From an uncultured beta proteobacterium (lineage in GTDB: Bacteria; Pseudomonadota; Gammaproteobacteria; Burkholderiales; Burkholderiaceae_C), in contig CAIMBE010000009.1 in assembly GCA_903839085.1 (NCBI GenBank), positions 1 to 55,032 of the forward strand: a stretch of DNA of 55,032 nt, in the 5' to 3' direction. This document shows, in pieces, positions 1 to 55,032 of this stretch. The first letter of the stretch is position 1; every line of letters begins with the position of its first letter. The notes under the pieces were generated by a model. That model was not told the DNA's origin. It saw only the letters and a program-made list of their open reading frames with translations, and searched no databases. A program made the translations under genes and the position numbers.

Positions 1-669
1 ATCCCGGTTCGCGAGAGTAACTGCGTCGGTTACCACATTCTTGACAAACGGCGCGATCTCGTCCTCGGCCAGGCCGAGCTCGGAGCGGAACTTCGTGCAC
101 CGGGCCTGGATACGCTGCGCAAGGTCCTGCGCCGCCGTCCGTCCTAGCGCGTCCGGCGCCCGAAACGGGACGGTCGCCTCGATGCATGCCACAACCGCGA
201 TCAGGTGCGCCTCGGGCAGATGGGGCTGCAACAACCGCGCCGCCACCACGGCGCTCAGGAACTCGTTCAAACCGCGATAAAGGGGCAACACCTGCCCCGG
301 ATGGAAGTCAAAGATATCCAGGCAGAGCGCGGCAGCGCGATCGCCGGGTTTGATTTCCTGCAGAATCAGGTCCCCGTTTTCGGTCCGCGTGAGGCCGTCG
401 AGCAGATGCGCGACCCGTTCCGGAAAGCCACCGTCGAGCTGGTAGTAAACGACGTCGTGAAAGAGCGCGGCCAGCCTCTGCAGCGGCTTCATCCCGTTGC
501 CCATGATGAAGACATGCCGGGTGGTGTGAAAAACCCGCGCCTTGGCGTCCATCGAGTGGTGAACCAGCATGGCCAGTCGTTCCACCTCAACCATCGGCAC
601 CGGCAGCGACAGGGCTTGAAACGCCTCGTCGAACCAGAGGATCGTGCGATTGATAGTCGCGATTGACAT
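1..669 (-). CDS. HD-domain protein, partial (3' end outside window)
   Basis: Open reading frame on the minus strand running off the left edge; 223 codons are visible with no stop. It contains an HD-type pattern: conserved histidines in VHHSMDAKARVFHTTRH (about residues 35-51) followed by LAALFHDVVYY (about 67-77), in which the HD pair would bind metal in a phosphohydrolase-like fold. The start at 669 is chosen because GGAG lies nine bases upstream; an earlier in-frame ATG at 684 has no ribosome site. It lies downstream of the hemerythrin gene in the same direction, 141 bases away. The substrate cannot be told. HD family membership is inferred from the motif; a nucleotide or cyclic-dinucleotide substrate would be a guess. 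Confidence 0.65.
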   Translation of the reverse strand, partial: MSIATINRTILWFDEAFQALSLPVPMVEVERLAMLVHHSMDAKARVFHTTRHVFIMGNGMKPLQRLAALFHDVVYYQLDGGFPERVAHLLDGLTRTENGDLILQEIKPGDRAAALCLDIFDFHPGQVLPLYRGLNEFLSAVVAARLLQPHLPEAHLIAVVACIEATVPFRAPDALGRTAAQDLAQRIQARCTKFRSELGLAEDEIAPFVKNVVTDAVTLANRD

Positions 670-810
670 GCCGAACTGCTCCATTTTGCTATGACGATGA
701 TTCTTGTCTGCATCCAGGTCGATGACAGACCTCCCCACACTCGCAGCAGTGTACCGTTGTTCGCGAAAAAATGTGGCGCCAGGTTCGATGGCGTTGTTTT
801 GCCAGGGTTT

Positions 811-1317
811 TCAGATGACTTTTGCGGCCCGATCGCGAGCGGCCATCAGCGCCTGGCAATAGCTCATGTCGCTGCTCATCACGTGACCCACGGTGAAGCC
901 GAGGATGCACTGCATGATCAACCAGCCCGGCGCCAGCACGGAGCCGCCGCGGGTCTCATGGTCATCCTTGAAACTGTGAAATCGATCATGCAGAACCTGC
1001 AGTTCATCAAGCATGACGCGGTGTTCGGCAGCGTGCGGTTTCAGATCTTCGTAGCCGATTTCGGCGAGCACCCGCTCTTCGTGTGAAAAGTGGGCCGCCA
1101 TAAGATTCGCCAGCTTGTCCACGGCAGGGCGCAGAATGTCCACGCCCGCGCCGCTTCGCCACTTTTCATAGACCCTTGTCCCCAGATCGAAAATCGCCTT
1201 GTGCTGGGCATCGATTGCCGGATGTTCGACCGTCAGGTGATCGCCCCATTGAATGAGGTTGTTGACCGAAAGATGCTGAAGCTGAATCCGTCCAAACAAC
1301 GCATTGTTCTTATCCAT
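811..1317 (-). CDS. Bacteriohemerythrin
   Basis: A 168-residue single-domain hemerythrin, a cytoplasmic non-haem di-iron protein that binds oxygen reversibly. All seven expected iron ligands are visible with family spacing: H39 (in IDAQHK), H76 and E80 (HFSHEE), H95 and H99 (KPHAAEH), H145 and D150 (HVMSSD). The gap between H99 and H145 is about ten residues longer than in short bacteriohemerythrins (near 131 residues), so there is a small insertion before the last helix. The start at 1317 is chosen for the GAGGGAGA ribosome site just upstream; the longer open frame to 1416 has none. Oxygen storage or sensing linked to motility is usual for the family, but nothing here fixes the role. Confidence 0.9.
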   Translation of the reverse strand: MDKNNALFGRIQLQHLSVNNLIQWGDHLTVEHPAIDAQHKAIFDLGTRVYEKWRSGAGVDILRPAVDKLANLMAAHFSHEERVLAEIGYEDLKPHAAEHRVMLDELQVLHDRFHSFKDDHETRGGSVLAPGWLIMQCILGFTVGHVMSSDMSYCQALMAARDRAAKVI

Positions 1318-1479
1318 TGATGTCTCCCTCTGAATTTCCGGGCGACTGTAACACCTAACTGCCTGTCGCATGACCACAACAGCAGAGTGGATTTGACAGA
1401 AGAGAATTGTTGGCACCCTCGGTCAGACGCATAGCCGGTTGATTCTTGCACCCGGTTATCGGGATATAGTCATCTGACA

Positions 1480-2439
1480 ATGAATTTCACCGAATTGCCC
1501 GATGACCCCGAAGATCCGGAGCACAGCCCCAGCGAGCGCCAGGCGGCGGCCACGCGCAGCACCTGGGTCAGCGTCGGGGTCAATTTGATTCTTACGATTA
1601 CGCAGGTCACGGTCGGCGTTGTCGCCAAGTCACAGGGCCTGATTGCCGACGGCATTCATTCGCTGTCGGATCTGGTCGCGGACTTTGTCGTGCTGCTGGC
1701 GAGTCACCACAGCAAGAAAGACGCGGATGTTGACCACCCTTACGGCCACCAGCGCTTTGAGACCGCAGCCTCGCTGGCGCTGGGTACGCTCCTGCTGGTG
1801 GTGGGCCTGGGCATGTTGTGGTCGGCGGCGCGCAAGCTCGAAGCCCCCGAGACGGTGCAAACGGTTCACGTTGTTGCGCTATGGGTTGCGGGCGGCGCAC
1901 TGGTTGCGAAAGAACTGTTGTTCCGCTACATGCTGTCGATTGCCAAGCGCGTCAAATCCAGCATGCTGGTGGCCAACGCCTGGCATGCACGCTCCGATGC
2001 CGCCTCGTCGCTGGTGGTGGGGATCGGGATTGTCGGCAACCTGGCCGGCTATCCGATTCTGGACCCGATTGCCGCGCTGATCGTGGGCTTCATGGTCACC
2101 CGGATGGGCTGGGGTTTTAGCTGGGATGCGTTGCACGATCTGATGGACCGTGCGGTCGATGAGACGGAGGTGCAGGCCATTTGCCAGACGCTGCTGCAGA
2201 CGCCCGGCGTTAGCGGCGTGCACGACGTGCGCACGCGCAAGATGGGTGACCTGATTGTGGTGGACGCACACATCGAGGTCGATGCCACGATCAGCGTCGA
2301 GGCAGGCCACGACATCGCGGTTGAAGCCCGACAGCGGGTGATGCAGCGCCACCGCGTGCTGAATTTGATGACGCACATTGACCCGTGGCGCCGCCCGGAT
2401 CTGGACCACGCGATCTCGACGCTGCCGGCGCCGCGCTGA
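1480..2439 (+). CDS. CDF family cation efflux transporter
   Basis: A 319-residue cation diffusion facilitator, an inner-membrane proton antiporter exporting divalent metals. Six transmembrane segments occupy about residues 30-220, followed by a cytoplasmic metal-binding domain (about 225-305). The transport-site quartet is visible as H60xxxD64 (in ADGIHSLSD) and H169xxxD173 (in AWHARSD), an HD-HD set as in zinc-type CDFs, whereas YiiP/FieF has DD-HD. The HPYGHQRFE loop after segment 2 is typical. The 28-residue N-terminal tail is acidic and proline-rich. Metal choice (Zn, Co, Ni or Fe) cannot be read with certainty. No strong ribosome site is visible before the ATG. Confidence 0.88.
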   Translation: MNFTELPDDPEDPEHSPSERQAAATRSTWVSVGVNLILTITQVTVGVVAKSQGLIADGIHSLSDLVADFVVLLASHHSKKDADVDHPYGHQRFETAASLALGTLLLVVGLGMLWSAARKLEAPETVQTVHVVALWVAGGALVAKELLFRYMLSIAKRVKSSMLVANAWHARSDAASSLVVGIGIVGNLAGYPILDPIAALIVGFMVTRMGWGFSWDALHDLMDRAVDETEVQAICQTLLQTPGVSGVHDVRTRKMGDLIVVDAHIEVDATISVEAGHDIAVEARQRVMQRHRVLNLMTHIDPWRRPDLDHAISTLPAPR

Positions 2440-2453
2440 CAGGGGCGATGTGG

Positions 2454-2551
2454 AAAAAAAACCCCAGCGCATTGGCCGGGGTAGCAAGCCCGTTTGCTGT
2501 CACACATCAAGGCCCCGCCCAGGGAGGAGAAGCGGGGGCGCTTGCGCGCCG
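2454..2551 (-). ncRNA. Four-hairpin small RNA, copy A
   Basis: Read on the minus strand, this intergenic stretch folds as four consecutive hairpins. H1 (2537-2550) is GGCGC-GCAA-GCGCC with a GNRA tetraloop. H2 (2513-2537) has stem CCCCGC/GCGGGG and a 13-base loop holding CTCCTCCC. H3 is closed by GCC/GGC around TGTGACAGCAAA. H4 (2461-2482) is a CCCC/GGGG terminator followed by eight T (2461-2454). An extended -10 match TGC-TAGATT lies at 2566-2558, placing transcription start near 2551. Large parts match copy B at 13748-13866 base for base (GCGGGGCCT, TGTGACAGCAAA). It is convergent with the CDF gene. Expression and the promoter are inferences; the hairpins and the similarity are seen directly. 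Confidence 0.7.
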
Positions 2552-2747
2552 GGGTGCAATCTAGCACTGCAGCCGCTCTGACAGCCTGACGCAAGGCGTC
2601 CGCAGGCCTTCTGTTTGACATAGCGCAACAAATCTCGCAATTGTCCGTTGCGAAGACACGTCATAAGGAGTAGCGTCAATCGCGGGAGATGTCAATCACA
2701 ACAATTGCCGCAATATTCTGGCTCTCCCATTTCTACAAGGGGACGCC

Positions 2748-2885
2748 ATGTTGACACTGCATTTACCGAAGAAGTTTGAGCCCATCAGCCAGAGTCTGAA
2801 GGGAACCGATCCAGTCGCCTGGATCGTTTGGGCATTGGCCAGTGCGTCATTGACGATGATTCTGGCGGCCGCTTTTTGGCGTTGA
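2748..2885 (+). CDS. Small membrane protein, 45 residues
   Basis: A short reading frame with a strong ribosome site (AAGGGG, seven bases before the ATG). The product has an amphipathic N-terminus (LTLHLPKKFEPISQ) and one predicted transmembrane helix (about residues 22-43, VAWIVWALASASLTMILAAA) ending in WR. Most of the segment is hydrophobic and free of charges, unlike a chance frame. I do not recognise the family. It stands alone between copy A of the RNA family and a minus-strand exported protein. The call rests on the ribosome site and the membrane helix only. Confidence 0.45.
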   Translation: MLTLHLPKKFEPISQSLKGTDPVAWIVWALASASLTMILAAAFWR

Positions 2886-2989
2886 TGCTGTTCGGCGGGG
2901 TTCGCCGGAGAGTTTGATTTCCGCCTTCCAGCGCGGACCGGGCCTGGCCGTGGGCCGGGCGTGTCTCGCCTGGGTCGTCCATCAGCGCA

Positions 2990-3529
2990 TCAGGGACCTG
3001 CACCGCGCAGCACATCAGGGTTTACAGGACCTGAGTAGGCGGGCCTGTTATCCTGGCGCTGGTCCCGCCTTTGATCCTTGCGGCCGTCACGGCCATGTTC
3101 CGGGTTGGCGCGGTGGCCCTCACCTCGAAGGTGCTCGTTGTGCTGTTCCCACCAGCGATTTCTTGGGTCGGCCTGGACAAAATGGACCGGATGGCCGCAG
3201 GCATGGTAGCGCGCGCAGTACCTTCTCCATTCCCTGGACTCCTTGGGCGACACGTGCAAGTACATCACGGGTGCCCCATGGACGGGCCTTCCAACAATAA
3301 CGGGCTGTGCGTTGATGACGGGTGGCGGCGGGTTGTTACCAATGGCGATCTGGCCGTAGACGCCGGGGGCGAAAGCGCCACCAAGGGTCAGATTGGCATA
3401 CGCTTGTGCCCTGGCGTTGCCGGCGGCGACAAGGGTCAATGCAACAGCCGGCAGCGCAAGCCAGAGAAACAGGCCCCGGTGCTTGGCAGTGAGTACTTCA
3501 GGCTGGGTCTGCGGGTGATTGTTCAACAT
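2990..3529 (-). CDS. Exported protein of unknown function
   Basis: A 179-residue protein with an N-terminal signal (hydrophobic LFLWLALPAVALTLVAAGNARA, then AQAYANLTLGG). The mature part begins with a glycine- and proline-rich segment (GAFAPGVYGQIAIGNNPPPP) and has a paired-cysteine region, YCARYHACGHPVHFV. The C-terminus is highly charged (Arg, Asp, Gln) and looks disordered. The pattern APGVYGQIAIGN...INAQPVIVGRPV is familiar from uncharacterised exported proteins of Burkholderiales; no function is known to me. The start at 3529 is preferred over 3541 because GAGGAAC lies just before it. Confidence 0.7.
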   Translation of the reverse strand: MLNNHPQTQPEVLTAKHRGLFLWLALPAVALTLVAAGNARAQAYANLTLGGAFAPGVYGQIAIGNNPPPPVINAQPVIVGRPVHGAPVMYLHVSPKESREWRRYCARYHACGHPVHFVQADPRNRWWEQHNEHLRGEGHRANPEHGRDGRKDQRRDQRQDNRPAYSGPVNPDVLRGAGP

Positions 3530-3760
3530 GGCGTTCCTCATTTCTGGTTTCGGTATTGATTCAACGCGCGATGAGCGAAAAGCGACGAGCCTGACCGGTA
3601 AAGTTTAAAGATTGAGCGCAACCAGATGTAACACGCTTGCGGCAACTTGAGGCAAACGCCCGCTCGCCGCCCGCCAGCATCGGCTAGACTTCATGGAGCG
3701 GCATGCCGGCCGTCCTGCCTCACCGACCAACACGCCCTCAGCTTTCAAGGACCATTGCGT

Positions 3761-4132
3761 ATGCCTCATCCGCCGAAGCAGCACGGCAAACGGGACTTCC
3801 CGGGTCGACGGTCGCTGAGCATCGGTTTGCGCTCCCTGCATCTGGTCGGTGTCGTGATGCTCGCCGTGGCCTTGCTGGCCCATGGCGAGCAGGCAACGGC
3901 CGCCAGCCTGGTGCTGGTTACCGGCCTGATCATCCACGGCATGGATTTGTGGTGCAACCCCAAGCACTTCGGCGACCTCGCCAGCGTCTTCATCATGCTC
4001 AAGCTCATGCTGGTTGGCTCGATGATCGCTTTCCCGGCCGCCGCCGTCCCCCTGTTCTGGGGCTTGGTTGTCGGTTCGTCGCTGGTCTCGCATGCGCCGG
4101 CGCATGTCCGGCATATCCGCATCTTTAACTAG
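3761..4132 (+). CDS. Small integral membrane protein, unknown
   Basis: A 123-residue protein with a basic N-terminus (PHPPKQHGKRDFPGRRS) and three to four hydrophobic segments: LHLVGVVMLAVALLAHG, AASLVLVTGLIIHGMDLWC, FIMLKLMLVGSMIAFPA and a last one reaching LVVGSSLVSH. It ends in a His/Arg-rich tail (HAPAHVRHIRIFN). The start at 3761 is chosen for the AAGGA upstream and because the preceding 38 codons read as low-complexity basic sequence. Its last four bases overlap the end of the convergent DUF364 gene. Family not recognised; membrane location is clear, function is not. Confidence 0.6.
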   Translation: MPHPPKQHGKRDFPGRRSLSIGLRSLHLVGVVMLAVALLAHGEQATAASLVLVTGLIIHGMDLWCNPKHFGDLASVFIMLKLMLVGSMIAFPAAAVPLFWGLVVGSSLVSHAPAHVRHIRIFN

Positions 4133-4962
4133 ATCCTTAGCAGCAGCGTTGCGAAACCGGGATAGCTGTCTGCGCTCAGCGCGTATTTTCGGGCGCTGGC
4201 GCCGCGCGATTCACCGCTGCGCAGCGCTTCGATGAAAGCCTTGCGATCATCGACCCAGCTACCTCCGAGAAAGGTGACGCCACGTGCAAACAGCGCATCG
4301 GGAAGGCAGCCAGCGCTCGGCCCGATCATCGCGAACCAGCGGGCGTCCCGGCAGCAGGCCAGCATGCGGTCCAGGCTGTCGTTGAGCAGCAGGGTGCTGG
4401 TGGAGATCACCTTGCCGCATTCGGCCAGTTCCCCGGCGTCCAGGGTGACACGGTAGCCGTCCCGCTCGCCGGCCAGTTCGGGCCGCAGCTCGACCACGAT
4501 CAGTTGCGCGCCGGCGCCCAGAATGCGCCCGAGCAGCGGCATGAACAGGCCGATCATCCCGATCCGCTCGCCGCTTGCCGGCTGCAACTGGCCTATCGAG
4601 TCAGCACTATTGTCCGGGCGAAAGCCCGCGCGGTCATAGAAACAGCGGGTCACGGCATTGGCGGCGGCGAAGCCGAGCGTCTTTTCGATGCCATCAATGC
4701 CGGCATAGCGGCGGGCGACAGCCAGAGCGTCGGCGCCGACCAGTGCGAACGCATCGGCCCCGTCGCGCAGCCGTTCGAGCGTGTCGTCAAGCAGCACGTA
4801 AGACAGGCCGAGCGATCCGTCTTCCAGTTCGAGCGCGCAAAACTCGCCCCTGTTGTCGGCGTCAGGCCGGGCCGGTGGCAGGTGCAAGGCGCGCACGCGG
4901 GGCAAGGGCGCTCGCTCCGCGAAGCGCTCGAGTTGGGTAATGTAATCGCTGGAAAAACTCAT
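4129..4962 (-). CDS. DUF364/DUF4213-type protein (putative heavy-metal chelation)
   Basis: A 277-residue soluble protein. The N-terminal part (FCALELEDGSLGLSYVLLDDTL, about residues 40-61) resembles DUF4213. The C-terminal part, with STSTLLLNDSLDRMLACCRDA and MIGPSAGCLPDALFARGVTFLGG (about 185-235), resembles DUF364, whose structures suggested metal or small-ligand binding. Two adjacent cysteines (ACCRDA) could be ligands. The start ATG at 4962 overlaps the stop of the VWA gene as ATGA, so translation is probably coupled and the three genes form one operon. Family assignment is from pattern memory; the metal-related role is inferred from the family name, not shown here. Confidence 0.6.
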   Translation of the reverse strand: MSFSSDYITQLERFAERAPLPRVRALHLPPARPDADNRGEFCALELEDGSLGLSYVLLDDTLERLRDGADAFALVGADALAVARRYAGIDGIEKTLGFAAANAVTRCFYDRAGFRPDNSADSIGQLQPASGERIGMIGLFMPLLGRILGAGAQLIVVELRPELAGERDGYRVTLDAGELAECGKVISTSTLLLNDSLDRMLACCRDARWFAMIGPSAGCLPDALFARGVTFLGGSWVDDRKAFIEALRSGESRGASARKYALSADSYPGFATLLLRI

Positions 4963-6464
4963 TTTGTGGATTGCCGATTCTCCGGCGAGCGCAGGGCGCC
5001 CGGGAAAAAGGTGGCGGTGATGCTCTTGGAGTGTACCGGCGAGTCGACCTTGAAGCCGCCGTAGCGACGCCAGTCGCGAACCCAGTAGATCTCGTCGCAA
5101 ACCTCAAGCAGGCCGATGGTCTCGCGGTCGCCGATCAGGATGCCCTGCACGCGCAGCCCGGATTGCGTTTTGACCCTGTCCAGGCGGTCCGAGACTTCTT
5201 GCGTGGCGCCGAATTCGCCGTCCGAAGCCAGCAGCAGGTCGGCCAGTTGCCAGCGCTTGTCCTCGAGCTTGGCGATCGCCTTTTCGAGCGGGCCGCAAAT
5301 GTCCGTGCCACCGCAAAAGGTCTGTCCGAGAAATCGCATCAGGCGTTCGATGCCTTCGGCGTCCACCGCCAGTTCCATCTCGACGACCTCGTCCGGGCCG
5401 CCAAAAGCGAAAACGTGGCAGGCGCGTTTCTGGGCATGGGCCGTGCGCACGGCTTCCAGCACCGTGGCTTTGGCCACAGTCTCGGCACCGCCTTGCATCG
5501 AGCCTGAGGTATCGACGCAGATGATGATCGGGCCCATTTCCAGGCGCCGATCCGGCCGCGGCTCGGGATGGGGGCGCCAGACCAGGGCCTCGTGCAGACG
5601 GATCTCCCGCATGCGGTCGTCGTCCTCGTAACTGAGCAGGGTTCGTTCGGCGCGCCGGGCGTGCCAGACCAGGCGCAACTTGGGGTGGCCAAGCAGCATC
5701 GCTTCGGCCGGCAGCATGCGGGCGAAGCGATCGGAGCGCTTGATGCCCCGCGTTTCCCCGGGCAGGTCCGGTACATGCACTGTCCGCCCTTCGGGGCGCT
5801 GGGCGATGGCCTGCTCCAGGACCGGGACGGTGTTCTGGCTGGCCTGGTCGACGACTTCGCTCTGCTGCGCTCGGCCAAGGCCCCGGATCAGGCGGGCCAG
5901 TTCCGGCAGGCTTTCGAGCGCACGGCGAATGCGCACCACGTCCTGCCAGCCTTCGCTGCGCAGGAGTCCGCGGATCATGTCCCAGCGGGTGCTCTTGCCA
6001 TCTTCCGGAAGGAGTCCGAAAACGTCCACCAACTGGTCAATCTGGCCGCAACGCTCTCGCCAATCGTCGGCAAAGGCGTCAACGGCCATGCGCATCGCCC
6101 GTTCTTCGCTGGCACCGCGGTCACGGAAGTCAACAATGAAGTCGAGGTGGAAGAGCAGGCTCATCAGCACCGTATCGATCAGATTCTGCTGGCTGGCGCA
6201 ATAACCGGGCAGACCCAACTGATCCATGCTGGCCGCAAGGGCGGTGGCCAGGGCCGGTGCTGGCCAGGCCCACAGAGCGGCCGGCGCAAGTCGGCCCGCC
6301 GCGAGCTCGTCGCGCAACATCAAGAGCGCCTGCAGGCGGGGCTCGAGCTCGCCCTGGGCGTTGGTCACTCCGCCCAGCCAGAGCTTGCTCGGCAGGCTGT
6401 CGAGGGCGGCGAGGCGCTGTTCCTTGGCCTCGAACAGAAGGGGGCGAACCGACTGTGCCTTCAC
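4959..6464 (-). CDS. VWA-domain protein, ViaA-like partner of MoxR ATPase
   Basis: A 501-residue protein with a helical N-terminal half and a C-terminal von Willebrand A domain. The metal-ion-dependent adhesion site is intact: DTSGS at 318-322 and GGTD near 385-388. Sequence style and position next to a RavA-like MoxR ATPase match the ViaA/CoxE type, where the VWA protein delivers a client or metallo-complex to the AAA+ ring. It starts with GTG that overlaps the stop of the ATPase gene (GTGA), and its own stop overlaps the start of the DUF364 gene. The client is unknown. Confidence 0.85.
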   Translation of the reverse strand: MKAQSVRPLLFEAKEQRLAALDSLPSKLWLGGVTNAQGELEPRLQALLMLRDELAAGRLAPAALWAWPAPALATALAASMDQLGLPGYCASQQNLIDTVLMSLLFHLDFIVDFRDRGASEERAMRMAVDAFADDWRERCGQIDQLVDVFGLLPEDGKSTRWDMIRGLLRSEGWQDVVRIRRALESLPELARLIRGLGRAQQSEVVDQASQNTVPVLEQAIAQRPEGRTVHVPDLPGETRGIKRSDRFARMLPAEAMLLGHPKLRLVWHARRAERTLLSYEDDDRMREIRLHEALVWRPHPEPRPDRRLEMGPIIICVDTSGSMQGGAETVAKATVLEAVRTAHAQKRACHVFAFGGPDEVVEMELAVDAEGIERLMRFLGQTFCGGTDICGPLEKAIAKLEDKRWQLADLLLASDGEFGATQEVSDRLDRVKTQSGLRVQGILIGDRETIGLLEVCDEIYWVRDWRRYGGFKVDSPVHSKSITATFFPGALRSPENRQSTK

Positions 6465-7921
6465 GCGTCGCTCAGGAGCTCGTGATCCACCGGCTCAGGT
6501 ACGTCAGCGTTATCCTCGGACAGTCTCGGCAGGCCCAGGAATCCATCCCGGACCGTGGCCGCGCGTTGGCGCAGCTTGGCGATCGCTTCCACGGTGGCAG
6601 TGAGATTGGCCGAGACCCGCTCTGTCAGGCCCAAATCAAGCCATAAACTGCCGGCGCAGTAGCTGGCCAGGCTGCGGCACTGGTCGGCCAGTTCATCGGC
6701 ATAGGCATCAATGCGATCGAGCAGTTGATCGATCTGGCCGGTGCGGGCTGCGATGTGCAGTTTCCCGTAGCGGCGTTGCCGGTTATAGGTCATGCGCGAG
6801 GCGTTGGCCCCGCCCTTGGCGTCGCCGATATCCTGGGCCAGTTCGCTGGCCGAAAAACGCAGGCGTCCGGATTCGTCATAGTCCAGGTCGTTGGCCTTGA
6901 GCTCAATATTGAGCTGCGCCTCGAAGGCATCGACGACGCGGCTCAGGCGCGGCGGCGAAAAGGCGACACGCACGCCCAGCCGTGCCTGCAGCCAGTCGCT
7001 CACGGCCGCCTGGCGCGTCGCGTCGGGCGCGGTGCACCAAGGCAGCAGCAACAGGTCCCAGATCAGCACCGTTGGGCGTTCCTCGCTGGCAGCGGCCATG
7101 CGCAGCAGGTGAACAATCTTGACCCAGCGCCGGTCAGAGACATAGGTCTTGTCGAGAGCGAACTGGCTGCGCAACTGACCGAGAACCGCGTTGACTTCGC
7201 CGGTCAGGCTGACCTGGGCAGCCGCCTGATTCAGGGCGGCGAGGTCGGTGGCGTCCAGGCACATCGCCGGCATCGGATGAGCCCAGGACGCCATGCGGTC
7301 GGTCTCGAGCAGACGGCCGAAGGCGGCGGCCGAGACCGGTTCGACCGGCACTCGCACCAGGAACCGGTCAAAGAAGGCGTCTGCCACTGCGTCCTCGGGA
7401 ACCTCGTTGGTGGCTCCGATGGCGGTGATCAAAGGGCAGCGCAGGCGACCCGAGCCGTTGTCGAACTCGCGCTCGTTGAGCAGCGTCAACAGGGCGTTGA
7501 GGATGGCGCTGTTGGCCTTGAAGACCTCGTCGATGAAGGCGACCGAGGCATCTGGCAGGAAGCCTGTGGTGTGGCGTTCATAGCGGTCTTCTTCGAGGCC
7601 CTTGATGGAGAGCGGGCCGAACAGTTCTTCGGGCACGGAAAACCGGGTCAGCAGGCGCTCAAAATAGCGGGCATCGCGAAACACCGAGTGCAGGCGGCGC
7701 GCCAATTCGCTTTTGGCGGTGCCGGGCGGTCCGATCAGCAGCGTGTGTTCGCCGGCCAGCGCGGCGAGCAGGCAGAGCCTGACGATCTGCCGTCGTTCGA
7801 CCAACCCTGACGCGAGGGCGTCGAGCAGGCGCGGCAGTCGGGAGCGAAGCTGATTCATGGGAAGAAAGGTTCGTTGATCCATGTTGTGGGTCGTATGGTA
7901 ACCGTCAGCGTTGTTGTCCAT
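6461..7921 (-). CDS. MoxR-family AAA+ ATPase, RavA-like
   Basis: A 486-residue AAA+ ATPase. The Walker A motif GPPGTAKS is at 64-71 and Walker B VAFIDEV near 118-124, followed by TLLNEREF and an arginine-rich sensor region (YVSDRRWVK). The order SRLPRLLDALASGLVERRQIVRL...LLAALAGEH aligns well with E. coli RavA from memory. The C-terminal third is helical and probably forms the partner-binding or LARA-like region. The start is uncertain: 7921 has AAGGTGG upstream; ATGs at 7882 and 7858 have no ribosome site, though 7858 would fit RavA length best. It heads a three-gene operon with VWA and DUF364 proteins, arguing for a chaperone-like role in maturing some metalloenzyme. Confidence 0.85.
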   Translation of the reverse strand: MDNNADGYHTTHNMDQRTFLPMNQLRSRLPRLLDALASGLVERRQIVRLCLLAALAGEHTLLIGPPGTAKSELARRLHSVFRDARYFERLLTRFSVPEELFGPLSIKGLEEDRYERHTTGFLPDASVAFIDEVFKANSAILNALLTLLNEREFDNGSGRLRCPLITAIGATNEVPEDAVADAFFDRFLVRVPVEPVSAAAFGRLLETDRMASWAHPMPAMCLDATDLAALNQAAAQVSLTGEVNAVLGQLRSQFALDKTYVSDRRWVKIVHLLRMAAASEERPTVLIWDLLLLPWCTAPDATRQAAVSDWLQARLGVRVAFSPPRLSRVVDAFEAQLNIELKANDLDYDESGRLRFSASELAQDIGDAKGGANASRMTYNRQRRYGKLHIAARTGQIDQLLDRIDAYADELADQCRSLASYCAGSLWLDLGLTERVSANLTATVEAIAKLRQRAATVRDGFLGLPRLSEDNADVPEPVDHELLSDA

Positions 7922-8078
7922 TTTCGGCTGCCACCTTCGAGGCAGCACCCGCATGCCGCTTGGTCTGCGGCGCGGAATTTGCAGGCGCAGTGAACTAAGA
8001 TGCGTGGGCTCCGTGCATGGGCGCCCCGGGTGCGGGTGCGATGCAGTCCAAATGAATCAACTCTGAAATTGTCGCCAG

Positions 8079-8978
8079 GTGAACCAGGATATTCCGATTC
8101 GTTATGTCAACCCTGTCTTTCGCCCGCCAAGCGAGGCGCAGTCCCTGATTTTGCCCGTCACAAATGGCTGTTCCTGGAACAGGTGCACCTATTGCGAGAT
8201 GTACACGACGCCGCAAAAGAAGTTTGGAGTCCGTGACGAACAAGAGGTACTCGATTCCATCCGCAACTGCGCGCAGCAGTTCGGTGATGAGGTCCAGCGC
8301 GTTTTTCTGGGTGATGGCGACGCCATGGTGCTGTCAACACGGCGACTCCTGACAGTGTTAACGAAAATCAAGGAGCAGTTGCCCAAGGTGCGGCGCATAT
8401 CAAGCTACTGCCTGCCCCGCAACCTGCGCAGCAAATCGGTGCCGGAACTGCTGGAACTGCGTGAAGCGGGTCTGACAATGGCCTATGTCGGCGCCGAGTC
8501 CGGCGATGACGAAGTTCTTAGGAGGGTCAGCAAGGGAGAGTCTTTTGAGTCGACCCGGGATGCTTTGGATAAATTGGGCGCTGCCGGAATAACGCGTTCG
8601 GTGATGCTCCTCAATGGGCTCGGTGGCCGTCTGCTGTCGCGGCAACATGCTGAAAACTCGGCGCGACTGGTCAATCTGACTCAACCCGAGTTCCTGGCAA
8701 CCCTGGTGGTCAGCTTTCCCCAAGGCGAAGAGAGGTTTCGTGAGGGCTACCCTGAATGGGAACCCCTCGATCAGCAGGCGCTATTCCTTGAGATGGCGCA
8801 GTTTCTTCAAGCGTTGGAACTCAGGCGCACCGTATTCCGAAGCGATCACGCATCGAACTGGCTGATCCTTAAGGGCGTGCTGGGCGCCGAAAAGGGTCGG
8901 CTGTTAAACGAGGTCAGAAGCGCGATCGGAAGTCCCGGGTCCGTCAGGCTGCGCGCCGATTGGCAGCGCGGTCTGTAA
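8079..8978 (+). CDS. Radical SAM protein with CX4CX2C cluster motif
   Basis: A 299-residue radical SAM enzyme. The cluster cysteines lie at C31, C36 and C39 in NGCSWNRCTYCEMY, giving CX4CX2C instead of the common CX3CX2C; the same spacing is known to me in a COG1032-like subgroup with GCPHNRCTFC. A glycine-rich stretch (FLGDGDAMV, about 72-80) and the GAESGDDEVLRRVSKGES segment follow, as in HemN/YgiQ-like radical SAM barrels. There is no B12 or SPASM domain. Translation starts at GTG; no good ribosome site is visible. It is a single gene divergent from the MoxR operon. Substrate unknown. Confidence 0.8.
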   Translation: MNQDIPIRYVNPVFRPPSEAQSLILPVTNGCSWNRCTYCEMYTTPQKKFGVRDEQEVLDSIRNCAQQFGDEVQRVFLGDGDAMVLSTRRLLTVLTKIKEQLPKVRRISSYCLPRNLRSKSVPELLELREAGLTMAYVGAESGDDEVLRRVSKGESFESTRDALDKLGAAGITRSVMLLNGLGGRLLSRQHAENSARLVNLTQPEFLATLVVSFPQGEERFREGYPEWEPLDQQALFLEMAQFLQALELRRTVFRSDHASNWLILKGVLGAEKGRLLNEVRSAIGSPGSVRLRADWQRGL

Positions 8979-9148
8979 ACAACGGATGCAGGTTTGAGTC
9001 AGTTGCGTGCCTCTGCCTGGCACGACCAGCACCAGGCGCAAGGCGCGAAGTATCTTGCTGGCCTGGCTTCGCGCCAGTTTGCCCGCTCGCGCGTTCAAGG
9101 CAGTCGCCTCAAGTGTGAGTTCCTGAATTCGTTTATCCCCATCGGTCC

Positions 9149-10498
9149 TCAGTGTACAAATGGGCGGACAAGCGTCAGCGCAAGGCCCGCAAGGCCACAT
9201 GCCAAGACAACCGGGATGACACCTGCCTTGAAGCGAAACAAGGCCACGGCGGCGCCAAACCCGATGAGCGCCGAAGTCCATTCCAGCGGGCCGGCAAGGC
9301 CCCGTGGCCAAAGCACGTGATAGGCGAAAAAAACGGCCAGGTTCACGATGACACCAACGACTGCAGCTGTGATGCCGGTAAGCGGAGCAGTGAACTTGAG
9401 CTTGCCGTGCGTGGATTCGATGAAGGGGCCGCCGAGGAAGATGAAACAGAACGACGGCAGGAAAGTAAAGAACGTGACGGCGGTCGCCGCCACCACCCCT
9501 GCCAACCATAGCGAGTCCGGGCCGAATATTGCTTTCGTCCATCCGCCTGCGAACCCGACGAAGGACACCACCATAATGAGCGGCCCCGGTGTTGTCTCGC
9601 CAAGCGCCAGGCCGTCGATCATCTGTGGCGCGGTCAGCCACTGAAAGTGCTCCACGGCACCCTGGTATACGTAGGGCAGTACGGCATAGGCCCCGCCGAA
9701 GGTCATGAGAGCGGCCTTGGTGAAGAACCAGGCCATCTGGGTGAGCACCGAGTCCCAGCCATAGAGGAAGGTCAATGCGCCAATGGCAGCGGCCCAAATT
9801 CCAAGGAAGGTCACAAGAATTCGCCAAAAACGCGTCCATGTGAACACGGCGTGCGACGGTGTCGGGGTGTCGTCGCCGATGACCGCGGGGCCCGCGCTCG
9901 TCCCACCCTTGCCATGGCCGCCGCCGACGCTGAACTTGTCTGGCGCAAGGCGCCCTCCCAGATAGCCGGTGACGCCCGCTGCAAGCACGATGAGCGGGAA
10001 GGGGAGATTGAGCGCAAAGATGGCAATGAATGCCGCCAACGCGATGCCCCACAGTAAGCTGTTCTTCAGTGCGCGCGAACCAATGCGGTACGCCGCAGAA
10101 ACCACGATGGCAGTCACTGCGGGCTTGATGCCGTAAAGCACCCCCGCAACGGCCGGGATGTCGCCGTACGCCATGTACATCCAGGACAGGCCAATCAGAA
10201 TGAACAGCGACGGCAGCACGAAAAGTCCTCCGGCAACGATTCCGCCCCACGTCCTGTGCATGAGCCAGCCGATGTAGGTCGCCAACTGCTGTGCCTCAGG
10301 GCCTGGCAGCAGCATGCAGTAATTCAAGGCATGCAGGTAACGTTTCTCGGAAATCCAGCGCTTACGCTCGACCAGGTCCTCATGCATGATGGCAATCTGC
10401 CCCGCCGGTCCGCCAAATGAGATGAAGCCGAGCTTGAGCCAGTAGGCAAAGGCTTCCCAGAATGTGGGGGCTTGGGGTGCTGAGGAGTTCGCGCTCAT
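9149..10498 (-). CDS. chrA: Chromate transporter ChrA
   Basis: A 449-residue membrane protein with the two-fold CHR architecture: each half begins with the family signature, LKLGFISFGGPAGQIAIMHEDLVE (about 21-44) and FFTKAALMTFGGAYAVLPYVYQ (about 250-271). About ten to twelve hydrophobic segments are visible, and a polar Gly/His linker (SVGGGHGKGGTSAGPAV) joins the halves. ChrA exports chromate across the inner membrane. Its ATG overlaps the stop of chrB as ATGA, so the pair is translationally coupled. Confidence 0.95.
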   Translation of the reverse strand: MSANSSAPQAPTFWEAFAYWLKLGFISFGGPAGQIAIMHEDLVERKRWISEKRYLHALNYCMLLPGPEAQQLATYIGWLMHRTWGGIVAGGLFVLPSLFILIGLSWMYMAYGDIPAVAGVLYGIKPAVTAIVVSAAYRIGSRALKNSLLWGIALAAFIAIFALNLPFPLIVLAAGVTGYLGGRLAPDKFSVGGGHGKGGTSAGPAVIGDDTPTPSHAVFTWTRFWRILVTFLGIWAAAIGALTFLYGWDSVLTQMAWFFTKAALMTFGGAYAVLPYVYQGAVEHFQWLTAPQMIDGLALGETTPGPLIMVVSFVGFAGGWTKAIFGPDSLWLAGVVAATAVTFFTFLPSFCFIFLGGPFIESTHGKLKFTAPLTGITAAVVGVIVNLAVFFAYHVLWPRGLAGPLEWTSALIGFGAAVALFRFKAGVIPVVLACGLAGLALTLVRPFVH

Positions 10499-11439
10499 GC
10501 GGTGGCCCGAAATGCGGCATAAACGGCGTCAAACAGTTGCAGTGAAGCAGCAAGCAATGCGCTGTCGTCGGCGTGCTGTGCCTGCAGACCCTTCACAACG
10601 AGTTCAAGTCCGGGTGCTTCATCAACCGGGATGCCACCGATATCGAGGAAATGCACCAACTCGCCCAGACGCCGTACGCCGGGGTCCTTTCCAAGCGCGA
10701 ACGACGCGGCCACAACTTCAAACGTCACGCGCTCACCAACGTGCGTGAACGTGGCGCCATCAAAGTCATAGCCGAGGGCGCTCTTGGGGCATTTCCTGGC
10801 ATGGGCCAGCCAAATGAAGCTTGGTGTCTTGTCAATGAAGCGCTGCACCAGCCAGGCTGTCGCCAAGCGGTCCACCCAGGGTCGTTCCCGTGTCGCCCAG
10901 GTTTTGCCCTGGTAGTCGCTGGGAGAAAGCAGCCGCAACTCGCCCATGGCCAGCGCAGGTTCACCCGGAGAAAACCGTCGCTCGGTCTCTTGTCGCAAGG
11001 CGCTCAGGCCGGAAGTGGCCGACTCGGCCCATTTCCCAGGGAAAAAGTCGGCTCCAAGAATGGTTTGAAGTTGCAGTTCCAAGTCGCGCAGCGCCTTGCG
11101 AATTTGGCTTTCTGCGGCCGATTTGAGTGCTCCTCGCGTGTCCTTCAATGACTGCGCAAATTCGGCGTAGAGCTCTGAGCGGTCAAAAAGTGCAACAAAC
11201 GCTGCTTCTTGTGCCGCATCGCGGGCTTGCAGCGTGAGCAGGTGGGATTCAGCACCGGCGTCGCGAATGGCTGTGTCCATGACCCAGAAGGACTTGGCTG
11301 ACGTTGCACTTGCGGGAAGGAGGTACACGCCTTCGCGCAGGGTTGCGCAGTGCGTTGCCTTCAGCGATCGCCAAATGCGCACGCGCAGACCACTGGGGGA
11401 CGTCGGCAGGGTCGCGGTCAGGATGAGCCAATCTAGCAT
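10495..11439 (-). CDS. chrB: ChrB, chromate resistance regulator
   Basis: A 314-residue ChrB homologue. The N-terminal domain (LDWLILTATLPTSPSGLRVRIWRSLK...GVYLLP) matches the ChrB N-terminal domain, and the C-terminal part carries the ChrB signature ETERRFSPGEP and DRLATAWLVQRFIDKTPSFIWL. ChrB is required for high chromate resistance and acts as a chromate-responsive regulator of the chr promoter in characterised systems. It precedes and overlaps chrA. The ATG lies at the expected transcription start of a good promoter match, and an imperfect palindrome covers that promoter, which would suit self-regulation. Confidence 0.93.
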   Translation of the reverse strand: MLDWLILTATLPTSPSGLRVRIWRSLKATHCATLREGVYLLPASATSAKSFWVMDTAIRDAGAESHLLTLQARDAAQEAAFVALFDRSELYAEFAQSLKDTRGALKSAAESQIRKALRDLELQLQTILGADFFPGKWAESATSGLSALRQETERRFSPGEPALAMGELRLLSPSDYQGKTWATRERPWVDRLATAWLVQRFIDKTPSFIWLAHARKCPKSALGYDFDGATFTHVGERVTFEVVAASFALGKDPGVRRLGELVHFLDIGGIPVDEAPGLELVVKGLQAQHADDSALLAASLQLFDAVYAAFRATA

Positions 11440-11474
11440 GAAGCAATTATCACATGATGTAATATTTGCTGCAA
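11440..11474 (-). promoter_or_regulatory. chrB promoter and candidate operator, probably leaderless
   Basis: On the minus strand TTGCAG (11474-11469), a 17-base spacer, then TG-T-GATAAT (-10 at 11451-11446) form an extended -10 sigma-70 match. Only six bases separate the -10 box from the chrB ATG, so the transcript would begin at or next to the start codon. The -10 lies in an imperfect palindrome, ATTA-N3-CATG-N3-TAAT. Both elements are read directly; transcription start and binding are inferred. Confidence 0.55.
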
Positions 11475-11477
11475 ATT

Positions 11478-11503
11478 GCCATCAGTTCGTGCCATCAGTT
11501 CGT
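11478..11503. repeat. Tandem 13-bp duplication
   Basis: GCCATCAGTTCGT occurs twice head to tail, perfectly, just upstream of the chrB promoter. It looks like a slippage duplication. Confidence 0.85.
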
Positions 11504-11835
11504 GGGTCAGAGGCGCATGTCGGCGCGTCTTGTTGCAGACAACGTGAGTCCCTGGCACGCCATGACCATTCTCGAATCGAGTTCAACGAGCAATCCAGTT
11601 CACAACGTTGGCTCATGCTGGACCCCACATGCGAGATTGACTGAGATGGCCAGTGGGCAGGGGTGGCACAAACTGGTCGGCCTAAAACGCCTTTGTGGTT
11701 GAAATGTCCGCAACATGATCCAGTGCCAGATCAGAGGACTGCGTAATAGGGCGCCGGGGGCGTCTTTGCGATTGCACTCATAAGGCTGGGTGATTCGGTT
11801 GACAAAAGCGATCCGATCGAGCAGGTGTTCTCAAA
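11504..11835. other. Non-coding gap between chrB and the CopD-like gene
   Basis: About 330 bases with no reading frame I would accept: short frames here have no ribosome site and no recognisable product. No clear terminator hairpin with a T run was seen. It may be decayed sequence. Confidence 0.5.
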
Positions 11836-12291
11836 CTAGGCAAACAGGCGCCCGAGTGAAGCAACGGCGATGGTGGCAAAGCCCAAGACCAGATTGGTTC
11901 CTATAAATTGCCGGATCCGACCCAGGGCGATCCCGCCAGCGGGCCAATCCTGGCTCGCGATCGCGGTCTTGAGTTTGCGATAGGGAACCACAAAGACGAA
12001 GATGAAGATTGCGCTCATCGCCACACCGAGCAGCAGCATGACATGCCAGTGCGACGGCGCCTGTTTCATTCCGGTATCCATCAAAGGCAGCAGGCCACTG
12101 CAAAGGATCGTCAAGACGGCACCCCAGACCCAGGGGAAAAATCGTGCGAACACTGCAGTCCAGAGTCTCAGGCGCGCGGGTGGTTCGAGTTGCGCTGCCG
12201 CGACCGGCCGAAGGCACATCCACGCGAAGAACATGCCGCCCACCCACAGGACGACGCCAGCGAGGTGCAGGAACAAGAGGATCGGATGCAT
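11836..12291 (-). CDS. CopD-family integral membrane protein
   Basis: A 151-residue membrane protein with four hydrophobic segments: PILLFLHLAGVVLWVGGMFFAWMCL, FFPWVWGAVLTILCSGL, HVMLLLGVAMSAIFIFVFVV and IGTNLVLGFATIAVASLG. The first helix, HLAGVVLWVGGMFF, is typical of CopD/PcoD-like and related cytochrome-b-like membrane proteins; H8 in this helix and H81-H83 (SHWHVM) could bind metal or haem. The start at 12291 is chosen for a strong GGAGGA eight bases upstream; the longer frame to 12396 has no support. It is divergent from the SDR gene. A copper-related role is the family label only. Confidence 0.7.
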   Translation of the reverse strand: MHPILLFLHLAGVVLWVGGMFFAWMCLRPVAAAQLEPPARLRLWTAVFARFFPWVWGAVLTILCSGLLPLMDTGMKQAPSHWHVMLLLGVAMSAIFIFVFVVPYRKLKTAIASQDWPAGGIALGRIRQFIGTNLVLGFATIAVASLGRLFA

Positions 12292-12394
12292 GACAGAATT
12301 CCTCCGCGATTCATATGTGCACAATGTAGCATCGACGGCAACGAGGACGGCAGCCCTCAAGCAGCGAGGCCGTTCGAACAATGTGGGGAAAGGC

Positions 12395-13147
12395 ATGAAT
12401 CAACTGACCATTCTGACGGGTGCTTCTCGCGGCCTTGGTTTGGCGCTGGCCGAGCAGTTGCTGGCGCCAGACAACACGCTGGTGTGTATCTCACGCCAGG
12501 CTAATACCGACTTGAACCGGCGCGCTGCGCTGGCTGGTGCAACGCTGGAGCAATGGACACTGGATCTCGCCCAGACCAACGCAGCGGAAAAGGCACTGAG
12601 GCAGTGGCTGGGGAGGCAGTCGGCAAACACCTGGAGCAGCGTCACGCTTGTCAACAATGCCTGCGCCATTCCCGCGCTGGTTCCGTTGCGCGATGCGATA
12701 GGCGACGACCTGTCCTACGTTTTGCGGGTGGGTCTGGAGGCACCCCTGCTGCTGAGCAGCGCATTCCTCGATGCCACGCGCCATTGGAGTGCCAGGCGCA
12801 AAGTGCTCAACATTTCATCAGGAATGGGGCGTCGCGCAATGGCATCGCAAGCTGCCTATTGCGCGGTCAAGGCCGGGATGGACCACTTCACCCGCTGCAT
12901 GGCCATGGACGAAGCTTTGTATCCCAATGGCGCCAAGGTCTGCTCGCTGGCACCGGGAGTGATTGACACCGATATGCAGGTGCAACTGCGGGGTGCCGAT
13001 CCAGCGCAATTCCCGGACGTCAACCTCTTCTCCGACTTGCACACGCGAGGCCATTTGAGCAGCCCGGCACAGACGGCCTCACGCGTGCTGGCCTATCTGG
13101 CCCGGCCGGACTTCGGCGGCAATGCCATCGGGGACGTACGCGACTGA
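12395..13147 (+). CDS. Short-chain dehydrogenase/reductase
   Basis: A 250-residue Rossmann-fold oxidoreductase with the classical SDR set: TGASRGLG at 8-15 for the dinucleotide, LVNNA near 85-89, catalytic S141/S142, Y155 and K159 (YCAVK). R12 and the ISRQ segment after strand 2 favour NADP(H), as in sepiapterin-reductase-like SDRs. The start at 12395 follows GGGGAAAGG. A much longer open frame upstream (from 12002) only shadows the CopD-like gene. The alcohol or ketone substrate is unknown. Confidence 0.88.
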   Translation: MNQLTILTGASRGLGLALAEQLLAPDNTLVCISRQANTDLNRRAALAGATLEQWTLDLAQTNAAEKALRQWLGRQSANTWSSVTLVNNACAIPALVPLRDAIGDDLSYVLRVGLEAPLLLSSAFLDATRHWSARRKVLNISSGMGRRAMASQAAYCAVKAGMDHFTRCMAMDEALYPNGAKVCSLAPGVIDTDMQVQLRGADPAQFPDVNLFSDLHTRGHLSSPAQTASRVLAYLARPDFGGNAIGDVRD

Positions 13148-13364
13148 AGCCGCCGAGGTGGGCGGACTGTGCTTGCGGATCGGCGAAAAGCTGAAGGAAA
13201 GACCTGGCAGGCAGGGCAGACGATCTCGTTCAACCACGTTTCAGACAGGCAGTGGCCAAACCTGCCAGGATCCTTGCTCTGCTCTTCACTTCCGCGTTCC
13301 TTTGGTTCCGTCTGAAACGAGTCGCACAATGATGCCAATCGAGCGTCGCGACCAATGCGGTCGG

Positions 13365-13634
13365 TCATCCCCGATAACCCAGCATTCGCGCCGGCAGGAA
13401 CAGGATGGTATTGATCAGGGCCAGCGCCGCGCCAATGCCGATGCCGATGCCGATGCCGATGCCGATGCCGATGCCGATGCCGATGCCGATGCCGATGCTG
13501 ATCAGTTTCAGCGGGATCGAGATCAGCCAGGCGATGGGCCAGATGATCAGCGCCATCAGCGCCATCAGGGCCAGAGGCCAGCGCAGCACCAACAGGATGC
13601 ACCAGCCGACCAGGACGAGGACAGACTGCGTCAA
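13365..13634 (-). CDS. Small membrane protein with Gly-Ile dipeptide repeat
   Basis: An 89-residue hydrophobic protein. Two ordinary helices (VLVLVGWCILLVL and LALMALMALIIWPIAWL) are followed by eleven Ile-Gly pairs (about residues 47-68) and a conserved-looking end, ALALINTILFLPARMLG. The LISIP...LINTILFLPARMLG framework resembles small uncharacterised membrane proteins of Burkholderiales, in which the segment between is short; here it is expanded by a microsatellite. The start is TTG at 13634 with no clear ribosome site, and an in-frame stop lies 14 codons upstream, so the true start is unsure. Of the frames crossing the repeat, only this one gives a plausible protein (the others read Arg-His, Met-Pro or Ala-Asp). 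Confidence 0.55.
   Translation of the reverse strand: MTQSVLVLVGWCILLVLRWPLALMALMALIIWPIAWLISIPLKLISIGIGIGIGIGIGIGIGIGIGIGAALALINTILFLPARMLGYRG
13435..13500. repeat. Hexanucleotide microsatellite (ATGCCG)10
   Basis: Ten perfect ATGCCG units (13435-13494) and one ATGCTG. It lies in the coding frame of the minus-strand membrane protein, where each unit adds one Gly-Ile pair. Because the unit is six bases, slippage changes protein length without breaking the frame. Confidence 0.95.
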
Positions 13635-13747
13635 GACGAGATGGATGTGGCGGACTCGGCGAAAGACTGGGGATCAGAATGATCCCCAACTGGCAGACTT
13701 GCACAGCTTGCGTGTTGGCGCTCAATAAAACTTAATATATTTCGCTT

Positions 13748-13866
13748 CCGATGCGGTGCTACAGTGCACCTGAGCGCGAAAGCGTTCCCTGCTTAACCTC
13801 CCTGAGCGGGGCCTAGATGTGACAGCAAATAGGCTTACCACCCGACGATCGCGTCGGGTTTTTTTT
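13748..13866 (+). ncRNA. Four-hairpin small RNA, copy B
   Basis: Four hairpins in the same order as copy A. H1 (13772-13787) is GAGCGC-GAAA-GCGTTC with a GNRA loop. H2 (13787-13811) has stem CCCTGC/GCGGGG and loop TTAACCTCCCTGA. H3 pairs GCCTA (13811-13815) with TAGGC (13830-13834) around GATGTGACAGCAAA. H4 (13841-13858) is CCCGACG-ATCG-CGTCGGG followed by eight T. An extra 5' hairpin, GGTGC/GCACC, precedes H1. A -10 match (TATATT or TAATAT, 13733-13741) would start transcription near 13748, giving about 119 nt. H1 and H4 keep pairing with copy A while their bases differ, which supports a selected structure. Confidence 0.75.
13841..13866 (+). terminator. Intrinsic terminator of RNA copy B
   Basis: Perfect seven-base stem CCCGACG/CGTCGGG, four-base loop, then TTTTTTTT (13859-13866). 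Confidence 0.92.
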
Positions 13867-14020
13867 GCCCTCGACCATGCTCGACATAGGGTTTTCCCTT
13901 GCCCCTCTTGTGGGATATACAAGCTGCGGCGAATTCTCGATACTTCAAACAGCACTGTCGCACGCGAGGAAAACAAGTCTCCAACGACCGGGTGTCTCTA
14001 CGGCGAGCATCAGGTGTTTC

Positions 14021-14054
14021 AACCCCGGCACTTAGAAAGCCGGGGTTTCTTTTT
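14021..14054 (+). terminator. Intrinsic terminator without an assigned gene
   Basis: Nine-base perfect stem AACCCCGGC (14021-14029) / GCCGGGGTT (14039-14047) followed by TCTTTTT. No coding gene ends here; the 150 bases between it and copy B hold no acceptable frame, so an unannotated short RNA may end at this point. The stem sequence is the same as that of copy C's terminator. Confidence 0.85.
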
Positions 14055-14160
14055 GGATTGGCGCTGAAGCTGGCATCCGCCGTTGAGGGGCACAAATACA
14101 ATCGTGCGTTGAAGAGGTGACCCATACCGGATTGACACCGAACACCGGGAGCAGACGACC

Positions 14161-14430
14161 ATGACCGCAAACAGGATTGATCTGACCACACTGACGATGG
14201 GGGAGCTTAAGAGGCTGCACGCGGACGCTGCGGCAATCATCGCAGCGGAAGAGGCGACCAAGCTAAGGGTCGCGGCCTTTTGCGATGAGGTGTATGCGCT
14301 CGCCCAGCAACGGGGAGTGACGATGGCCGACCTGGTTCGCGGTTTGTCGATCGTGGAAACCGTGAAGGAAGGCAAGCTTGCGCGACGGACGCCAGTGCTT
14401 GCGAAGCAACGAAAGGGCGACACCACTTGA
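14161..14430 (+). CDS. H-NS-like N-terminal domain protein, lacks DNA-binding tail
   Basis: An 89-residue, mostly helical protein. The segment LTMGELKRLHADAAAIIAAEEATKLR followed by VYALAQQRGVTMADLV resembles the coiled-coil oligomerisation region of beta-proteobacterial H-NS proteins (…EYGLT.ADL). The usual C-terminal DNA-binding motif with W and GRGRxP is absent; the tail is instead basic (KEGKLARRTPVLAKQRKGD). Such truncated forms can mix with full H-NS. A GGGAG ribosome site lies eight bases before the ATG. The assignment is from pattern and is moderate; an unrelated small helical protein is possible. Confidence 0.5.
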   Translation: MTANRIDLTTLTMGELKRLHADAAAIIAAEEATKLRVAAFCDEVYALAQQRGVTMADLVRGLSIVETVKEGKLARRTPVLAKQRKGDTT

Positions 14431-14570
14431 TAAGCATGGATGCGAGATACCAGCGGCCTCTGGGCCAGTGACTTGTACCGTCTTTGTATGCAAGCCAATA
14501 GCGGGATCTGCCGTATGGATGCACCTCTGTTCCAACGAATCTGCTGCTGACCGGGTGATACAGTGAATCC

Positions 14571-14672
14571 AGACGCGATTGCGTCTCTCCGCTTACATCG
14601 TTAAGCGGGAGCCTTGTGTTCAACAACCAAGAGGCTCACAACCCCGGCCATCGTGCCGGGGTTTCACTTTGG
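14571..14672 (+). ncRNA. Diverged small RNA, copy C
   Basis: Same hairpin order as copies A and B: H1 AGACGC-GATT-GCGTCT (14571-14586); H2 with GCGGGAG closing CTCCGCTTA (14587-14611); H3 AGCCT/AGGCT (14610-14636) around TGTGTTCAACAACCAAG; H4 AACCCCGGC/GCCGGGGTT (14640-14663) with a weak T tail (TCACTTT). The CCTCCC loop of copies A and B is missing from H2, and H1 lacks a GNRA loop. It may be a paralogue with another target, or a decaying copy. It fills most of the gap between the H-NS-like gene and the end of tctA. Confidence 0.5.
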
Positions 14673-14753
14673 TGGCTACAACATTGCTGCCTTGATGGTC
14701 CACCCATGCCGGCGGTTCATCAAGATGCTCGCTCCCGCGCTGTTGTCAAGGCT

Positions 14754-16256
14754 TCACGCGAGGTTTGGCTGCCCTCTGAGTTTGTCACGAATGAAGCTCA
14801 GTGCCGGCCAAAACAGCATGATCAGCGCCAGCGTGGTGATGCTCCCGACCAGCGGGTTGGACCAGAAGATCCCGAGGTCGCCTCTGGAGCCCATCATGGT
14901 CTGTCGAAACGAAGCTTCGGCCCGGTCACCGAGCACCAAAGACAAGACCATCGGCGCCAGCGGATAGTCCAGCTTCTTGAGGACATAGCCAATGATTCCG
15001 AACAACAACATGAACCATACATCCAACATGACGCCGTGCACAGTGAACGCGCCAATGGCACAGACAACAACGATGACCGGTGCAATGATGGCAAAAGGGA
15101 TCCGCAAAATCGCGGCAAACAGCGGCACGGTGCTGAGCACGATAACCAGGCCCACAATATTTGACAGGTACATGCTGGCGATCAGCCCCCAGACAAATTC
15201 CTTCTGCTCGACAAAGAGCATGGGTCCGGGCTGAAGTCCCCACACCATCAGGCCGCCCAGCAGCACAGCGGCGGTTGCAGAGCCGGGAATGCCCAATGCA
15301 AGCATAGGCAGCAGCGCGGCGGTTCCGGACGCATGCGCCGCTGTTTCCGGGGCAATGACGCCTTCGAGCTGCCCGGTCCCGAACTTGTCGCCGTTTTTTG
15401 AAAACTTCTTGGCTATCCCATAGCCCATGAATGAAGCCGCGGTGGCGCCGCCGGGGGTGATGCCCATCCAGCAGCCAATGATGGCGCTGCGAAGGATGGT
15501 GAGCCAGTATTTTGGCAATTGCTTCCACGTCTGCCACACGACTTTGGCGTTGATATTGGCGTGCTTGCCTTCAAACGCAAGTCCTTCTTCCATGCTGAGC
15601 AGAATCTCGCCGATGCCAAACAGCCCGATGACGACGATCAGGAATTCAATGCCGCGCAACAGGTCCGACAAGCCAAAGGTCATTCGCAACTCACCGCTCA
15701 CGGAGTCCATTCCGATGGCCGCCAACCCAAAGCCAAGCATCATGGAGATAACGTTCTTGAAGGGATCTTTGCCCGTGCCTACAAAGCTGCAGAAAGTCAG
15801 CAGGAATACGGCAAAAAGTTCAGGCGGTCCGAATTTGAGAGCGAATCTGGCCACCATGGGCGCCAGAAATGTGATCAGCAAGACGGACACGAACGCGCCC
15901 AGGAACGACCCGGTGAAGGAAGCGGTGAGCGCCTCGCCGGCGCGCCCCTGCTGCGCCAGCGGATAGCCATCGAAGGTGGTGGCAACCGAATGGGTCTCGC
16001 CCGGTATGTTGAACAGCACCGAGGTGATGGCGCCGGCGAACAGTGATCCCCAGTAAATACACGACAGCATGATGATGGCCGAGGTGGGTGCCATGGTGAA
16101 CGTCAGCGGCAGCAGAATAGCCACCCCGTTCGGGCCGCCGAGGCCAGGCAATACGCCGATGACGACGCCCAGCACGATGCCGATCATCATCATGCCAAGG
16201 TTGTACCAGGTCATGGCGACGGAGAAGCCCTGGAACAAGGAATTCAGTTCATCCAC
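14754..16256 (-). CDS. tctA: Tripartite tricarboxylate transporter, large membrane subunit TctA
   Basis: A 500-residue polytopic membrane protein with about twelve helices. Signature segments are GVLPGLGGPNGVAILLPLTF (about 35-54), the NIPGETHSVATTFDGYPLAQQGRAGEAL loop, and the repeated ITPGGATAASFMGYGIAKK and ALGIPGSATAAVLLGGLMVWGLQPGP. TctA forms the sodium-coupled uptake channel for carboxylates with TctB and the periplasmic TctC. It begins with GTG (GGAGAG upstream) and is the last gene of the minus-strand run aminotransferase-tctC-tctB-tctA. Confidence 0.95.
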   Translation of the reverse strand: MDELNSLFQGFSVAMTWYNLGMMMIGIVLGVVIGVLPGLGGPNGVAILLPLTFTMAPTSAIIMLSCIYWGSLFAGAITSVLFNIPGETHSVATTFDGYPLAQQGRAGEALTASFTGSFLGAFVSVLLITFLAPMVARFALKFGPPELFAVFLLTFCSFVGTGKDPFKNVISMMLGFGLAAIGMDSVSGELRMTFGLSDLLRGIEFLIVVIGLFGIGEILLSMEEGLAFEGKHANINAKVVWQTWKQLPKYWLTILRSAIIGCWMGITPGGATAASFMGYGIAKKFSKNGDKFGTGQLEGVIAPETAAHASGTAALLPMLALGIPGSATAAVLLGGLMVWGLQPGPMLFVEQKEFVWGLIASMYLSNIVGLVIVLSTVPLFAAILRIPFAIIAPVIVVVCAIGAFTVHGVMLDVWFMLLFGIIGYVLKKLDYPLAPMVLSLVLGDRAEASFRQTMMGSRGDLGIFWSNPLVGSITTLALIMLFWPALSFIRDKLRGQPNLA

Positions 16257-16280
16257 TTGAAGTCTCTCCCGTATCTGTTT

Positions 16281-16790
16281 TCAGGTTCCAAGAAGAACTT
16301 TGAGCGGTCCTTGCGGCAGCGGCACCTTGAATTGAATCTCGAACATCCAGAACAGAACTGCGTTGACAGAAACGCTGACAAGAGTTGTTTTCAGCCAACT
16401 GCTCTTGTCCATGACACGCATGAAGGCTGCTATGAAAAGGGTTGACGCAATGTAGATCCCGAGAAACTGTATCCCCAGCACATAAACGGCTGTTGGCACC
16501 AGCACCGCCAGTACCAGCCTGAACTTTTCCCGGGAGACGAATTCCTCGCCCTTCCCCTGTGCGCTCATGAACGACCTGAGCGCCACAGAGAAACTGGCAA
16601 TGCAGAGAATGGCGCCGATTCGAAAAGGGAAATACCCGGATTCCGGTCCGTCACTGGCCCAGCCAGCGCCGATCTTGAAGTTGTCGACCATCATGACGAC
16701 GCCGAGGGCGAAGATCACGATGGCCGTAATAACTTCCATTGCATTTCGCGTTATCGCGCCGCGCTGCGCCCGTCTCTGCTTAAGCCTCAT
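16281..16790 (-). CDS. tctB: Tripartite tricarboxylate transporter, small membrane subunit TctB
   Basis: A 169-residue protein with four hydrophobic helices and the TctB pattern: helix 1, EVITAIVIFALGVVMMVDNF, followed by the DGPESGYFPFRIG loop typical of the family. It is the small membrane partner of TctA. It lies between tctC (17 bases) and tctA (24 bases). The N-terminus is basic (RLKQRRAQR); an internal ATG at residue 18 is an alternative start. Confidence 0.92.
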   Translation of the reverse strand: MRLKQRRAQRGAITRNAMEVITAIVIFALGVVMMVDNFKIGAGWASDGPESGYFPFRIGAILCIASFSVALRSFMSAQGKGEEFVSREKFRLVLAVLVPTAVYVLGIQFLGIYIASTLFIAAFMRVMDKSSWLKTTLVSVSVNAVLFWMFEIQFKVPLPQGPLKVLLGT

Positions 16791-16807
16791 GTGAAACTCG
16801 CTGGAGC

Positions 16808-17818
16808 CTATTTCTTGGCAAATCCGGCCTCATTCATCAGTTTGTTATGAAAAGCCTCGTCCTTCTCCAGGAACTTGACGAAATCCGGGCCCATCAGGAA
16901 GACGTCCTTGAGCGCCTGCTTGGACAGGTAATCCTTCCATTCGGGCGTTGCAACCACCTTTTTTAGCAGGTCGGCGTAAAACGCCGCCTGTTCTGCCGTT
17001 GTTCCCGGCGGGATAAAAAAACCGCGCAACATCTGGTATTCAACGTCAACGCCCAACTCCTTGCAGGTTGGAATATCTGCCCAGGACTGGGTTTTCGTGA
17101 CCTTCTCCTTGTAGACCATGCGCTGAGCGGAGAACACGCACAGGGCACGCACCTGGTCGGCGCGCCACTCGGAAACGTTCTCGCTGGGGTTGTTCACGTT
17201 GGAGTCGATGTGCTTGCCAACCAGTTGTGTCGCCGCCTCGGCGCCGCTCTTGTAGGGTATGTACGTGAACTTGGTTCCGGCAATCTTGTCCACGGCCACG
17301 GTGATGATGTGGTCTTCGCGCTTTGATCCAGTGCCTCCCATTTTGAAGGTACCAGGAGTTGCCGCCTTGACCGCGCTCAGGTATTCCTTGGGCGTTTTGT
17401 AGGGCGTCTCGGCATTGACCCAAAGTAGGAATTCATCAAGCGCGATCATGCCGACCGGGTTCAGATCCCTCCAGTTGAATGGCAAACTCACTGCGATCGG
17501 TAGCGTGTAAATCGCCGAAAACGCCGCCATCAGCTTATGCGGGTCACCCTTGGATTCCTTGACGTCCATGATCCCTTCGGCACCGCTGGCCCCCGACTTG
17601 TTCATCACCATCATGGGTTGTTTCATCAGCTGGTGCTTCACAACGATGCCCTGAATCGTGCGCGCCATCTGATCCGCGGCGCCACCGGCGCCGGCAGGCA
17701 CGATGATCTCGACTGTCTTGGTGGGTTGCCATTGGGCGTAGGCAGGCATTGCCGCCGCGCAGGCCAGGAGGGCTGCGGCGATGACCGTGGTTTTCAGACC
17801 GGAAGTTGGTGCTTTCAT
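16808..17818 (-). CDS. tctC: Tripartite tricarboxylate transporter substrate-binding protein (Bug family)
   Basis: A 336-residue periplasmic binding protein. A signal peptide ends near AMPAYA-Q (residue 28), and the mature start WQPTKTVEIIVPAGAGGAADQMAR is the standard Bug/TctC opening. GTFKMGGTGSKREDH and FTYIPYKSGAEAATQLVGKHID are the usual ligand-pocket segments. The start at 17818 follows AAGGAGAC. The ligand is likely a small carboxylate; the upstream aminotransferase hints at an amino- or oxo-acid, but this is inference. Confidence 0.93.
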   Translation of the reverse strand: MKAPTSGLKTTVIAAALLACAAAMPAYAQWQPTKTVEIIVPAGAGGAADQMARTIQGIVVKHQLMKQPMMVMNKSGASGAEGIMDVKESKGDPHKLMAAFSAIYTLPIAVSLPFNWRDLNPVGMIALDEFLLWVNAETPYKTPKEYLSAVKAATPGTFKMGGTGSKREDHIITVAVDKIAGTKFTYIPYKSGAEAATQLVGKHIDSNVNNPSENVSEWRADQVRALCVFSAQRMVYKEKVTKTQSWADIPTCKELGVDVEYQMLRGFFIPPGTTAEQAAFYADLLKKVVATPEWKDYLSKQALKDVFLMGPDFVKFLEKDEAFHNKLMNEAGFAKK

Positions 17819-17831
17819 AACTGTCTCCTTT

Positions 17832-19019
17832 TCAAGATTTGCAGGTCTCAACGAAATGACTCATCGCAGCATTGACGCCACCGGCCTTATGAGGAATCCC
17901 TGACAGTGCCAGCCCCATCTCGACGCCAGCGAGCGTCCCCATCAGCATTAGCTCGTTGAAGTCGCCCAGGTGGCCAATTCGAAACACCTTGCCTGCCAGT
18001 TTGGACAGGCCGACTCCCAGCGACATGTCGAAATTGTCCAGCACAATTTTCCGGAACTTGTCCGCATCATGCCCCAGCGGCATCATGACAGCCGTAAGCG
18101 AGGAACTCAGGGCGGCAGGATTGGCGCAGAACACTTCGAGGCCCCAGGCTTCAACGCTGCGACGCGTCGCCTCGGCAAAGCGGGTGTGGCGCGCAAAGAC
18201 ATTTCCCAGACCCTCTTCGAGAAGCATATCGCAGGCTGCACTGAGTCCGTAGAGCAGGGTCGTCGACGGGGTGTAGGGCCAAAAACCGTTCTTGTTGGCT
18301 TCCAGGATATCGTTCCAGGCCCAATACGATTTAGGCAAGTTCGATGATTTTGATGCCGCGATGGCTTTGTCGCTCAGCGCATTGAACGACAGCCCGGGCG
18401 GTAGCATCAGCCCCTTCTGCGATCCGGCCACCGTGACATCGACACCCCATTCGCTGTGCCGGTAGTCAATCGAGGCAAGCGACGAAATCGTATCGACCAT
18501 CAAGAGAGCGGGATGGCTTGCGCTGTCGATGGCGCGACGTATGGCGGCAACGTCGGCGGTCACACCGGTTGAGGTCTCGTTGTGCACGATGCAAACGGCC
18601 TTGATCTCGTGCCGCTTGTCTTCTTCCAGACGTGCTGCAATGCGTGATACCTCGACACCCTGGCGCCAATCACCGGCAATAAATTCAGGATTAAGGCCCA
18701 GCCGCTCGGACATCTTCTTCCAAAGCGTCGCAAAGTGACCGGTTTCATACATCAGCACTTTGTCACCCGCCGACAGTGTGTTCACCAGTGCCGCTTCCCA
18801 GGCTCCGGTACCGCTGGCCCCATAGATGACCACCGGGCCCTCGGTCTGAAACACCTTCCTGAGATCAGACAAGACCTTCTTGCCGATCACCTGGAACTCT
18901 GGACCGCGATGGTCGATGGTGGCATTGTCCATTGCCCGCATCACGCGATCAGGGACATTGGTGGGTCCGGGGATTTGCAGGAAGTGTCGGCCGCTGGCAC
19001 GGTGCGTGAGTTTCAGCAT
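17832..19019 (-). CDS. Class V aminotransferase, serine-glyoxylate type
   Basis: A 395-residue PLP enzyme. FLQIPGPTNVPDRVMRAM at the start, YGASGTGAWEAAL (66-78, phosphate site), D176 in LLMVDTISS and the Schiff-base lysine K202 in GSQKGLMLPPG fit the serine-glyoxylate/alanine-glyoxylate aminotransferase group (SgaA-like). Such enzymes make glycine from glyoxylate with serine as amino donor. The start follows CGGAGA. It is the first gene of a probable operon with tctCBA and is divergent from a GntR regulator. A related substrate pair cannot be excluded. Confidence 0.85.
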   Translation of the reverse strand: MLKLTHRASGRHFLQIPGPTNVPDRVMRAMDNATIDHRGPEFQVIGKKVLSDLRKVFQTEGPVVIYGASGTGAWEAALVNTLSAGDKVLMYETGHFATLWKKMSERLGLNPEFIAGDWRQGVEVSRIAARLEEDKRHEIKAVCIVHNETSTGVTADVAAIRRAIDSASHPALLMVDTISSLASIDYRHSEWGVDVTVAGSQKGLMLPPGLSFNALSDKAIAASKSSNLPKSYWAWNDILEANKNGFWPYTPSTTLLYGLSAACDMLLEEGLGNVFARHTRFAEATRRSVEAWGLEVFCANPAALSSSLTAVMMPLGHDADKFRKIVLDNFDMSLGVGLSKLAGKVFRIGHLGDFNELMLMGTLAGVEMGLALSGIPHKAGGVNAAMSHFVETCKS

Positions 19020-19167
19020 TTCATCGTCTCCGTGAAATTGTATTCAAAGTTTCATGGTAGTCGAAACCAATGAAGAATGCAATGCCGCTCGGTTGGCATT
19101 GTTGGACCGGCAGGCCATCGCCACAATCACTCTGCCATATCGGGACAAAATTCAGAACGATGTGTAC

Positions 19168-19218
19168 AATTTGTCGTGTCAAATTTCCACACGGAGTTTT
19201 TGCACAAATTGTATGCAA
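19168..19218. promoter_or_regulatory. Inverted repeats between aminotransferase and GntR gene
   Basis: Two inverted repeats are seen: AATTTG-N6-CAAATT (19168-19185) and TTGCA-N9-TGCAA (19200-19218). The second covers the start codon of the GntR gene. They sit in the divergent intergenic region, where FadR-type regulators usually bind. Binding is inferred. Confidence 0.5.
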
Positions 19219-20001
19219 AAAGTAGTCACAAGGTCTTTTGAAGGAGTTGAAGACAAGACCCTGCTTCATCTGAAGGTTGCAAAGATTCTGCGCGACAAGA
19301 TTACCTACGGGGAACTTGAGCCAGGCTTGCGCCTGACTGAGCGCGTGCTGTGCGAGGAACTGAAGGTGTCGCGAACGCCTTTGCGGGAGGCACTCAAGAC
19401 GCTCGCCAGCGAGGGGCTGGTCGAGTTGCTGCAAAACTGCGGCGCCATGGTGACTCCCATGACGCTGACGGACACCACGGATACGTTCAAGGTGCTCAGC
19501 GTGCTGGAGGGCCTCGCGGGCGAACTGGCCTGTGGCCGGGCGGACGAGGCCAACACTGCCGAATTGCGCAGATTGCATGAACAGATGCGCGAGCACTACA
19601 ACAGCGGCAATCGTGAAAAGTACTTCGAACTCAATCAGGAAATTCACGCCCGGATATTCCAGTTGGCTGCCAATCCGGTCCTGTTGACGACCCGCGACAA
19701 GCTCAACTTGCGCCTGCGCCGAGCGCGCTATTTCGCCAATATCGGGCAGTCGCGATGGGACCGGGCGATGCAGGAGCACGATCAGATCATTGCCGCGCTG
19801 GAAGCCCGGAACGGCAAGCGGCTGCGGTTGCTGCTCGAAGAGCATATTCGCAACAAGTGCGATGTGGTCATTGCAGCGCTGCTTTCAAGTGGTGCCGTCA
19901 GCGCGATAGGCGCGCCGACCACAACCGGTCTGGCATTGAATCGCCGCGTTCCAAAGGACGGACAGGCGTTGCCGCGGGTAAGTCGAGGGTTTTCGCGCTG
20001 A
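19213..20001 (+). CDS. GntR/FadR-family transcriptional regulator
   Basis: A 262-residue regulator. The winged helix-turn-helix spans about residues 20-85, with LHLKVAKILRDKITYGELEPGLRLTE and VSRTPLREALKTLASEGLVE as the recognition signature. A C-terminal helical FCD domain (about 95-225) includes the metal/ligand histidines expected in ELNQEIHARIF and QEHDQIIAALE. The start at 19213 puts 15 residues before the domain; a longer frame begins at 19054. It is divergent from the aminotransferase-tctCBA operon and precedes a class III aminotransferase, so it probably controls both. Confidence 0.88.
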   Translation: MQKVVTRSFEGVEDKTLLHLKVAKILRDKITYGELEPGLRLTERVLCEELKVSRTPLREALKTLASEGLVELLQNCGAMVTPMTLTDTTDTFKVLSVLEGLAGELACGRADEANTAELRRLHEQMREHYNSGNREKYFELNQEIHARIFQLAANPVLLTTRDKLNLRLRRARYFANIGQSRWDRAMQEHDQIIAALEARNGKRLRLLLEEHIRNKCDVVIAALLSSGAVSAIGAPTTTGLALNRRVPKDGQALPRVSRGFSR

Positions 20002-20080
20002 GCGATGGCCCATCAAAGGTGCAATACTGCACGTCGTCTGGTTGAAAAGCCTTTCCGTCAAGTCTCAATTATTGATTGCA

Positions 20081-21436
20081 ATGAAGCAGCATATTTCACT
20101 GGAACAGGGCGACATCAATGCCAGCGCCTTGCGCAAGGCGTATTTTGAACAGCTCGATGAGCAGACGAAATACTGGATTGGGGAGGACGCCAGGTATTTC
20201 TTGCACCAGGCGCTCAGCACCCCGGTGATGAACGTGTTGAGCAAGACAGAAGGCCCGTACATCTATGACCTGAACGGAAAGCAATATCTCGATCTCCACG
20301 GCAACGGAGTGCACGGCGCAGGCTTCAGCAACCCGGAGGCGATCAAGGCGGTGATCGAACAACTGCAGCAATCCCTGGCGTTCACCCCCAGGCGGTACAC
20401 CAATATTCCTGCAGTGCAACTCGCCAAGAAACTGGTGGAGGTGACCCCCGAAGGGCTGGACCGAGTGCTCTTTTGTCCGGGCGGATCGGAGGCCATCGAG
20501 ATGGCGGTGATGATGGCCAAGCACATCACCGGGAAATGGAAAACCCTGTCCTACTGGGATGCCTATCATGGAACGGGGTTTCAAGCGGCGAGCGTCGGCG
20601 GCGAAGAGCATTTTTCCACGGGTCATGGCCCGATGGTGCCGGGCGCCTTTCATGTGGAGTTCCCCAACTATTACCGAAATCCCTGGGGATGGAAGGAAGA
20701 GACCGCGATCGACGAAGAATACCTGCGCCAGTTGACGGTCATTCTGCAGCGCAATCCGGATATGGCCGCGATCATTGGCGAGCCTATTTCGTCGACACCG
20801 GTCGTGCCTTCCAGGAATTACTGGACAAGAGTGCGAGAACTCTGCGACCAATACGGCATGCTGCTGATCTTTGACGAGATCATCGAGGGCTTTGGAAGAA
20901 CAGGAAAACTGTTCGCCTGCGAGCATTTTGTGACGCCAGATGTTCTGGTGCTGGGCAAAGCGCTGGGCGGTGGGTTGATGCCGTTCGCGGGCATTGTCAC
21001 GAGGGAAAAATACAATGTGCTGCAGCACCGGTCGATCGGCCATTTCACCCATGAGAAGAACCCGCTGTGCGCGGCAGCGGGGATGGCCACCATCGATTAC
21101 ATCGCCGACCATGCGCTGGTGGACAATGCCGCCAATGTGGGCGGCTATCTGATGGATCAATTGCTTGCCCTGAAGGAGATCTATCCGCTGATCGGCAATG
21201 TGGCGGGAAAGGGGTTGCACATCGGAGTGGATTTGGTGAAGGATCAAAGCACCAAGGAAAGAGCCCACAGGGAGGCCGAGGCAATCATGTATCACTGCAT
21301 GAATGAAGGCATCGCGTTCAAATTGATTGAAGGCAATATCATCACGATCCGACCGTCGCTGACCATCACAAAGGATCACTGCGATTCGATCATTGCCGCC
21401 TTGAAGAATGCGCTTGAAAGCTTGCCGGGTTATTAG
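20081..21436 (+). CDS. Class III (PLP) aminotransferase
   Basis: A 451-residue fold-type I aminotransferase. Markers are FCPGGSEAIEMAVMMAK (phosphate-binding region), DAYHGTGFQAASVGG, LLIFDEIIEGFGRTGKLF (the PLP-pyridine Asp in the FDEI segment) and the Schiff-base lysine K293 in LVLGKALGGG. The family covers alanine-glyoxylate, ornithine, GABA and beta-alanine enzymes and also the phosphonate lyase PbfA; no phosphonate gene is nearby. The start at 20081 is the first ATG; an alternative TTG lies at 20042, and neither has a ribosome site. It follows the GntR gene by 79 bases and probably belongs to the same catabolic locus as the serine-glyoxylate enzyme. Confidence 0.85.
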   Translation: MKQHISLEQGDINASALRKAYFEQLDEQTKYWIGEDARYFLHQALSTPVMNVLSKTEGPYIYDLNGKQYLDLHGNGVHGAGFSNPEAIKAVIEQLQQSLAFTPRRYTNIPAVQLAKKLVEVTPEGLDRVLFCPGGSEAIEMAVMMAKHITGKWKTLSYWDAYHGTGFQAASVGGEEHFSTGHGPMVPGAFHVEFPNYYRNPWGWKEETAIDEEYLRQLTVILQRNPDMAAIIGEPISSTPVVPSRNYWTRVRELCDQYGMLLIFDEIIEGFGRTGKLFACEHFVTPDVLVLGKALGGGLMPFAGIVTREKYNVLQHRSIGHFTHEKNPLCAAAGMATIDYIADHALVDNAANVGGYLMDQLLALKEIYPLIGNVAGKGLHIGVDLVKDQSTKERAHREAEAIMYHCMNEGIAFKLIEGNIITIRPSLTITKDHCDSIIAALKNALESLPGY

Positions 21437-21490
21437 TTTGGAACAGACCGCTTGCCGCAATTGCTGCACGGTACGTTCGCAAGTCACATC

Positions 21491-24073
21491 TCAGATGGAA
21501 CCTATTCCTGCTGCATTGCTTGTGTCTTTGGTCTTGGCCACAAGCGCGTCGAATTCGAGTATCGGAACCGGCCTGCTGAACAAATAGCCCTGATAGGTAT
21601 GGCACCCGAGCTGGGCCAGGAAGTCGCGCTGCGCCTCGGTCTCGACCCCTTCCGCGATGACGGCCATTCCCATTCGAACGGCCAGCGCAATCACCATCTC
21701 GGCAATGGCTGCGTCATCGGCATTGAGAAGGATGTTGCGCACAAAGCTCTGGTCGATCTTGAGTTGGTCCAGCGGCAGCCGCTTGAGAATGGACAGCGAA
21801 GAGTAACCGGTGCCGAAATCGTCCAGCGAGAAGCAGACGCCTCTTGCCTTGAGTGCATTCATCTTGGCGATGATGGCATCGACTTGGGTGATCAGCAGAC
21901 TCTCGGTCAATTCCAGCTTCAGTCGATGCGCCCTGGCACCGCTGCGTTCAAGCGCTGCCAGAACCTGATCGACAAAGTCAGCCTGATGGAACTGGTGTGC
22001 GCTGACATTGACTGCCATTGTCAGGTCTGCGGTCTCGGGCTTGCCGGCCCATTGGGCCAACTGTCGGCAAGCGGTTTCCAGCACCCAGTTGCCCAGGGGC
22101 AGGATCAGGCCGCTGTCTTCAGCCACCTGGATGAACTCGGCTGGGGACACCATGCCGCGCGCGGGATGCTGCCAGCGCACCAGCGCTTCGGCCCCGATGA
22201 TCCTGCCGTCGTTCGTCACCTGCGCCTGATAGTGCAGTACAAACTGACCCTCCAGCAGCGCCCCACGCAGGCCGCTCTCCAGTGCGGCGCGCGCGCTGAC
22301 CTCGGTCAACATCTGCGATTGGAAGAAGCGCAGGCTATTGCGCCCATCCACCTTCGCGTGGCGCGCGGCCAGTTCAGCCTGATTCAAGGTACGGCCGGCA
22401 TCTTGCAGGCCTGCACCGTCGACCAGGGTGATGCCGACGCTGGCGCTGCAGTGAACGTCAGAACGGTCGATCCGGTAGGCCTGTTTCAGTGCGAGGAGTA
22501 TTTTTCCTGCCACCGCCTCGGCTTCGCTCGTTGCCTGCTCAGGGATGTGGCTCAAGTTTTGCAGCAGCACCACGAATGTGCCGCCCCCCAGACGTGCCAG
22601 GGTGTCATGCTTTCGGATGCAAGCCCCAAGTCTCTGAGCAACGTTTTGCAGCAAGAGATTGCCATTCTCATGACCCATGGTCTCGTTCAGGCTCTTGAAC
22701 TGATCCAGATCGACCAGCAGCAGCGCGTCCTGGCGTTGATTCCGGGCGCCTGCAAGTTGGGCTTGTTGCAGCAGCACGATCAGGTGCTGGCGGTTGGGCA
22801 GTCCGGTTAAAGGGTCGTAAAACGCCAGGCTCTGGATCTGCTCTTCGGCTGCCTTGTACGACGTGCTGTCGCTGAAGGCGGCAACGTAGTGGCTCACCCA
22901 ACCGGCTGCATCCCGCACGGTGCTGATGCGAAGCGTCTCCGGAAAGACCTTGCCGTTCTTGCGCCGATTCCAGATTTCGCCCTGCCAAGAGCCGGTGCGG
23001 TTGATGCTCTCCCACATCGCAGCATAAAAAGCCCGGTCGTGCCGGCCCGAACTGAGCAGGCGCGGTGTTTGCCCTACGGCCTCTGGGGCTGAGTAGCCGG
23101 TAATTTCGGTAAATGCCTTGTTCACCCGCAGAATCACCCGATCGGCATCGGCAATGAACATGCCTTGCTGTGTATCGAAGGCGATTGCAGCGATGCGCAT
23201 TTGCTCTTCGTCATCGCGCGGCGACAACTCGGTTTTCTTCAATCGGGTGATGTCAGTCAATATCGCGTAGAAGCCCCGAACGTCGCCGGCCACGGCGTCC
23301 GGGATGTACTGTGCCAGCGAATGCCGGACCTGTGCGCTGTCAGTCGTTGGGAGGGCGTACTCGAATTGCTGGTATTGACCGTTCAGAGCGGCTGTAATGC
23401 AGCGCGCATTGAACTGGTAATTGGCCTCGCCGATCACCTCTCGCATGTGCTTGCCCATCATCTTTGACGGATCCACACCGAACCAGCTGGCGTAGCCGCA
23501 GTTGCCAAAGCGGTTGCGCAAGTCCTTGTCCCAGTAGCCAATCATGGCGGGTGCCTTGTCAATGGCCGTCCGCAGATGCTGCTCCAGGTCAGGCAGGGAT
23601 GCTTCACTGAGTTTATGCTTCGTGATGTCGCGGGATGTGCAGCAGATTCTGTCTTGGCCGTCAATCGAAATGGCATAGGCCTCGACCTCAACGTCGATCA
23701 AACTGCCGTCGTACCGCTTGTATCGGCACTCCGAAAAATGGCCTGAAGGCGAACTCAGGGGAGGCATGATCACATCGCGCTTGGCGGCATGGCGGGTGGT
23801 GCTGTGCAGATCCCAATCGCTGACCTTGAGCCTGTTGATCGCCGACTCGTCATGACCAAGCATGCTCAGGAAGGCGGGATTGGCTGCAAGCAGCAGGCCC
23901 TCAGGATCGAGAATGTGAATGCCGCTGCTCGTTACCTCGGGAACGCTTTGCAGGTGAGCGCGGTTCCGGTGGAAGGCAAGAGCCAACTCATTGACGATGG
24001 CAGCGGGACGCCCCGGAGCAGGCAGGTCACTCGTGGTTGGCGCCGGCTCTGAGGGATGTCGTTGGGACTGCAT
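21491..24073 (-). CDS. PAS-GGDEF-EAL protein, likely c-di-GMP phosphodiesterase
   Basis: An 860-residue signalling protein. Three PAS-like domains (about 40-150, 165-290, 295-410), then GGDEF (about 420-580) and EAL (about 590-850). The GGDEF active site is degenerate: LARLGGGTFVVLL, where GGDEF is expected, so cyclase activity should be lost. The EAL domain keeps its catalytic set: EALVRW, NVSAHQF, ELTES, DDFGTGYSS, LKIDQSF, AEGVET and YQGYLF. It should thus degrade c-di-GMP, with the dead GGDEF possibly sensing GTP. A sigma-28 promoter match lies at 24103-24129, placing it with the motility genes. AAGGA sits very close to the ATG. Confidence 0.92.
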   Translation of the reverse strand: MQSQRHPSEPAPTTSDLPAPGRPAAIVNELALAFHRNRAHLQSVPEVTSSGIHILDPEGLLLAANPAFLSMLGHDESAINRLKVSDWDLHSTTRHAAKRDVIMPPLSSPSGHFSECRYKRYDGSLIDVEVEAYAISIDGQDRICCTSRDITKHKLSEASLPDLEQHLRTAIDKAPAMIGYWDKDLRNRFGNCGYASWFGVDPSKMMGKHMREVIGEANYQFNARCITAALNGQYQQFEYALPTTDSAQVRHSLAQYIPDAVAGDVRGFYAILTDITRLKKTELSPRDDEEQMRIAAIAFDTQQGMFIADADRVILRVNKAFTEITGYSAPEAVGQTPRLLSSGRHDRAFYAAMWESINRTGSWQGEIWNRRKNGKVFPETLRISTVRDAAGWVSHYVAAFSDSTSYKAAEEQIQSLAFYDPLTGLPNRQHLIVLLQQAQLAGARNQRQDALLLVDLDQFKSLNETMGHENGNLLLQNVAQRLGACIRKHDTLARLGGGTFVVLLQNLSHIPEQATSEAEAVAGKILLALKQAYRIDRSDVHCSASVGITLVDGAGLQDAGRTLNQAELAARHAKVDGRNSLRFFQSQMLTEVSARAALESGLRGALLEGQFVLHYQAQVTNDGRIIGAEALVRWQHPARGMVSPAEFIQVAEDSGLILPLGNWVLETACRQLAQWAGKPETADLTMAVNVSAHQFHQADFVDQVLAALERSGARAHRLKLELTESLLITQVDAIIAKMNALKARGVCFSLDDFGTGYSSLSILKRLPLDQLKIDQSFVRNILLNADDAAIAEMVIALAVRMGMAVIAEGVETEAQRDFLAQLGCHTYQGYLFSRPVPILEFDALVAKTKDTSNAAGIGSI

Positions 24074-24102
24074 TTCCTTGATATTTGCGGGAGGTTTAAC
24101 TG

Positions 24103-24129
24103 TTATCGGACAATGCGCGAAAAGCTTGA
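24103..24129 (-). promoter_or_regulatory. Sigma-28 (FliA) promoter of the EAL gene
   Basis: Minus strand: TCAAGCTT (24129-24122), 11-base spacer, TCCGATAA (24110-24103). The FliA consensus is TAAAGTTT-N11-GCCGATAA; matches are 6/8 and 7/8 with the exact spacer. The predicted start is about 22 bases before the ATG. Confidence 0.7.
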
Positions 24130-24138
24130 GGTCGCCGG

Positions 24139-24915
24139 TCAGCCGAGGTCGGGCATGCCCGCCTGCTTGACAAATTCAAATGGGTGCCGGTACAACCAGA
24201 CTGGCCGGTCGTGGCCCGCATAGACGACAGCCGTCGGTCGCAGTTCATGGGCGGCGAACTCCAGACTCACCAGCCAGCCGCCGGGTCGCATTTCGGCGCT
24301 GGCTTTGGCCACCGCACGTGGCATGGTTTCCGGTCGTTGAAACATATAGACCATGTCGTATGGCCGCCAATTCTCGCGCCAAATATCGCCCAGACGAACC
24401 TTGGCCCAGGGGCAACGCAGCGCTGCCAGCCAGCGCAGGGGCCGGCTAAATTCGATACCGACGCAGCGCGCATCGGGGTAGGCCAAACGGAGTGCCTTCA
24501 GGCCATCTCCGGCACCGCAACCAGCATCCAGGACAAGGGCGTTTGCCGATAGCCTGGCACAGGTCGGCAGATCGCGCAGCGCCTGCAAGGGGGTTGGAAA
24601 AACGGGTGCATCGCGCCAGGCGTGCACCGGGTACACCAGCAAGGCCAAGGCCAGGGGCAGCAACCATAGCCAGAATCCCTCAGACGGCGCACTGGTCAGG
24701 AATACGGAAACCGGAAAGCCCATCGCCAGTGCCAACTGGCGAGCATGGGAAAAACCACGCCAGCGCGCGACGCCCGTCGCTACCAGCCCCAACAGGAATG
24801 CCAGCAGCATCGCGACGGCGACGGAGGTTGCGCACGCCAACAGGGCTTTGTAAAGCAGCCAGCTCAGTGCCCACACTGCCAGTGCCGGCAACGGCCATCG
24901 AAGGTAGGTAGACAA
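24139..24915 (-). CDS. Membrane-anchored class I SAM methyltransferase
   Basis: A 258-residue protein in two parts. The N-terminal 100 residues contain hydrophobic segments (LPALAVWALSWLLYKALLA, VAVAMLLAFLLGLVATGV, LALAMGFPVSVFL, FWLWLLPLALALLVYP). The C-terminal part holds a methyltransferase fold with motif I LVLDAGCGAGDGLKALR (about 128-144), an acidic end of strand 2 (CVGIEFSRPL) and a GDIWRENWRPYDMVYMF strand 4 region. Translation starts at TTG with no clear ribosome site, so the N-terminus is uncertain. A sigma-28 promoter match lies 32 bases upstream. Substrate unknown; a motility-linked lipid or protein target is possible. Confidence 0.75.
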   Translation of the reverse strand: MSTYLRWPLPALAVWALSWLLYKALLACATSVAVAMLLAFLLGLVATGVARWRGFSHARQLALAMGFPVSVFLTSAPSEGFWLWLLPLALALLVYPVHAWRDAPVFPTPLQALRDLPTCARLSANALVLDAGCGAGDGLKALRLAYPDARCVGIEFSRPLRWLAALRCPWAKVRLGDIWRENWRPYDMVYMFQRPETMPRAVAKASAEMRPGGWLVSLEFAAHELRPTAVVYAGHDRPVWLYRHPFEFVKQAGMPDLG

Positions 24916-24946
24916 AGTTGACTGCGTGGTGTGTAAGGCCTGTCAG

Positions 24947-24973
24947 GTATCGGACAAAGCAGGGCAATCTTAA
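24947..24973 (-). promoter_or_regulatory. Sigma-28 (FliA) promoter of the methyltransferase gene
   Basis: Minus strand: TTAAGATT (24973-24966), 11-base spacer, TCCGATAC (24954-24947), against TAAAGTTT-N11-GCCGATAA. The spacing is exact and the -10 core CCGATA is intact. The -10 box is the same as in the fliS promoter. Confidence 0.7.
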
Positions 24974-25022
24974 GGGCGATTTGTCTTATCATGGACGCTC
25001 GAAAACACGGTCGAGTCAATAG

Positions 25023-25412
25023 ATGAATAAGGTTTGGCAAATTCTTGGCATCGCTGCGCTAAGCGGTTCGTGTCAGGCTGCCTGGGTCGAGATCGGGGCC
25101 AACGAAAGCGGGACTTTTTACGTTGATCGGCCGACCATGCAAAGGTCGGGCAACATCGTGACAATGTGGTACCTGATCGACTTCAAGAAGTCGCAGGTGG
25201 ACAGCAGCACCAAACCCTTCCTGTCGTCGAAAGACCACAGCGAGTATGACTGCAAGGAAGAGCGCTCGCGAACCCTTTATTACAACAACTACAGCGAAAC
25301 AATGGGCCGCGGGAAAATCACATTCACCTTGAAGGATCCACTTCAATGGCGACCCGCCGCGGCGGGCACCATTGCACAAGCGCTGTTGAAAATAGCCTGC
25401 AGCAAGAAGTAA
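25023..25412 (+). CDS. Surface-adhesin E-like exported protein
   Basis: A 129-residue protein with a signal peptide (NKVWQILGIAALSGSCQA, cut before AWVEIG). The mature part, VEIGANESGTFYVDRPTMQRSGNIVTMWYLIDFK, then EERSRTLYYNNYSE and a C-terminal cysteine, fits the Adhesin_E type: small exported beta proteins with a tyrosine/aspartate opening and two cysteines (C76, C126). Function in most species is unknown; the name comes from a Haemophilus protein. It is monocistronic and convergent with the Sel1 gene at 25450. Confidence 0.7.
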   Translation: MNKVWQILGIAALSGSCQAAWVEIGANESGTFYVDRPTMQRSGNIVTMWYLIDFKKSQVDSSTKPFLSSKDHSEYDCKEERSRTLYYNNYSETMGRGKITFTLKDPLQWRPAAAGTIAQALLKIACSKK

Positions 25413-25449
25413 CCCGAGGCGACGGTGGCCGGGCTTCAGGTAAGGCGAG

Positions 25450-25935
25450 TCAATTGCAGCCCTGGAATTTTTTCTGTTGACAATCCAGGGCCATTCTCTT
25501 GGCCTTTGAAAACTGCTCCAGATTCAATGATTTTTCAGACTGATCGCGAACCTTGGCCGCATCCGGATGGCCGGCAAGCGCCGCCAGATAGCTCCACATG
25601 TAGGCTCGAACCTGGTCACGCGACACGCCTTGCCCGTTTGCATACATGAAGCCAAGTTTGTACTGGGCCTTGACGTCACCTTGAGCTGCCGCCAGGCGAT
25701 ACCACTTGATCGCCATGGGATAGTCCTGTGGCACACCCTGGCCTTGTGCATACATTGCGCCAAGAATGGATTGGCCGGCGCGGTCTCCGCGCTCGGCAAC
25801 AGCGCGCCATTTCTTCACGGCGGTGACGTAATCCTGCCGCTCGTAGGCCGCATAGCCGTCTTCCCAATCACCGGCTCTGACCGCATTGCCGGTCATGGAC
25901 AGCAGGAACAGCAACGCAAGAGATAAGCTCTTCAT
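25450..25935 (-). CDS. Exported Sel1-repeat protein
   Basis: A 161-residue protein with a signal peptide (KSLSLALLFLLSMTGNAVRA). Two clear Sel1 repeats follow (AGQSILGAMYAQGQGVPQDY… and AQYKLGFMYANGQGVSRDQ…), flanked by a partial one at each side. It ends with a cysteine pair (DCQQKKFQGC) that could form a disulphide. Sel1 repeats are TPR-like helical hairpins binding proteins or envelope polymers. It is the last gene of the minus-strand fliS-motA-motB run; its ATG begins one base after the stop of the preceding gene. Confidence 0.85.
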   Translation of the reverse strand: MKSLSLALLFLLSMTGNAVRAGDWEDGYAAYERQDYVTAVKKWRAVAERGDRAGQSILGAMYAQGQGVPQDYPMAIKWYRLAAAQGDVKAQYKLGFMYANGQGVSRDQVRAYMWSYLAALAGHPDAAKVRDQSEKSLNLEQFSKAKRMALDCQQKKFQGCN

Positions 25936-25936
25936 G

Positions 25937-26464
25937 TCAGAAGGGTGCTTTGGTCAGTTTTCCGCAATAGCCTTTGACAATCTCAATTTTCCGGCCATCC
26001 TTGATGGTCAAGGATTGAAGAAATTCACCGGTGTCGCGGTCCAGTGTAAATTGCTCGCTGGTGACCATGGTGCCGAAGCGTTCAAACATGGCCGGGCGGC
26101 TCACAATCGCCTTGTTTCCCTTGACCGCAAGAGCGCCCTTGCGGGACTCCGAAATTGAGAACACACCCTGGTACCAGCCTGCCATGTTCTTGTAATCCAA
26201 ACCGGCAGCGACCATTTCTTTGTACACCTTGGGTGGTGCATCCAGATCGTTACCGGGCATCGTGTAGTTGGCTTCGCAGATGAGCGTGATGTCCTCCTCG
26301 GCGCGCCTCACCTTTTCGGCTTTCAGGCGCTCTTCGGCAGATTGCGAGGGCGACTTGTTGAACCCGATCCATCCACTGGCGTAAGCCAGTGTGCCGGCGG
26401 CAACAAAAGCCGCTGTGACCACAAGGGCGGCTATCAATGCTGTATGAAGGGTGCCTTTTTTCAT
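25937..26464 (-). CDS. Single-span membrane or exported protein, unknown
   Basis: A 175-residue protein with one N-terminal hydrophobic helix (TALIAALVVTAAFVAAGTLAYA), a short charged helix (SAEERLKAEKVRRAEEDI) and a C-terminal domain with two cysteines (LICEAN, KGYCGK). The domain (MAGWYQGVFSISESRKGALAVKGNKAIV…FTLDRDTGEFLQSLTIKDGRKI) has a beta-strand look and is probably periplasmic. I do not recognise a family. The start at 26464 is chosen for AGGA nine bases upstream. It lies 45 bases after the ion channel and abuts the Sel1 gene, so it probably belongs to the stator operon. Confidence 0.7.
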   Translation of the reverse strand: MKKGTLHTALIAALVVTAAFVAAGTLAYASGWIGFNKSPSQSAEERLKAEKVRRAEEDITLICEANYTMPGNDLDAPPKVYKEMVAAGLDYKNMAGWYQGVFSISESRKGALAVKGNKAIVSRPAMFERFGTMVTSEQFTLDRDTGEFLQSLTIKDGRKIEIVKGYCGKLTKAPF

Positions 26465-26509
26465 AACAAATGTCCTGTCGATCAATTGAAGGAATGCGCA
26501 TCCATGGCC

Positions 26510-28141
26510 TCAGGAAGGCGAAGGCATGTTTCCCTGTATTTGTCGCCACAAGGCAAGCTCTGTCGCCGTCAGCCGATCATTTTTCAAAGCTGCCGGCTCA
26601 AATTTCTCAGCATCCGTCATGATGCCCAGCTGGCGAATCTGCGACAGCAGGACTTTGAAGTGCTCGACGGCATGCTCCGGGATGGCTGCGATGGTGTGCA
26701 GCGGAAGCAAGGCGACATCGTCCTTCAATTCCCGTTCCCGCTTGACCTTCTCGATCATTCGACTGACTTCCTCCTCGCTCAGGTGCAGGCGTTTGGCCTC
26801 CGCATTGATAATGCCCGCCTCGTCCGGTGAAATGATGCCGTCACCCAGCATGGCGTAAACATGCTCCTTCAGGCCCTCGCGTTCGATACGCAGTTGGTCG
26901 CTGAATGCAGATGACAGCAAGGCTGCGGGAATCGCAAAAATGCCGATTCCCAATAAGGCCAGGATGATGGTCATGACACGGCCCATCGGCGTTATGGGCG
27001 AGATATCACCGTAGCCCACCGAGGCCAAAGTGATGACCGCCCAGTAAATGGATTGCGGTATATTTTCAAACTTGTCAGGCTGTGCCTCATGTTCAAACAG
27101 ATAACCCAGGCTGGCTGTCAGCACCACCAGCAGCAGCATGACGAAAGCCGAGGCGGCCAGCACCGGCCACTCGCGGGCGATTACTTTGGTCAAGGTTTTG
27201 GTGGCGCCGGTGTAGCGCGTGAGTTTGAGCAGACGCAGCAGCCTGAACACGCGCAAAAAGCGCAAGTCGAACAAATGGTGCAGAAACACTTCCAGGAAGA
27301 ATGGCAGGATGGCCAGGAAGTCGATGACCGATGAAGTCTCTTTGGCCTGCTTGATGCGACCCAATAACGCATGCTGGTAGCGGGGTTCTTCAACGCAGCA
27401 ATACAGGCGCATGCAGTATTCGAGGGTAAAAATGCCGACCGCTACCGCGTCGAGGATGATGAATTCAAGGTTAAGAAGATAGTGAATACCCTGAACCGAT
27501 TCAAGCACGACGGCGACCACCGATATCACCACCCACAAGGCGATAAAAGTGTCAAAGAGGCTGTGCAGGTTGCCGCCGAATTCACTCGGGAACACGAGGG
27601 CATGCATTTTCTTGCGAAAGGATCGCCCCCGATTGGCGAGCACAAAATCCTTGACAGCAGGTATCAGCACACGAAACAGTTTCAGGATCCGGAGTAGACG
27701 CAAGAACCGAAGCATCCGTAGATCCACTGGAATGAAGGCCTGCAGGTAGAACGGCGCTACGGCCAGGAAGTCAATGACGGCGAAAGGACTCGAGACATAG
27801 CGCAAATGTGCGTAGCCTTTGTCCTTGAATTCGTGGTCTTCCGGCGCCAGGTAAAGCCTCAGGAAATACTCCACAGTGAAAATGGCAACCGAAAAAATGT
27901 CAAAAGCATGGAAGAGAATCTTGTTCGGTTCATAGATCGACGGGATATGCTCGAACAGAAGTACGAATAGATTGGAAACAATAAGGATGGCAATCCAGCG
28001 GTCAATATCTTTTTGGTAGTTGCCCGGCAGGTTCGGATCCAGCAGCCAACTGTAAATCCACTTGCGCAAGGGCAAGCCCTGTGCAATGTCGGCCTGGCGG
28101 TTATAGCCGTGAATTTGCGGCGTGTTGTTGGCAGGTTCCAT
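26510..28141 (-). CDS. Voltage-gated ion channel with two voltage-sensor domains and one pore
   Basis: A 543-residue membrane protein. Sensor 1: S1 about 48-68, S2 80-98 (IFTVEYFLRLY), S3 118-134 (FAVIDFLAVAPFYL), S4 141-160 with R142, R145, R148, R151, K154, R157. Sensor 2 repeats this: S2 229-248 (IFTLEYCMRLY), S3 271-287 (VIDFLAILPFFL), S4 292-309 with R294, R297, R300, R303, K306, R309. One pore follows: S5 about 326-349, filter TLASVGYGD at 371-379 (potassium type), S6 388-412. The cytoplasmic tail includes GDGIISPDEAGIINAEAKRL, a helical TerB/EF-hand-like stretch. The start at 28141 follows GAGGAAAG. Usual bacterial Kv channels have one sensor. It sits in the motAB operon. Confidence 0.88.
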   Translation of the reverse strand: MEPANNTPQIHGYNRQADIAQGLPLRKWIYSWLLDPNLPGNYQKDIDRWIAILIVSNLFVLLFEHIPSIYEPNKILFHAFDIFSVAIFTVEYFLRLYLAPEDHEFKDKGYAHLRYVSSPFAVIDFLAVAPFYLQAFIPVDLRMLRFLRLLRILKLFRVLIPAVKDFVLANRGRSFRKKMHALVFPSEFGGNLHSLFDTFIALWVVISVVAVVLESVQGIHYLLNLEFIILDAVAVGIFTLEYCMRLYCCVEEPRYQHALLGRIKQAKETSSVIDFLAILPFFLEVFLHHLFDLRFLRVFRLLRLLKLTRYTGATKTLTKVIAREWPVLAASAFVMLLLVVLTASLGYLFEHEAQPDKFENIPQSIYWAVITLASVGYGDISPITPMGRVMTIILALLGIGIFAIPAALLSSAFSDQLRIEREGLKEHVYAMLGDGIISPDEAGIINAEAKRLHLSEEEVSRMIEKVKRERELKDDVALLPLHTIAAIPEHAVEHFKVLLSQIRQLGIMTDAEKFEPAALKNDRLTATELALWRQIQGNMPSPS

Positions 28142-28151
28142 GGTGCTTTCC

Positions 28152-28835
28152 TCAGAATTCGAGTTCGGCGATGCGGATCGGATAAGCGCCCTTGTCACAT
28201 ACCGTGACCCGAATTTGCATCTTCTGGTCGATCTGATCTGATTCGATCAAGGGTGAACTGATGAAGGGTATGGCTGATCCTGGCGCTGTGGCCAGCGTTT
28301 TTTCCAGCACCATGCCACCTGCCAGATGGCGGTCTGCCATGTCGCACTTGGCCACCAAAGCAATCGGTTTCCTGGTGAAGGGATTGACCGTCTCTGCCAG
28401 GGGTCCGCCCTGCGCTGTCAAGGCTTTCAGGCAGGGTCCCCAGGTTCGTGGCACTGGCGTCAAGAGCGGGGTGGCTGTCGGCGCTGGCATCAAGGGCCCC
28501 AGGTCGACCTTTGGGCCGGTTCTTGAACTTGACTCTGATTCTGGATTGGCTGGCGTTGCTTCAGATGCAACGGGCATCACAAGCTGCAGAGCGCCTGCAG
28601 CGCAAGACGCCGGTTCGTAGCTCGCTTTGCCGCGATCGAGGCCGGCCTGGGTAAACCATTTTGTCCAATGCTCACCGTTGCGCTTGGTGATTTCATTGTT
28701 CATTCCTTCCTGGTAGGCGAGACGACCGACCCAGACGACGCTAACCATTGCAAATACCAGAAAGGCCAGAAAGAATATGTCAGGCAGCGTGAGTCGCTGG
28801 CCCTGCAGAGTCGGGTTCTTTATTGAGGCATCCAT
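28152..28835 (-). CDS. Single-span membrane protein, unknown
   Basis: A 227-residue protein with one transmembrane helix (about residues 20-38, IFFLAFLVFAMVSVVWVG), a short charged segment (KRNGEHWTKWFTQAG), a low-complexity Pro/Thr/Ser linker (about 85-120) and a C-terminal part with three cysteines (GPCLKAL, AKCDMADRH, VTVCDKGAY). The C-terminus is probably periplasmic. No family recognised. The start at 28835 follows CGGAG; the longer frame to 29000 overlaps motB. It lies 31 bases after motB and ten before the ion channel gene, so it is likely co-transcribed with both. Confidence 0.7.
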   Translation of the reverse strand: MDASIKNPTLQGQRLTLPDIFFLAFLVFAMVSVVWVGRLAYQEGMNNEITKRNGEHWTKWFTQAGLDRGKASYEPASCAAGALQLVMPVASEATPANPESESSSRTGPKVDLGPLMPAPTATPLLTPVPRTWGPCLKALTAQGGPLAETVNPFTRKPIALVAKCDMADRHLAGGMVLEKTLATAPGSAIPFISSPLIESDQIDQKMQIRVTVCDKGAYPIRIAELEF

Positions 28836-28866
28836 AGAGCAACTCCGGTTGATTGCCGCGCGCCGC

Positions 28867-29856
28867 TCAATCGCGGTATCGCACCGTGATATTGATCCGT
28901 CGATTTCGAGGATCTTTGGGGTCGTTCGGGTTATAGGGTGCGGTGTCTGCCACGCCTTCAATATGCGAGAAGCGTGCCGAGTTGACACCACGGCGCTCAA
29001 GCAGGGCGCGCGTCGATTCAGCCCGCTCGGCCGACAAGGACCAGTTGTTGCGAGTCTGTGAACCCGTGAACGCCAGACTGTCCGTATGCCCGCGCACGCT
29101 GAGCTTGTTCGGCATCGAGGCCAGGGAGCGCGAAACCTCCTCGATCAGGGCCTGCGCGCGGGGTTCGAGCTGACTGGTGCCGAGGGCGAACATCGCAAAG
29201 TCAGCCTTGTCGATGATCTCGATGCGCAGCCCCTCCTTTTCGCGCACGAACTGCACCTGGTCCTTTATCTTCTGCAGGTTTGGATTTTGCTCAAGATGCT
29301 CGCGAACCTCTTTTTCGAGCTTGTCAAAATTGTTCTTGTCGGCCTCTTCGATGATCTTGCGCTTTTCAGCCTGGCTTATCTGTTCGGAATCCCTGGCGTT
29401 TTCGCTGTTTGGCGAAGGGTCGTTCTCGGTCGGACCGCCCTCCGATCGGGGTGTCAGGCGTTGCAGGGGTGCCGTCTGCCTGGCGGTATAGGGAAATCCG
29501 TCGGTGTCGATGATCGATTTTCCGCCCATGATGCCGTTTGATCCGGCCAGCTTGCCCATGGTGACTTCGCTGTGCGAAGTCGGTTTGAAATAATCAGCGA
29601 TGCTTTTTCGCTGTGATTCATTGGTTGCGCCGAGAATCCACATCAGCAGGAAGAACGCCATCATGGCGGTCATCATGTCGGCCAGCGCGATCTTCCAGGC
29701 GCCACCGTGGGCTCCAGCGTGACCCGCCTGAATTTTCTTGATAATGATGATCGGCGCCAGCGCCTGCGGCACCGCAGACGGGTCTGCGGGCGCTGCAACC
29801 TCAGCCGCAGGAATTGCTTCCGGTGGGGTTTGCTGAGACTCTTCTGCATCAGCCAT
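28867..29856 (-). CDS. motB: Flagellar motor stator protein MotB
   Basis: A 329-residue stator protein. A 45-residue cytoplasmic tail (Ala/Pro-rich, then IIIIKKIQAGHAGAHGGAWK) leads to one transmembrane helix with the proton-path aspartate D60 (ALADMMTAMMAFFLLMWIL). A plug/linker region with a charged helix (SQAEKRKIIEEADKNNFDKLEKEV) precedes the OmpA-like peptidoglycan-binding domain (SVRGHTDSL…NWSLSAERAESTRALL…NRRINI). The start at 29856 has AGAGGT eight bases upstream; GTG at 29862 is too close to it. Two bases separate it from motA. Confidence 0.95.
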   Translation of the reverse strand: MADAEESQQTPPEAIPAAEVAAPADPSAVPQALAPIIIIKKIQAGHAGAHGGAWKIALADMMTAMMAFFLLMWILGATNESQRKSIADYFKPTSHSEVTMGKLAGSNGIMGGKSIIDTDGFPYTARQTAPLQRLTPRSEGGPTENDPSPNSENARDSEQISQAEKRKIIEEADKNNFDKLEKEVREHLEQNPNLQKIKDQVQFVREKEGLRIEIIDKADFAMFALGTSQLEPRAQALIEEVSRSLASMPNKLSVRGHTDSLAFTGSQTRNNWSLSAERAESTRALLERRGVNSARFSHIEGVADTAPYNPNDPKDPRNRRINITVRYRD

Positions 29857-29858
29857 CG

Positions 29859-30722
29859 TCACTTACCTCTGAGCCCGTCAAAGACTTCGGCAAAGCTTGG
29901 CTGGTTGTGATGGCTGATGCCAACGCGCGCTGCCTCAAGAATCAGTGGCATGGGATGACCGTGCATGGTTCCAATGATGATTTGCTTGACCACGCCATAG
30001 ATCGCTGCCTCATCTTCGATGATCTGGCCCAGGCGCTTGGCCCAGGGTTCCACCAGGCCATAGGCCAGGAAAACCCCCAGAAAGGTACCCACCAGCGCTG
30101 CGCCAACCAGTCCGCCCAGAATGGCAGGCGGTTGATCGATGGCGGCCATGGTCTTCACCACACCCAGCACGCAGGCCACAATACCCAGAGCCGGCAAGGC
30201 GCCAGCGAGCGTTCCCAAGGCATCGGCATTTTTCAGTTCGTCGTGGTGATGCGTCTTGATCGAGTTGTCCATCACCTCTTCAACCGCGTAAGGGCTCAAG
30301 GTGCCTTGGGATACCACCATCAGGCGCACCGTGTCCGTGATGAGGTGCAGCAGAGCGTGGTCTTTGAGGAGCTTTGGGTACTCGCTGAAGATGGCGCTTG
30401 AATCAGGTGTTTCGATGTGCGCCTCGAGCGCCACGGCACCTTCGCTCTTGAGGGTTTTCATGACCTTGGAAACACAGAAAATGACGTTCAGATAGTCTTG
30501 CTTCTTGTATTTCGGGCCCGAAAAGGTCTTGCCAATGCCGCCCAGGGCTCCTTTGATGACTTGAACGCTGTTGCCGATCAGCAGGCCGCCGACTCCCGCA
30601 CCCACGATGACCAGGCCTTCGATTGGCGCAGCATGAATAATCGGAGCCATGGATCCGCCACCCATGATGTAGCCGCCGAAAACACAGCCAAACAAAATTA
30701 CCAAACCTATGATGCCGAACAT
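29859..30722 (-). CDS. motA: Flagellar motor stator protein MotA
   Basis: A 287-residue MotA with four membrane helices: FGIIGLVILFGCVFGGYIMGGG, GLVIVGAGVGGLLIGNS, LAGALPALGIVACVLGVVKTMAAI and LGGLVGAALVGTFLGVFLAYGLV. The cytoplasmic loop between helices 2 and 3 is large and carries charged residues that touch FliG (…SKVMKTLKSEGAVALEAHIETP). The conserved PALGIVACVLGVVKTM segment holds the functional proline. The ATG at 30722 (GGGA upstream) is preferred over TTG at 30734. It follows fliS by 80 bases and precedes motB by two. Confidence 0.95.
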   Translation of the reverse strand: MFGIIGLVILFGCVFGGYIMGGGSMAPIIHAAPIEGLVIVGAGVGGLLIGNSVQVIKGALGGIGKTFSGPKYKKQDYLNVIFCVSKVMKTLKSEGAVALEAHIETPDSSAIFSEYPKLLKDHALLHLITDTVRLMVVSQGTLSPYAVEEVMDNSIKTHHHDELKNADALGTLAGALPALGIVACVLGVVKTMAAIDQPPAILGGLVGAALVGTFLGVFLAYGLVEPWAKRLGQIIEDEAAIYGVVKQIIIGTMHGHPMPLILEAARVGISHHNQPSFAEVFDGLRGK

Positions 30723-30802
30723 AAAAGTTCCCAAATAGGGCGATTCCCGTTTGAGCCGGACGCGTCAGCGCTGGCCTGAACTTGTGTGCGAATCGCCTCG
30801 GT

Positions 30803-31219
30803 TCAATGAAAAGTGGACAAAGCCTGTGCTGGAAGCAGCGCTGGAACGTCTTGCCATGCCTGGCGAATATCACTCATCAGTCCATGCACTTCTGCCAGCG
30901 CCTGTGGATCATTCTGTGCATTGGCATGAAGCAGGCGACGCGTTACATAGCTGTACAGTTCATTGAGGTTCTGTGCCAGTTCGCCACCTTTTTGAAAGTC
31001 AAGCGAGCTTTGCAGACCCACCACAATCCGGCTTGCACGGGACAAACTCTTGCCTTTTTCCTGGATCGCGCCGCGTTGAAGGTGCCCTTGAGCGGCGGTG
31101 AGGCTTTCAATCAGCCCGTCGAAAAGCATCTGGATCAGGTCTACGCGGTTGGCGCTTGCCGCCTGGGATGCCAGGTTGTCAGCGCCATACGATTCCATGG
31201 CCTTGAAATGAACATGCAT
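30803..31219 (-). CDS. fliS: Flagellin export chaperone FliS
   Basis: A 138-residue helical protein. NRVDLIQMLFDGLIESLTAAQGHL and the later SSLDFQKGGELAQNLNELYSYVTRRLLHAN are the FliS family signatures. FliS keeps flagellin unpolymerised in the cytoplasm before export. Neither fliD nor fliC lies in the window. The ATG follows AGGAGCTC, and a strong sigma-28 promoter match stands 37 bases upstream. It heads a minus-strand run of fliS, motA, motB, a membrane protein, the ion channel, another membrane protein and a Sel1 protein. Confidence 0.92.
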   Translation of the reverse strand: MHVHFKAMESYGADNLASQAASANRVDLIQMLFDGLIESLTAAQGHLQRGAIQEKGKSLSRASRIVVGLQSSLDFQKGGELAQNLNELYSYVTRRLLHANAQNDPQALAEVHGLMSDIRQAWQDVPALLPAQALSTFH

Positions 31220-31255
31220 GATTCTGAGCTCCTACTGAATGTCTGTACATGCAAG

Positions 31256-31282
31256 GTATCGGACAATCCGCAGGAAACTTAA
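31256..31282 (-). promoter_or_regulatory. Sigma-28 (FliA) promoter of fliS and the stator run
   Basis: Minus strand: TTAAGTTT (31282-31275), 11-base spacer, TCCGATAC (31263-31256); 7/8 and 6/8 against the FliA consensus with the exact spacer. It lies between fliA and fliS. Confidence 0.82.
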
Positions 31283-31315
31283 GGCCAGCGGCCCAAACAC
31301 AGGAAAAGTCAGCGC

Positions 31316-32062
31316 TCAGCCCGGCGAAACCCGCTTCCTGGATGCCGGCAGCTCATCGATATGCAAGCTGCTGCGCAGCTTCTTGACAGTGGCGGAAAGC
31401 AGTTGACTGACGCGGGATTCGGTCACACCAAGGACCTCGCCAATTTCCTTGAGATTGAGTTCCTCGATGTAGTAAAGAGTCATCACCAGTTGATCGCGCT
31501 CAGGCAGTTCTTCAATGGCACTGGTGACAGCGTGCATGAATTGCTTGTGCTCGAAGATGACCTCGGGTTGTCTTGATGTCTCGTCTGCGATCGTCATCAC
31601 CTCGTCGGCCATGACTTCAATGGAGAAAGTTTCGAAGCGCTTGGCCTTGCCCCTCCTCTTCTGGAAGACATCGAGGTCGTCACCCACATGCTGCGCAAGC
31701 TCCGCCTGGGTTGGTGTGCGCCCAAGAGTCGAAGAGAGATGAATGGTTGCCTGGTTTTCAGATTTGTTGAATGCGGTCGCTGAACGCGGAAGGAATGACA
31801 GCTGCCTTACCTCGTCGAGGATGGCGCCGCGCACCCGGCTGAGCGCAAAATTCTCGAAGTCAATCCCCTTGGACGGGTCAAAGGCTCGTGCAGCCTCCAG
31901 CAAGCCGATCATTCCGACCTGGATCAGTTCGTCAAGCTCCATGAAGGGTGGAATCCTGACCTTCAGGTGCAAAGCGACTCGCTTGACCATGCCCAGATGC
32001 GCCAGGACGAGGGCCTCACTGTTGTCGTGAGCCTCGTCGTACAGGCGATTGGACACTACCAT
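31316..32062 (-). CDS. fliA: Flagellar sigma factor FliA (sigma-28)
   Basis: A 248-residue alternative sigma factor. Region 2 is seen in AHLGMVKRVALHLKVRIPPFMELDELIQVGMIGLLEAARAFDPSKGIDFENFALSRVRGAILDEVRQ (about 21-86), region 3 in TPTQAELAQHVG, and the region 4 helix-turn-helix in LPERDQLVMTLYYIEELNLKEIGEVLGVTESRVSQL (about 189-224). It directs late flagellar and chemotaxis genes; three matching promoters are present in this window. It follows flhG by six bases at the end of the flhA operon. Confidence 0.94.
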   Translation of the reverse strand: MVVSNRLYDEAHDNSEALVLAHLGMVKRVALHLKVRIPPFMELDELIQVGMIGLLEAARAFDPSKGIDFENFALSRVRGAILDEVRQLSFLPRSATAFNKSENQATIHLSSTLGRTPTQAELAQHVGDDLDVFQKRRGKAKRFETFSIEVMADEVMTIADETSRQPEVIFEHKQFMHAVTSAIEELPERDQLVMTLYYIEELNLKEIGEVLGVTESRVSQLLSATVKKLRSSLHIDELPASRKRVSPG

Positions 32063-32068
32063 AATGAC

Positions 32069-32896
32069 CTAGGCCCTGAACCTCACCAGCCGCTCGACAA
32101 AGAACTGCATTCCGCCAGACAACTGATTGATTTCGGGCAAATTGCAGCTCGAATCAGCCAGACGGTTGAAGTCTCGAGCAGCGCCGCTTCGCGGCGCAAA
32201 TTCCATGACCGGTTCGTACCTCTTGTGGGCGGCCAGTACGAGTTCGTCATTTTCTATTGACCCCAGGTACCTGGTCGTGTAGTTGAGAAACTGGGCGCAA
32301 ACATTGTTGATACGCTTGAAGAGGCCTTGCCCGTCAGCCTGGCTGCTGACCGCATTGGGTATCAGGTAGATCTCGTTGAGGTCATAGTTCTGAATCAGCA
32401 CCTTGATGGTCCCGTAGGCGTCGGCAATGGACGACGGGTCGTCGCGGACCACGATATAGCGGCGCTGACAGGCCGCCATGAAGGACAGTACCGACGGTGA
32501 AATTCCGGCCGCCATATCAACGATCAGAAAGTCAAGCTCATCTTCAAGGGCGCTGAAGGCCTGCACGATTCTTGACGCCTGCAATTCGGACAGTCCGGCC
32601 AGCTCCATCGCGCCTGATGCGCCGGGAACCAGCAGCACGCCATGGCGCGACGTGACAGTGATGTCCTGCAGGCTTTTTTGACCGCTCAGAAGATGGCCCA
32701 GGTTGTAGGGGCAGGCGCAGCCCATCGCGATCTGGGCATTGGCCAAACCCAGATCGGCATCGAACAACATGACGCGATGACCTTTCATCTGCAACGCAAT
32801 CGCGAGATTGACGGCCACCGTGGTCTTGCCAACACCGCCCTTGCCACTGGCTATGCCTATCACCTCTGTCCGCCCCGGCTTCTTCACTTTTGGCAT
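32069..32896 (-). CDS. flhG: MinD-like flagellar number regulator FlhG
   Basis: A 275-residue ParA/MinD-type ATPase with the deviant Walker A KGGVGKTT at 19-26, FDADLGLANAQIAMG (switch I/A' region) and DFLIVDMAAG (Walker B). FlhG (FleN/YlxH) limits flagellar number and works with FlhF at the pole; in polar flagellates it also restrains FleQ. The typical N-terminal DQA motif that stimulates FlhF is not evident; the protein begins PKVKKPGRTEVIGIASG. It is nine bases after flhF and six before fliA. Confidence 0.92.
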   Translation of the reverse strand: MPKVKKPGRTEVIGIASGKGGVGKTTVAVNLAIALQMKGHRVMLFDADLGLANAQIAMGCACPYNLGHLLSGQKSLQDITVTSRHGVLLVPGASGAMELAGLSELQASRIVQAFSALEDELDFLIVDMAAGISPSVLSFMAACQRRYIVVRDDPSSIADAYGTIKVLIQNYDLNEIYLIPNAVSSQADGQGLFKRINNVCAQFLNYTTRYLGSIENDELVLAAHKRYEPVMEFAPRSGAARDFNRLADSSCNLPEINQLSGGMQFFVERLVRFRA

Positions 32897-32905
32897 GGCT
32901 TTGTA

Positions 32906-34168
32906 TCAGTTGAACGGTCCCCGAATACCTCTCGGGGCGCCCGCTTTAAAAACTCTTTGGGATGATGAGATATCTCCAACCTGAAGTTCAGTGCTGACCG
33001 GGATGGCTGGCGCAGCTACTTGCGAGAAGTTTGCGACAGCCTTGCAAAGCAAGGAATCCAGGGTCAGGTCGGACTTCAAATTGCTGATGTGATCACCGTC
33101 ACTTCCTATCGATATCCTCAAAGAATTATGGCACATAAACTCCAGCAGGGGCCATGGTTGCGAGGACTCGTCGACCTTGCTTACCATCAGACTTTGCCAC
33201 TTGATTGCCGATGTCTGGAGGATGCGTTTCAGGGTTGCCGAGGACGAGTCAGCGGGCAGAATCGCGTGACAGGTACAGCTCGGGCAGAGTGCCAGGACCT
33301 CTGCGATGCGAGCGCTCATCTGCACCCCGGGGGTATCAATCAGAATCAGGCTGCGTTGCGACAACTCGTTCAGCAGCAATCTCAATGTGTCGGGATCATC
33401 GGCGCGAAAGCAATCGGAACCGATCTGGGCCGACAGCATCTGGGTCTGGGACCATGCGCCAAAGCGAGGGTCCTGGTAGTTGATGATGGCCACATTTTTT
33501 TGACCGATTTTCGACGCCGCATCGCTTGCGATCCGGGCCGTCATCAAGGTCTTGCCCGCGCCCGTCGGGCCGGCGATGAGATGGATGCCTTTCTGGGGCA
33601 TCGGCGCGCTGGGCCTGGCAAGGCTGTGGCCGAGTTGATTCTTGATGGCCAGCAGTGCTTCCTGCTCGCTGGTCATGTTCTTGATGGTGTCGAGCAGAAG
33701 CGTGCGAAGACCCGTGGGCATGCCCGCTTCGGCGAGGGATGCAAACAGGGGCGCCAGCTCTGGTGTCGGTGTCAGGCCAGCCTGCCAGGCTGAAGTTTGG
33801 CGCCCAAGACTGAACTCGCGTCGCATCGCCGCCAACTCGTCCCGCACCATATCGACAATCTCGCGGCTGCGCAGATAGTCGCGCTCATTCTCACCGGCGC
33901 GCCAGGCCGGTTCCTGAGCGCTTGTCTGCTGCGTAGCGCCTGCTGGTTGTTGCAAGCGGGCAAGCTGGTTGCCGAAGTCGGTTGGCGGGCGGATGGCCCG
34001 GTCTTTTTGCACCAGCGAAAGCTGCGCATCGAGGTCAACAGCGATCACCAATTCCGTTTGTCCATTGACTTTATGGTTTGAAATCACCAACACGTCCTGA
34101 CCGAACAGGGCGGTGGCCTTGTCAGTGGCGCTGCGCGTGTCAGGTGCCAAAATTCTCTGGAGTTCCAT
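32906..34168 (-). CDS. flhF: Flagellar SRP-type GTPase FlhF
   Basis: A 420-residue SRP-type GTPase. The N-terminal basic/linker region (about 1-130) is followed by N-domain helices and the G domain: G1 GPTGAGKT at 200-207, INYQDPRFGAWSQ (G2 region), G3 LIDTPG near 291, and G4-like SKVDE. Compared with the family norm (GPTGVGKTTT, DTAG, TKLDE), G3 and G4 carry substitutions (DTPG, SKVD), so GTP handling may differ. FlhF sets the flagellar position. The start at 34168 follows AAGGAATT. It lies between flhA and flhG. Confidence 0.9.
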   Translation of the reverse strand: MELQRILAPDTRSATDKATALFGQDVLVISNHKVNGQTELVIAVDLDAQLSLVQKDRAIRPPTDFGNQLARLQQPAGATQQTSAQEPAWRAGENERDYLRSREIVDMVRDELAAMRREFSLGRQTSAWQAGLTPTPELAPLFASLAEAGMPTGLRTLLLDTIKNMTSEQEALLAIKNQLGHSLARPSAPMPQKGIHLIAGPTGAGKTLMTARIASDAASKIGQKNVAIINYQDPRFGAWSQTQMLSAQIGSDCFRADDPDTLRLLLNELSQRSLILIDTPGVQMSARIAEVLALCPSCTCHAILPADSSSATLKRILQTSAIKWQSLMVSKVDESSQPWPLLEFMCHNSLRISIGSDGDHISNLKSDLTLDSLLCKAVANFSQVAAPAIPVSTELQVGDISSSQRVFKAGAPRGIRGPFN

Positions 34169-34190
34169 GAACTGAATTCCTTGTTTGAAG

Positions 34191-36305
34191 TTATGGCTTG
34201 TTGTTGGGTTCGGCATGCACGGTGTGGATCACCTTGACCGCCTGATCGTCGGGAATTTCGCCGTACGACAGAATCATCAATTCGCTGACCCGATAGCGAG
34301 CCGCCTTGGCCAGCCAGGGCCGGATCGCCGGAGAAACCACCAGCACCGCGGTCTGCCCCAACTCTTCCACTGCCTTGGTGCCTTCACGCAGTGCGCCAAA
34401 GAGCCGTTCGGCCAGGCCCGGCTCCATCACAATGCTTTGCCCGGGTGCCTGGGCGTTTTGCTGCAACACGTTATGCAGGAGGTGCTCAAGCGCCGGGTCC
34501 AGCGTCATGACGGAGAGGAGGTTCTTGTCGTCGACCAATCCCTGCACAATCATCCGGCCCAGTCGCGGACGCACCAATGACGTCAGTTGTTCTGGATCTT
34601 GCGTGCGCACGCTGACTTCGGACAGGGTCTCGACGATGGTGCGCATATCACGAATTGAGACCGAATCACTGAGCAGGTTTTGCAGCGTGCGGGTAAGAAC
34701 GCCCAGCGAGAGCTTGCCCGGGACCAGGTCCTCGACGAGCTTGGGCGATTTGGCGGCCAGCTTGTCGAGCAGTTGCTGAACGTCATCGTGGCTTAGCATG
34801 TCAGACGCGTTGTCTCGAAGCACCTTGTTCAGATGTGTGACCATGGCGGTCGTTGCATCGACCACCTTATAGCCAAGCGCGCGGGCATGGTCGCGCTGCG
34901 AAGGCTCAATCCACACCGCTTCCAGGCCAAATGCCGGCTCCTGCGTGGCAATGCCCTCAAGGCTGCCGTACACCTGGCCTGGATTGATCGCCAACTCACG
35001 TCCCACCTTGATCTTGCCGCGTCCCCTGATCACACCCTTGAGGAGGATGTGATAGCTGTCAGGATCGATGCTCAGCGCATCTCTTATGCGCACCGGCTGG
35101 ATCAGGAAGCCGAGTTCGGCCGACAACTTCTTGCGCACGCCTTTGACGCGTGTCATCAACTGGCCCCCGGTTTCTGGATTTACCAGCGGGATCAAACCAT
35201 AGCCAATTTCGAGCCCAACCAGATCAACCTGGTTGAGATCATCCCATTCGAGTTCCTTGGGTTGCTCAAGGGCAGCGCTGGCTGCGGCCTCTGCCGGGGT
35301 TGGCTCATTCTGCGCGGCCTGCCTGTGAAGAACCATCAGACCCAAACCAGCGGCACACGCTGCCAGGGTGACAAATACCAGGTGCGGCATGCCCGGAACC
35401 AGCCCAAGAATGGCGATGATGCTCGAAGTTACAAACAGTGCTGAAGGGTTTCCCAACTGGGTTCCGGCCTGCTCGGTCATTGACTCGGAGGTTGTCACGC
35501 GGGTAACGACGATGGCGGTGGCAAGCGACAGCAGCAGCGAGGGAATCTGTGCGACCAGACCGTCACCGATTGTCAGCAGGGAATAGATTCGTCCGGCTTC
35601 GCCAAGTGACAGGCCATGCTGCCCGATCCCGACCGCTAGCCCGCCGACCAGGTTGATGATCAGGATCAGCATGCCCGCTATGGCGTCGCCGCTGACAAAC
35701 TTGGATGCGCCGTCCATGGATCCAAAAAAATCTGATTCCTGGGCCAGTTCGGCGCGACGCTGCTTGGCGGTCTCCTGATCAATCACGCCGGCATTCAGAT
35801 CCGCGTCGATCGCCATCTGCTTGCCAGGCATTGAATCGAGGGTAAAACGGGCATTGACCTCGGAGACACGCCCGGCTCCCTTGGTTACCACGACAAAATT
35901 GACGATCATCAGGATGGAAAAAATGATGAATCCCACCACGTAGTTGCCGCTGATCACGAACTCTCCGAAGGCGGCGACAACTTTGCCGGCAGCGTCGTGC
36001 CCCTCATGCCCGTTAACCAGAATGATTCGCGTCGAAGCCACGTTCAGCGCCAGTCGGAGCATGGTTGCAAACAGCAGAACCGACGGAAAAGATGAGAACT
36101 CCAAAGGCTTTCGGGTGCCGATGGCGATCATGATGATTAGAACGCTCGAGGTGATGTTGAATGTGAACAGCACGTCCAGCAGGAACGGCGGCAAGGGCAA
36201 AACCAGCATGCCCATGATCAACAGCACCAGAGCCGGAATGCTCAGGTCGGTGTAGTTGAATTTCGACATGTGATGTCGAATAGATGACAGTGTCAGGGTA
36301 GACAT
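34191..36305 (-). CDS. flhA: Flagellar export apparatus protein FlhA
   Basis: A 704-residue export-gate subunit. The N-terminal membrane half has about eight helices, starting with PALVLLIMGMLVLPLPPFLLDVLFTFNI. The conserved FHIPEP-type loop is seen as ARFTLDSMPGKQMAIDADLNAGVID. The C-terminal cytosolic domain (from about residue 350) binds export substrates and chaperones. The start at 36305 gives a length before the first helix like that of E. coli FlhA; an ATG at 36269 is an alternative. The frame open to 36386 would cover the sigma-54 promoter at 36369-36385. It heads the flhA-flhF-flhG-fliA run. Confidence 0.95.
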   Translation of the reverse strand: MSTLTLSSIRHHMSKFNYTDLSIPALVLLIMGMLVLPLPPFLLDVLFTFNITSSVLIIMIAIGTRKPLEFSSFPSVLLFATMLRLALNVASTRIILVNGHEGHDAAGKVVAAFGEFVISGNYVVGFIIFSILMIVNFVVVTKGAGRVSEVNARFTLDSMPGKQMAIDADLNAGVIDQETAKQRRAELAQESDFFGSMDGASKFVSGDAIAGMLILIINLVGGLAVGIGQHGLSLGEAGRIYSLLTIGDGLVAQIPSLLLSLATAIVVTRVTTSESMTEQAGTQLGNPSALFVTSSIIAILGLVPGMPHLVFVTLAACAAGLGLMVLHRQAAQNEPTPAEAAASAALEQPKELEWDDLNQVDLVGLEIGYGLIPLVNPETGGQLMTRVKGVRKKLSAELGFLIQPVRIRDALSIDPDSYHILLKGVIRGRGKIKVGRELAINPGQVYGSLEGIATQEPAFGLEAVWIEPSQRDHARALGYKVVDATTAMVTHLNKVLRDNASDMLSHDDVQQLLDKLAAKSPKLVEDLVPGKLSLGVLTRTLQNLLSDSVSIRDMRTIVETLSEVSVRTQDPEQLTSLVRPRLGRMIVQGLVDDKNLLSVMTLDPALEHLLHNVLQQNAQAPGQSIVMEPGLAERLFGALREGTKAVEELGQTAVLVVSPAIRPWLAKAARYRVSELMILSYGEIPDDQAVKVIHTVHAEPNNKP

Positions 36306-36368
36306 GGGTCGTGTAAGTTGGCTCCGGGCCGTGTTAGCAGTGGTGCGCGTTGTTTTGTAAGGGCGTGG

Positions 36369-36385
36369 ATGCAAAGTCCATGCCA
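36369..36385 (-). promoter_or_regulatory. Sigma-54 promoter upstream of flhA
   Basis: Minus strand: TGGCATG-GACT-TTGCAT (36385-36369), matching TGGCAYR-N4-TTGCW with the invariant GG and GC at the right distance. The transcript would start about 55 bases before the flhA ATG. It fits control by the FleQ/FlrA-like activator at 46257-47378. Confidence 0.78.
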
Positions 36386-36488
36386 TGCATTGTTGACAGG
36401 TGCCTGGGCGGCAATTCCTGTCCCGTCACGCTTCTTGCTTGGTGCTTGGCATCCGCCATCCTGGCGACACCTTCAAGGCTAGAACACT

Positions 36489-38225
36489 GTGGACTCAAAT
36501 CAACTGTTTACGATCGCCGATCAATATTCCCCCACCCTGGAGGCGCTGGCGCAGGGAGTCCCTGGTGGGATCGCACCGTCAGCCAGAACGGACTTTGCCG
36601 ATCTGTTCAATGGCCAGATGCTGGCACAGGTGCGGCAAGAGTTTGCCGCACCGGCTCAGGTTCAGGTGGATTTGCAACTGGTTTCCCTCGGGCCGAAAAT
36701 GAACCTGATCACGGCAGACGTGCCGCTCCCCGATCTGGACAGTCTGGCCTTGTTTGCGCGGGCACAGGGCTTGGACGAGGAGGCTGTCAAAACGCTGTTC
36801 GGCAGTCCGGCAAAGGAAAAAGACGCGCCGGCCGCGAGCGGGGTCAACGCCGCTGGCGCGCCGGACTTCCCTGTCCAGAGCAGGGCTCAGGAGGCAAGCG
36901 ATACCGTTCTGCAACTGGCAGTTTCTCTGGGCTGGTTGCCCCAGGCTGGCGCTGTGGTGCCGGGGGTCGCGCAGCGTCCGCTGGTGTCGGCCCTATCCAT
37001 ATCAACGGCTTCGCCACCAGCGCTGGTTTTACCAGCAACACCGGTTTTGCCAGCAACGCCAGTTTTGCCAGCACCGCCAGCCTTATCCATAGCGCCGATC
37101 TTGCCAGCAGAACAGGCGCCGATTGTTGCCAATACTTTTGATCTGACGGATCTGTCTGCGTCAGGCACAGCCCGGGTCGGCTCCGACCGCGGTGCGCAAG
37201 GCGCAGAGGTGCTGGGCCCGATGCCACCTGCGCTGGCGCTGTTTCCCGCAAGCACGCCGGGGCTTCAGAGGCACAGCATCGAATTCGCGCCGCCGCCTGC
37301 TGATGCCATCAGGACGGCCGACCCAATGATCGCAGCGCTGGTTTCCCTGCAGATAAGCCAGCGAGCGCCGACAGTGGCAAGTCTGCAAAGCGCTGCCGTC
37401 GCCGAAGTGCCTCCTCAGCCGATGGATGATGTGATGCAACTGGCGCTGCGCGTCCGGTTTGATGTAAGCAACCAGGAGATAACGCGTCGCCTTTCCCTGA
37501 TGTCGGGCAATTCCCAAAAGGCAAGTTGGGCCGCCATATCGTCTGCAGCGACCAGCGAAATCCTTGTGCATGCGGGCACGGGTAAACCCTTGGAGTCGCT
37601 CGTCATCGATCTGCCCGCAGCATGGCTTGCGGGTGTAGATCAGGGCCTGCTCTCGTCGGTGTCAGATTCCGGTGGCGGCGCGACGCTTCTAAATAGTGTG
37701 TCAGGTGAAACTGCCAGATCGGTGGCCTTCGGCCTCGGGACAGGGTCCGTTGCCGATGCCAATACTCAAAATGCGCTGGCAGAGCAACGCAGCGCGCAAT
37801 ACCAGCAACTGGCGGATCGGGTCGGGCAGTCCCTGGGCGAGCGTCTTCGTACCCAGATAGACAAGGGCGAGTGGAAACTCCAGTTGCGGCTGCAGCCCGA
37901 AAGCCTGGGCCGTGTCGATGTCGCCCTGGAGATGCATGGGGGTGCTCTGGATGCTTCCTTTGCATCGGATAACAGCATGACGCGGGACCTGATTCTTCAA
38001 GGCGCAGGAAAACTGAGAGAGACCTTGTCGCAATCTGGCATGGCAGTTGCTACTGTCTGGGTGGGTGGGGACCAAGGACGCAACCATGACGGAAATCCGA
38101 CAGCAGGACGATTCTTCAAGGGAGCCTCCGGCGCGACCCGAAAAAGCGAGGGCGAAGGTGTGCCCCGCGTGGATTCCCAAAGGAACATCTCGACAAGCTC
38201 CGAGGGTCTCGATGTTCTGGCTTGA
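36489..38225 (+). CDS. fliK: Flagellar hook-length control protein FliK
   Basis: A 578-residue protein with a long, low-complexity N-terminal part rich in Ala, Pro and Ser, and the conserved FliK C-terminal domain (GEWKLQLRLQPESLGRVDVALEMHGGALDASFASDNSMTRDLILQGAGKLRETLSQSG, about 457-514). FliK measures hook length and switches export specificity through FlhB. Three 18-base repeats code VLPATP-type hexapeptides near residues 180-197. It starts at GTG with AAGG about 13 bases upstream. It heads the plus-strand fli operon. No sigma-54 site as good as that of flhA was found in its direction. Confidence 0.9.
   Translation: MDSNQLFTIADQYSPTLEALAQGVPGGIAPSARTDFADLFNGQMLAQVRQEFAAPAQVQVDLQLVSLGPKMNLITADVPLPDLDSLALFARAQGLDEEAVKTLFGSPAKEKDAPAASGVNAAGAPDFPVQSRAQEASDTVLQLAVSLGWLPQAGAVVPGVAQRPLVSALSISTASPPALVLPATPVLPATPVLPAPPALSIAPILPAEQAPIVANTFDLTDLSASGTARVGSDRGAQGAEVLGPMPPALALFPASTPGLQRHSIEFAPPPADAIRTADPMIAALVSLQISQRAPTVASLQSAAVAEVPPQPMDDVMQLALRVRFDVSNQEITRRLSLMSGNSQKASWAAISSAATSEILVHAGTGKPLESLVIDLPAAWLAGVDQGLLSSVSDSGGGATLLNSVSGETARSVAFGLGTGSVADANTQNALAEQRSAQYQQLADRVGQSLGERLRTQIDKGEWKLQLRLQPESLGRVDVALEMHGGALDASFASDNSMTRDLILQGAGKLRETLSQSGMAVATVWVGGDQGRNHDGNPTAGRFFKGASGATRKSEGEGVPRVDSQRNISTSSEGLDVLA
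37026..37079 (+). repeat. Three 18-bp tandem repeats in fliK
   Basis: Three near-identical units, GTTTTRCCAGCAMCRCCR, encoding Val-Leu-Pro-Ala-(Thr/Pro)-Pro. The unit keeps the frame. Confidence 0.9.
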
Positions 38226-38270
38226 TGCGTGGTTGGCGCATTGATTTGATTCAAAAAAACGAGGTGCTAC

Positions 38271-38972
38271 ATGGCTGAAGAAACTCCAAACACGGAAGCT
38301 CAACCAAAAGCGAAGAAGCCGCTTGTGAAGATCATTGTTGCAGCGGTCGCGGTGGTCGTCCTGTTGGCGGCCACCGTTGCCGGAACACTCTTTGCGACGG
38401 GATTCTTCTCGCCCAAGCCAGTTGAAAGTGCCGACGCCATGCTCGACGGCGAGGACCCGGTTCATGGCGCACCTGCGGCAGACGCGGGCCACGGAGCGCC
38501 AGCGAAGGCAGACGCCGGCCATGGGCCCGCACCGAAGGCAGATGCCGGGCATGGAACGCCAGCCAAGGCAGACTCGGGTCATGGCGACAAGAAAGCTTCA
38601 GCCAAAGACGGTCCCGCCGGCAAGATGAAGACCAAGTCGCCCGAACTGACCCGCTTTGAGTACACCTACCATCAGCTCGAGCGTGAATTCCTGGTCAATG
38701 TATCGGGCTCGCGCAAAGTGATGTCAGTTCAGATCGCCGTCATGACGCGTTACGACGAGCGCGTCATCACCAACGTCAAGAAGCATGAATTCGCCATCAG
38801 ATCGGTGGTCATGGATGTGATGCGCGTCACCACCGAGGCAGACCTCGTCAAGCCGGATTTTCGCAAAGAGCTGGCCGTGCGCATACGTGACGCCATGAAT
38901 GGCCTGATTGAAAAATACGAAGACTTTGGCGGCATCGAGGATGTCCATTTCACGTCGTTCATTGTGCAGTGA
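38271..38972 (+). CDS. fliL: Flagellar basal body protein FliL with His/Gly repeat linker
   Basis: A 233-residue FliL, longer than the usual 150-190. One transmembrane helix (IIVAAVAVVVLLAATVAGTLFATGFF, about 20-45) is followed by a periplasmic linker containing four ten-residue repeats (ADAGHGAPAK type, residues 70-109). The conserved C-terminal FliL domain comes next (FEYTYHQLEREFLVNVSGSRKVMSVQIAVMTRYDERV…RDAMNGLIEKYEDFGGIEDVHFTSFIVQ). FliL surrounds the stator and supports torque. GAGGTG precedes the ATG. The linker enlargement is unusual. Confidence 0.92.
   Translation: MAEETPNTEAQPKAKKPLVKIIVAAVAVVVLLAATVAGTLFATGFFSPKPVESADAMLDGEDPVHGAPAADAGHGAPAKADAGHGPAPKADAGHGTPAKADSGHGDKKASAKDGPAGKMKTKSPELTRFEYTYHQLEREFLVNVSGSRKVMSVQIAVMTRYDERVITNVKKHEFAIRSVVMDVMRVTTEADLVKPDFRKELAVRIRDAMNGLIEKYEDFGGIEDVHFTSFIVQ
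38478..38597 (+). repeat. Four 30-bp repeats in fliL
   Basis: Four tandem 30-base units, each giving Ala-Asp-(Ala/Ser)-Gly-His-Gly plus four residues ending in Lys. The first three are close; the last is diverged. Confidence 0.88.
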
Positions 38973-39002
38973 AGTCCTGGCACGACACCGGTCCCGACCT
39001 CA

Positions 39003-39995
39003 ATGGCAAACAACCTGCTCAGTCCTGAAGAGATGACGGCCCTTACCGAGGGCGTCATCGACGGGTCCATTGCGGTGGATACCGGCTTCAACACGGCCGC
39101 ACGTGTCAAGAAACATGATCTGGCGAGCGAAAACAGCAGTCTGGGTGTCAATGTGGCGTCGATCGACATGATCAACGAGCGCTTCATACGCCTGTTTCGC
39201 CTGGCCCTGATGGAAGTGCTGCGAAGCAACCCGCGCATCAACGCAACCAAGGTGCAGATTGTGCGTTTCGGCGACTACATCAAGGGTTTGACAGCGCCTT
39301 TGTCGGTCAACACGGTGCGCATGAATCCGCTCAGGGGCTATTCGCTGGTCGTCATTGATCCGAGCATCGTGTTCAGTTCACTGGTGAGTTTTTTTGGTGG
39401 TTTTGGTCATGGCGGGGTCGGAAATCTGGCGCCCGGACGCATGTTCACGCCGACCGAGGTCCGCATCATCAAGATGATTCTGGAAGTGACTTTTCGAACG
39501 CTCAAGGACGCCTGGTCACCCCTGCTCGCACTCGATTTTGACTTGGTGAGTTCCGAGATCAATCCCCAATTCGCACAAATAGCCGATGAGAATGATCTGG
39601 TTGTCGTCAGCCGTTTCGAAACCGAAACCAACGCCAAGAATGGCGGCTTCATCGATCTGGTCAATCCCTACGCGTCGCTCAAACCGGTGCGAGAACTGCT
39701 CAGCAGCCGGGTGCAGACCGGTGAAGGAAATGAAGAGTCGGACAAACAGTGGCATGACCAGCTGGACAGCGCGGTCAGCGCCGCCTGCCTTCCGGTGAAC
39801 GTCATTTTTGGAACGATTTCAGTCACCTTGAAAGTTCTGGAGTCGATGCAGGTGGGCGACGTCCTCTATTTCAAGAAAACAGACAAGGCCGCCATGCAGG
39901 TCAATGGCATCCATGCATTTGACGTGCTGGTCGGGACCTTGGGCATGCAGACCGCAGTCCAGATCGAGCAGGCCGTCGTGCCCGGCTACCAGTAA
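39003..39995 (+). CDS. fliM: Flagellar motor switch protein FliM
   Basis: A 330-residue switch protein. The N-terminus LLSPEEMTALTEG is a weak form of the CheY-binding peptide (usual LSQDEIDALL). The middle domain contains FGDYIKGLTAPLSVNTVRMNPLRGYSLVVIDPSIVFSSLVSFFGGFG with the conserved GG motif (GHGG follows), and the C-terminal FliN-like SpoA domain (LPVNVIFGTISVTLKVLESMQVGDVLYFKKTDKAAMQVNG, about 266-305) ends the protein. FliM links CheY-P to rotor switching. It lies 30 bases after fliL and 18 before fliN. Confidence 0.93.
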   Translation: MANNLLSPEEMTALTEGVIDGSIAVDTGFNTAARVKKHDLASENSSLGVNVASIDMINERFIRLFRLALMEVLRSNPRINATKVQIVRFGDYIKGLTAPLSVNTVRMNPLRGYSLVVIDPSIVFSSLVSFFGGFGHGGVGNLAPGRMFTPTEVRIIKMILEVTFRTLKDAWSPLLALDFDLVSSEINPQFAQIADENDLVVVSRFETETNAKNGGFIDLVNPYASLKPVRELLSSRVQTGEGNEESDKQWHDQLDSAVSAACLPVNVIFGTISVTLKVLESMQVGDVLYFKKTDKAAMQVNGIHAFDVLVGTLGMQTAVQIEQAVVPGYQ

Positions 39996-40013
39996 AACCC
40001 CAGGATCACTGAC

Positions 40014-40322
40014 ATGAATGAAACCCTTACTGACAACACTGTTGCCGCTGGCGCGGACGCATGCCAGATCAACCCTGACGTACTTCAAAACATCAGCGTC
40101 ACGCTCTCGATCGAGGTCGGCCGTGCCGTCATAAAAATTCGCGATCTGATGCGCCTGACCCAGGGCAGCGTGGTCGAACTCGATCGAATCGCGGGTGAGC
40201 CGCTGGACTTGCTGGTCAACAACACGGTCGTGGCGCAGGGCGAGGTGGTGCTGGTCAATGAGCGCTATGGCATTCGCCTGACGCGCGTTGTTCCCGCCTC
40301 CGAGCGGATAAAGAACCTCTAG
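40014..40322 (+). CDS. fliN: Flagellar motor switch protein FliN
   Basis: A 102-residue SpoA-domain protein. ISVTLSIEVGRAVIKIRDLMRLTQGSVVELDRIAGEPLDLLVNNTVVAQGEVVLVNERYGIRLTRV is the standard FliN C-ring domain; the N-terminal extension is short (about 25 residues). It forms the lower C-ring with FliM and docks the export ATPase complex. AGGA lies nine bases before the ATG. Confidence 0.95.
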   Translation: MNETLTDNTVAAGADACQINPDVLQNISVTLSIEVGRAVIKIRDLMRLTQGSVVELDRIAGEPLDLLVNNTVVAQGEVVLVNERYGIRLTRVVPASERIKNL

Positions 40323-40330
40323 GGCATCGC

Positions 40331-40630
40331 ATGCTGGCAACTGGTGCTGGATTTGACTGGTTTCGCTACGCCGGCGGCGTGGCGCTGGTTCTGTTTCTCC
40401 TGGTCGGCATGCTTTGGCTGCTGCGCAGGCTCAAGGGGCAGCAGAGTGCACAGCAAGAACCGCGTCGGCTGCAGGTGCTCGAAACACTGAGCCTCGGGCC
40501 GCGGCAAAAGCTTTCCTTGCTGCGGGTCGGCTCAAAGCTGGTCCTTGTTGGCATCACCGCGGGTCAATTTACCGCGCTCGGTCATTGGCCAGACACTCAA
40601 GCAACACCGGGGGCCGATCTTGTTTCGTAA
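40331..40630 (+). CDS. fliO: Flagellar export assembly protein FliO
   Basis: A 99-residue protein with one membrane helix (YAGGVALVLFLLVGMLWLLRRL, about 13-34) and a cytoplasmic part with the FliO pattern, RRLQVLETLSLGPRQKLSLLRVGSKLVLVGITAGQ. FliO assists FliP ring assembly. It starts eight bases after fliN and its end overlaps the probable fliP start by 11 bases. Confidence 0.9.
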   Translation: MLATGAGFDWFRYAGGVALVLFLLVGMLWLLRRLKGQQSAQQEPRRLQVLETLSLGPRQKLSLLRVGSKLVLVGITAGQFTALGHWPDTQATPGADLVS

Positions 40631-41354
40631 ACTGGCTCTGTTTCTCATTCTGGCCGTGCCGCTGGCAGCATGGTCGCAGGGCCTGCCGATGATCAGCGTC
40701 AGCGGCGTCGGCAAAGACGCTCAGTACAGCCTGTCGCTGCAGTTGCTGGCGCTGATGACGACCATCACGCTGCTGCCATCGCTTCTGCTGATGATGACGT
40801 CGTTTGTCCGGATCATCATTGTCATGTCGATCCTTCGCCAGGCGCTCGGAACGGGTCAAACGCCCCCCAACACGGTGCTGGTCGGACTCTCGCTGTTCCT
40901 TACTCTTTTTATCATGTCTCCCGTCCTTACCGAGGTGCACCAGAAAGCGCTGCGGCCCTACCTTGAGCAGGGAATGAACTTTGACAAGGCGCTGGCTGCG
41001 GCGGAGCAACCGATACGCGGCTTCATGCTCAGGCAAACCAGGGAAGATGACATCGCGCTGTTCGTTGAGATGGCGCAAAAAACCGAGGTCGCCGGGTCTG
41101 AATCGGTTGCCTTCACAACCCTGGTGCCTGCCTTTATCACGTCCGAGCTGAAAAGCGCCTTCACCATTGGCTTCCTTGTCTACATTCCCTTTGTCGTCAT
41201 CGATCTGATTGTTGCCAGCGTCCTGATGTCGATGGGCATGATGATGCTATCGCCCATGATGATATCGATGCCATTCAAGCTGATGCTGTTTGTTCTGGTC
41301 GATGGGTGGAGCCTCATCATGGGGTCGTTGGCCGCCAGTTTCGTCACTGCCTGA
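40620..41354 (+). CDS. fliP: Flagellar export pore protein FliP
   Basis: A 244-residue export-gate protein. A cleavable signal (RKLALFLILAVPLAAWSQG) precedes the FliP body: LLALMTTITLLPSLLLMMTSFVRIIIVMSILRQALGTGQTPPNTVLVGLSLFLTLFIMSP and the C-terminal FLVYIPFVVIDLIVASVLMSMGMMMLSP. The start is taken as TTG at 40620 because the signal peptide then begins correctly and GGGGG lies upstream; the longer frame from 40545 lies inside fliO. Confidence 0.92.
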   Translation: MFRKLALFLILAVPLAAWSQGLPMISVSGVGKDAQYSLSLQLLALMTTITLLPSLLLMMTSFVRIIIVMSILRQALGTGQTPPNTVLVGLSLFLTLFIMSPVLTEVHQKALRPYLEQGMNFDKALAAAEQPIRGFMLRQTREDDIALFVEMAQKTEVAGSESVAFTTLVPAFITSELKSAFTIGFLVYIPFVVIDLIVASVLMSMGMMMLSPMMISMPFKLMLFVLVDGWSLIMGSLAASFVTA

Positions 41355-41363
41355 GGCTGGAAA

Positions 41364-41633
41364 ATGGACATTGCCGCCGTCGTCGATCTGGGCCATCAAG
41401 CCATCTGGATGACGGTTCTCGTCTCCGCCCCCCTGCTTGGGATGGCGTTGGCCGTGGGCCTGCTGATAGGCATTGTTCAGGCCGCCACCTCCATCAATGA
41501 GTCAACGCTCTCGTTTATTCCAAAGCTGGCAGCCATGGCCATCACCCTGTCCATCGTGGGTGGCTGGCAAATCGCCATGCTGGTTGACTTCATGCGCAGT
41601 CTGTTTCACCGGATACCGGGTCTTTTCAACTGA
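41364..41633 (+). CDS. fliQ: Flagellar export protein FliQ
   Basis: An 89-residue protein with two hydrophobic helical hairpins (IWMTVLVSAPLLGMALAVGLLIGIVQAATSINESTLSFIPK and AAMAITLSIVGGWQIAMLVDFM), the full family pattern and length. It lies nine bases after fliP. Confidence 0.95.
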   Translation: MDIAAVVDLGHQAIWMTVLVSAPLLGMALAVGLLIGIVQAATSINESTLSFIPKLAAMAITLSIVGGWQIAMLVDFMRSLFHRIPGLFN

Positions 41634-41652
41634 CGCAAGCGATGGACACACC

Positions 41653-42423
41653 ATGAATCTGCTTGCTGCAGATATCGTCGAGCGTTTTGACACGTTTTTG
41701 TGGCCGATGCTGAGGATATCGGCCCTGCTGATTTCCGCGCCTGTCTTCTCGCTGCATGCCCTGAACTTGAGAGTCCGGATACTGCTGGGCCTTGCACTCA
41801 CCTGGATGGTCTATCCGCTGCACCAATGGCCGCATATCGACCCCATGTCTGCCGACGGGATTCTGGAAATTTTCAACCAGTTGGCGATCGGCCTGTTGAT
41901 GGGACTGACCCTGCAGGTGGTCACGGCCGCCTTGTTGGTCGCCGGGCAATCGATCTCCAATGCGATGGGACTTTCGATTGCCAACATGCTCGATCCGAAC
42001 CTCGGCAACGTGCCGGTTCTGGCGCAGTTTTTGCTGATACTCTCGACCTTGATATTTGTCAGCCTGGGTGGGCATGCCATTTTGCTCGGATTGGTGGTGG
42101 ACAGTTTCTCGAGCATGCCGATTGGCAAACAGTTGCTCAGCGAAGCTGCCTGGGCGCATCTCGTGGCCTGGAGTTCCATGATATTCCTGGGCGCTGTGCT
42201 GACCGCCTTGCCGGTGATGGTGGCCCTGCTCTTTATCAACATCGGACTCGGCGTTGCCACGCGGGCTGCGCCAAGTTTGAACATATTTTCAGTCGGATTT
42301 CCGGCCATGATAGCGGCCGGATTTGGGGTCCTGATGCTGGCGCTGCCAAGCATCGCAGGACGGATCCAGTGGCTCTGGCTGCAGGGCTTCGTGCAAGTTC
42401 GAAGTGTGGTCGGAATAAGCTGA
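41653..42423 (+). CDS. fliR: Flagellar export protein FliR
   Basis: A 256-residue membrane protein with about six helices and FliR signatures: LRISALLISAPVFSLHALNLRVRILLGLALTWMV, GLLMGLTLQVVTAALLVAGQSISNAMGLSIANMLDPN and the C-terminal LPVMVALLFINIGLGVATRAAPSLNIFSVGFPAMIAAGF. The start at 41653 gives the normal family length; a frame open from 41473 lies inside fliQ. With FliP and FliQ it forms the export gate. Confidence 0.94.
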   Translation: MNLLAADIVERFDTFLWPMLRISALLISAPVFSLHALNLRVRILLGLALTWMVYPLHQWPHIDPMSADGILEIFNQLAIGLLMGLTLQVVTAALLVAGQSISNAMGLSIANMLDPNLGNVPVLAQFLLILSTLIFVSLGGHAILLGLVVDSFSSMPIGKQLLSEAAWAHLVAWSSMIFLGAVLTALPVMVALLFINIGLGVATRAAPSLNIFSVGFPAMIAAGFGVLMLALPSIAGRIQWLWLQGFVQVRSVVGIS

Positions 42424-42436
42424 AGGCCGCTTCAAT

Positions 42437-43600
42437 ATGTCAGACGAAGACGGCTCTCAGCGCACCGAGCATCCCACCGCCCGGCGCCTCAGGCGCGCAC
42501 GCGATGAAGGCCAGGTAGCGCGCTCGGTCGAGCTTTCAGCGGCGGCCGTCATGCTCTCGGCGACCGTGATGTTTTTCATGATGGGCGGTGCCTGGCTGAA
42601 AACCCTGTCAGGCTATTTTGCGGCGGGCTTTACGTTTGACCGGAAACTGCTGGAGACACCGGCGCTTCTGCCAGCGGCGTTTGCAAGCCAGTTATCGCAC
42701 GCCTTCATGCTCCTGTTGCCGGTCATGCTGCTGGTTCTGGTGGTCGCGGTGCTTGCCGCCGGCGCGACCGGCGGCTATCTCTTCTCGATTGATGCGGTGC
42801 TGCCCAAGTTTTCCAAACTGAGCCCCATGGCGGGAGTGAAAAGAATGTTTGGACCCAACGCGGCCATGGAACTTGTCAAGGCAGTCCTCAAGTGTTCGAT
42901 TGTTGCGGTGGTTCTGCTGGTGCTTATCGATCGGCATTCCTCGGAACTTCTGTTGCTTGGTTCGATGGGCTTGAAACCGGGGCTTGCCCTTGCCGGGTCC
43001 CTGCTCAGCGAGTCGGCGCTTTGGCTGACTTTCAGCCTGGTTTTCATCGCCATGATCGATGTGCCTTATCAGCGCTACACCTTCATGAAGCGCATGCGCA
43101 TGACCAAACAGGAAATCAAGGATGAGATGAAGGACATGGAAGGGCGGCCGGAAGTCAAGGCCCAGATTCGAAGGCGTCAGCGCGAAGTCGCCAACGCAAG
43201 AATGATGCAGAAAGTGAAGGAGGCAGATGTCATCATCACCAACCCCGAACACTTTGCTGTCGCTCTTTCCTACGACCCGAGCGCCGATGGCGCGCCCATC
43301 ATGCTGGCAAAAGGCGCTGATCACATGGCCTTGAGAATCCGCTCCGAAGCCAAGAACCATGGCGTCGAAATCTTCGCCGCTCCGGAGCTTGCGCGCGCTC
43401 TTTATTTCACGACAAACCTTGGGCAACCGATTCCCGATGCGCTGTATTTTGCTGTCGCTCAGGTGATCGCCTACGTCTTTGGCCTGGGGCAAAGCCATCC
43501 GGGTGTTGCTCCGGGGGCCAAGCCAATTCCCCAGATTCCTGCTTCCATGCTGTTTGATGCAGATGGCCACCTTACTTCGACACAGGATCAGTCAAGATGA
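42437..43600 (+). CDS. flhB: Flagellar export switch protein FlhB
   Basis: A 387-residue export protein. The N-terminus DEDGSQRTEHPTARRLRRARDEGQVARS is the FlhB signature. Four membrane helices follow (to about 210). The autocleavage site is N269-P270-E271-H272, at the same position as NPTH in Salmonella but with Glu for Thr; cleavage between N and P should still be possible. The C-terminal cytosolic domain ends with an extended Pro/Gly tail. AAGG precedes the ATG, and its stop overlaps the next start (ATGA). Confidence 0.94.
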   Translation: MSDEDGSQRTEHPTARRLRRARDEGQVARSVELSAAAVMLSATVMFFMMGGAWLKTLSGYFAAGFTFDRKLLETPALLPAAFASQLSHAFMLLLPVMLLVLVVAVLAAGATGGYLFSIDAVLPKFSKLSPMAGVKRMFGPNAAMELVKAVLKCSIVAVVLLVLIDRHSSELLLLGSMGLKPGLALAGSLLSESALWLTFSLVFIAMIDVPYQRYTFMKRMRMTKQEIKDEMKDMEGRPEVKAQIRRRQREVANARMMQKVKEADVIITNPEHFAVALSYDPSADGAPIMLAKGADHMALRIRSEAKNHGVEIFAAPELARALYFTTNLGQPIPDALYFAVAQVIAYVFGLGQSHPGVAPGAKPIPQIPASMLFDADGHLTSTQDQSR

Positions 43601-45003
43601 CAATGCCGTTTCGCCCAGGCGCACAAGATGTTTCGCTCGCCACGCCCCTGCTGTTTCGGGCGATCGATCGCCTTCGCCTTGAGGGTTATGTGGCCTCGCT
43701 CACGCAGGATGGCATGAGCCTGTCAATGGTCAGCAGCCAAGAAGCCATCCTTGATTACTACAGCAAACTGCTTGTCGCCCGGCTGCGTCAGACGGCACCT
43801 GATTTCACGGTGGAGGTCTATTTTCCGGCAAGTTCCGAGGCGCTTCTTGCGCGTTTCAATGAGGTGCTGGTCAATAGCTCGATACAGGAGGCGATGGACG
43901 GCAAAGTCAGCCTTGCCGCGCCGCGCATATGGATAGTTCATGATGCCAGCGCGCTGCCAGACCATGAAATCAAGCTCCTGGCACGTCTGGTACAGCACTT
44001 TCCGGCGGCCAACATCAGGGTTGTGCTGCTGATGACGGTGGCCAGCCAAAAGCCGAGCCTGTTAAGTTCCTTCGGGCGCAGCATCTTATGCTGGGAAATC
44101 GAGCCTCCAACGCCGGAGCAGGCGCAAAACATGCTGACCGAAGCCAGAGCCGACGGCCGCGAGGCTGCGGTGCAATCCCTGCTCAAGAACTTGTCGTTGT
44201 CCAACGTGATACCGATCCGGCCTGAACCGCTGCTTGCCACAACGCTGCCGTCGAAGGAGGCTCCTGAGGACGCCGAACCGATGCCGGTGACGGCGGCAAT
44301 TTCGGGCGCTAGATGGCGCTGGATGGTTGGCGGCGCCGCCTCGCTGATTGCCTCGGCGCTGTTGGTGGCCATGTTTCACGCCTCATCACAGGGCGCCGGC
44401 GGACTCACCTGGAGTTGGCAGGCACTGATGGCTGGAGGAAGTCCGATGGCCAGTGCGGCTCGGCCCGTTGCCGCGGCCACTGCCTCGACGCAGCAGGCCA
44501 AGGGTCCGATCGCCAATGCCAGTGCCGCTCCAGGCCCGGCACCCCTCAATGGGGCGAGTGCGCCGCCCGTCGAACTCATTCTGCCAACGGCCACGCGGCC
44601 AATCAGCGGTGAGCCGGTCGAAACCGCCGCAGAACGTGCTGTCCCGGTCAATCGGCCATTTGAATTGCTGGTTGGACAGGGTTGGGTAGAGCAAATGCCC
44701 AAAGGCGCCTTCTTGATTCAGCATGTTGCTCTACCCACCTACCAGCAGGCAATGCTCTGGACGCAGCGGCACCCGGATCTGGCGAGTGCCCGCGTTGTTG
44801 CGACCTATGTGCCACCTGAAAAAATGCCGCAATACGTTGTGGCGTCAGGACCCTTTGTTTCATTTTCCGAAGCCAGAGCCCGCATTCAGGGTGGCGGCAT
44901 TCCTAAAGATTCGCAGATTCGGTCCGTGCTTTCGATCAAGGAGCGCATGGCCCCTGCGCTCGCCGAGGACGGCAGCGCCAAGCGCAAGGAGAAAACTCAA
45001 TGA
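43597..45003 (+). CDS. SPOR-type membrane protein with AAA-like N-terminal half
   Basis: A 468-residue protein. The N-terminal half (about 1-190) reads like an ExeA/DamX-type P-loop domain that has lost its Walker A: helix SQEAILDYYSKLLVARLRQ, strand APRIWIVHDASALPDHEIKLLARLVQHFP (Walker B-like), RVVLLMTVASQKPSLLSSFG. One transmembrane helix follows (WMVGGAASLIASALLVAMF, about 248-266), then an Ala/Pro linker and a C-terminal SPOR-like domain (FELLVGQGWVEQMPKGAFLIQHVALPTYQQAMLW…YVVASGPFVSFSEARARIQ, about 350-445) that should bind peptidoglycan. DamX-like overall. Its ATG overlaps flhB and its stop overlaps the next gene. Confidence 0.7.
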   Translation: MTMPFRPGAQDVSLATPLLFRAIDRLRLEGYVASLTQDGMSLSMVSSQEAILDYYSKLLVARLRQTAPDFTVEVYFPASSEALLARFNEVLVNSSIQEAMDGKVSLAAPRIWIVHDASALPDHEIKLLARLVQHFPAANIRVVLLMTVASQKPSLLSSFGRSILCWEIEPPTPEQAQNMLTEARADGREAAVQSLLKNLSLSNVIPIRPEPLLATTLPSKEAPEDAEPMPVTAAISGARWRWMVGGAASLIASALLVAMFHASSQGAGGLTWSWQALMAGGSPMASAARPVAAATASTQQAKGPIANASAAPGPAPLNGASAPPVELILPTATRPISGEPVETAAERAVPVNRPFELLVGQGWVEQMPKGAFLIQHVALPTYQQAMLWTQRHPDLASARVVATYVPPEKMPQYVVASGPFVSFSEARARIQGGGIPKDSQIRSVLSIKERMAPALAEDGSAKRKEKTQ

Positions 45004-45410
45004 GCGAAACGCAATTCATCCGCAGCACGGAGCCGCATGAGGTCAACCTGCCAGAAGGCAGCCATGTGGCCAAGAGCAGATCAGCCGACGCGGGGGAGCC
45101 TGTCGTGCGGCAATTGATTGTCGAATCCGAGCCACTCGAAATCGTACAGGTCCTGGCTGACCGCAGAGTTGACCTGCCGCCGCCAATTTCCGGGTTACCG
45201 CTCGCTGATGCGACGCTGAAAGTTGCTGCCATTGAAGATCCTGGCGCTGCGTCGGTGCGCCCTGCGGATGAGCAGGGGGCTAGGCCGGAGGCCTCTGTTC
45301 TGGAACCAGCAACGGACTTCCCCGCGCGCCTAATTCATCTGAAGATTGAAAACAACAAAGTTCGCGGCGAACTCGACGGTCTTGAGGACCTGTTCAATTC
45401 AGGTGTCTGA
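45000..45410 (+). CDS. Small soluble protein of unknown function
   Basis: A 136-residue, acidic, mostly disordered-looking protein; the only compact part is the C-terminal FPARLIHLKIENNKVRGELDGLEDLFNSG. No signal or membrane helix. The start codon overlaps the stop of the SPOR protein (ATGA), so the two are translationally coupled at the end of the fli operon. Family not recognised. Confidence 0.65.
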   Translation: MSETQFIRSTEPHEVNLPEGSHVAKSRSADAGEPVVRQLIVESEPLEIVQVLADRRVDLPPPISGLPLADATLKVAAIEDPGAASVRPADEQGARPEASVLEPATDFPARLIHLKIENNKVRGELDGLEDLFNSGV

Positions 45411-45452
45411 TTTTTTGCAAGCAGTCCGAATCATGATTCCCAGGTGAACCCT

Positions 45453-46229
45453 ATGACAACCGAAACAACTTCCCCCTCTGCCGTTGGTCAAACCGACGTC
45501 ACGCAAGACATTCAATCAGCGATGTTCGATTCGGCAGAGTTGGCCACGCGCAGTGCGTCGCTGGCGGCAAAGGCCGGTCTTGAAATGCATCAGGGCGCGC
45601 AGGAGCTGATGAAGACATCGGTTTCCCAGCAGAAGATAAACAAGATCCTCTTGGGCATCTTTGGCGTCATGTTGCTGCTGGCGCTGACCCTGTTCACGGT
45701 CATCAGTTATCGCTTGCAGGACCGGGTCAGTCAACTCGACGCCATGGTATTGGCGGTCGGCAAAAGGGTTATCAGCATGGACGCGGCCGTCGAGTTGTTC
45801 AACTCGGTCAGTGATGTCGTCAAGGACGTCTCGCAAAAGCAGGATGCGATCAGCAATGCCCAGGGAAAACTGGAACAGCGCATCGATGAAGCCATCAAAA
45901 GCACGCCGGTGCTGCCGGACTTGAAGGCTAAACCAGTGGACGACAAAACCAAAGAACTTCTCAGGTTGATCCAGGAAGTCAATGCCAAACTCCAGTTGCA
46001 GGCCAGTTCCGTCAAGTCTGTCTCCGCGCAGGTCCAAAAGCTGCAGGGCAGTCTGCCCGATGCCGGCAATTTCCGCCGTGACATGGAGGCCATGGTGCAG
46101 CAGATGAAGGAGCGCTCTGTGCCGGAAGCGGCTGTCGCTGCCGCAGCGCCAAGCAGCATCAAACAACGCGAGCGGCTGGTTCAATTTCCCAGAACATCAG
46201 CCGCCGGTGCGACGACCGAAAAACCATGA
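45453..46229 (+). CDS. Single-span membrane protein with coiled coil, unknown
   Basis: A 258-residue protein: an N-terminal cytoplasmic helix (AELATRSASLAAKAGLEMHQGAQELMKTSVSQQ), one transmembrane helix (ILLGIFGVMLLLALTLFTVISY, about 64-85) and a long probable coiled coil (LQDRVSQLDAMVLAVGKRV … KQDAISNAQGKLEQRIDEAI … IQEVNAKLQLQASSVKSVSAQVQKLQGSL). The start at 45453 (AGGTG upstream) is preferred over GTG at 45444. Last gene of the plus-strand fli operon, 42 bases after the preceding one, and convergent with the sigma-54 activator. Unrecognised; a scaffold role is only a guess. Confidence 0.7.
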   Translation: MTTETTSPSAVGQTDVTQDIQSAMFDSAELATRSASLAAKAGLEMHQGAQELMKTSVSQQKINKILLGIFGVMLLLALTLFTVISYRLQDRVSQLDAMVLAVGKRVISMDAAVELFNSVSDVVKDVSQKQDAISNAQGKLEQRIDEAIKSTPVLPDLKAKPVDDKTKELLRLIQEVNAKLQLQASSVKSVSAQVQKLQGSLPDAGNFRRDMEAMVQQMKERSVPEAAVAAAAPSSIKQRERLVQFPRTSAAGATTEKP

Positions 46230-46256
46230 TGCCGGGTTGCCGATGGCGTCGGGAAA

Positions 46257-47378
46257 TCAGGCCGGGCGCAGGCCAAATTTCTGTATCTTCTCGATCAGCG
46301 TTGTTCTCTGGAGATTCAGGATGCGTGCGGTTTGCGAGATGTTGCCGTTGGTGCGACTCAGCGCCTGAGATATGAGATCGCGCTCAATCTCCGCCAGTCT
46401 GTGCTTGAGTGACAAGCCCTCGGGCGGAAGAATCGGCAGTGCCTGCGACAGCATGGTTATCCTCTCCACCTCGTTGCCCAGGATCGGGGAAGCGTCATCG
46501 GCCGTTCCGCCTGGTCCGGGGTTCGCCTGCGGCATGGCCATGTCCAACCGGTTCCGCGTCTCGCCGTCGGCGGGATCGGCGCCCTGCAGCGCAACCAGGC
46601 CCCTAGGCAGCAAACTGGCGGGCAGAGCATGAAATTCAAGGCATTGACCACCAAACAGCGTGCTGAATCGGTCGATCAGGTTCGACAGTTCGCGAACATT
46701 TCCAGGCCATGTATAAGCTTGCAGTGCCTTGAGAAAAGTCGCCGAAAAGGTGATCGGTTTCTGATTGCTGGAGGCATGCTGCCTGGAGAAAAACTCAAGC
46801 AGCAGGGGCACATCACTGATTCGTTCGCGCAGCGCCGGTGTGTTCAGAGGAATGACGTTGAGCCGATAGTAGAGGTCCTCCCGAAAACGGCCCGCCAGAA
46901 TTTCAGCCTCCAGGTCCCGGTGCGTTGCGGCAATCACCCGCACATCCACCGGAATTGAGCGCACGCCACCGACCGGATCGATTGTTTTTTCCTGCAGAAC
47001 GCGCAGCAACTTGACCTGAATCTCCAACGACATGTCACCGATTTCATCGAGGAATATGGAGCCCCCGTGCGCCAGCTCAAAGCGGCCCATCTTGTCCGTG
47101 ATGGCGCCGGTGAACGCACCTTTCTTGTGTCCAAAAAGCTCGCTTTCCAGCAACTCTTTGGGTATGGCAGCGCAGTTGATCGGAACAAAATTGCCGGCCG
47201 CGCGGTTGGACTGCGTGTGCAGTGATCGCGCCACAATCTCCTTGCCGGTGCCGCTCTCTCCAGTGATCAACACAGTCGAGCTGGATACCGCCACCACCGG
47301 CAGAATCTTGCGCAGAGCCCGTATTGCGTCGCTCTCTCCGACGAATGCAAGCGAATTTTGGGAGTGCCGGTTACTCAA
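46257..47378 (-). CDS. Sigma-54-dependent activator, FleQ/FlrA-like without receiver domain
   Basis: A 373-residue activator. The AAA+ domain has Walker A GESGTGKE at 40-47, the sigma-54-contacting GAFTGA at 87-92, Walker B IFLDEIGD near 108-115 and the R-finger region [10 protein letters not shown]. The C-terminal Fis-type helix-turn-helix is [30 protein letters not shown] (about 340-369). FleQ and FlrA carry an N-terminal receiver-like domain; here only 12 residues precede the AAA+ domain. The start is TTG at 47378 with GGA nine bases upstream, so the N-terminus is somewhat uncertain, but no continuation is open in frame. It probably activates the flhA sigma-54 promoter. Confidence 0.85.
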
Positions 47379-47572
47379 CTGTGCGTTCCGATATTTTTGA
47401 AACTGAATCCAAAGGGACTACCTTGATAAAACATGCGGACCAGCACTGCGCGAACTGCTGCGCTGCCAACAAAAAAACGGTCCCACGTCGTCCGCCGCGC
47501 GACCACTCGCTGGCTTTTTTTCGGATGATAACAGGGTAAGATGAAACAACTTGGTGACGCAAGAGGTAAGCA

Positions 47573-48754
47573 GTGAAAAGTCCAGTTGAAGATGTGCCCG
47601 TCGATCAGGCTGGCGCTGACTCCGTACCGCCATCGATCTGTTTGCCTCCAGCGCGGTTTGATGGCGGCGCTGCGCACAACAATATCGGGTTCATGTATGC
47701 CACCGGCCTGGGCGTTGAGCAGGATTATGCTGAAGCTCTCAAATGGTACGGCCTGGCAGCGCAGCAGGGCTATGAGCCGGCACAGATCAACCTCGGCGTC
47801 ATGTATGCCAACGGTCAGGGCGTTGAGCAGGATTATTCACGCACCCTCGAATGGTATCGATTGGCCGCGGCCAAGGGGTCTGCGGCGGCCCGCTATGCCC
47901 TGGGCGTCATGCATGCCAACGGTCAGGGCGTTATGCAGGATGAGGTGCAGGCGCGCCAGTGGTATCTGCTGGCGGCCGAGCAGGGTCATGAGAAAGCCCA
48001 GTTCAACCTGGGTCTGATGTTCCTCAATGGTCAGGGCGGTGCGAGCGATGAACCACAAGCCATCAAATGGTTCGAGGCGGCCGCCGACCTGGGCAGCGCG
48101 GCAGCACAATACAGCCTTGGCGTCATGTACGACAGCGGGCGCGGAGTGGCCCAGAATCACGAAGCGGCACGCGGCTGGTATCTGCTTGCGGCAACCCAGG
48201 GCGACACTTTTGCACAAGTCAACCTTGCCTTGCTGCATCACAACGGGCAGGGCGGGTCGCCGGATTTTGCCCAGGCCCTCAAGTGGTACCACCTGGCCGC
48301 TGCCGATGGCGACCCGCACGCTCAATTCAACATCGGTGTCATGCATGCCAATGGACAGGGGGTCGCGCAAAGCCATGCACAGGCTTTGCGCTGGTTTGAC
48401 ATGTCTGCGGCGCAGGGTGATCGCGTTGCGCAGCACAACCTGGGCCTGATTTACCAGAGCGGCCAGGGCGTTGCCCGGGATGACGCGCAGGCCCTGAAGT
48501 GGCTTCGCCTGTCGGCAGCGCAAGGGTTTGCCCCAGCCCAGGTTGACCTCGGTTGGATGTATGCCAACGGACAGGGCACGCTGCAGGATTATGAGCGTGC
48601 CCACATGTGGTTCAACATGGGTGCGGCAGCGGGCAATCCGGACGCATTGAACGGCCGCGACCTGGTTGCCAATCAAATGACGCCGCAGCAGATTGCGCAG
48701 GCGCAGAAGATGGCGCGCGACTGCCAGAAGCGCAACCTGATCGAACCTGATTGA
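47573..48754 (+). CDS. Cytoplasmic Sel1-repeat protein, nine repeats
   Basis: A 393-residue protein without a signal peptide. After a 30-residue leader come nine Sel1 repeats of 36 residues (each with NLGxMYANGQGV…ALKWYxLAAxQG), from about residue 34 to 365, then a charged C-terminal tail with one cysteine (MARDCQKRNLIEPD) similar to that of the exported Sel1 protein at 25450. Sel1 arrays form a curved protein-binding solenoid. It starts at GTG with AGAGGT upstream. It is divergent from the FleQ-like gene and opens a plus-strand run that ends in flgP-flgT. Confidence 0.9.
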   Translation: MKSPVEDVPVDQAGADSVPPSICLPPARFDGGAAHNNIGFMYATGLGVEQDYAEALKWYGLAAQQGYEPAQINLGVMYANGQGVEQDYSRTLEWYRLAAAKGSAAARYALGVMHANGQGVMQDEVQARQWYLLAAEQGHEKAQFNLGLMFLNGQGGASDEPQAIKWFEAAADLGSAAAQYSLGVMYDSGRGVAQNHEAARGWYLLAATQGDTFAQVNLALLHHNGQGGSPDFAQALKWYHLAAADGDPHAQFNIGVMHANGQGVAQSHAQALRWFDMSAAQGDRVAQHNLGLIYQSGQGVARDDAQALKWLRLSAAQGFAPAQVDLGWMYANGQGTLQDYERAHMWFNMGAAAGNPDALNGRDLVANQMTPQQIAQAQKMARDCQKRNLIEPD

Positions 48755-48768
48755 AGCTCGGTCGGGTC

Positions 48769-50025
48769 ATGCAAGTTCAAGCCCATTTTTCCGGAATCCG
48801 CCAAGCCGTCACAAGGCAACTGGAGGGTGCTGCTCAGTGCGTGCGGGTGCTCGCCTGCCGGTTCACGGACAACAAGCTGTTTGAAGCGCTGCTGTCGTGT
48901 CAGCGTCGGGGCGTGGCAGTCTCGCTGATTATTTCGGATTGCGATGTCAATCGTCAGTCATCGATCGCCTGGGAGCGCCTCAGCGCCCTGGGCGGGCGAA
49001 TTTTCCGCCTGCCTGACGGGCCCGATGTGGTCGAGGACTTTGACCGATCATTCTGTCTGATTGACAACGCAAGCGTCATCAGCGGTGATTTCAAATGGAC
49101 CCGGTTACAGGATGCAGCGACGCAGGTTTCCATCTTGATCCAATGCGACGAGGAGATTGTGGCGTACTTTGAGCGCAGGTTCGCGCGTTTGACGGGCGAG
49201 CCATGGCAGGCCAGCGAACGCAGCGGCGGTGAGCCTGACCCGTTGGCTGCCTCGATCCTTGAGCACGGCGCGGGCCTGAGCCAGTATCAGGACCCCGAGC
49301 TTGAAGAATTGCGTTTGCGCGCCCGGATGATGGAGGCAAGAGTCCTGGCTGTCGATACCGAAATTGCGGATATGCATCGGCAGATTCATCTGTTTGACCA
49401 TCAGCAGGAACGGGCGATTGGCGACCTGACGCGCCGCTTTCTCGACCTCAAGCGCCGCTATCTGCATGCCATGTACCGTGAGACGCAGGAGGACCTGCAA
49501 CGCCAGCAGGCGCAGGCGGCGGACGATGTCTATCGGCAGTATCAGGAGGCGCAGGCTGACCGTTCTCTGGAGGCTGAGCCCGAACAACTCGACCCGCAGC
49601 AACAGCGCGAACTCAAGCAGTTGTACCGGAAACTCGCCATGCGATGTCATCCTGATCGCGTCAGAGACGAGGACAAGGCGCATGCCAACGTATTTTTTCA
49701 GCAGTTGCAATTGCTGTTTCAGAACAGCGATCTGGACAGTCTGAAGAAGTTGAAGACCCGGATCGAGGCCGGCCTGGGTGTCAAGGACGACCTGGTCTCG
49801 GCCGATCAGTTCCAGTACCTCCGGCAGCACCTGAAGGATTTGCAGCAAACCCTGGTGCAGAGAAATCAGCAACTGGCCTCGGTCTGCCAGAGCGCGAGCT
49901 GGCAGGAACTCAGTTCGAAGCCGGACTGGAGCAAATGGTTCGAGCAGCAGGCCGAGCGCCTCAAGGCTGCGCTGCAGCACTACATGACCGAGTTGAACCA
50001 GCTTTCACAGGAGCTCCGCGCGTGA
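48769..50025 (+). CDS. PLD-like / coiled-coil / J-domain fusion protein
   Basis: A 418-residue protein with three parts. Residues 1-145 look like a phospholipase-D-like domain (AHFSGIRQAV…FTDNKLFEALLSCQRRGVAVSLIIS … SFCLIDNASVISGDFKWT). Its HKD motif is damaged: D99 remains, but the His and Lys positions hold D92 and S94, so it is probably not a nuclease. Residues 175-275 are helical and coiled-coil (RARMMEARVLAVDTEIADMHRQIH). Residues 278-335 form a DnaJ J domain with QLYRKLAMRCHPDR, HPD at 294-296, the Hsp70-stimulating motif. The C-terminus is helical. The start at 48769 fits the PLD-like opening; TTG at 48751 overlaps the previous stop. Its stop overlaps the next start. Confidence 0.75.
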   Translation: MQVQAHFSGIRQAVTRQLEGAAQCVRVLACRFTDNKLFEALLSCQRRGVAVSLIISDCDVNRQSSIAWERLSALGGRIFRLPDGPDVVEDFDRSFCLIDNASVISGDFKWTRLQDAATQVSILIQCDEEIVAYFERRFARLTGEPWQASERSGGEPDPLAASILEHGAGLSQYQDPELEELRLRARMMEARVLAVDTEIADMHRQIHLFDHQQERAIGDLTRRFLDLKRRYLHAMYRETQEDLQRQQAQAADDVYRQYQEAQADRSLEAEPEQLDPQQQRELKQLYRKLAMRCHPDRVRDEDKAHANVFFQQLQLLFQNSDLDSLKKLKTRIEAGLGVKDDLVSADQFQYLRQHLKDLQQTLVQRNQQLASVCQSASWQELSSKPDWSKWFEQQAERLKAALQHYMTELNQLSQELRA

Positions 50026-51410
50026 ATGCGCTGGTACCTGCTGCCCCGCAGAATCAGCTTTCAAGTGCCTTGCTGCAGCGTTGCGATATTGTTCGGGTCA
50101 CGCTCGGCAGCCTGCAGCAGGCTGAAGTCATGCAGTTCTTCGAACAACAGCCCGAGCTCTTTTTTCAGTGCTTGCAACGCCATTACGCGCTGAGTCCGGC
50201 GCAACTTCTGCACGACGCCGATCGATGGAACTGGAAATTGCTGAGCGCCAATCGCGCGATCGACTGGACCCGCGAGGGGCTGGCGCTTCTGGGCGGTCAA
50301 TTGGGTTGGGGCAAGCTCAGCGCGGACGCTCAATTGCCGTGGAGCAGCGAACTGATTGCCTGCTTTCAGGAGCACTGGGATTGGGAACGCCTGCGGAGAA
50401 ACCCCGGTTTGCCTTGGAATATCGAGCTGATTGATGGCTACCGGGATCGGTGGGACTGGGGCTGGCTCAGTTGGCACGCGGGGCTTCCATGGAGCACCCA
50501 GCTCATCGATGGCTACGCTGACCGCTGGGACTGGGCCGGCTTGAGCGCCAATCCCTCGCTGCCCTGGAGTTGGGGACTGCTGGAGCGCTTTTCGGCGCGC
50601 TGGAATTTTGCCTGGCTCAGCGGCAACGTCGCGCTGCCGTGGAGCAGCGAACTGCTGGAGCGCCACCAGAAGCGCTGGGACTGGGATCGCCTGAGCGGCA
50701 ACGCCACGCTGCCGTGGAGCAACGAGCTGCTGGAACGCCATGGTGAGCGTTGGGATTGGGGGCGGCTCAGCGCCAACAGCGCGCTGCCGTGGAGCGCTGA
50801 GTTGCTGGAACGCCACCTTGAACGCTGGGACTGGGAGGGCCTGAGCGGCAACATGGCGCTGCCCTGGCGCAGCGAACTGCTGGAGCGCCATCATGAGCGT
50901 TGGGACTGGGGGCGGCTCAGTGCCAACAGCGCGCTGCCGTGGAGCGCTGAGTTGCTGGAACGCCACCTTGAACGGTGGGACTGGGCAAGCCTGAGCGGCA
51001 ACTCCGCGCTGCCATGGTGCAGCGAACTCGTGGCGCGTTACCTCGAGCGCTGGGATTGGGAGCGCCTGAGCGGCAACGCTGCGCTGCCCTGGGGCATCGA
51101 ATTGTTGGAGCGTCACACGCCGCTTTGGGACTGGGAGCGCCTCAGCGAAAATCCAGGCCTGCCCTGGAGCAGCGAGCTGATTGAGCGCTGTGCGGAGCGA
51201 CTGAATTGGGCGAGCTTGAGCGGCTCCCGGTGTCTTCCGTGGAGTCCCGAACTGTTCAGACGCTTTCAGAAAAACTGGTACCCGGCCCTGATTGCCGCTC
51301 ACCAGGAGTTTCAAATCTGCACCCTGTCGGAAATTCAGGTGGAACAACTCTTGCTTAAGGTGACGGGTTGTCAACCAAGGATTCCAGCATGGCAGACCCT
51401 AATCACCTGA
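50022..51410 (+). CDS. Protein with fourteen 25-residue Trp-rich repeats
   Basis: A 462-residue protein. After about 68 helical residues, fourteen tandem 25-residue units (50226-51275) follow a common plan: WDW..LS.N..LPW..ELLER. Three tryptophans per unit are nearly invariant. Units 8 and 10 are identical in protein and differ in three bases. A short C-terminal helical end follows (NWYPALIAAHQEFQICTLSEIQVEQLLLKV). No signal or membrane helix; probably a cytoplasmic solenoid. The start is GTG at 50022 overlapping the previous stop (GTGA), with AGGAG upstream. I do not know a function for this repeat type. Confidence 0.88.
   Translation: MNALVPAAPQNQLSSALLQRCDIVRVTLGSLQQAEVMQFFEQQPELFFQCLQRHYALSPAQLLHDADRWNWKLLSANRAIDWTREGLALLGGQLGWGKLSADAQLPWSSELIACFQEHWDWERLRRNPGLPWNIELIDGYRDRWDWGWLSWHAGLPWSTQLIDGYADRWDWAGLSANPSLPWSWGLLERFSARWNFAWLSGNVALPWSSELLERHQKRWDWDRLSGNATLPWSNELLERHGERWDWGRLSANSALPWSAELLERHLERWDWEGLSGNMALPWRSELLERHHERWDWGRLSANSALPWSAELLERHLERWDWASLSGNSALPWCSELVARYLERWDWERLSGNAALPWGIELLERHTPLWDWERLSENPGLPWSSELIERCAERLNWASLSGSRCLPWSPELFRRFQKNWYPALIAAHQEFQICTLSEIQVEQLLLKVTGCQPRIPAWQTLIT
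50226..51275 (+). repeat. Fourteen 75-bp tandem repeats
   Basis: In-frame 75-base units encoding the Trp-rich repeats. Units at 50751 and 50901 (150 bases apart) are almost identical, pointing to a recent two-unit duplication; outer units are diverged. Confidence 0.92.
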
Positions 51411-51604
51411 GCGCAACTTCCACGCACCTGCAGGCTGCGGCGCAGCATTATCTCAATGTCCAGACGATGCACATTGGATCGGCGCTTCACAAGGCCTTGC
51501 AGCAGACGCATCAGGCCCACGGCCCCAAGCTGAATTCAGCCAGCCACCATGATCATGCGGCCCTGCAGCATGCGAGCTGCCGCGCTGAGCATCATGCAGA
51601 GTAA
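51389..51604 (+). CDS. His-rich 71-residue protein
   Basis: A small soluble protein with 13 histidines in 71 residues, spread as HL, THL, QHY, MHI, LHK, THQAH and a dense end, SHHDHAALQH…EHHAE. Alanine and glutamine are also frequent, and a helix is likely over STHLQAAAQHYLNVQTMHIGSALHKALQQTHQ. Could bind metal ions, but that is only from composition. AAGGA lies seven bases before the ATG, and the gene overlaps the Trp-repeat gene by 22 bases; a second Sel1 gene starts 21 bases after it. Confidence 0.6.
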   Translation: MADPNHLSATSTHLQAAAQHYLNVQTMHIGSALHKALQQTHQAHGPKLNSASHHDHAALQHASCRAEHHAE

Positions 51605-51625
51605 GAAACCGGCAGGAGTTCCAAC

Positions 51626-53470
51626 GTGAAGAGTTTGCTTGATGATGCCGATGCCGCCTATGGTCGCGGCGACTATACGAACGTCCTGAGAATCTGTCGA
51701 CCACTGGCTACGCTGGACTATGCTGCGGCGCAAAACAATCTCGGCTTCATGTATGCCAACGGGCATGGCGTCAAACTTGATTACGCCGAGGCCCTCAAGT
51801 GGTATCGCCTGGCGGCCCAGCAGGGCTACGCGCCGGCGCAATACAACCTTGGTTTCATGTATGCCCACGGCCAGGGCGTCGAGCTCGACTATGGAGAAGC
51901 CTTCAAGTGGTATCAATTGGCTGCCACGCAGGGTGTGGCCGAGGTGCAGACCAACCTTGGGTTCATGTTTGCCAATGGCCAGGGTGTGGAACAGAACTAC
52001 CAGGAGGCGATTAAGTGGTTTGAGCTCGCCGCAGTTCAGGGCGATGCCACCGCGCAGTTCAATCTGGGTTTCATGTTTGCCCGAGGCGAGGGCGTCGAGA
52101 TAGATCTGGCGCAGGCGCTCAAGTGGTATCAGCTGGCCGCCAGTCAGGGTCACGCCTACGCCCAGTTCAATCTGGGCTATATGTACGCCACAGGGAAAGC
52201 CATTGAACAGGACTACGCCGAGGCGCTCAAATGGTATCGGCTGGCTGCAGCACAGGCAGACGCCTCGGCGCAATACAACCTGGGGGTCATGCACGCCAAT
52301 GGGCAGGGTACGCCGACTGATTACGCAGCGGCGTTCGAGTGCTTTCAATTGGCCGCCGCGCAGTCGGATGCCGGCGCGCAGTACAACCTGGGCGTCATGT
52401 ATGCCGATGGACAGGGCGTCGGGCAGGACTACGCAATGGCGTTCGAGTACTACCAGCTGGCCGCAGCGCAAGGCGACCCGGCTTCGAATTACCACCTTGG
52501 CCTGCTGTATGCGCAGGGGCAGGGCGTCGAGCAGGATGACGCACGGGCGCTGGCGTGCTACCAGCTGGCCGCGGCACAGGGCGATGCCCCTGCCCAGTAT
52601 GCCCTGGGCGTGATGAGCGGCCTGGGTCAGGGAACCGAGCAGAGCCATGAGCAGGCGCGCCACTGGTACGAGCTGGCCGCGGCGCAGGGAGACGCTGCCG
52701 CGCTGCATAACCTGGGTGTCCTGTATGCCAACGGGCAGGGCGTTGAGCCAGACCTCGACGTTGCCGCCAAATGGTACCGACTGGCGGCGGCAAAGGGCGA
52801 CAGTTCGGCACAGGCCCATCTTGATTCGCTGTTCGCCATGCAACCGGAAGTTGCACAGAATCATGCGCAAGCCTTCGCTGCTTATCAAACGGCAGCCAAC
52901 CGCGGCGATGCCGCAGCCCAGTACAACCTGGGCCTGATGTATGTCCAGGGTCAACATGTGATGCGTGACCCGGTTGAGGCGACCAAGTGGTTTAGCTTGA
53001 GCGCCGCGCAAGGTGATGTCGATGCACAGTATGAACTCGGGGCCCTGTGTGCCAACGGCCAGGGCGCTGCGACCGATCACCAGGAAGCCCTGACCTGGTA
53101 CCAATTGGCCGCAGAGCAGGGGCATCTGGCTGCCAGAATGAATCTGGGCCTGATGTATGCGCTGGGGCAGGGTGCTGACCGCGACTTTGCGCTGGCGGCC
53201 GAGCACCTGCAATCGGCGGCCGAGCAGGGCAATACCCATGCCCAATACAACCTGGGCGTCCTGTACGCCGTTGGTGAAGGGGTGGCGCAGGACTCGGCAA
53301 GCGCTCTCGAGTGGTATTTGCGAGCCGCAGCAGGCGGCGACAGCGCGGCCCAGTTCAACCTTGGATTCATGTACGCCAACGGGGACGGGACGGCGCAGGA
53401 TTACGCCGAGTCCCTGAAGTGGTATCGACTCGCCGCCGCCGCCAGTGAAAAATTGCTAAAGCTTGCTTGA
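51626..53470 (+). CDS. Cytoplasmic Sel1-repeat protein, sixteen repeats
   Basis: A 614-residue protein made almost wholly of sixteen Sel1 repeats of 36 residues (YNLGxMYANGQGVxQDYAEALKWYxLAAAQGD); one near the middle (AHLDSLFAMQPE) is degenerate. No signal peptide. It resembles the 393-residue Sel1 protein four genes upstream. It starts at GTG with AGGAG upstream. The array suggests a large protein-binding solenoid; partner unknown. It is followed after 54 bases by the LPP20/FlgP-like gene. Confidence 0.9.
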   Translation: MKSLLDDADAAYGRGDYTNVLRICRPLATLDYAAAQNNLGFMYANGHGVKLDYAEALKWYRLAAQQGYAPAQYNLGFMYAHGQGVELDYGEAFKWYQLAATQGVAEVQTNLGFMFANGQGVEQNYQEAIKWFELAAVQGDATAQFNLGFMFARGEGVEIDLAQALKWYQLAASQGHAYAQFNLGYMYATGKAIEQDYAEALKWYRLAAAQADASAQYNLGVMHANGQGTPTDYAAAFECFQLAAAQSDAGAQYNLGVMYADGQGVGQDYAMAFEYYQLAAAQGDPASNYHLGLLYAQGQGVEQDDARALACYQLAAAQGDAPAQYALGVMSGLGQGTEQSHEQARHWYELAAAQGDAAALHNLGVLYANGQGVEPDLDVAAKWYRLAAAKGDSSAQAHLDSLFAMQPEVAQNHAQAFAAYQTAANRGDAAAQYNLGLMYVQGQHVMRDPVEATKWFSLSAAQGDVDAQYELGALCANGQGAATDHQEALTWYQLAAEQGHLAARMNLGLMYALGQGADRDFALAAEHLQSAAEQGNTHAQYNLGVLYAVGEGVAQDSASALEWYLRAAAGGDSAAQFNLGFMYANGDGTAQDYAESLKWYRLAAAASEKLLKLA

Positions 53471-53524
53471 TTGGTGCCGAATCAGTGGGAACACATTCAC
53501 TCACCACCACGTCAAGGAGCGCTG

Positions 53525-54001
53525 ATGAAGCACCACCTCACCATCACCCTGGGCATGAGTTTGGCCCTGGCCTGCCTCGCCGCTTGTCAGAGTCCCGGGG
53601 GAGCGCACGCATCGGCTGAATCGGTCACGCGCCTGGCACCGATGGTCGAAAAAAGAGACACCCTGAGCGCCACCGGTTATGCCGTCATCAGCGTGCAGGG
53701 GCATCGCAATCCTGCGCAACAACGGCTGATGGCCATCCGCGCTTCAAAGCTGGATGCGTACCGCTCGCTTACCGAGCAGGTGTACGGTCTGCGTCTGGAC
53801 GCAACAGCCACTGTGGCCGACATGATGGTTCAGAATGACACCTTTCGCAGCCGTGTCGAGGGCGTCATTTACGGCGCAACCCTGGTCAGCATCACGCCAT
53901 CGGGCGACGACACCTACGAGACCACGATGACCCTGGACAAGGCGATCGTCAATGATCTGCGTGCGCTCTATCTGGGGCAAATGGTCTCGAAAGCCAATTG
54001 A
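53525..54001 (+). CDS. flgP: LPP20-family lipoprotein, FlgP-like
   Basis: A 158-residue outer-membrane lipoprotein. The lipobox LAAC ends at C21 after a short hydrophobic signal. The body, TLSATGYAVISVQGHRNPAQQRLMAIRASKLDAYRSLTEQVYGLRLDATATVADMMVQNDTFRSRVEGVIYGATLVS, is the LPP20 pattern seen in FlgP of Vibrio and Campylobacter, part of the flagellar outer-membrane-associated ring or disc. Strong ribosome site AAGGAG. The neighbour downstream is FlgT-like, which supports the flagellar assignment; a non-flagellar LPP20 lipoprotein remains possible. Confidence 0.78.
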   Translation: MKHHLTITLGMSLALACLAACQSPGGAHASAESVTRLAPMVEKRDTLSATGYAVISVQGHRNPAQQRLMAIRASKLDAYRSLTEQVYGLRLDATATVADMMVQNDTFRSRVEGVIYGATLVSITPSGDDTYETTMTLDKAIVNDLRALYLGQMVSKAN

Positions 54002-54028
54002 GCCGAATCCAGCGATTGGGTGACCCGC

Positions 54029-55032
54029 ATGAAGACCCGAACTCGCAGCGCGTTGCGTTGGCCGTTGGCTTCGCTGCTGACAATAGCCATCGGCTTGACG
54101 GCTGTCAGCGTCAAGGCTGAGCAGGCGCTGTCACAGGAAGAGAAGCTGTCGGCAATCCGACAGGGTTTGGTGCAGGCGGCGATCGATGGCCCGACCAAAG
54201 TGCAATCCATGGCCTGGATTGACGACAAAGGGGCGTTGCGCGAGATCAGCTCATTTAGAACCGGCATGCAGGTGCGCGGAGTTCGCGTTCTTTCCTATCA
54301 GCGTGACAGTCAGGGTCAACCGGTGGCCGACCTGCGTTGGCAAGCCCTTGCCGCCAGGCCAGCAGACAGCCAGCCGTCTCCGGCGACCGATCCGAAGCCC
54401 GGCGTGGCCCCTCCCGCTTGCAAGGCGGCGCCGTCTGCCGGCCGCCTGCAGCACGTCATCGGGCTGACGATTGCCGCCGCGCCCGACTGGACGGTCGATG
54501 AACTGCCTGCCATCCGCTTGCTGGAAAATCAGCTCCCTCATCAATGGCGCGGCGCCGCCGATGGCGCAGTGGTCTGGCGCCTGGCGCCGAGCACCGCGGG
54601 CGTTCGATCGGCCTATGAGAACGCCCTGCTCGGATCAAGCGCCGACCAAATGCCATGGCAGGCCAGGCTCTCGCTGCGGCCCCTGAGCAGGCCGAGCCCC
54701 TGGTTGCTCGTGTTGCCCCACCACGTTTCAGAAGGTACGCTGGTTGCAGGCATCGCGCCCGAGGGCCTGATGCAGCTCGATTTTTCTCTGACGGCGCGCA
54801 ACCAGCATGAGCCACTGTTTGAAGCGCGCTCGCAGATCCGGTGGCGCACCGACAGGTCAAACTGGGAGGCGCCGCGACTGTCGGACGAGTCGCAGGAACT
54901 GCTGGCCATGCAGTTGCAGAACTGGTCGCAGCAAATCAGGCAGCGCCTGGCCTGCGAGCCGGTGTTGCCCGAGGTCATATCTAACAACCGCGATGGTGTT
55001 CGCATCAACGCCGGTGCGCTCGCGGGTGTGCG
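54029..55032 (+). CDS. flgT: FlgT-like flagellar H-ring protein, partial (3' end outside window)
   Basis: 334 codons are visible and open to the window end. A signal peptide (WPLASLLTIAIGLTAVSVKA, cut near residue 31) is followed by QEEKLSAIRQGLVQAAIDGPTKVQSMAWIDDKGALREISSF, like the FlgT N-terminal domain. A Pro/Ala linker and a middle domain (DWTVDELPAIRLLENQLPHQWRG…QLDFSLTARN…) come next, and a cysteine plus VRINAGALAGVR near the edge fits the start of the FlgT C-terminal part. FlgT belongs to the H ring around the basal body in Vibrio. The assignment leans on the adjacent FlgP-like gene. Confidence 0.65.
   Translation, partial: MKTRTRSALRWPLASLLTIAIGLTAVSVKAEQALSQEEKLSAIRQGLVQAAIDGPTKVQSMAWIDDKGALREISSFRTGMQVRGVRVLSYQRDSQGQPVADLRWQALAARPADSQPSPATDPKPGVAPPACKAAPSAGRLQHVIGLTIAAAPDWTVDELPAIRLLENQLPHQWRGAADGAVVWRLAPSTAGVRSAYENALLGSSADQMPWQARLSLRPLSRPSPWLLVLPHHVSEGTLVAGIAPEGLMQLDFSLTARNQHEPLFEARSQIRWRTDRSNWEAPRLSDESQELLAMQLQNWSQQIRQRLACEPVLPEVISNNRDGVRINAGALAGV

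Follow-up and report, generated by a model that had tools for sequence, protein, structure and literature searches.

The polar flagellar cluster of freshwater Comamonadaceae carries, in dozens of genomes, a module of five genes (genes 1–5) whose central member, PLD-J, joins a PLD-like domain lacking its catalytic residues to a J-domain. We favor, at about even confidence, the reading that these genes form an accessory cytoplasmic J-protein/solenoid module acting on the polar flagellum via DnaK.

The module was recognized in a window of 55,032 bases that comprises a whole contig. The initial annotation had described seven genes packed in a single direction, and this run is real, with confirmed coordinates, all seven being open frames on the + strand. 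Gene 1 (47573..48754) encodes a Sel1-repeat protein of 393 aa, gene 2 (48769..50025) the 418-aa PLD-J, gene 3 (50022..51410) a Trp-rich repeat protein with an exact 25-residue period, gene 4 (51389..51604) a His-rich peptide of 71 aa with 13 His, and gene 5 (51626..53470) a second Sel1-repeat protein, of 614 aa. They are followed by flgP (53525..54001) and flgT (54029..55032), the latter cut by the contig end, since the window is the whole contig. The spacings hold as well, with overlaps of 4 bases (genes 2/3) and 22 bases (genes 3/4), a gap of 21 bases (genes 4/5), and gaps of 54 and 27 bases before flgP and flgT. For gene 2, most aligned relatives use the ATG at 48769; a start at the TTG at 48751 instead would make gene 2 overlap the stop of the Sel1 gene.

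The setting of the run is a polar flagellar cluster, with FlhA, an FlhF-type SRP54 GTPase, an FlhG-type ParA protein, MotA, and MotB encoded on one strand, and FliK, L, M, P, R, and FlhB on the opposite one. On the + strand of the window, fliR (41473..42423; TIGR01400 over cut-off) and flhB (42437..43600; TIGR00328 over cut-off) are followed by three uncharacterized backbone genes kept among loci, namely 43597..45003, which has no match in Pfam or NCBIfam, a small gene at 45000..45410, and 45444..46229, with one membrane segment by hydropathy. Between these and gene 1 lies a divergent sigma-54 activator (46257..47378, – strand; Sigma54_activat, E 3.9e-71, and HTH_8) without a receiver domain, which is the left border of the insertion and adjoins either the module or flgP in every locus that reaches it. 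Genes 6 and 7 of the run encode the H-ring/basal-disk proteins FlgP, a lipoprotein, and FlgT. FlgP is identified by an LPP20 match, a visible lipobox (LAAC), and a 12-sequence profile that matches solved FlgP chains at E about 1e-19 (9hmf, E 5.7e-10). The cut window copy of FlgT by itself has no Pfam or NCBIfam match; a 13-sequence profile matches 3w1e (“Flagella basal-body protein”) at E 2.5e-5, and FlgT_C is found in 7 of the 13 profile members, at E up to 0.1. The initial annotation had taken these two proteins as partners of the run, which did not stand: both are older backbone neighbors outside the module, and the flagellar cluster to which they belong exists without genes 1–5.

To follow the module beyond this contig, we scanned genome contigs and retained the 43 loci with a long match to gene 2, a set that leaves out three weak partial matches (L059–L061). 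Homologs of gene 2 are not scattered: in 41 of the 43 loci PLD-J occupies the same spot, between the divergent activator and flgP, and the gene order is the same, which is more than chance would give. FliR/FlhB or FlgP/FlgT are also present on the contig in 34 of these 41 flagellar loci, and the remaining 7 are short contigs on which only the activator and the uncharacterized backbone neighbors are visible. The 41 loci were found via gene 2, a search that loci having lost the module would escape. Among 18 further FlgP loci (leaving out G123, a weak FlgP match), 16 have the activator and flgP side by side with no module, and the other two, G173 and G236, hold the module tail only, cut by the contig end, with genes 2 and 3 not found. 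In a tree of the activator (40 sequences from loci with the module, 15 from empty sites) one change suffices to account for the distribution, with support of 100/99.

The two core genes are inherited together. Gene 3 directly follows gene 2 in all 42 loci that leave room for it, and all 34 flagellar loci whose sequence spans the position have a counterpart of gene 4, partly masked in one case. Among 89 genomes of the genus, full-length PLD-J and the Trp protein occur in the identical 10, and gene 2 lies inside the flagellar cluster in 9 of these. The separation is sharp, with full-length PLD-J scoring at least 381 bits and the next best match 36 bits; 86 of the 89 genomes pass E 0.001, but apart from ten, their matches are short, confined to J or PLD, and no higher than 36 bits. 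Several records are shared between the genus genomes and the loci (the G171 contig and L020, for example), so that the two sets are not independent. PLD-J/Trp pairs also occur outside flagellar clusters, in L020/G171 and L021, and the core pair is thus not flagellar by nature. Searches across wider groups returned little: in 150 family genomes the single gene 2 sequence found its own genome and weak partial matches in 12, and in 399 genomes of the order and 319 of the family, where profile or protein searches scored the best four to five candidates per genome, the only matches were the own genome and a single genome with PLD alone. Because these searches gave almost the own genome alone, the wide locus set rests on the contig scan.

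Divergence of the module genes tracks that of the cluster. Pairwise distances of genes 1, 2, 3, and 5 follow those of FlhB (rho 0.82–0.89, 24 sequences), as do those of other flagellar cluster genes in the same comparison (0.60–0.92). These four genes are under purifying selection, with dN/dS of 0.03–0.28 in 14 close pairs (for gene 1 orthologs, 0.03–0.14 in 14 close pairs, none of which includes the window copy). We therefore rejected a chance passenger as a full account, given one site in 41 loci, FlhB-like distances, and dN/dS well below 1. A phage or plasmid origin was also rejected, as matches in viral, plasmid, and PHROGs sets are few, partial, or weak: in viral contigs there were 3 J matches, all short and partial; in a plasmid collection gene 3 matched 5 records and gene 2 matched 2, in no case over 80% of the query; and in PHROGs gene 3 had a single repeat match and gene 2 three weak matches. 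A tree of gene 2 does not place the flagellar sequences in one group, as sequences that keep the catalytic HKD residues lie between the window clade and the larger flagellar clade; a single flagellar clade is not rejected (p-AU 0.35, in a test picked once the tree was known). The sister sequences P0017, P0019, P0031, P0035, P0037, P0042, P0047, P0048, P0050, and P0055 have lost HKD and measure 402–422 aa. Most simply, genes 1–5 entered the flagellar cluster by one insertion; alternatively, the spot may have been entered twice, or left again in some lineages.

The architecture of PLD-J suggests what the module might do. Gene 2 matches Pfam PLDc_2 and SACK1, and encodes a PLD-like domain without HKD, a coiled coil (judged by eye), and a J-domain with an HPD tripeptide. 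The window PLD domain lacks the catalytic His and Lys, and at the PLD place neither the window nor any of the 41 flagellar loci has the motif HxKxxxxD, while HKD is retained in 19 of a set of 65 proteins and in L020. A profile match to FAM83B chains (E 7e-11) points to the PLD-type fold of the FAM83 SACK1 domain. In FAM83 proteins, which are eukaryotic and not known to carry a J-domain, this domain has lost catalysis and anchors CK1. The DnaJ match falls just short of the Pfam cut-off (26.7 vs. 27.8 bits), covering positions 13–47 of 63 and being incomplete at the first helix. The J-domain reading of the initial annotation is nevertheless backed by the HPD tripeptide, which follows basic helix II in 41 of 41 flagellar loci and whose three residues do not vary across an alignment of 29 sequences.

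The other genes encode repeat proteins and a small peptide. The Sel1 scores far exceed the Pfam cut-off of 30.7 bits, at 280.9 bits for gene 1 (E 3.8e-86, 9 stretches) and 456.8 bits for gene 5 (E 1e-141, 15 stretches). Gene 3 carries 13 LPW motifs and diverged N-terminal repeats, and our scans matched its 25-residue repeat to no dedicated Pfam family. Two relatives, each one case among 50, connect this repeat with the Hsp70 system: P0085 fuses a coiled coil–J domain to Trp repeats, the coiled coil–J part matching the long relative P0022 at E 9e-23 and gene 2 at E 3e-19, and in P0072 an Hsp70 ATPase domain is followed by Trp repeats. These single fusions to J and Hsp70 domains favor the chaperone module that the initial annotation had proposed, with FlgP and FlgT left outside it. 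In a simple hydropathy check, neither a signal peptide nor a membrane segment was seen in genes 1–5, the top 19-residue value being 1.24, as compared with 1.62 for the FlgP and 1.63 for the FlgT leader in this crude check. Direct chaperoning of exported FlgP/FlgT by genes 1–5 is hence unlikely.

Based on these features, we propose that genes 1–5, inserted most simply once between the activator and flgP, encode a helper, built into the cluster, for assembly or control of the flagellum. The J-domain of PLD-J would most likely recruit the housekeeping DnaK; a dedicated Hsp70 was considered and rejected, since none of the three Hsp70 matches in the genome (two full-length, one partial in a 352-aa frame) lies on the window's contig. 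The dead PLD domain may serve as a binding or dimerizing platform and the Trp solenoid of gene 3 as a client-binding arm, while the Sel1 proteins and the His-rich peptide might hold the complex and its client. Such a complex would act on the polar flagellum from its cytoplasmic side, as an assembly aid or as a limit on where and how many flagella start, the latter resembling the role of SflA in Vibrio, which represses flagellar initiation when FlhF and FlhG are absent.

A literature search found no description of this gene set, in keeping with the initial annotation; the idea itself has a precedent in SflA, a flagellar regulator with a J-domain plus TPR/Sel1-like repeats (PMC7226244). SflA of Vibrio alginolyticus shares with the module this combination and the context of polar flagellation with FlhF/FlhG present. 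According to the same source, however, it is one Vibrio-specific membrane protein with periplasmic repeats, encoded outside the flagellar cluster. In the module, by contrast, J and Sel1 reside on separate, apparently cytoplasmic proteins encoded inside the cluster, to which a dead PLD domain, a Trp repeat protein, and a His-rich peptide are added; no single polypeptide combines J with TPR/Sel1-like repeats, and no signal sequence or membrane segment is seen. By this analogy, the best reading is that the module works like SflA without being an SflA member. A kinship in theme exists with the bacterial GAP1-N2 GTPase conflict systems, whose clusters, as described in PMC7159879, hold HSP70, GrpE, and DnaJ fusions, among them an Hsp70 without a peptide-binding domain and a DnaJ domain fused to FNIII repeats. 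These systems differ in being GTPase-centered; the main text of that source has no match for “flagell”, and no PLD-J/Trp set is apparent there.

A more far-reaching version, which we hold only tentatively, is that a stand-alone PLD-nuclease/J/Trp system, perhaps once serving defense or damage response, became a flagellum-dedicated Hsp70 machine. It would have lost its nuclease site, gained the His-rich partner peptide, and moved into the flagellar cluster, ending as a DnaK-driven controller of assembly or placement in which the Trp repeat is a so far undescribed client-binding solenoid.

Other roles are conceivable. Genes 1–5 could serve general proteostasis or the cold-stress response, with no flagellar client and a merely incidental place in the flagellar cluster, as suggested by AtcJABC of Shewanella oneidensis, an operon built like the module around a dedicated J-protein with DnaK and partners, and needed for growth in the cold (PMC6715715). 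AtcJ differs in being short, and its partners have no known domains in that source. The stand-alone PLD-J/Trp pairs of L020 and L021 are compatible with such a role, which we nonetheless regard as unlikely in view of the single site across all 41 loci and the flagellar location in 9 of 10 genus genomes. The module could also be a cytoplasmic structure added to the polar motor or to the pole, a Sel1 and Trp scaffold whose J-domain fold no longer works with DnaK: both repeats are of scaffold type, the J match is incomplete, and Sel1 proteins such as MotX, chains of which are among the weaker matches of gene 5, are real motor parts. MotX, however, carries a signal peptide, unlike genes 1–5 as far as seen, and HPD is kept in every flagellar locus although the neighboring PLD active site is lost, which makes this role rather improbable. 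We see a slim chance that the module is a domesticated or still active PLD-nuclease-type defense guarding the flagellum, for example against flagellum-using phages. HKD is intact in the long gene 2 relative of L020, which weakly matches DrmC of DISARM (E 5e-8), Trp repeats elsewhere are fused to TIR, kinase, and further effector-type domains or lie on a plasmid under a DarT-annotated gene, and an uncharacterized PHROGs family matches gene 3 (E 1.7e-13). Gene 2 differs from DrmC and the PLD nucleases in its lost HKD, the FlhB-following distances are unlike those of mobile defense genes, and a known defense system was rejected, as PADLOC finds nothing for genes 2–4, and its PtuA repeat matches to genes 1 and 5 are weak, with no stretch passing.

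Scored with a pattern and weights of our own making based on the sigma-54 consensus, 11 of 41 regions have a clear or near-consensus site before gene 1, and the window has none upstream of this gene; we thus rejected the argument that a common sigma-54 promoter proves co-regulation. Upstream of flgP in 12 of the 16 module-less loci, which were scanned likewise, there was no convincing site. That the module binds or unfolds the receiver-less activator to tune flagellar gene expression is very improbable, for although this activator borders it in every locus reaching that far and those 11 sites lie before gene 1, the same activator adjoins flgP without the module in 16 relatives, so that its basic control there does not need the module.

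Returning to the proposed DnaK-linked helper of the polar flagellum, our comparisons suggest that a J/Sel1-type flagellar helper has precedent. They draw attention to the 25-residue Trp repeat, and the co-occurrence of PLD-J with the Trp protein, together with the fusions, makes a direct, testable Hsp70 prediction, for which the empty-site relatives provide natural controls. The module would be a second case of J-domain and Sel1 proteins in the control of polar flagellar number or place, here encoded inside the flagellar cluster itself.

Gene calls in the window, which is the whole contig of a 3.78-Mb genome (98.6% complete), bore out the seven-gene run and the spacing proposed in the initial annotation: five genes that we call the module, namely gene 1 (Sel1, 47573–48754), gene 2 (PLD-J, 48769–50025), gene 3 (Trp repeat, 50022–51410), gene 4 (His-rich, 51389–51604) and gene 5 (Sel1, 51626–53470), then flgP (53525–54001) and flgT (54029 to the contig end), all on the forward strand. 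The run continues a polar flagellar cluster, which encodes FlhA, an SRP54-type GTPase (FlhF position), MotA, FliS, a ParA-type ATPase (FlhG position), a sigma factor (FliA position) and MotB on the reverse strand, the names FlhF, FlhG and FliA being assigned from domain and position, and FliK, FliL, FliM, FliP, FliR and FlhB on the forward strand. Three conserved genes without annotated function follow, then a divergent sigma-54 activator lacking a receiver domain (46257–47378, reverse strand) and the run itself. The three genes (43597–46229), flanked by flhB and the activator, look like unrecognized parts of this polar flagellar type, since relatives of at least one of them were also found in several module-less clusters. 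A PAS-GGDEF-EAL protein is encoded left of the flagellar cluster (21491–24073), and an ion channel gene (Ion_trans, 26510–28198) lies near motB.

Searching one genome per species in GTDB r220 for gene 2 relatives with a 29-sequence alignment, we collected 46 loci; 43 have a long match, and the other three, with weak partial matches, were dropped. The order activator (reverse), Sel1, PLD-J, Trp, His-rich, Sel1, FlgP, FlgT was found in 41 of the 43, judged as far as each contig extends, the two exceptions being L020 and L021. FliR/FlhB or FlgP/FlgT share the contig in 34 of these 41 flagellar loci, and the remaining seven, on short contigs, retain the activator and at least one of its uncharacterized backbone neighbors. 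Gene 3 follows gene 2 in all 42 loci with room for it, including L020 and L021, and a His-rich counterpart is present in all 34 flagellar loci spanning its place (29 by pattern, 4 by eye and 1 partly masked). An almost perfect sigma-54-like site, TGGTACGCAAACTGCA, precedes gene 1 in 11 of the 41 regions (L023, L028–L031, L034, L037, L042, L051, L056 and L057) and was not found in the window or in L016–L019. Downstream of flgT, L018 (16444–18289) and equivalents elsewhere encode a small protein with a hydrophobic N terminus and then a 366-aa protein, neither with a Pfam match, as well as a separate frame resembling the FlhB C terminus (34% identity over 83 aa). Because family- and order-wide genome samples yielded the module in its own genome only, it appears to be limited to few lineages, mainly named as Comamonadaceae or beta-proteobacteria.

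The PLD-J and Trp proteins belong together. Within the genus, the 10 of 89 genomes with full-length PLD-J are precisely those with the Trp protein, and several of their records recur among the loci of the GTDB-wide search (PLD-J: ten matches of at least 381 bits, the rest at most 36 bits; Trp: E up to 1e-10). The pair sits inside the flagellar cluster in nine, including the window, and elsewhere in the tenth, the genome of the L020 contig (G171), which has no FlgP match. Among 50 Trp-repeat relatives, two fusions, each a single case, connect the repeat to chaperone domains: P0085 joins a related inter-domain region, a coiled coil and a J-domain to Trp repeats (30% identity to gene 2 over 160 aa, E 3e-19; 25% to the long relative P0022 over about 300 aa, E 9e-23), and in P0072 an Hsp70 ATPase domain is followed by Trp repeats in place of the substrate-binding domain. 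The 25-residue repeat (P0066–P0115), for which our scans returned no Pfam family of its own, is a fusible domain, also joined to kinase, TIR, HRDC, DprA-type, uracil-DNA glycosylase, SMI1 and other domains. It also appears under a DarT-annotated plasmid gene (plasmid match H3) and in the phage family phrog_3532, which carries no annotated function. Outside a recognized flagellar setting, L021 holds a PLD-J gene without HKD, the PLD catalytic motif, together with a Trp gene and a divergent Sel1 gene (53% identity to gene 5 over 461 aa), possibly an intermediate arrangement.

FlgP searches gave 10 matches in 89 genus genomes, 7 of them in genomes with full-length gene 2, and 17 in 399 family genomes (its own, 15 others and one weak). 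We compared the FlgP loci of the three genus genomes without full-length gene 2 and of the 15 family genomes. Activator and flgP are direct divergent neighbors, at most 355 bases apart, in 16 of these 18 (L110, L134–L148), which makes genes 1 to 5 an insertion between the two; the remaining contigs, G173 and G236, break off inside the module tail. In an activator tree of 55 rows (40 module, 15 empty), one change suffices (branch support 100/99), although losses within the module clade could be missed because module loci were collected via gene 2; the genus-wide FlgP search of 89 genomes revealed no clear module loss. The nearest empty relative, L110 (G188), lies on a long branch.

The gene 2 tree (80 rows) complicates a single insertion, and there may have been two insertions or later exits. 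Flagellar rows do not form one group: rows bearing HKD fall between the larger flagellar clade and the window's clade with its sister group, on branches of modest support (82/70 and 90/90), and the nonflagellar L021 lies near the base. This sister group consists of ten short PLD-J proteins without HKD (P0017, P0019, P0031, P0035, P0037, P0042, P0047, P0048, P0050 and P0055). Forcing the 41 flagellar rows together against 18 HKD or nonflagellar rows, a test picked after the tree was seen, cost 1.88 log units (p-AU 0.35), so that one origin is not rejected.

HKD is kept as HHKFCLID in all 17 protein relatives of 467–489 aa, in two fragments and in L020. It is absent at the PLD place from the window and all 41 flagellar loci, motif matches in L056, L057, P0056 and P0060 sitting in the coiled coil, and from the nonflagellar L021 too. 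The HKD rows all fall to the same side of a single branch (support 90/90; 94% of bootstrap trees), a placement that would fit a single loss if HKD is ancestral. The J-domain tripeptide HPD is kept in all 41 flagellar loci, and HKD lost with HPD kept is the pattern expected if the activity of the J-domain is what matters and the PLD fold serves as a platform. L149 (G607) encodes a PLD protein whose HKD looks intact, followed by a 493-aa kinase-like frame (by eye), with no J or Trp genes beside it.

Pairwise distances of genes 1, 2, 3 and 5 track those of FlhB (rho 0.82–0.89; 23 loci and the window), as do those of other cluster genes (rho 0.60–0.92); none of 500 permutations matched any of these values. 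Estimated from the 14 closest pairs (overlapping in membership, the window not among them), dN/dS was 0.03–0.14 for gene 1, 0.15–0.28 for gene 2, 0.14–0.23 for gene 3, 0.08–0.17 for gene 5 and 0.11–0.30 for FlgT. Gene 2 is fast-evolving (median identity 37%) yet constrained.

A simple hydropathy check revealed no export signal in the products of genes 1 to 5, which are thus probably cytoplasmic, unlike FlgP and FlgT, which carry leaders. We recognized no description of this gene set in searches of the literature on flagella, J-proteins, Sel1 and Trp repeats or conflict systems (mostly nonsubscription papers). According to PMC7226244, Vibrio SflA combines a cytoplasmic J-domain with TPR/Sel1-like repeats, localizes with flagella and, in the absence of FlhF and FlhG, represses the initiation of flagella. 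FlhF/FlhG-type genes share the cluster with the module here. Unlike SflA, the module is not a single polypeptide and shows no membrane segment in the hydropathy check. In the simplest account, a dedicated J-protein complex would guide DnaK to a flagellar client on the inner face of the pole, and, by analogy, the module would work like SflA without being a member of that family.
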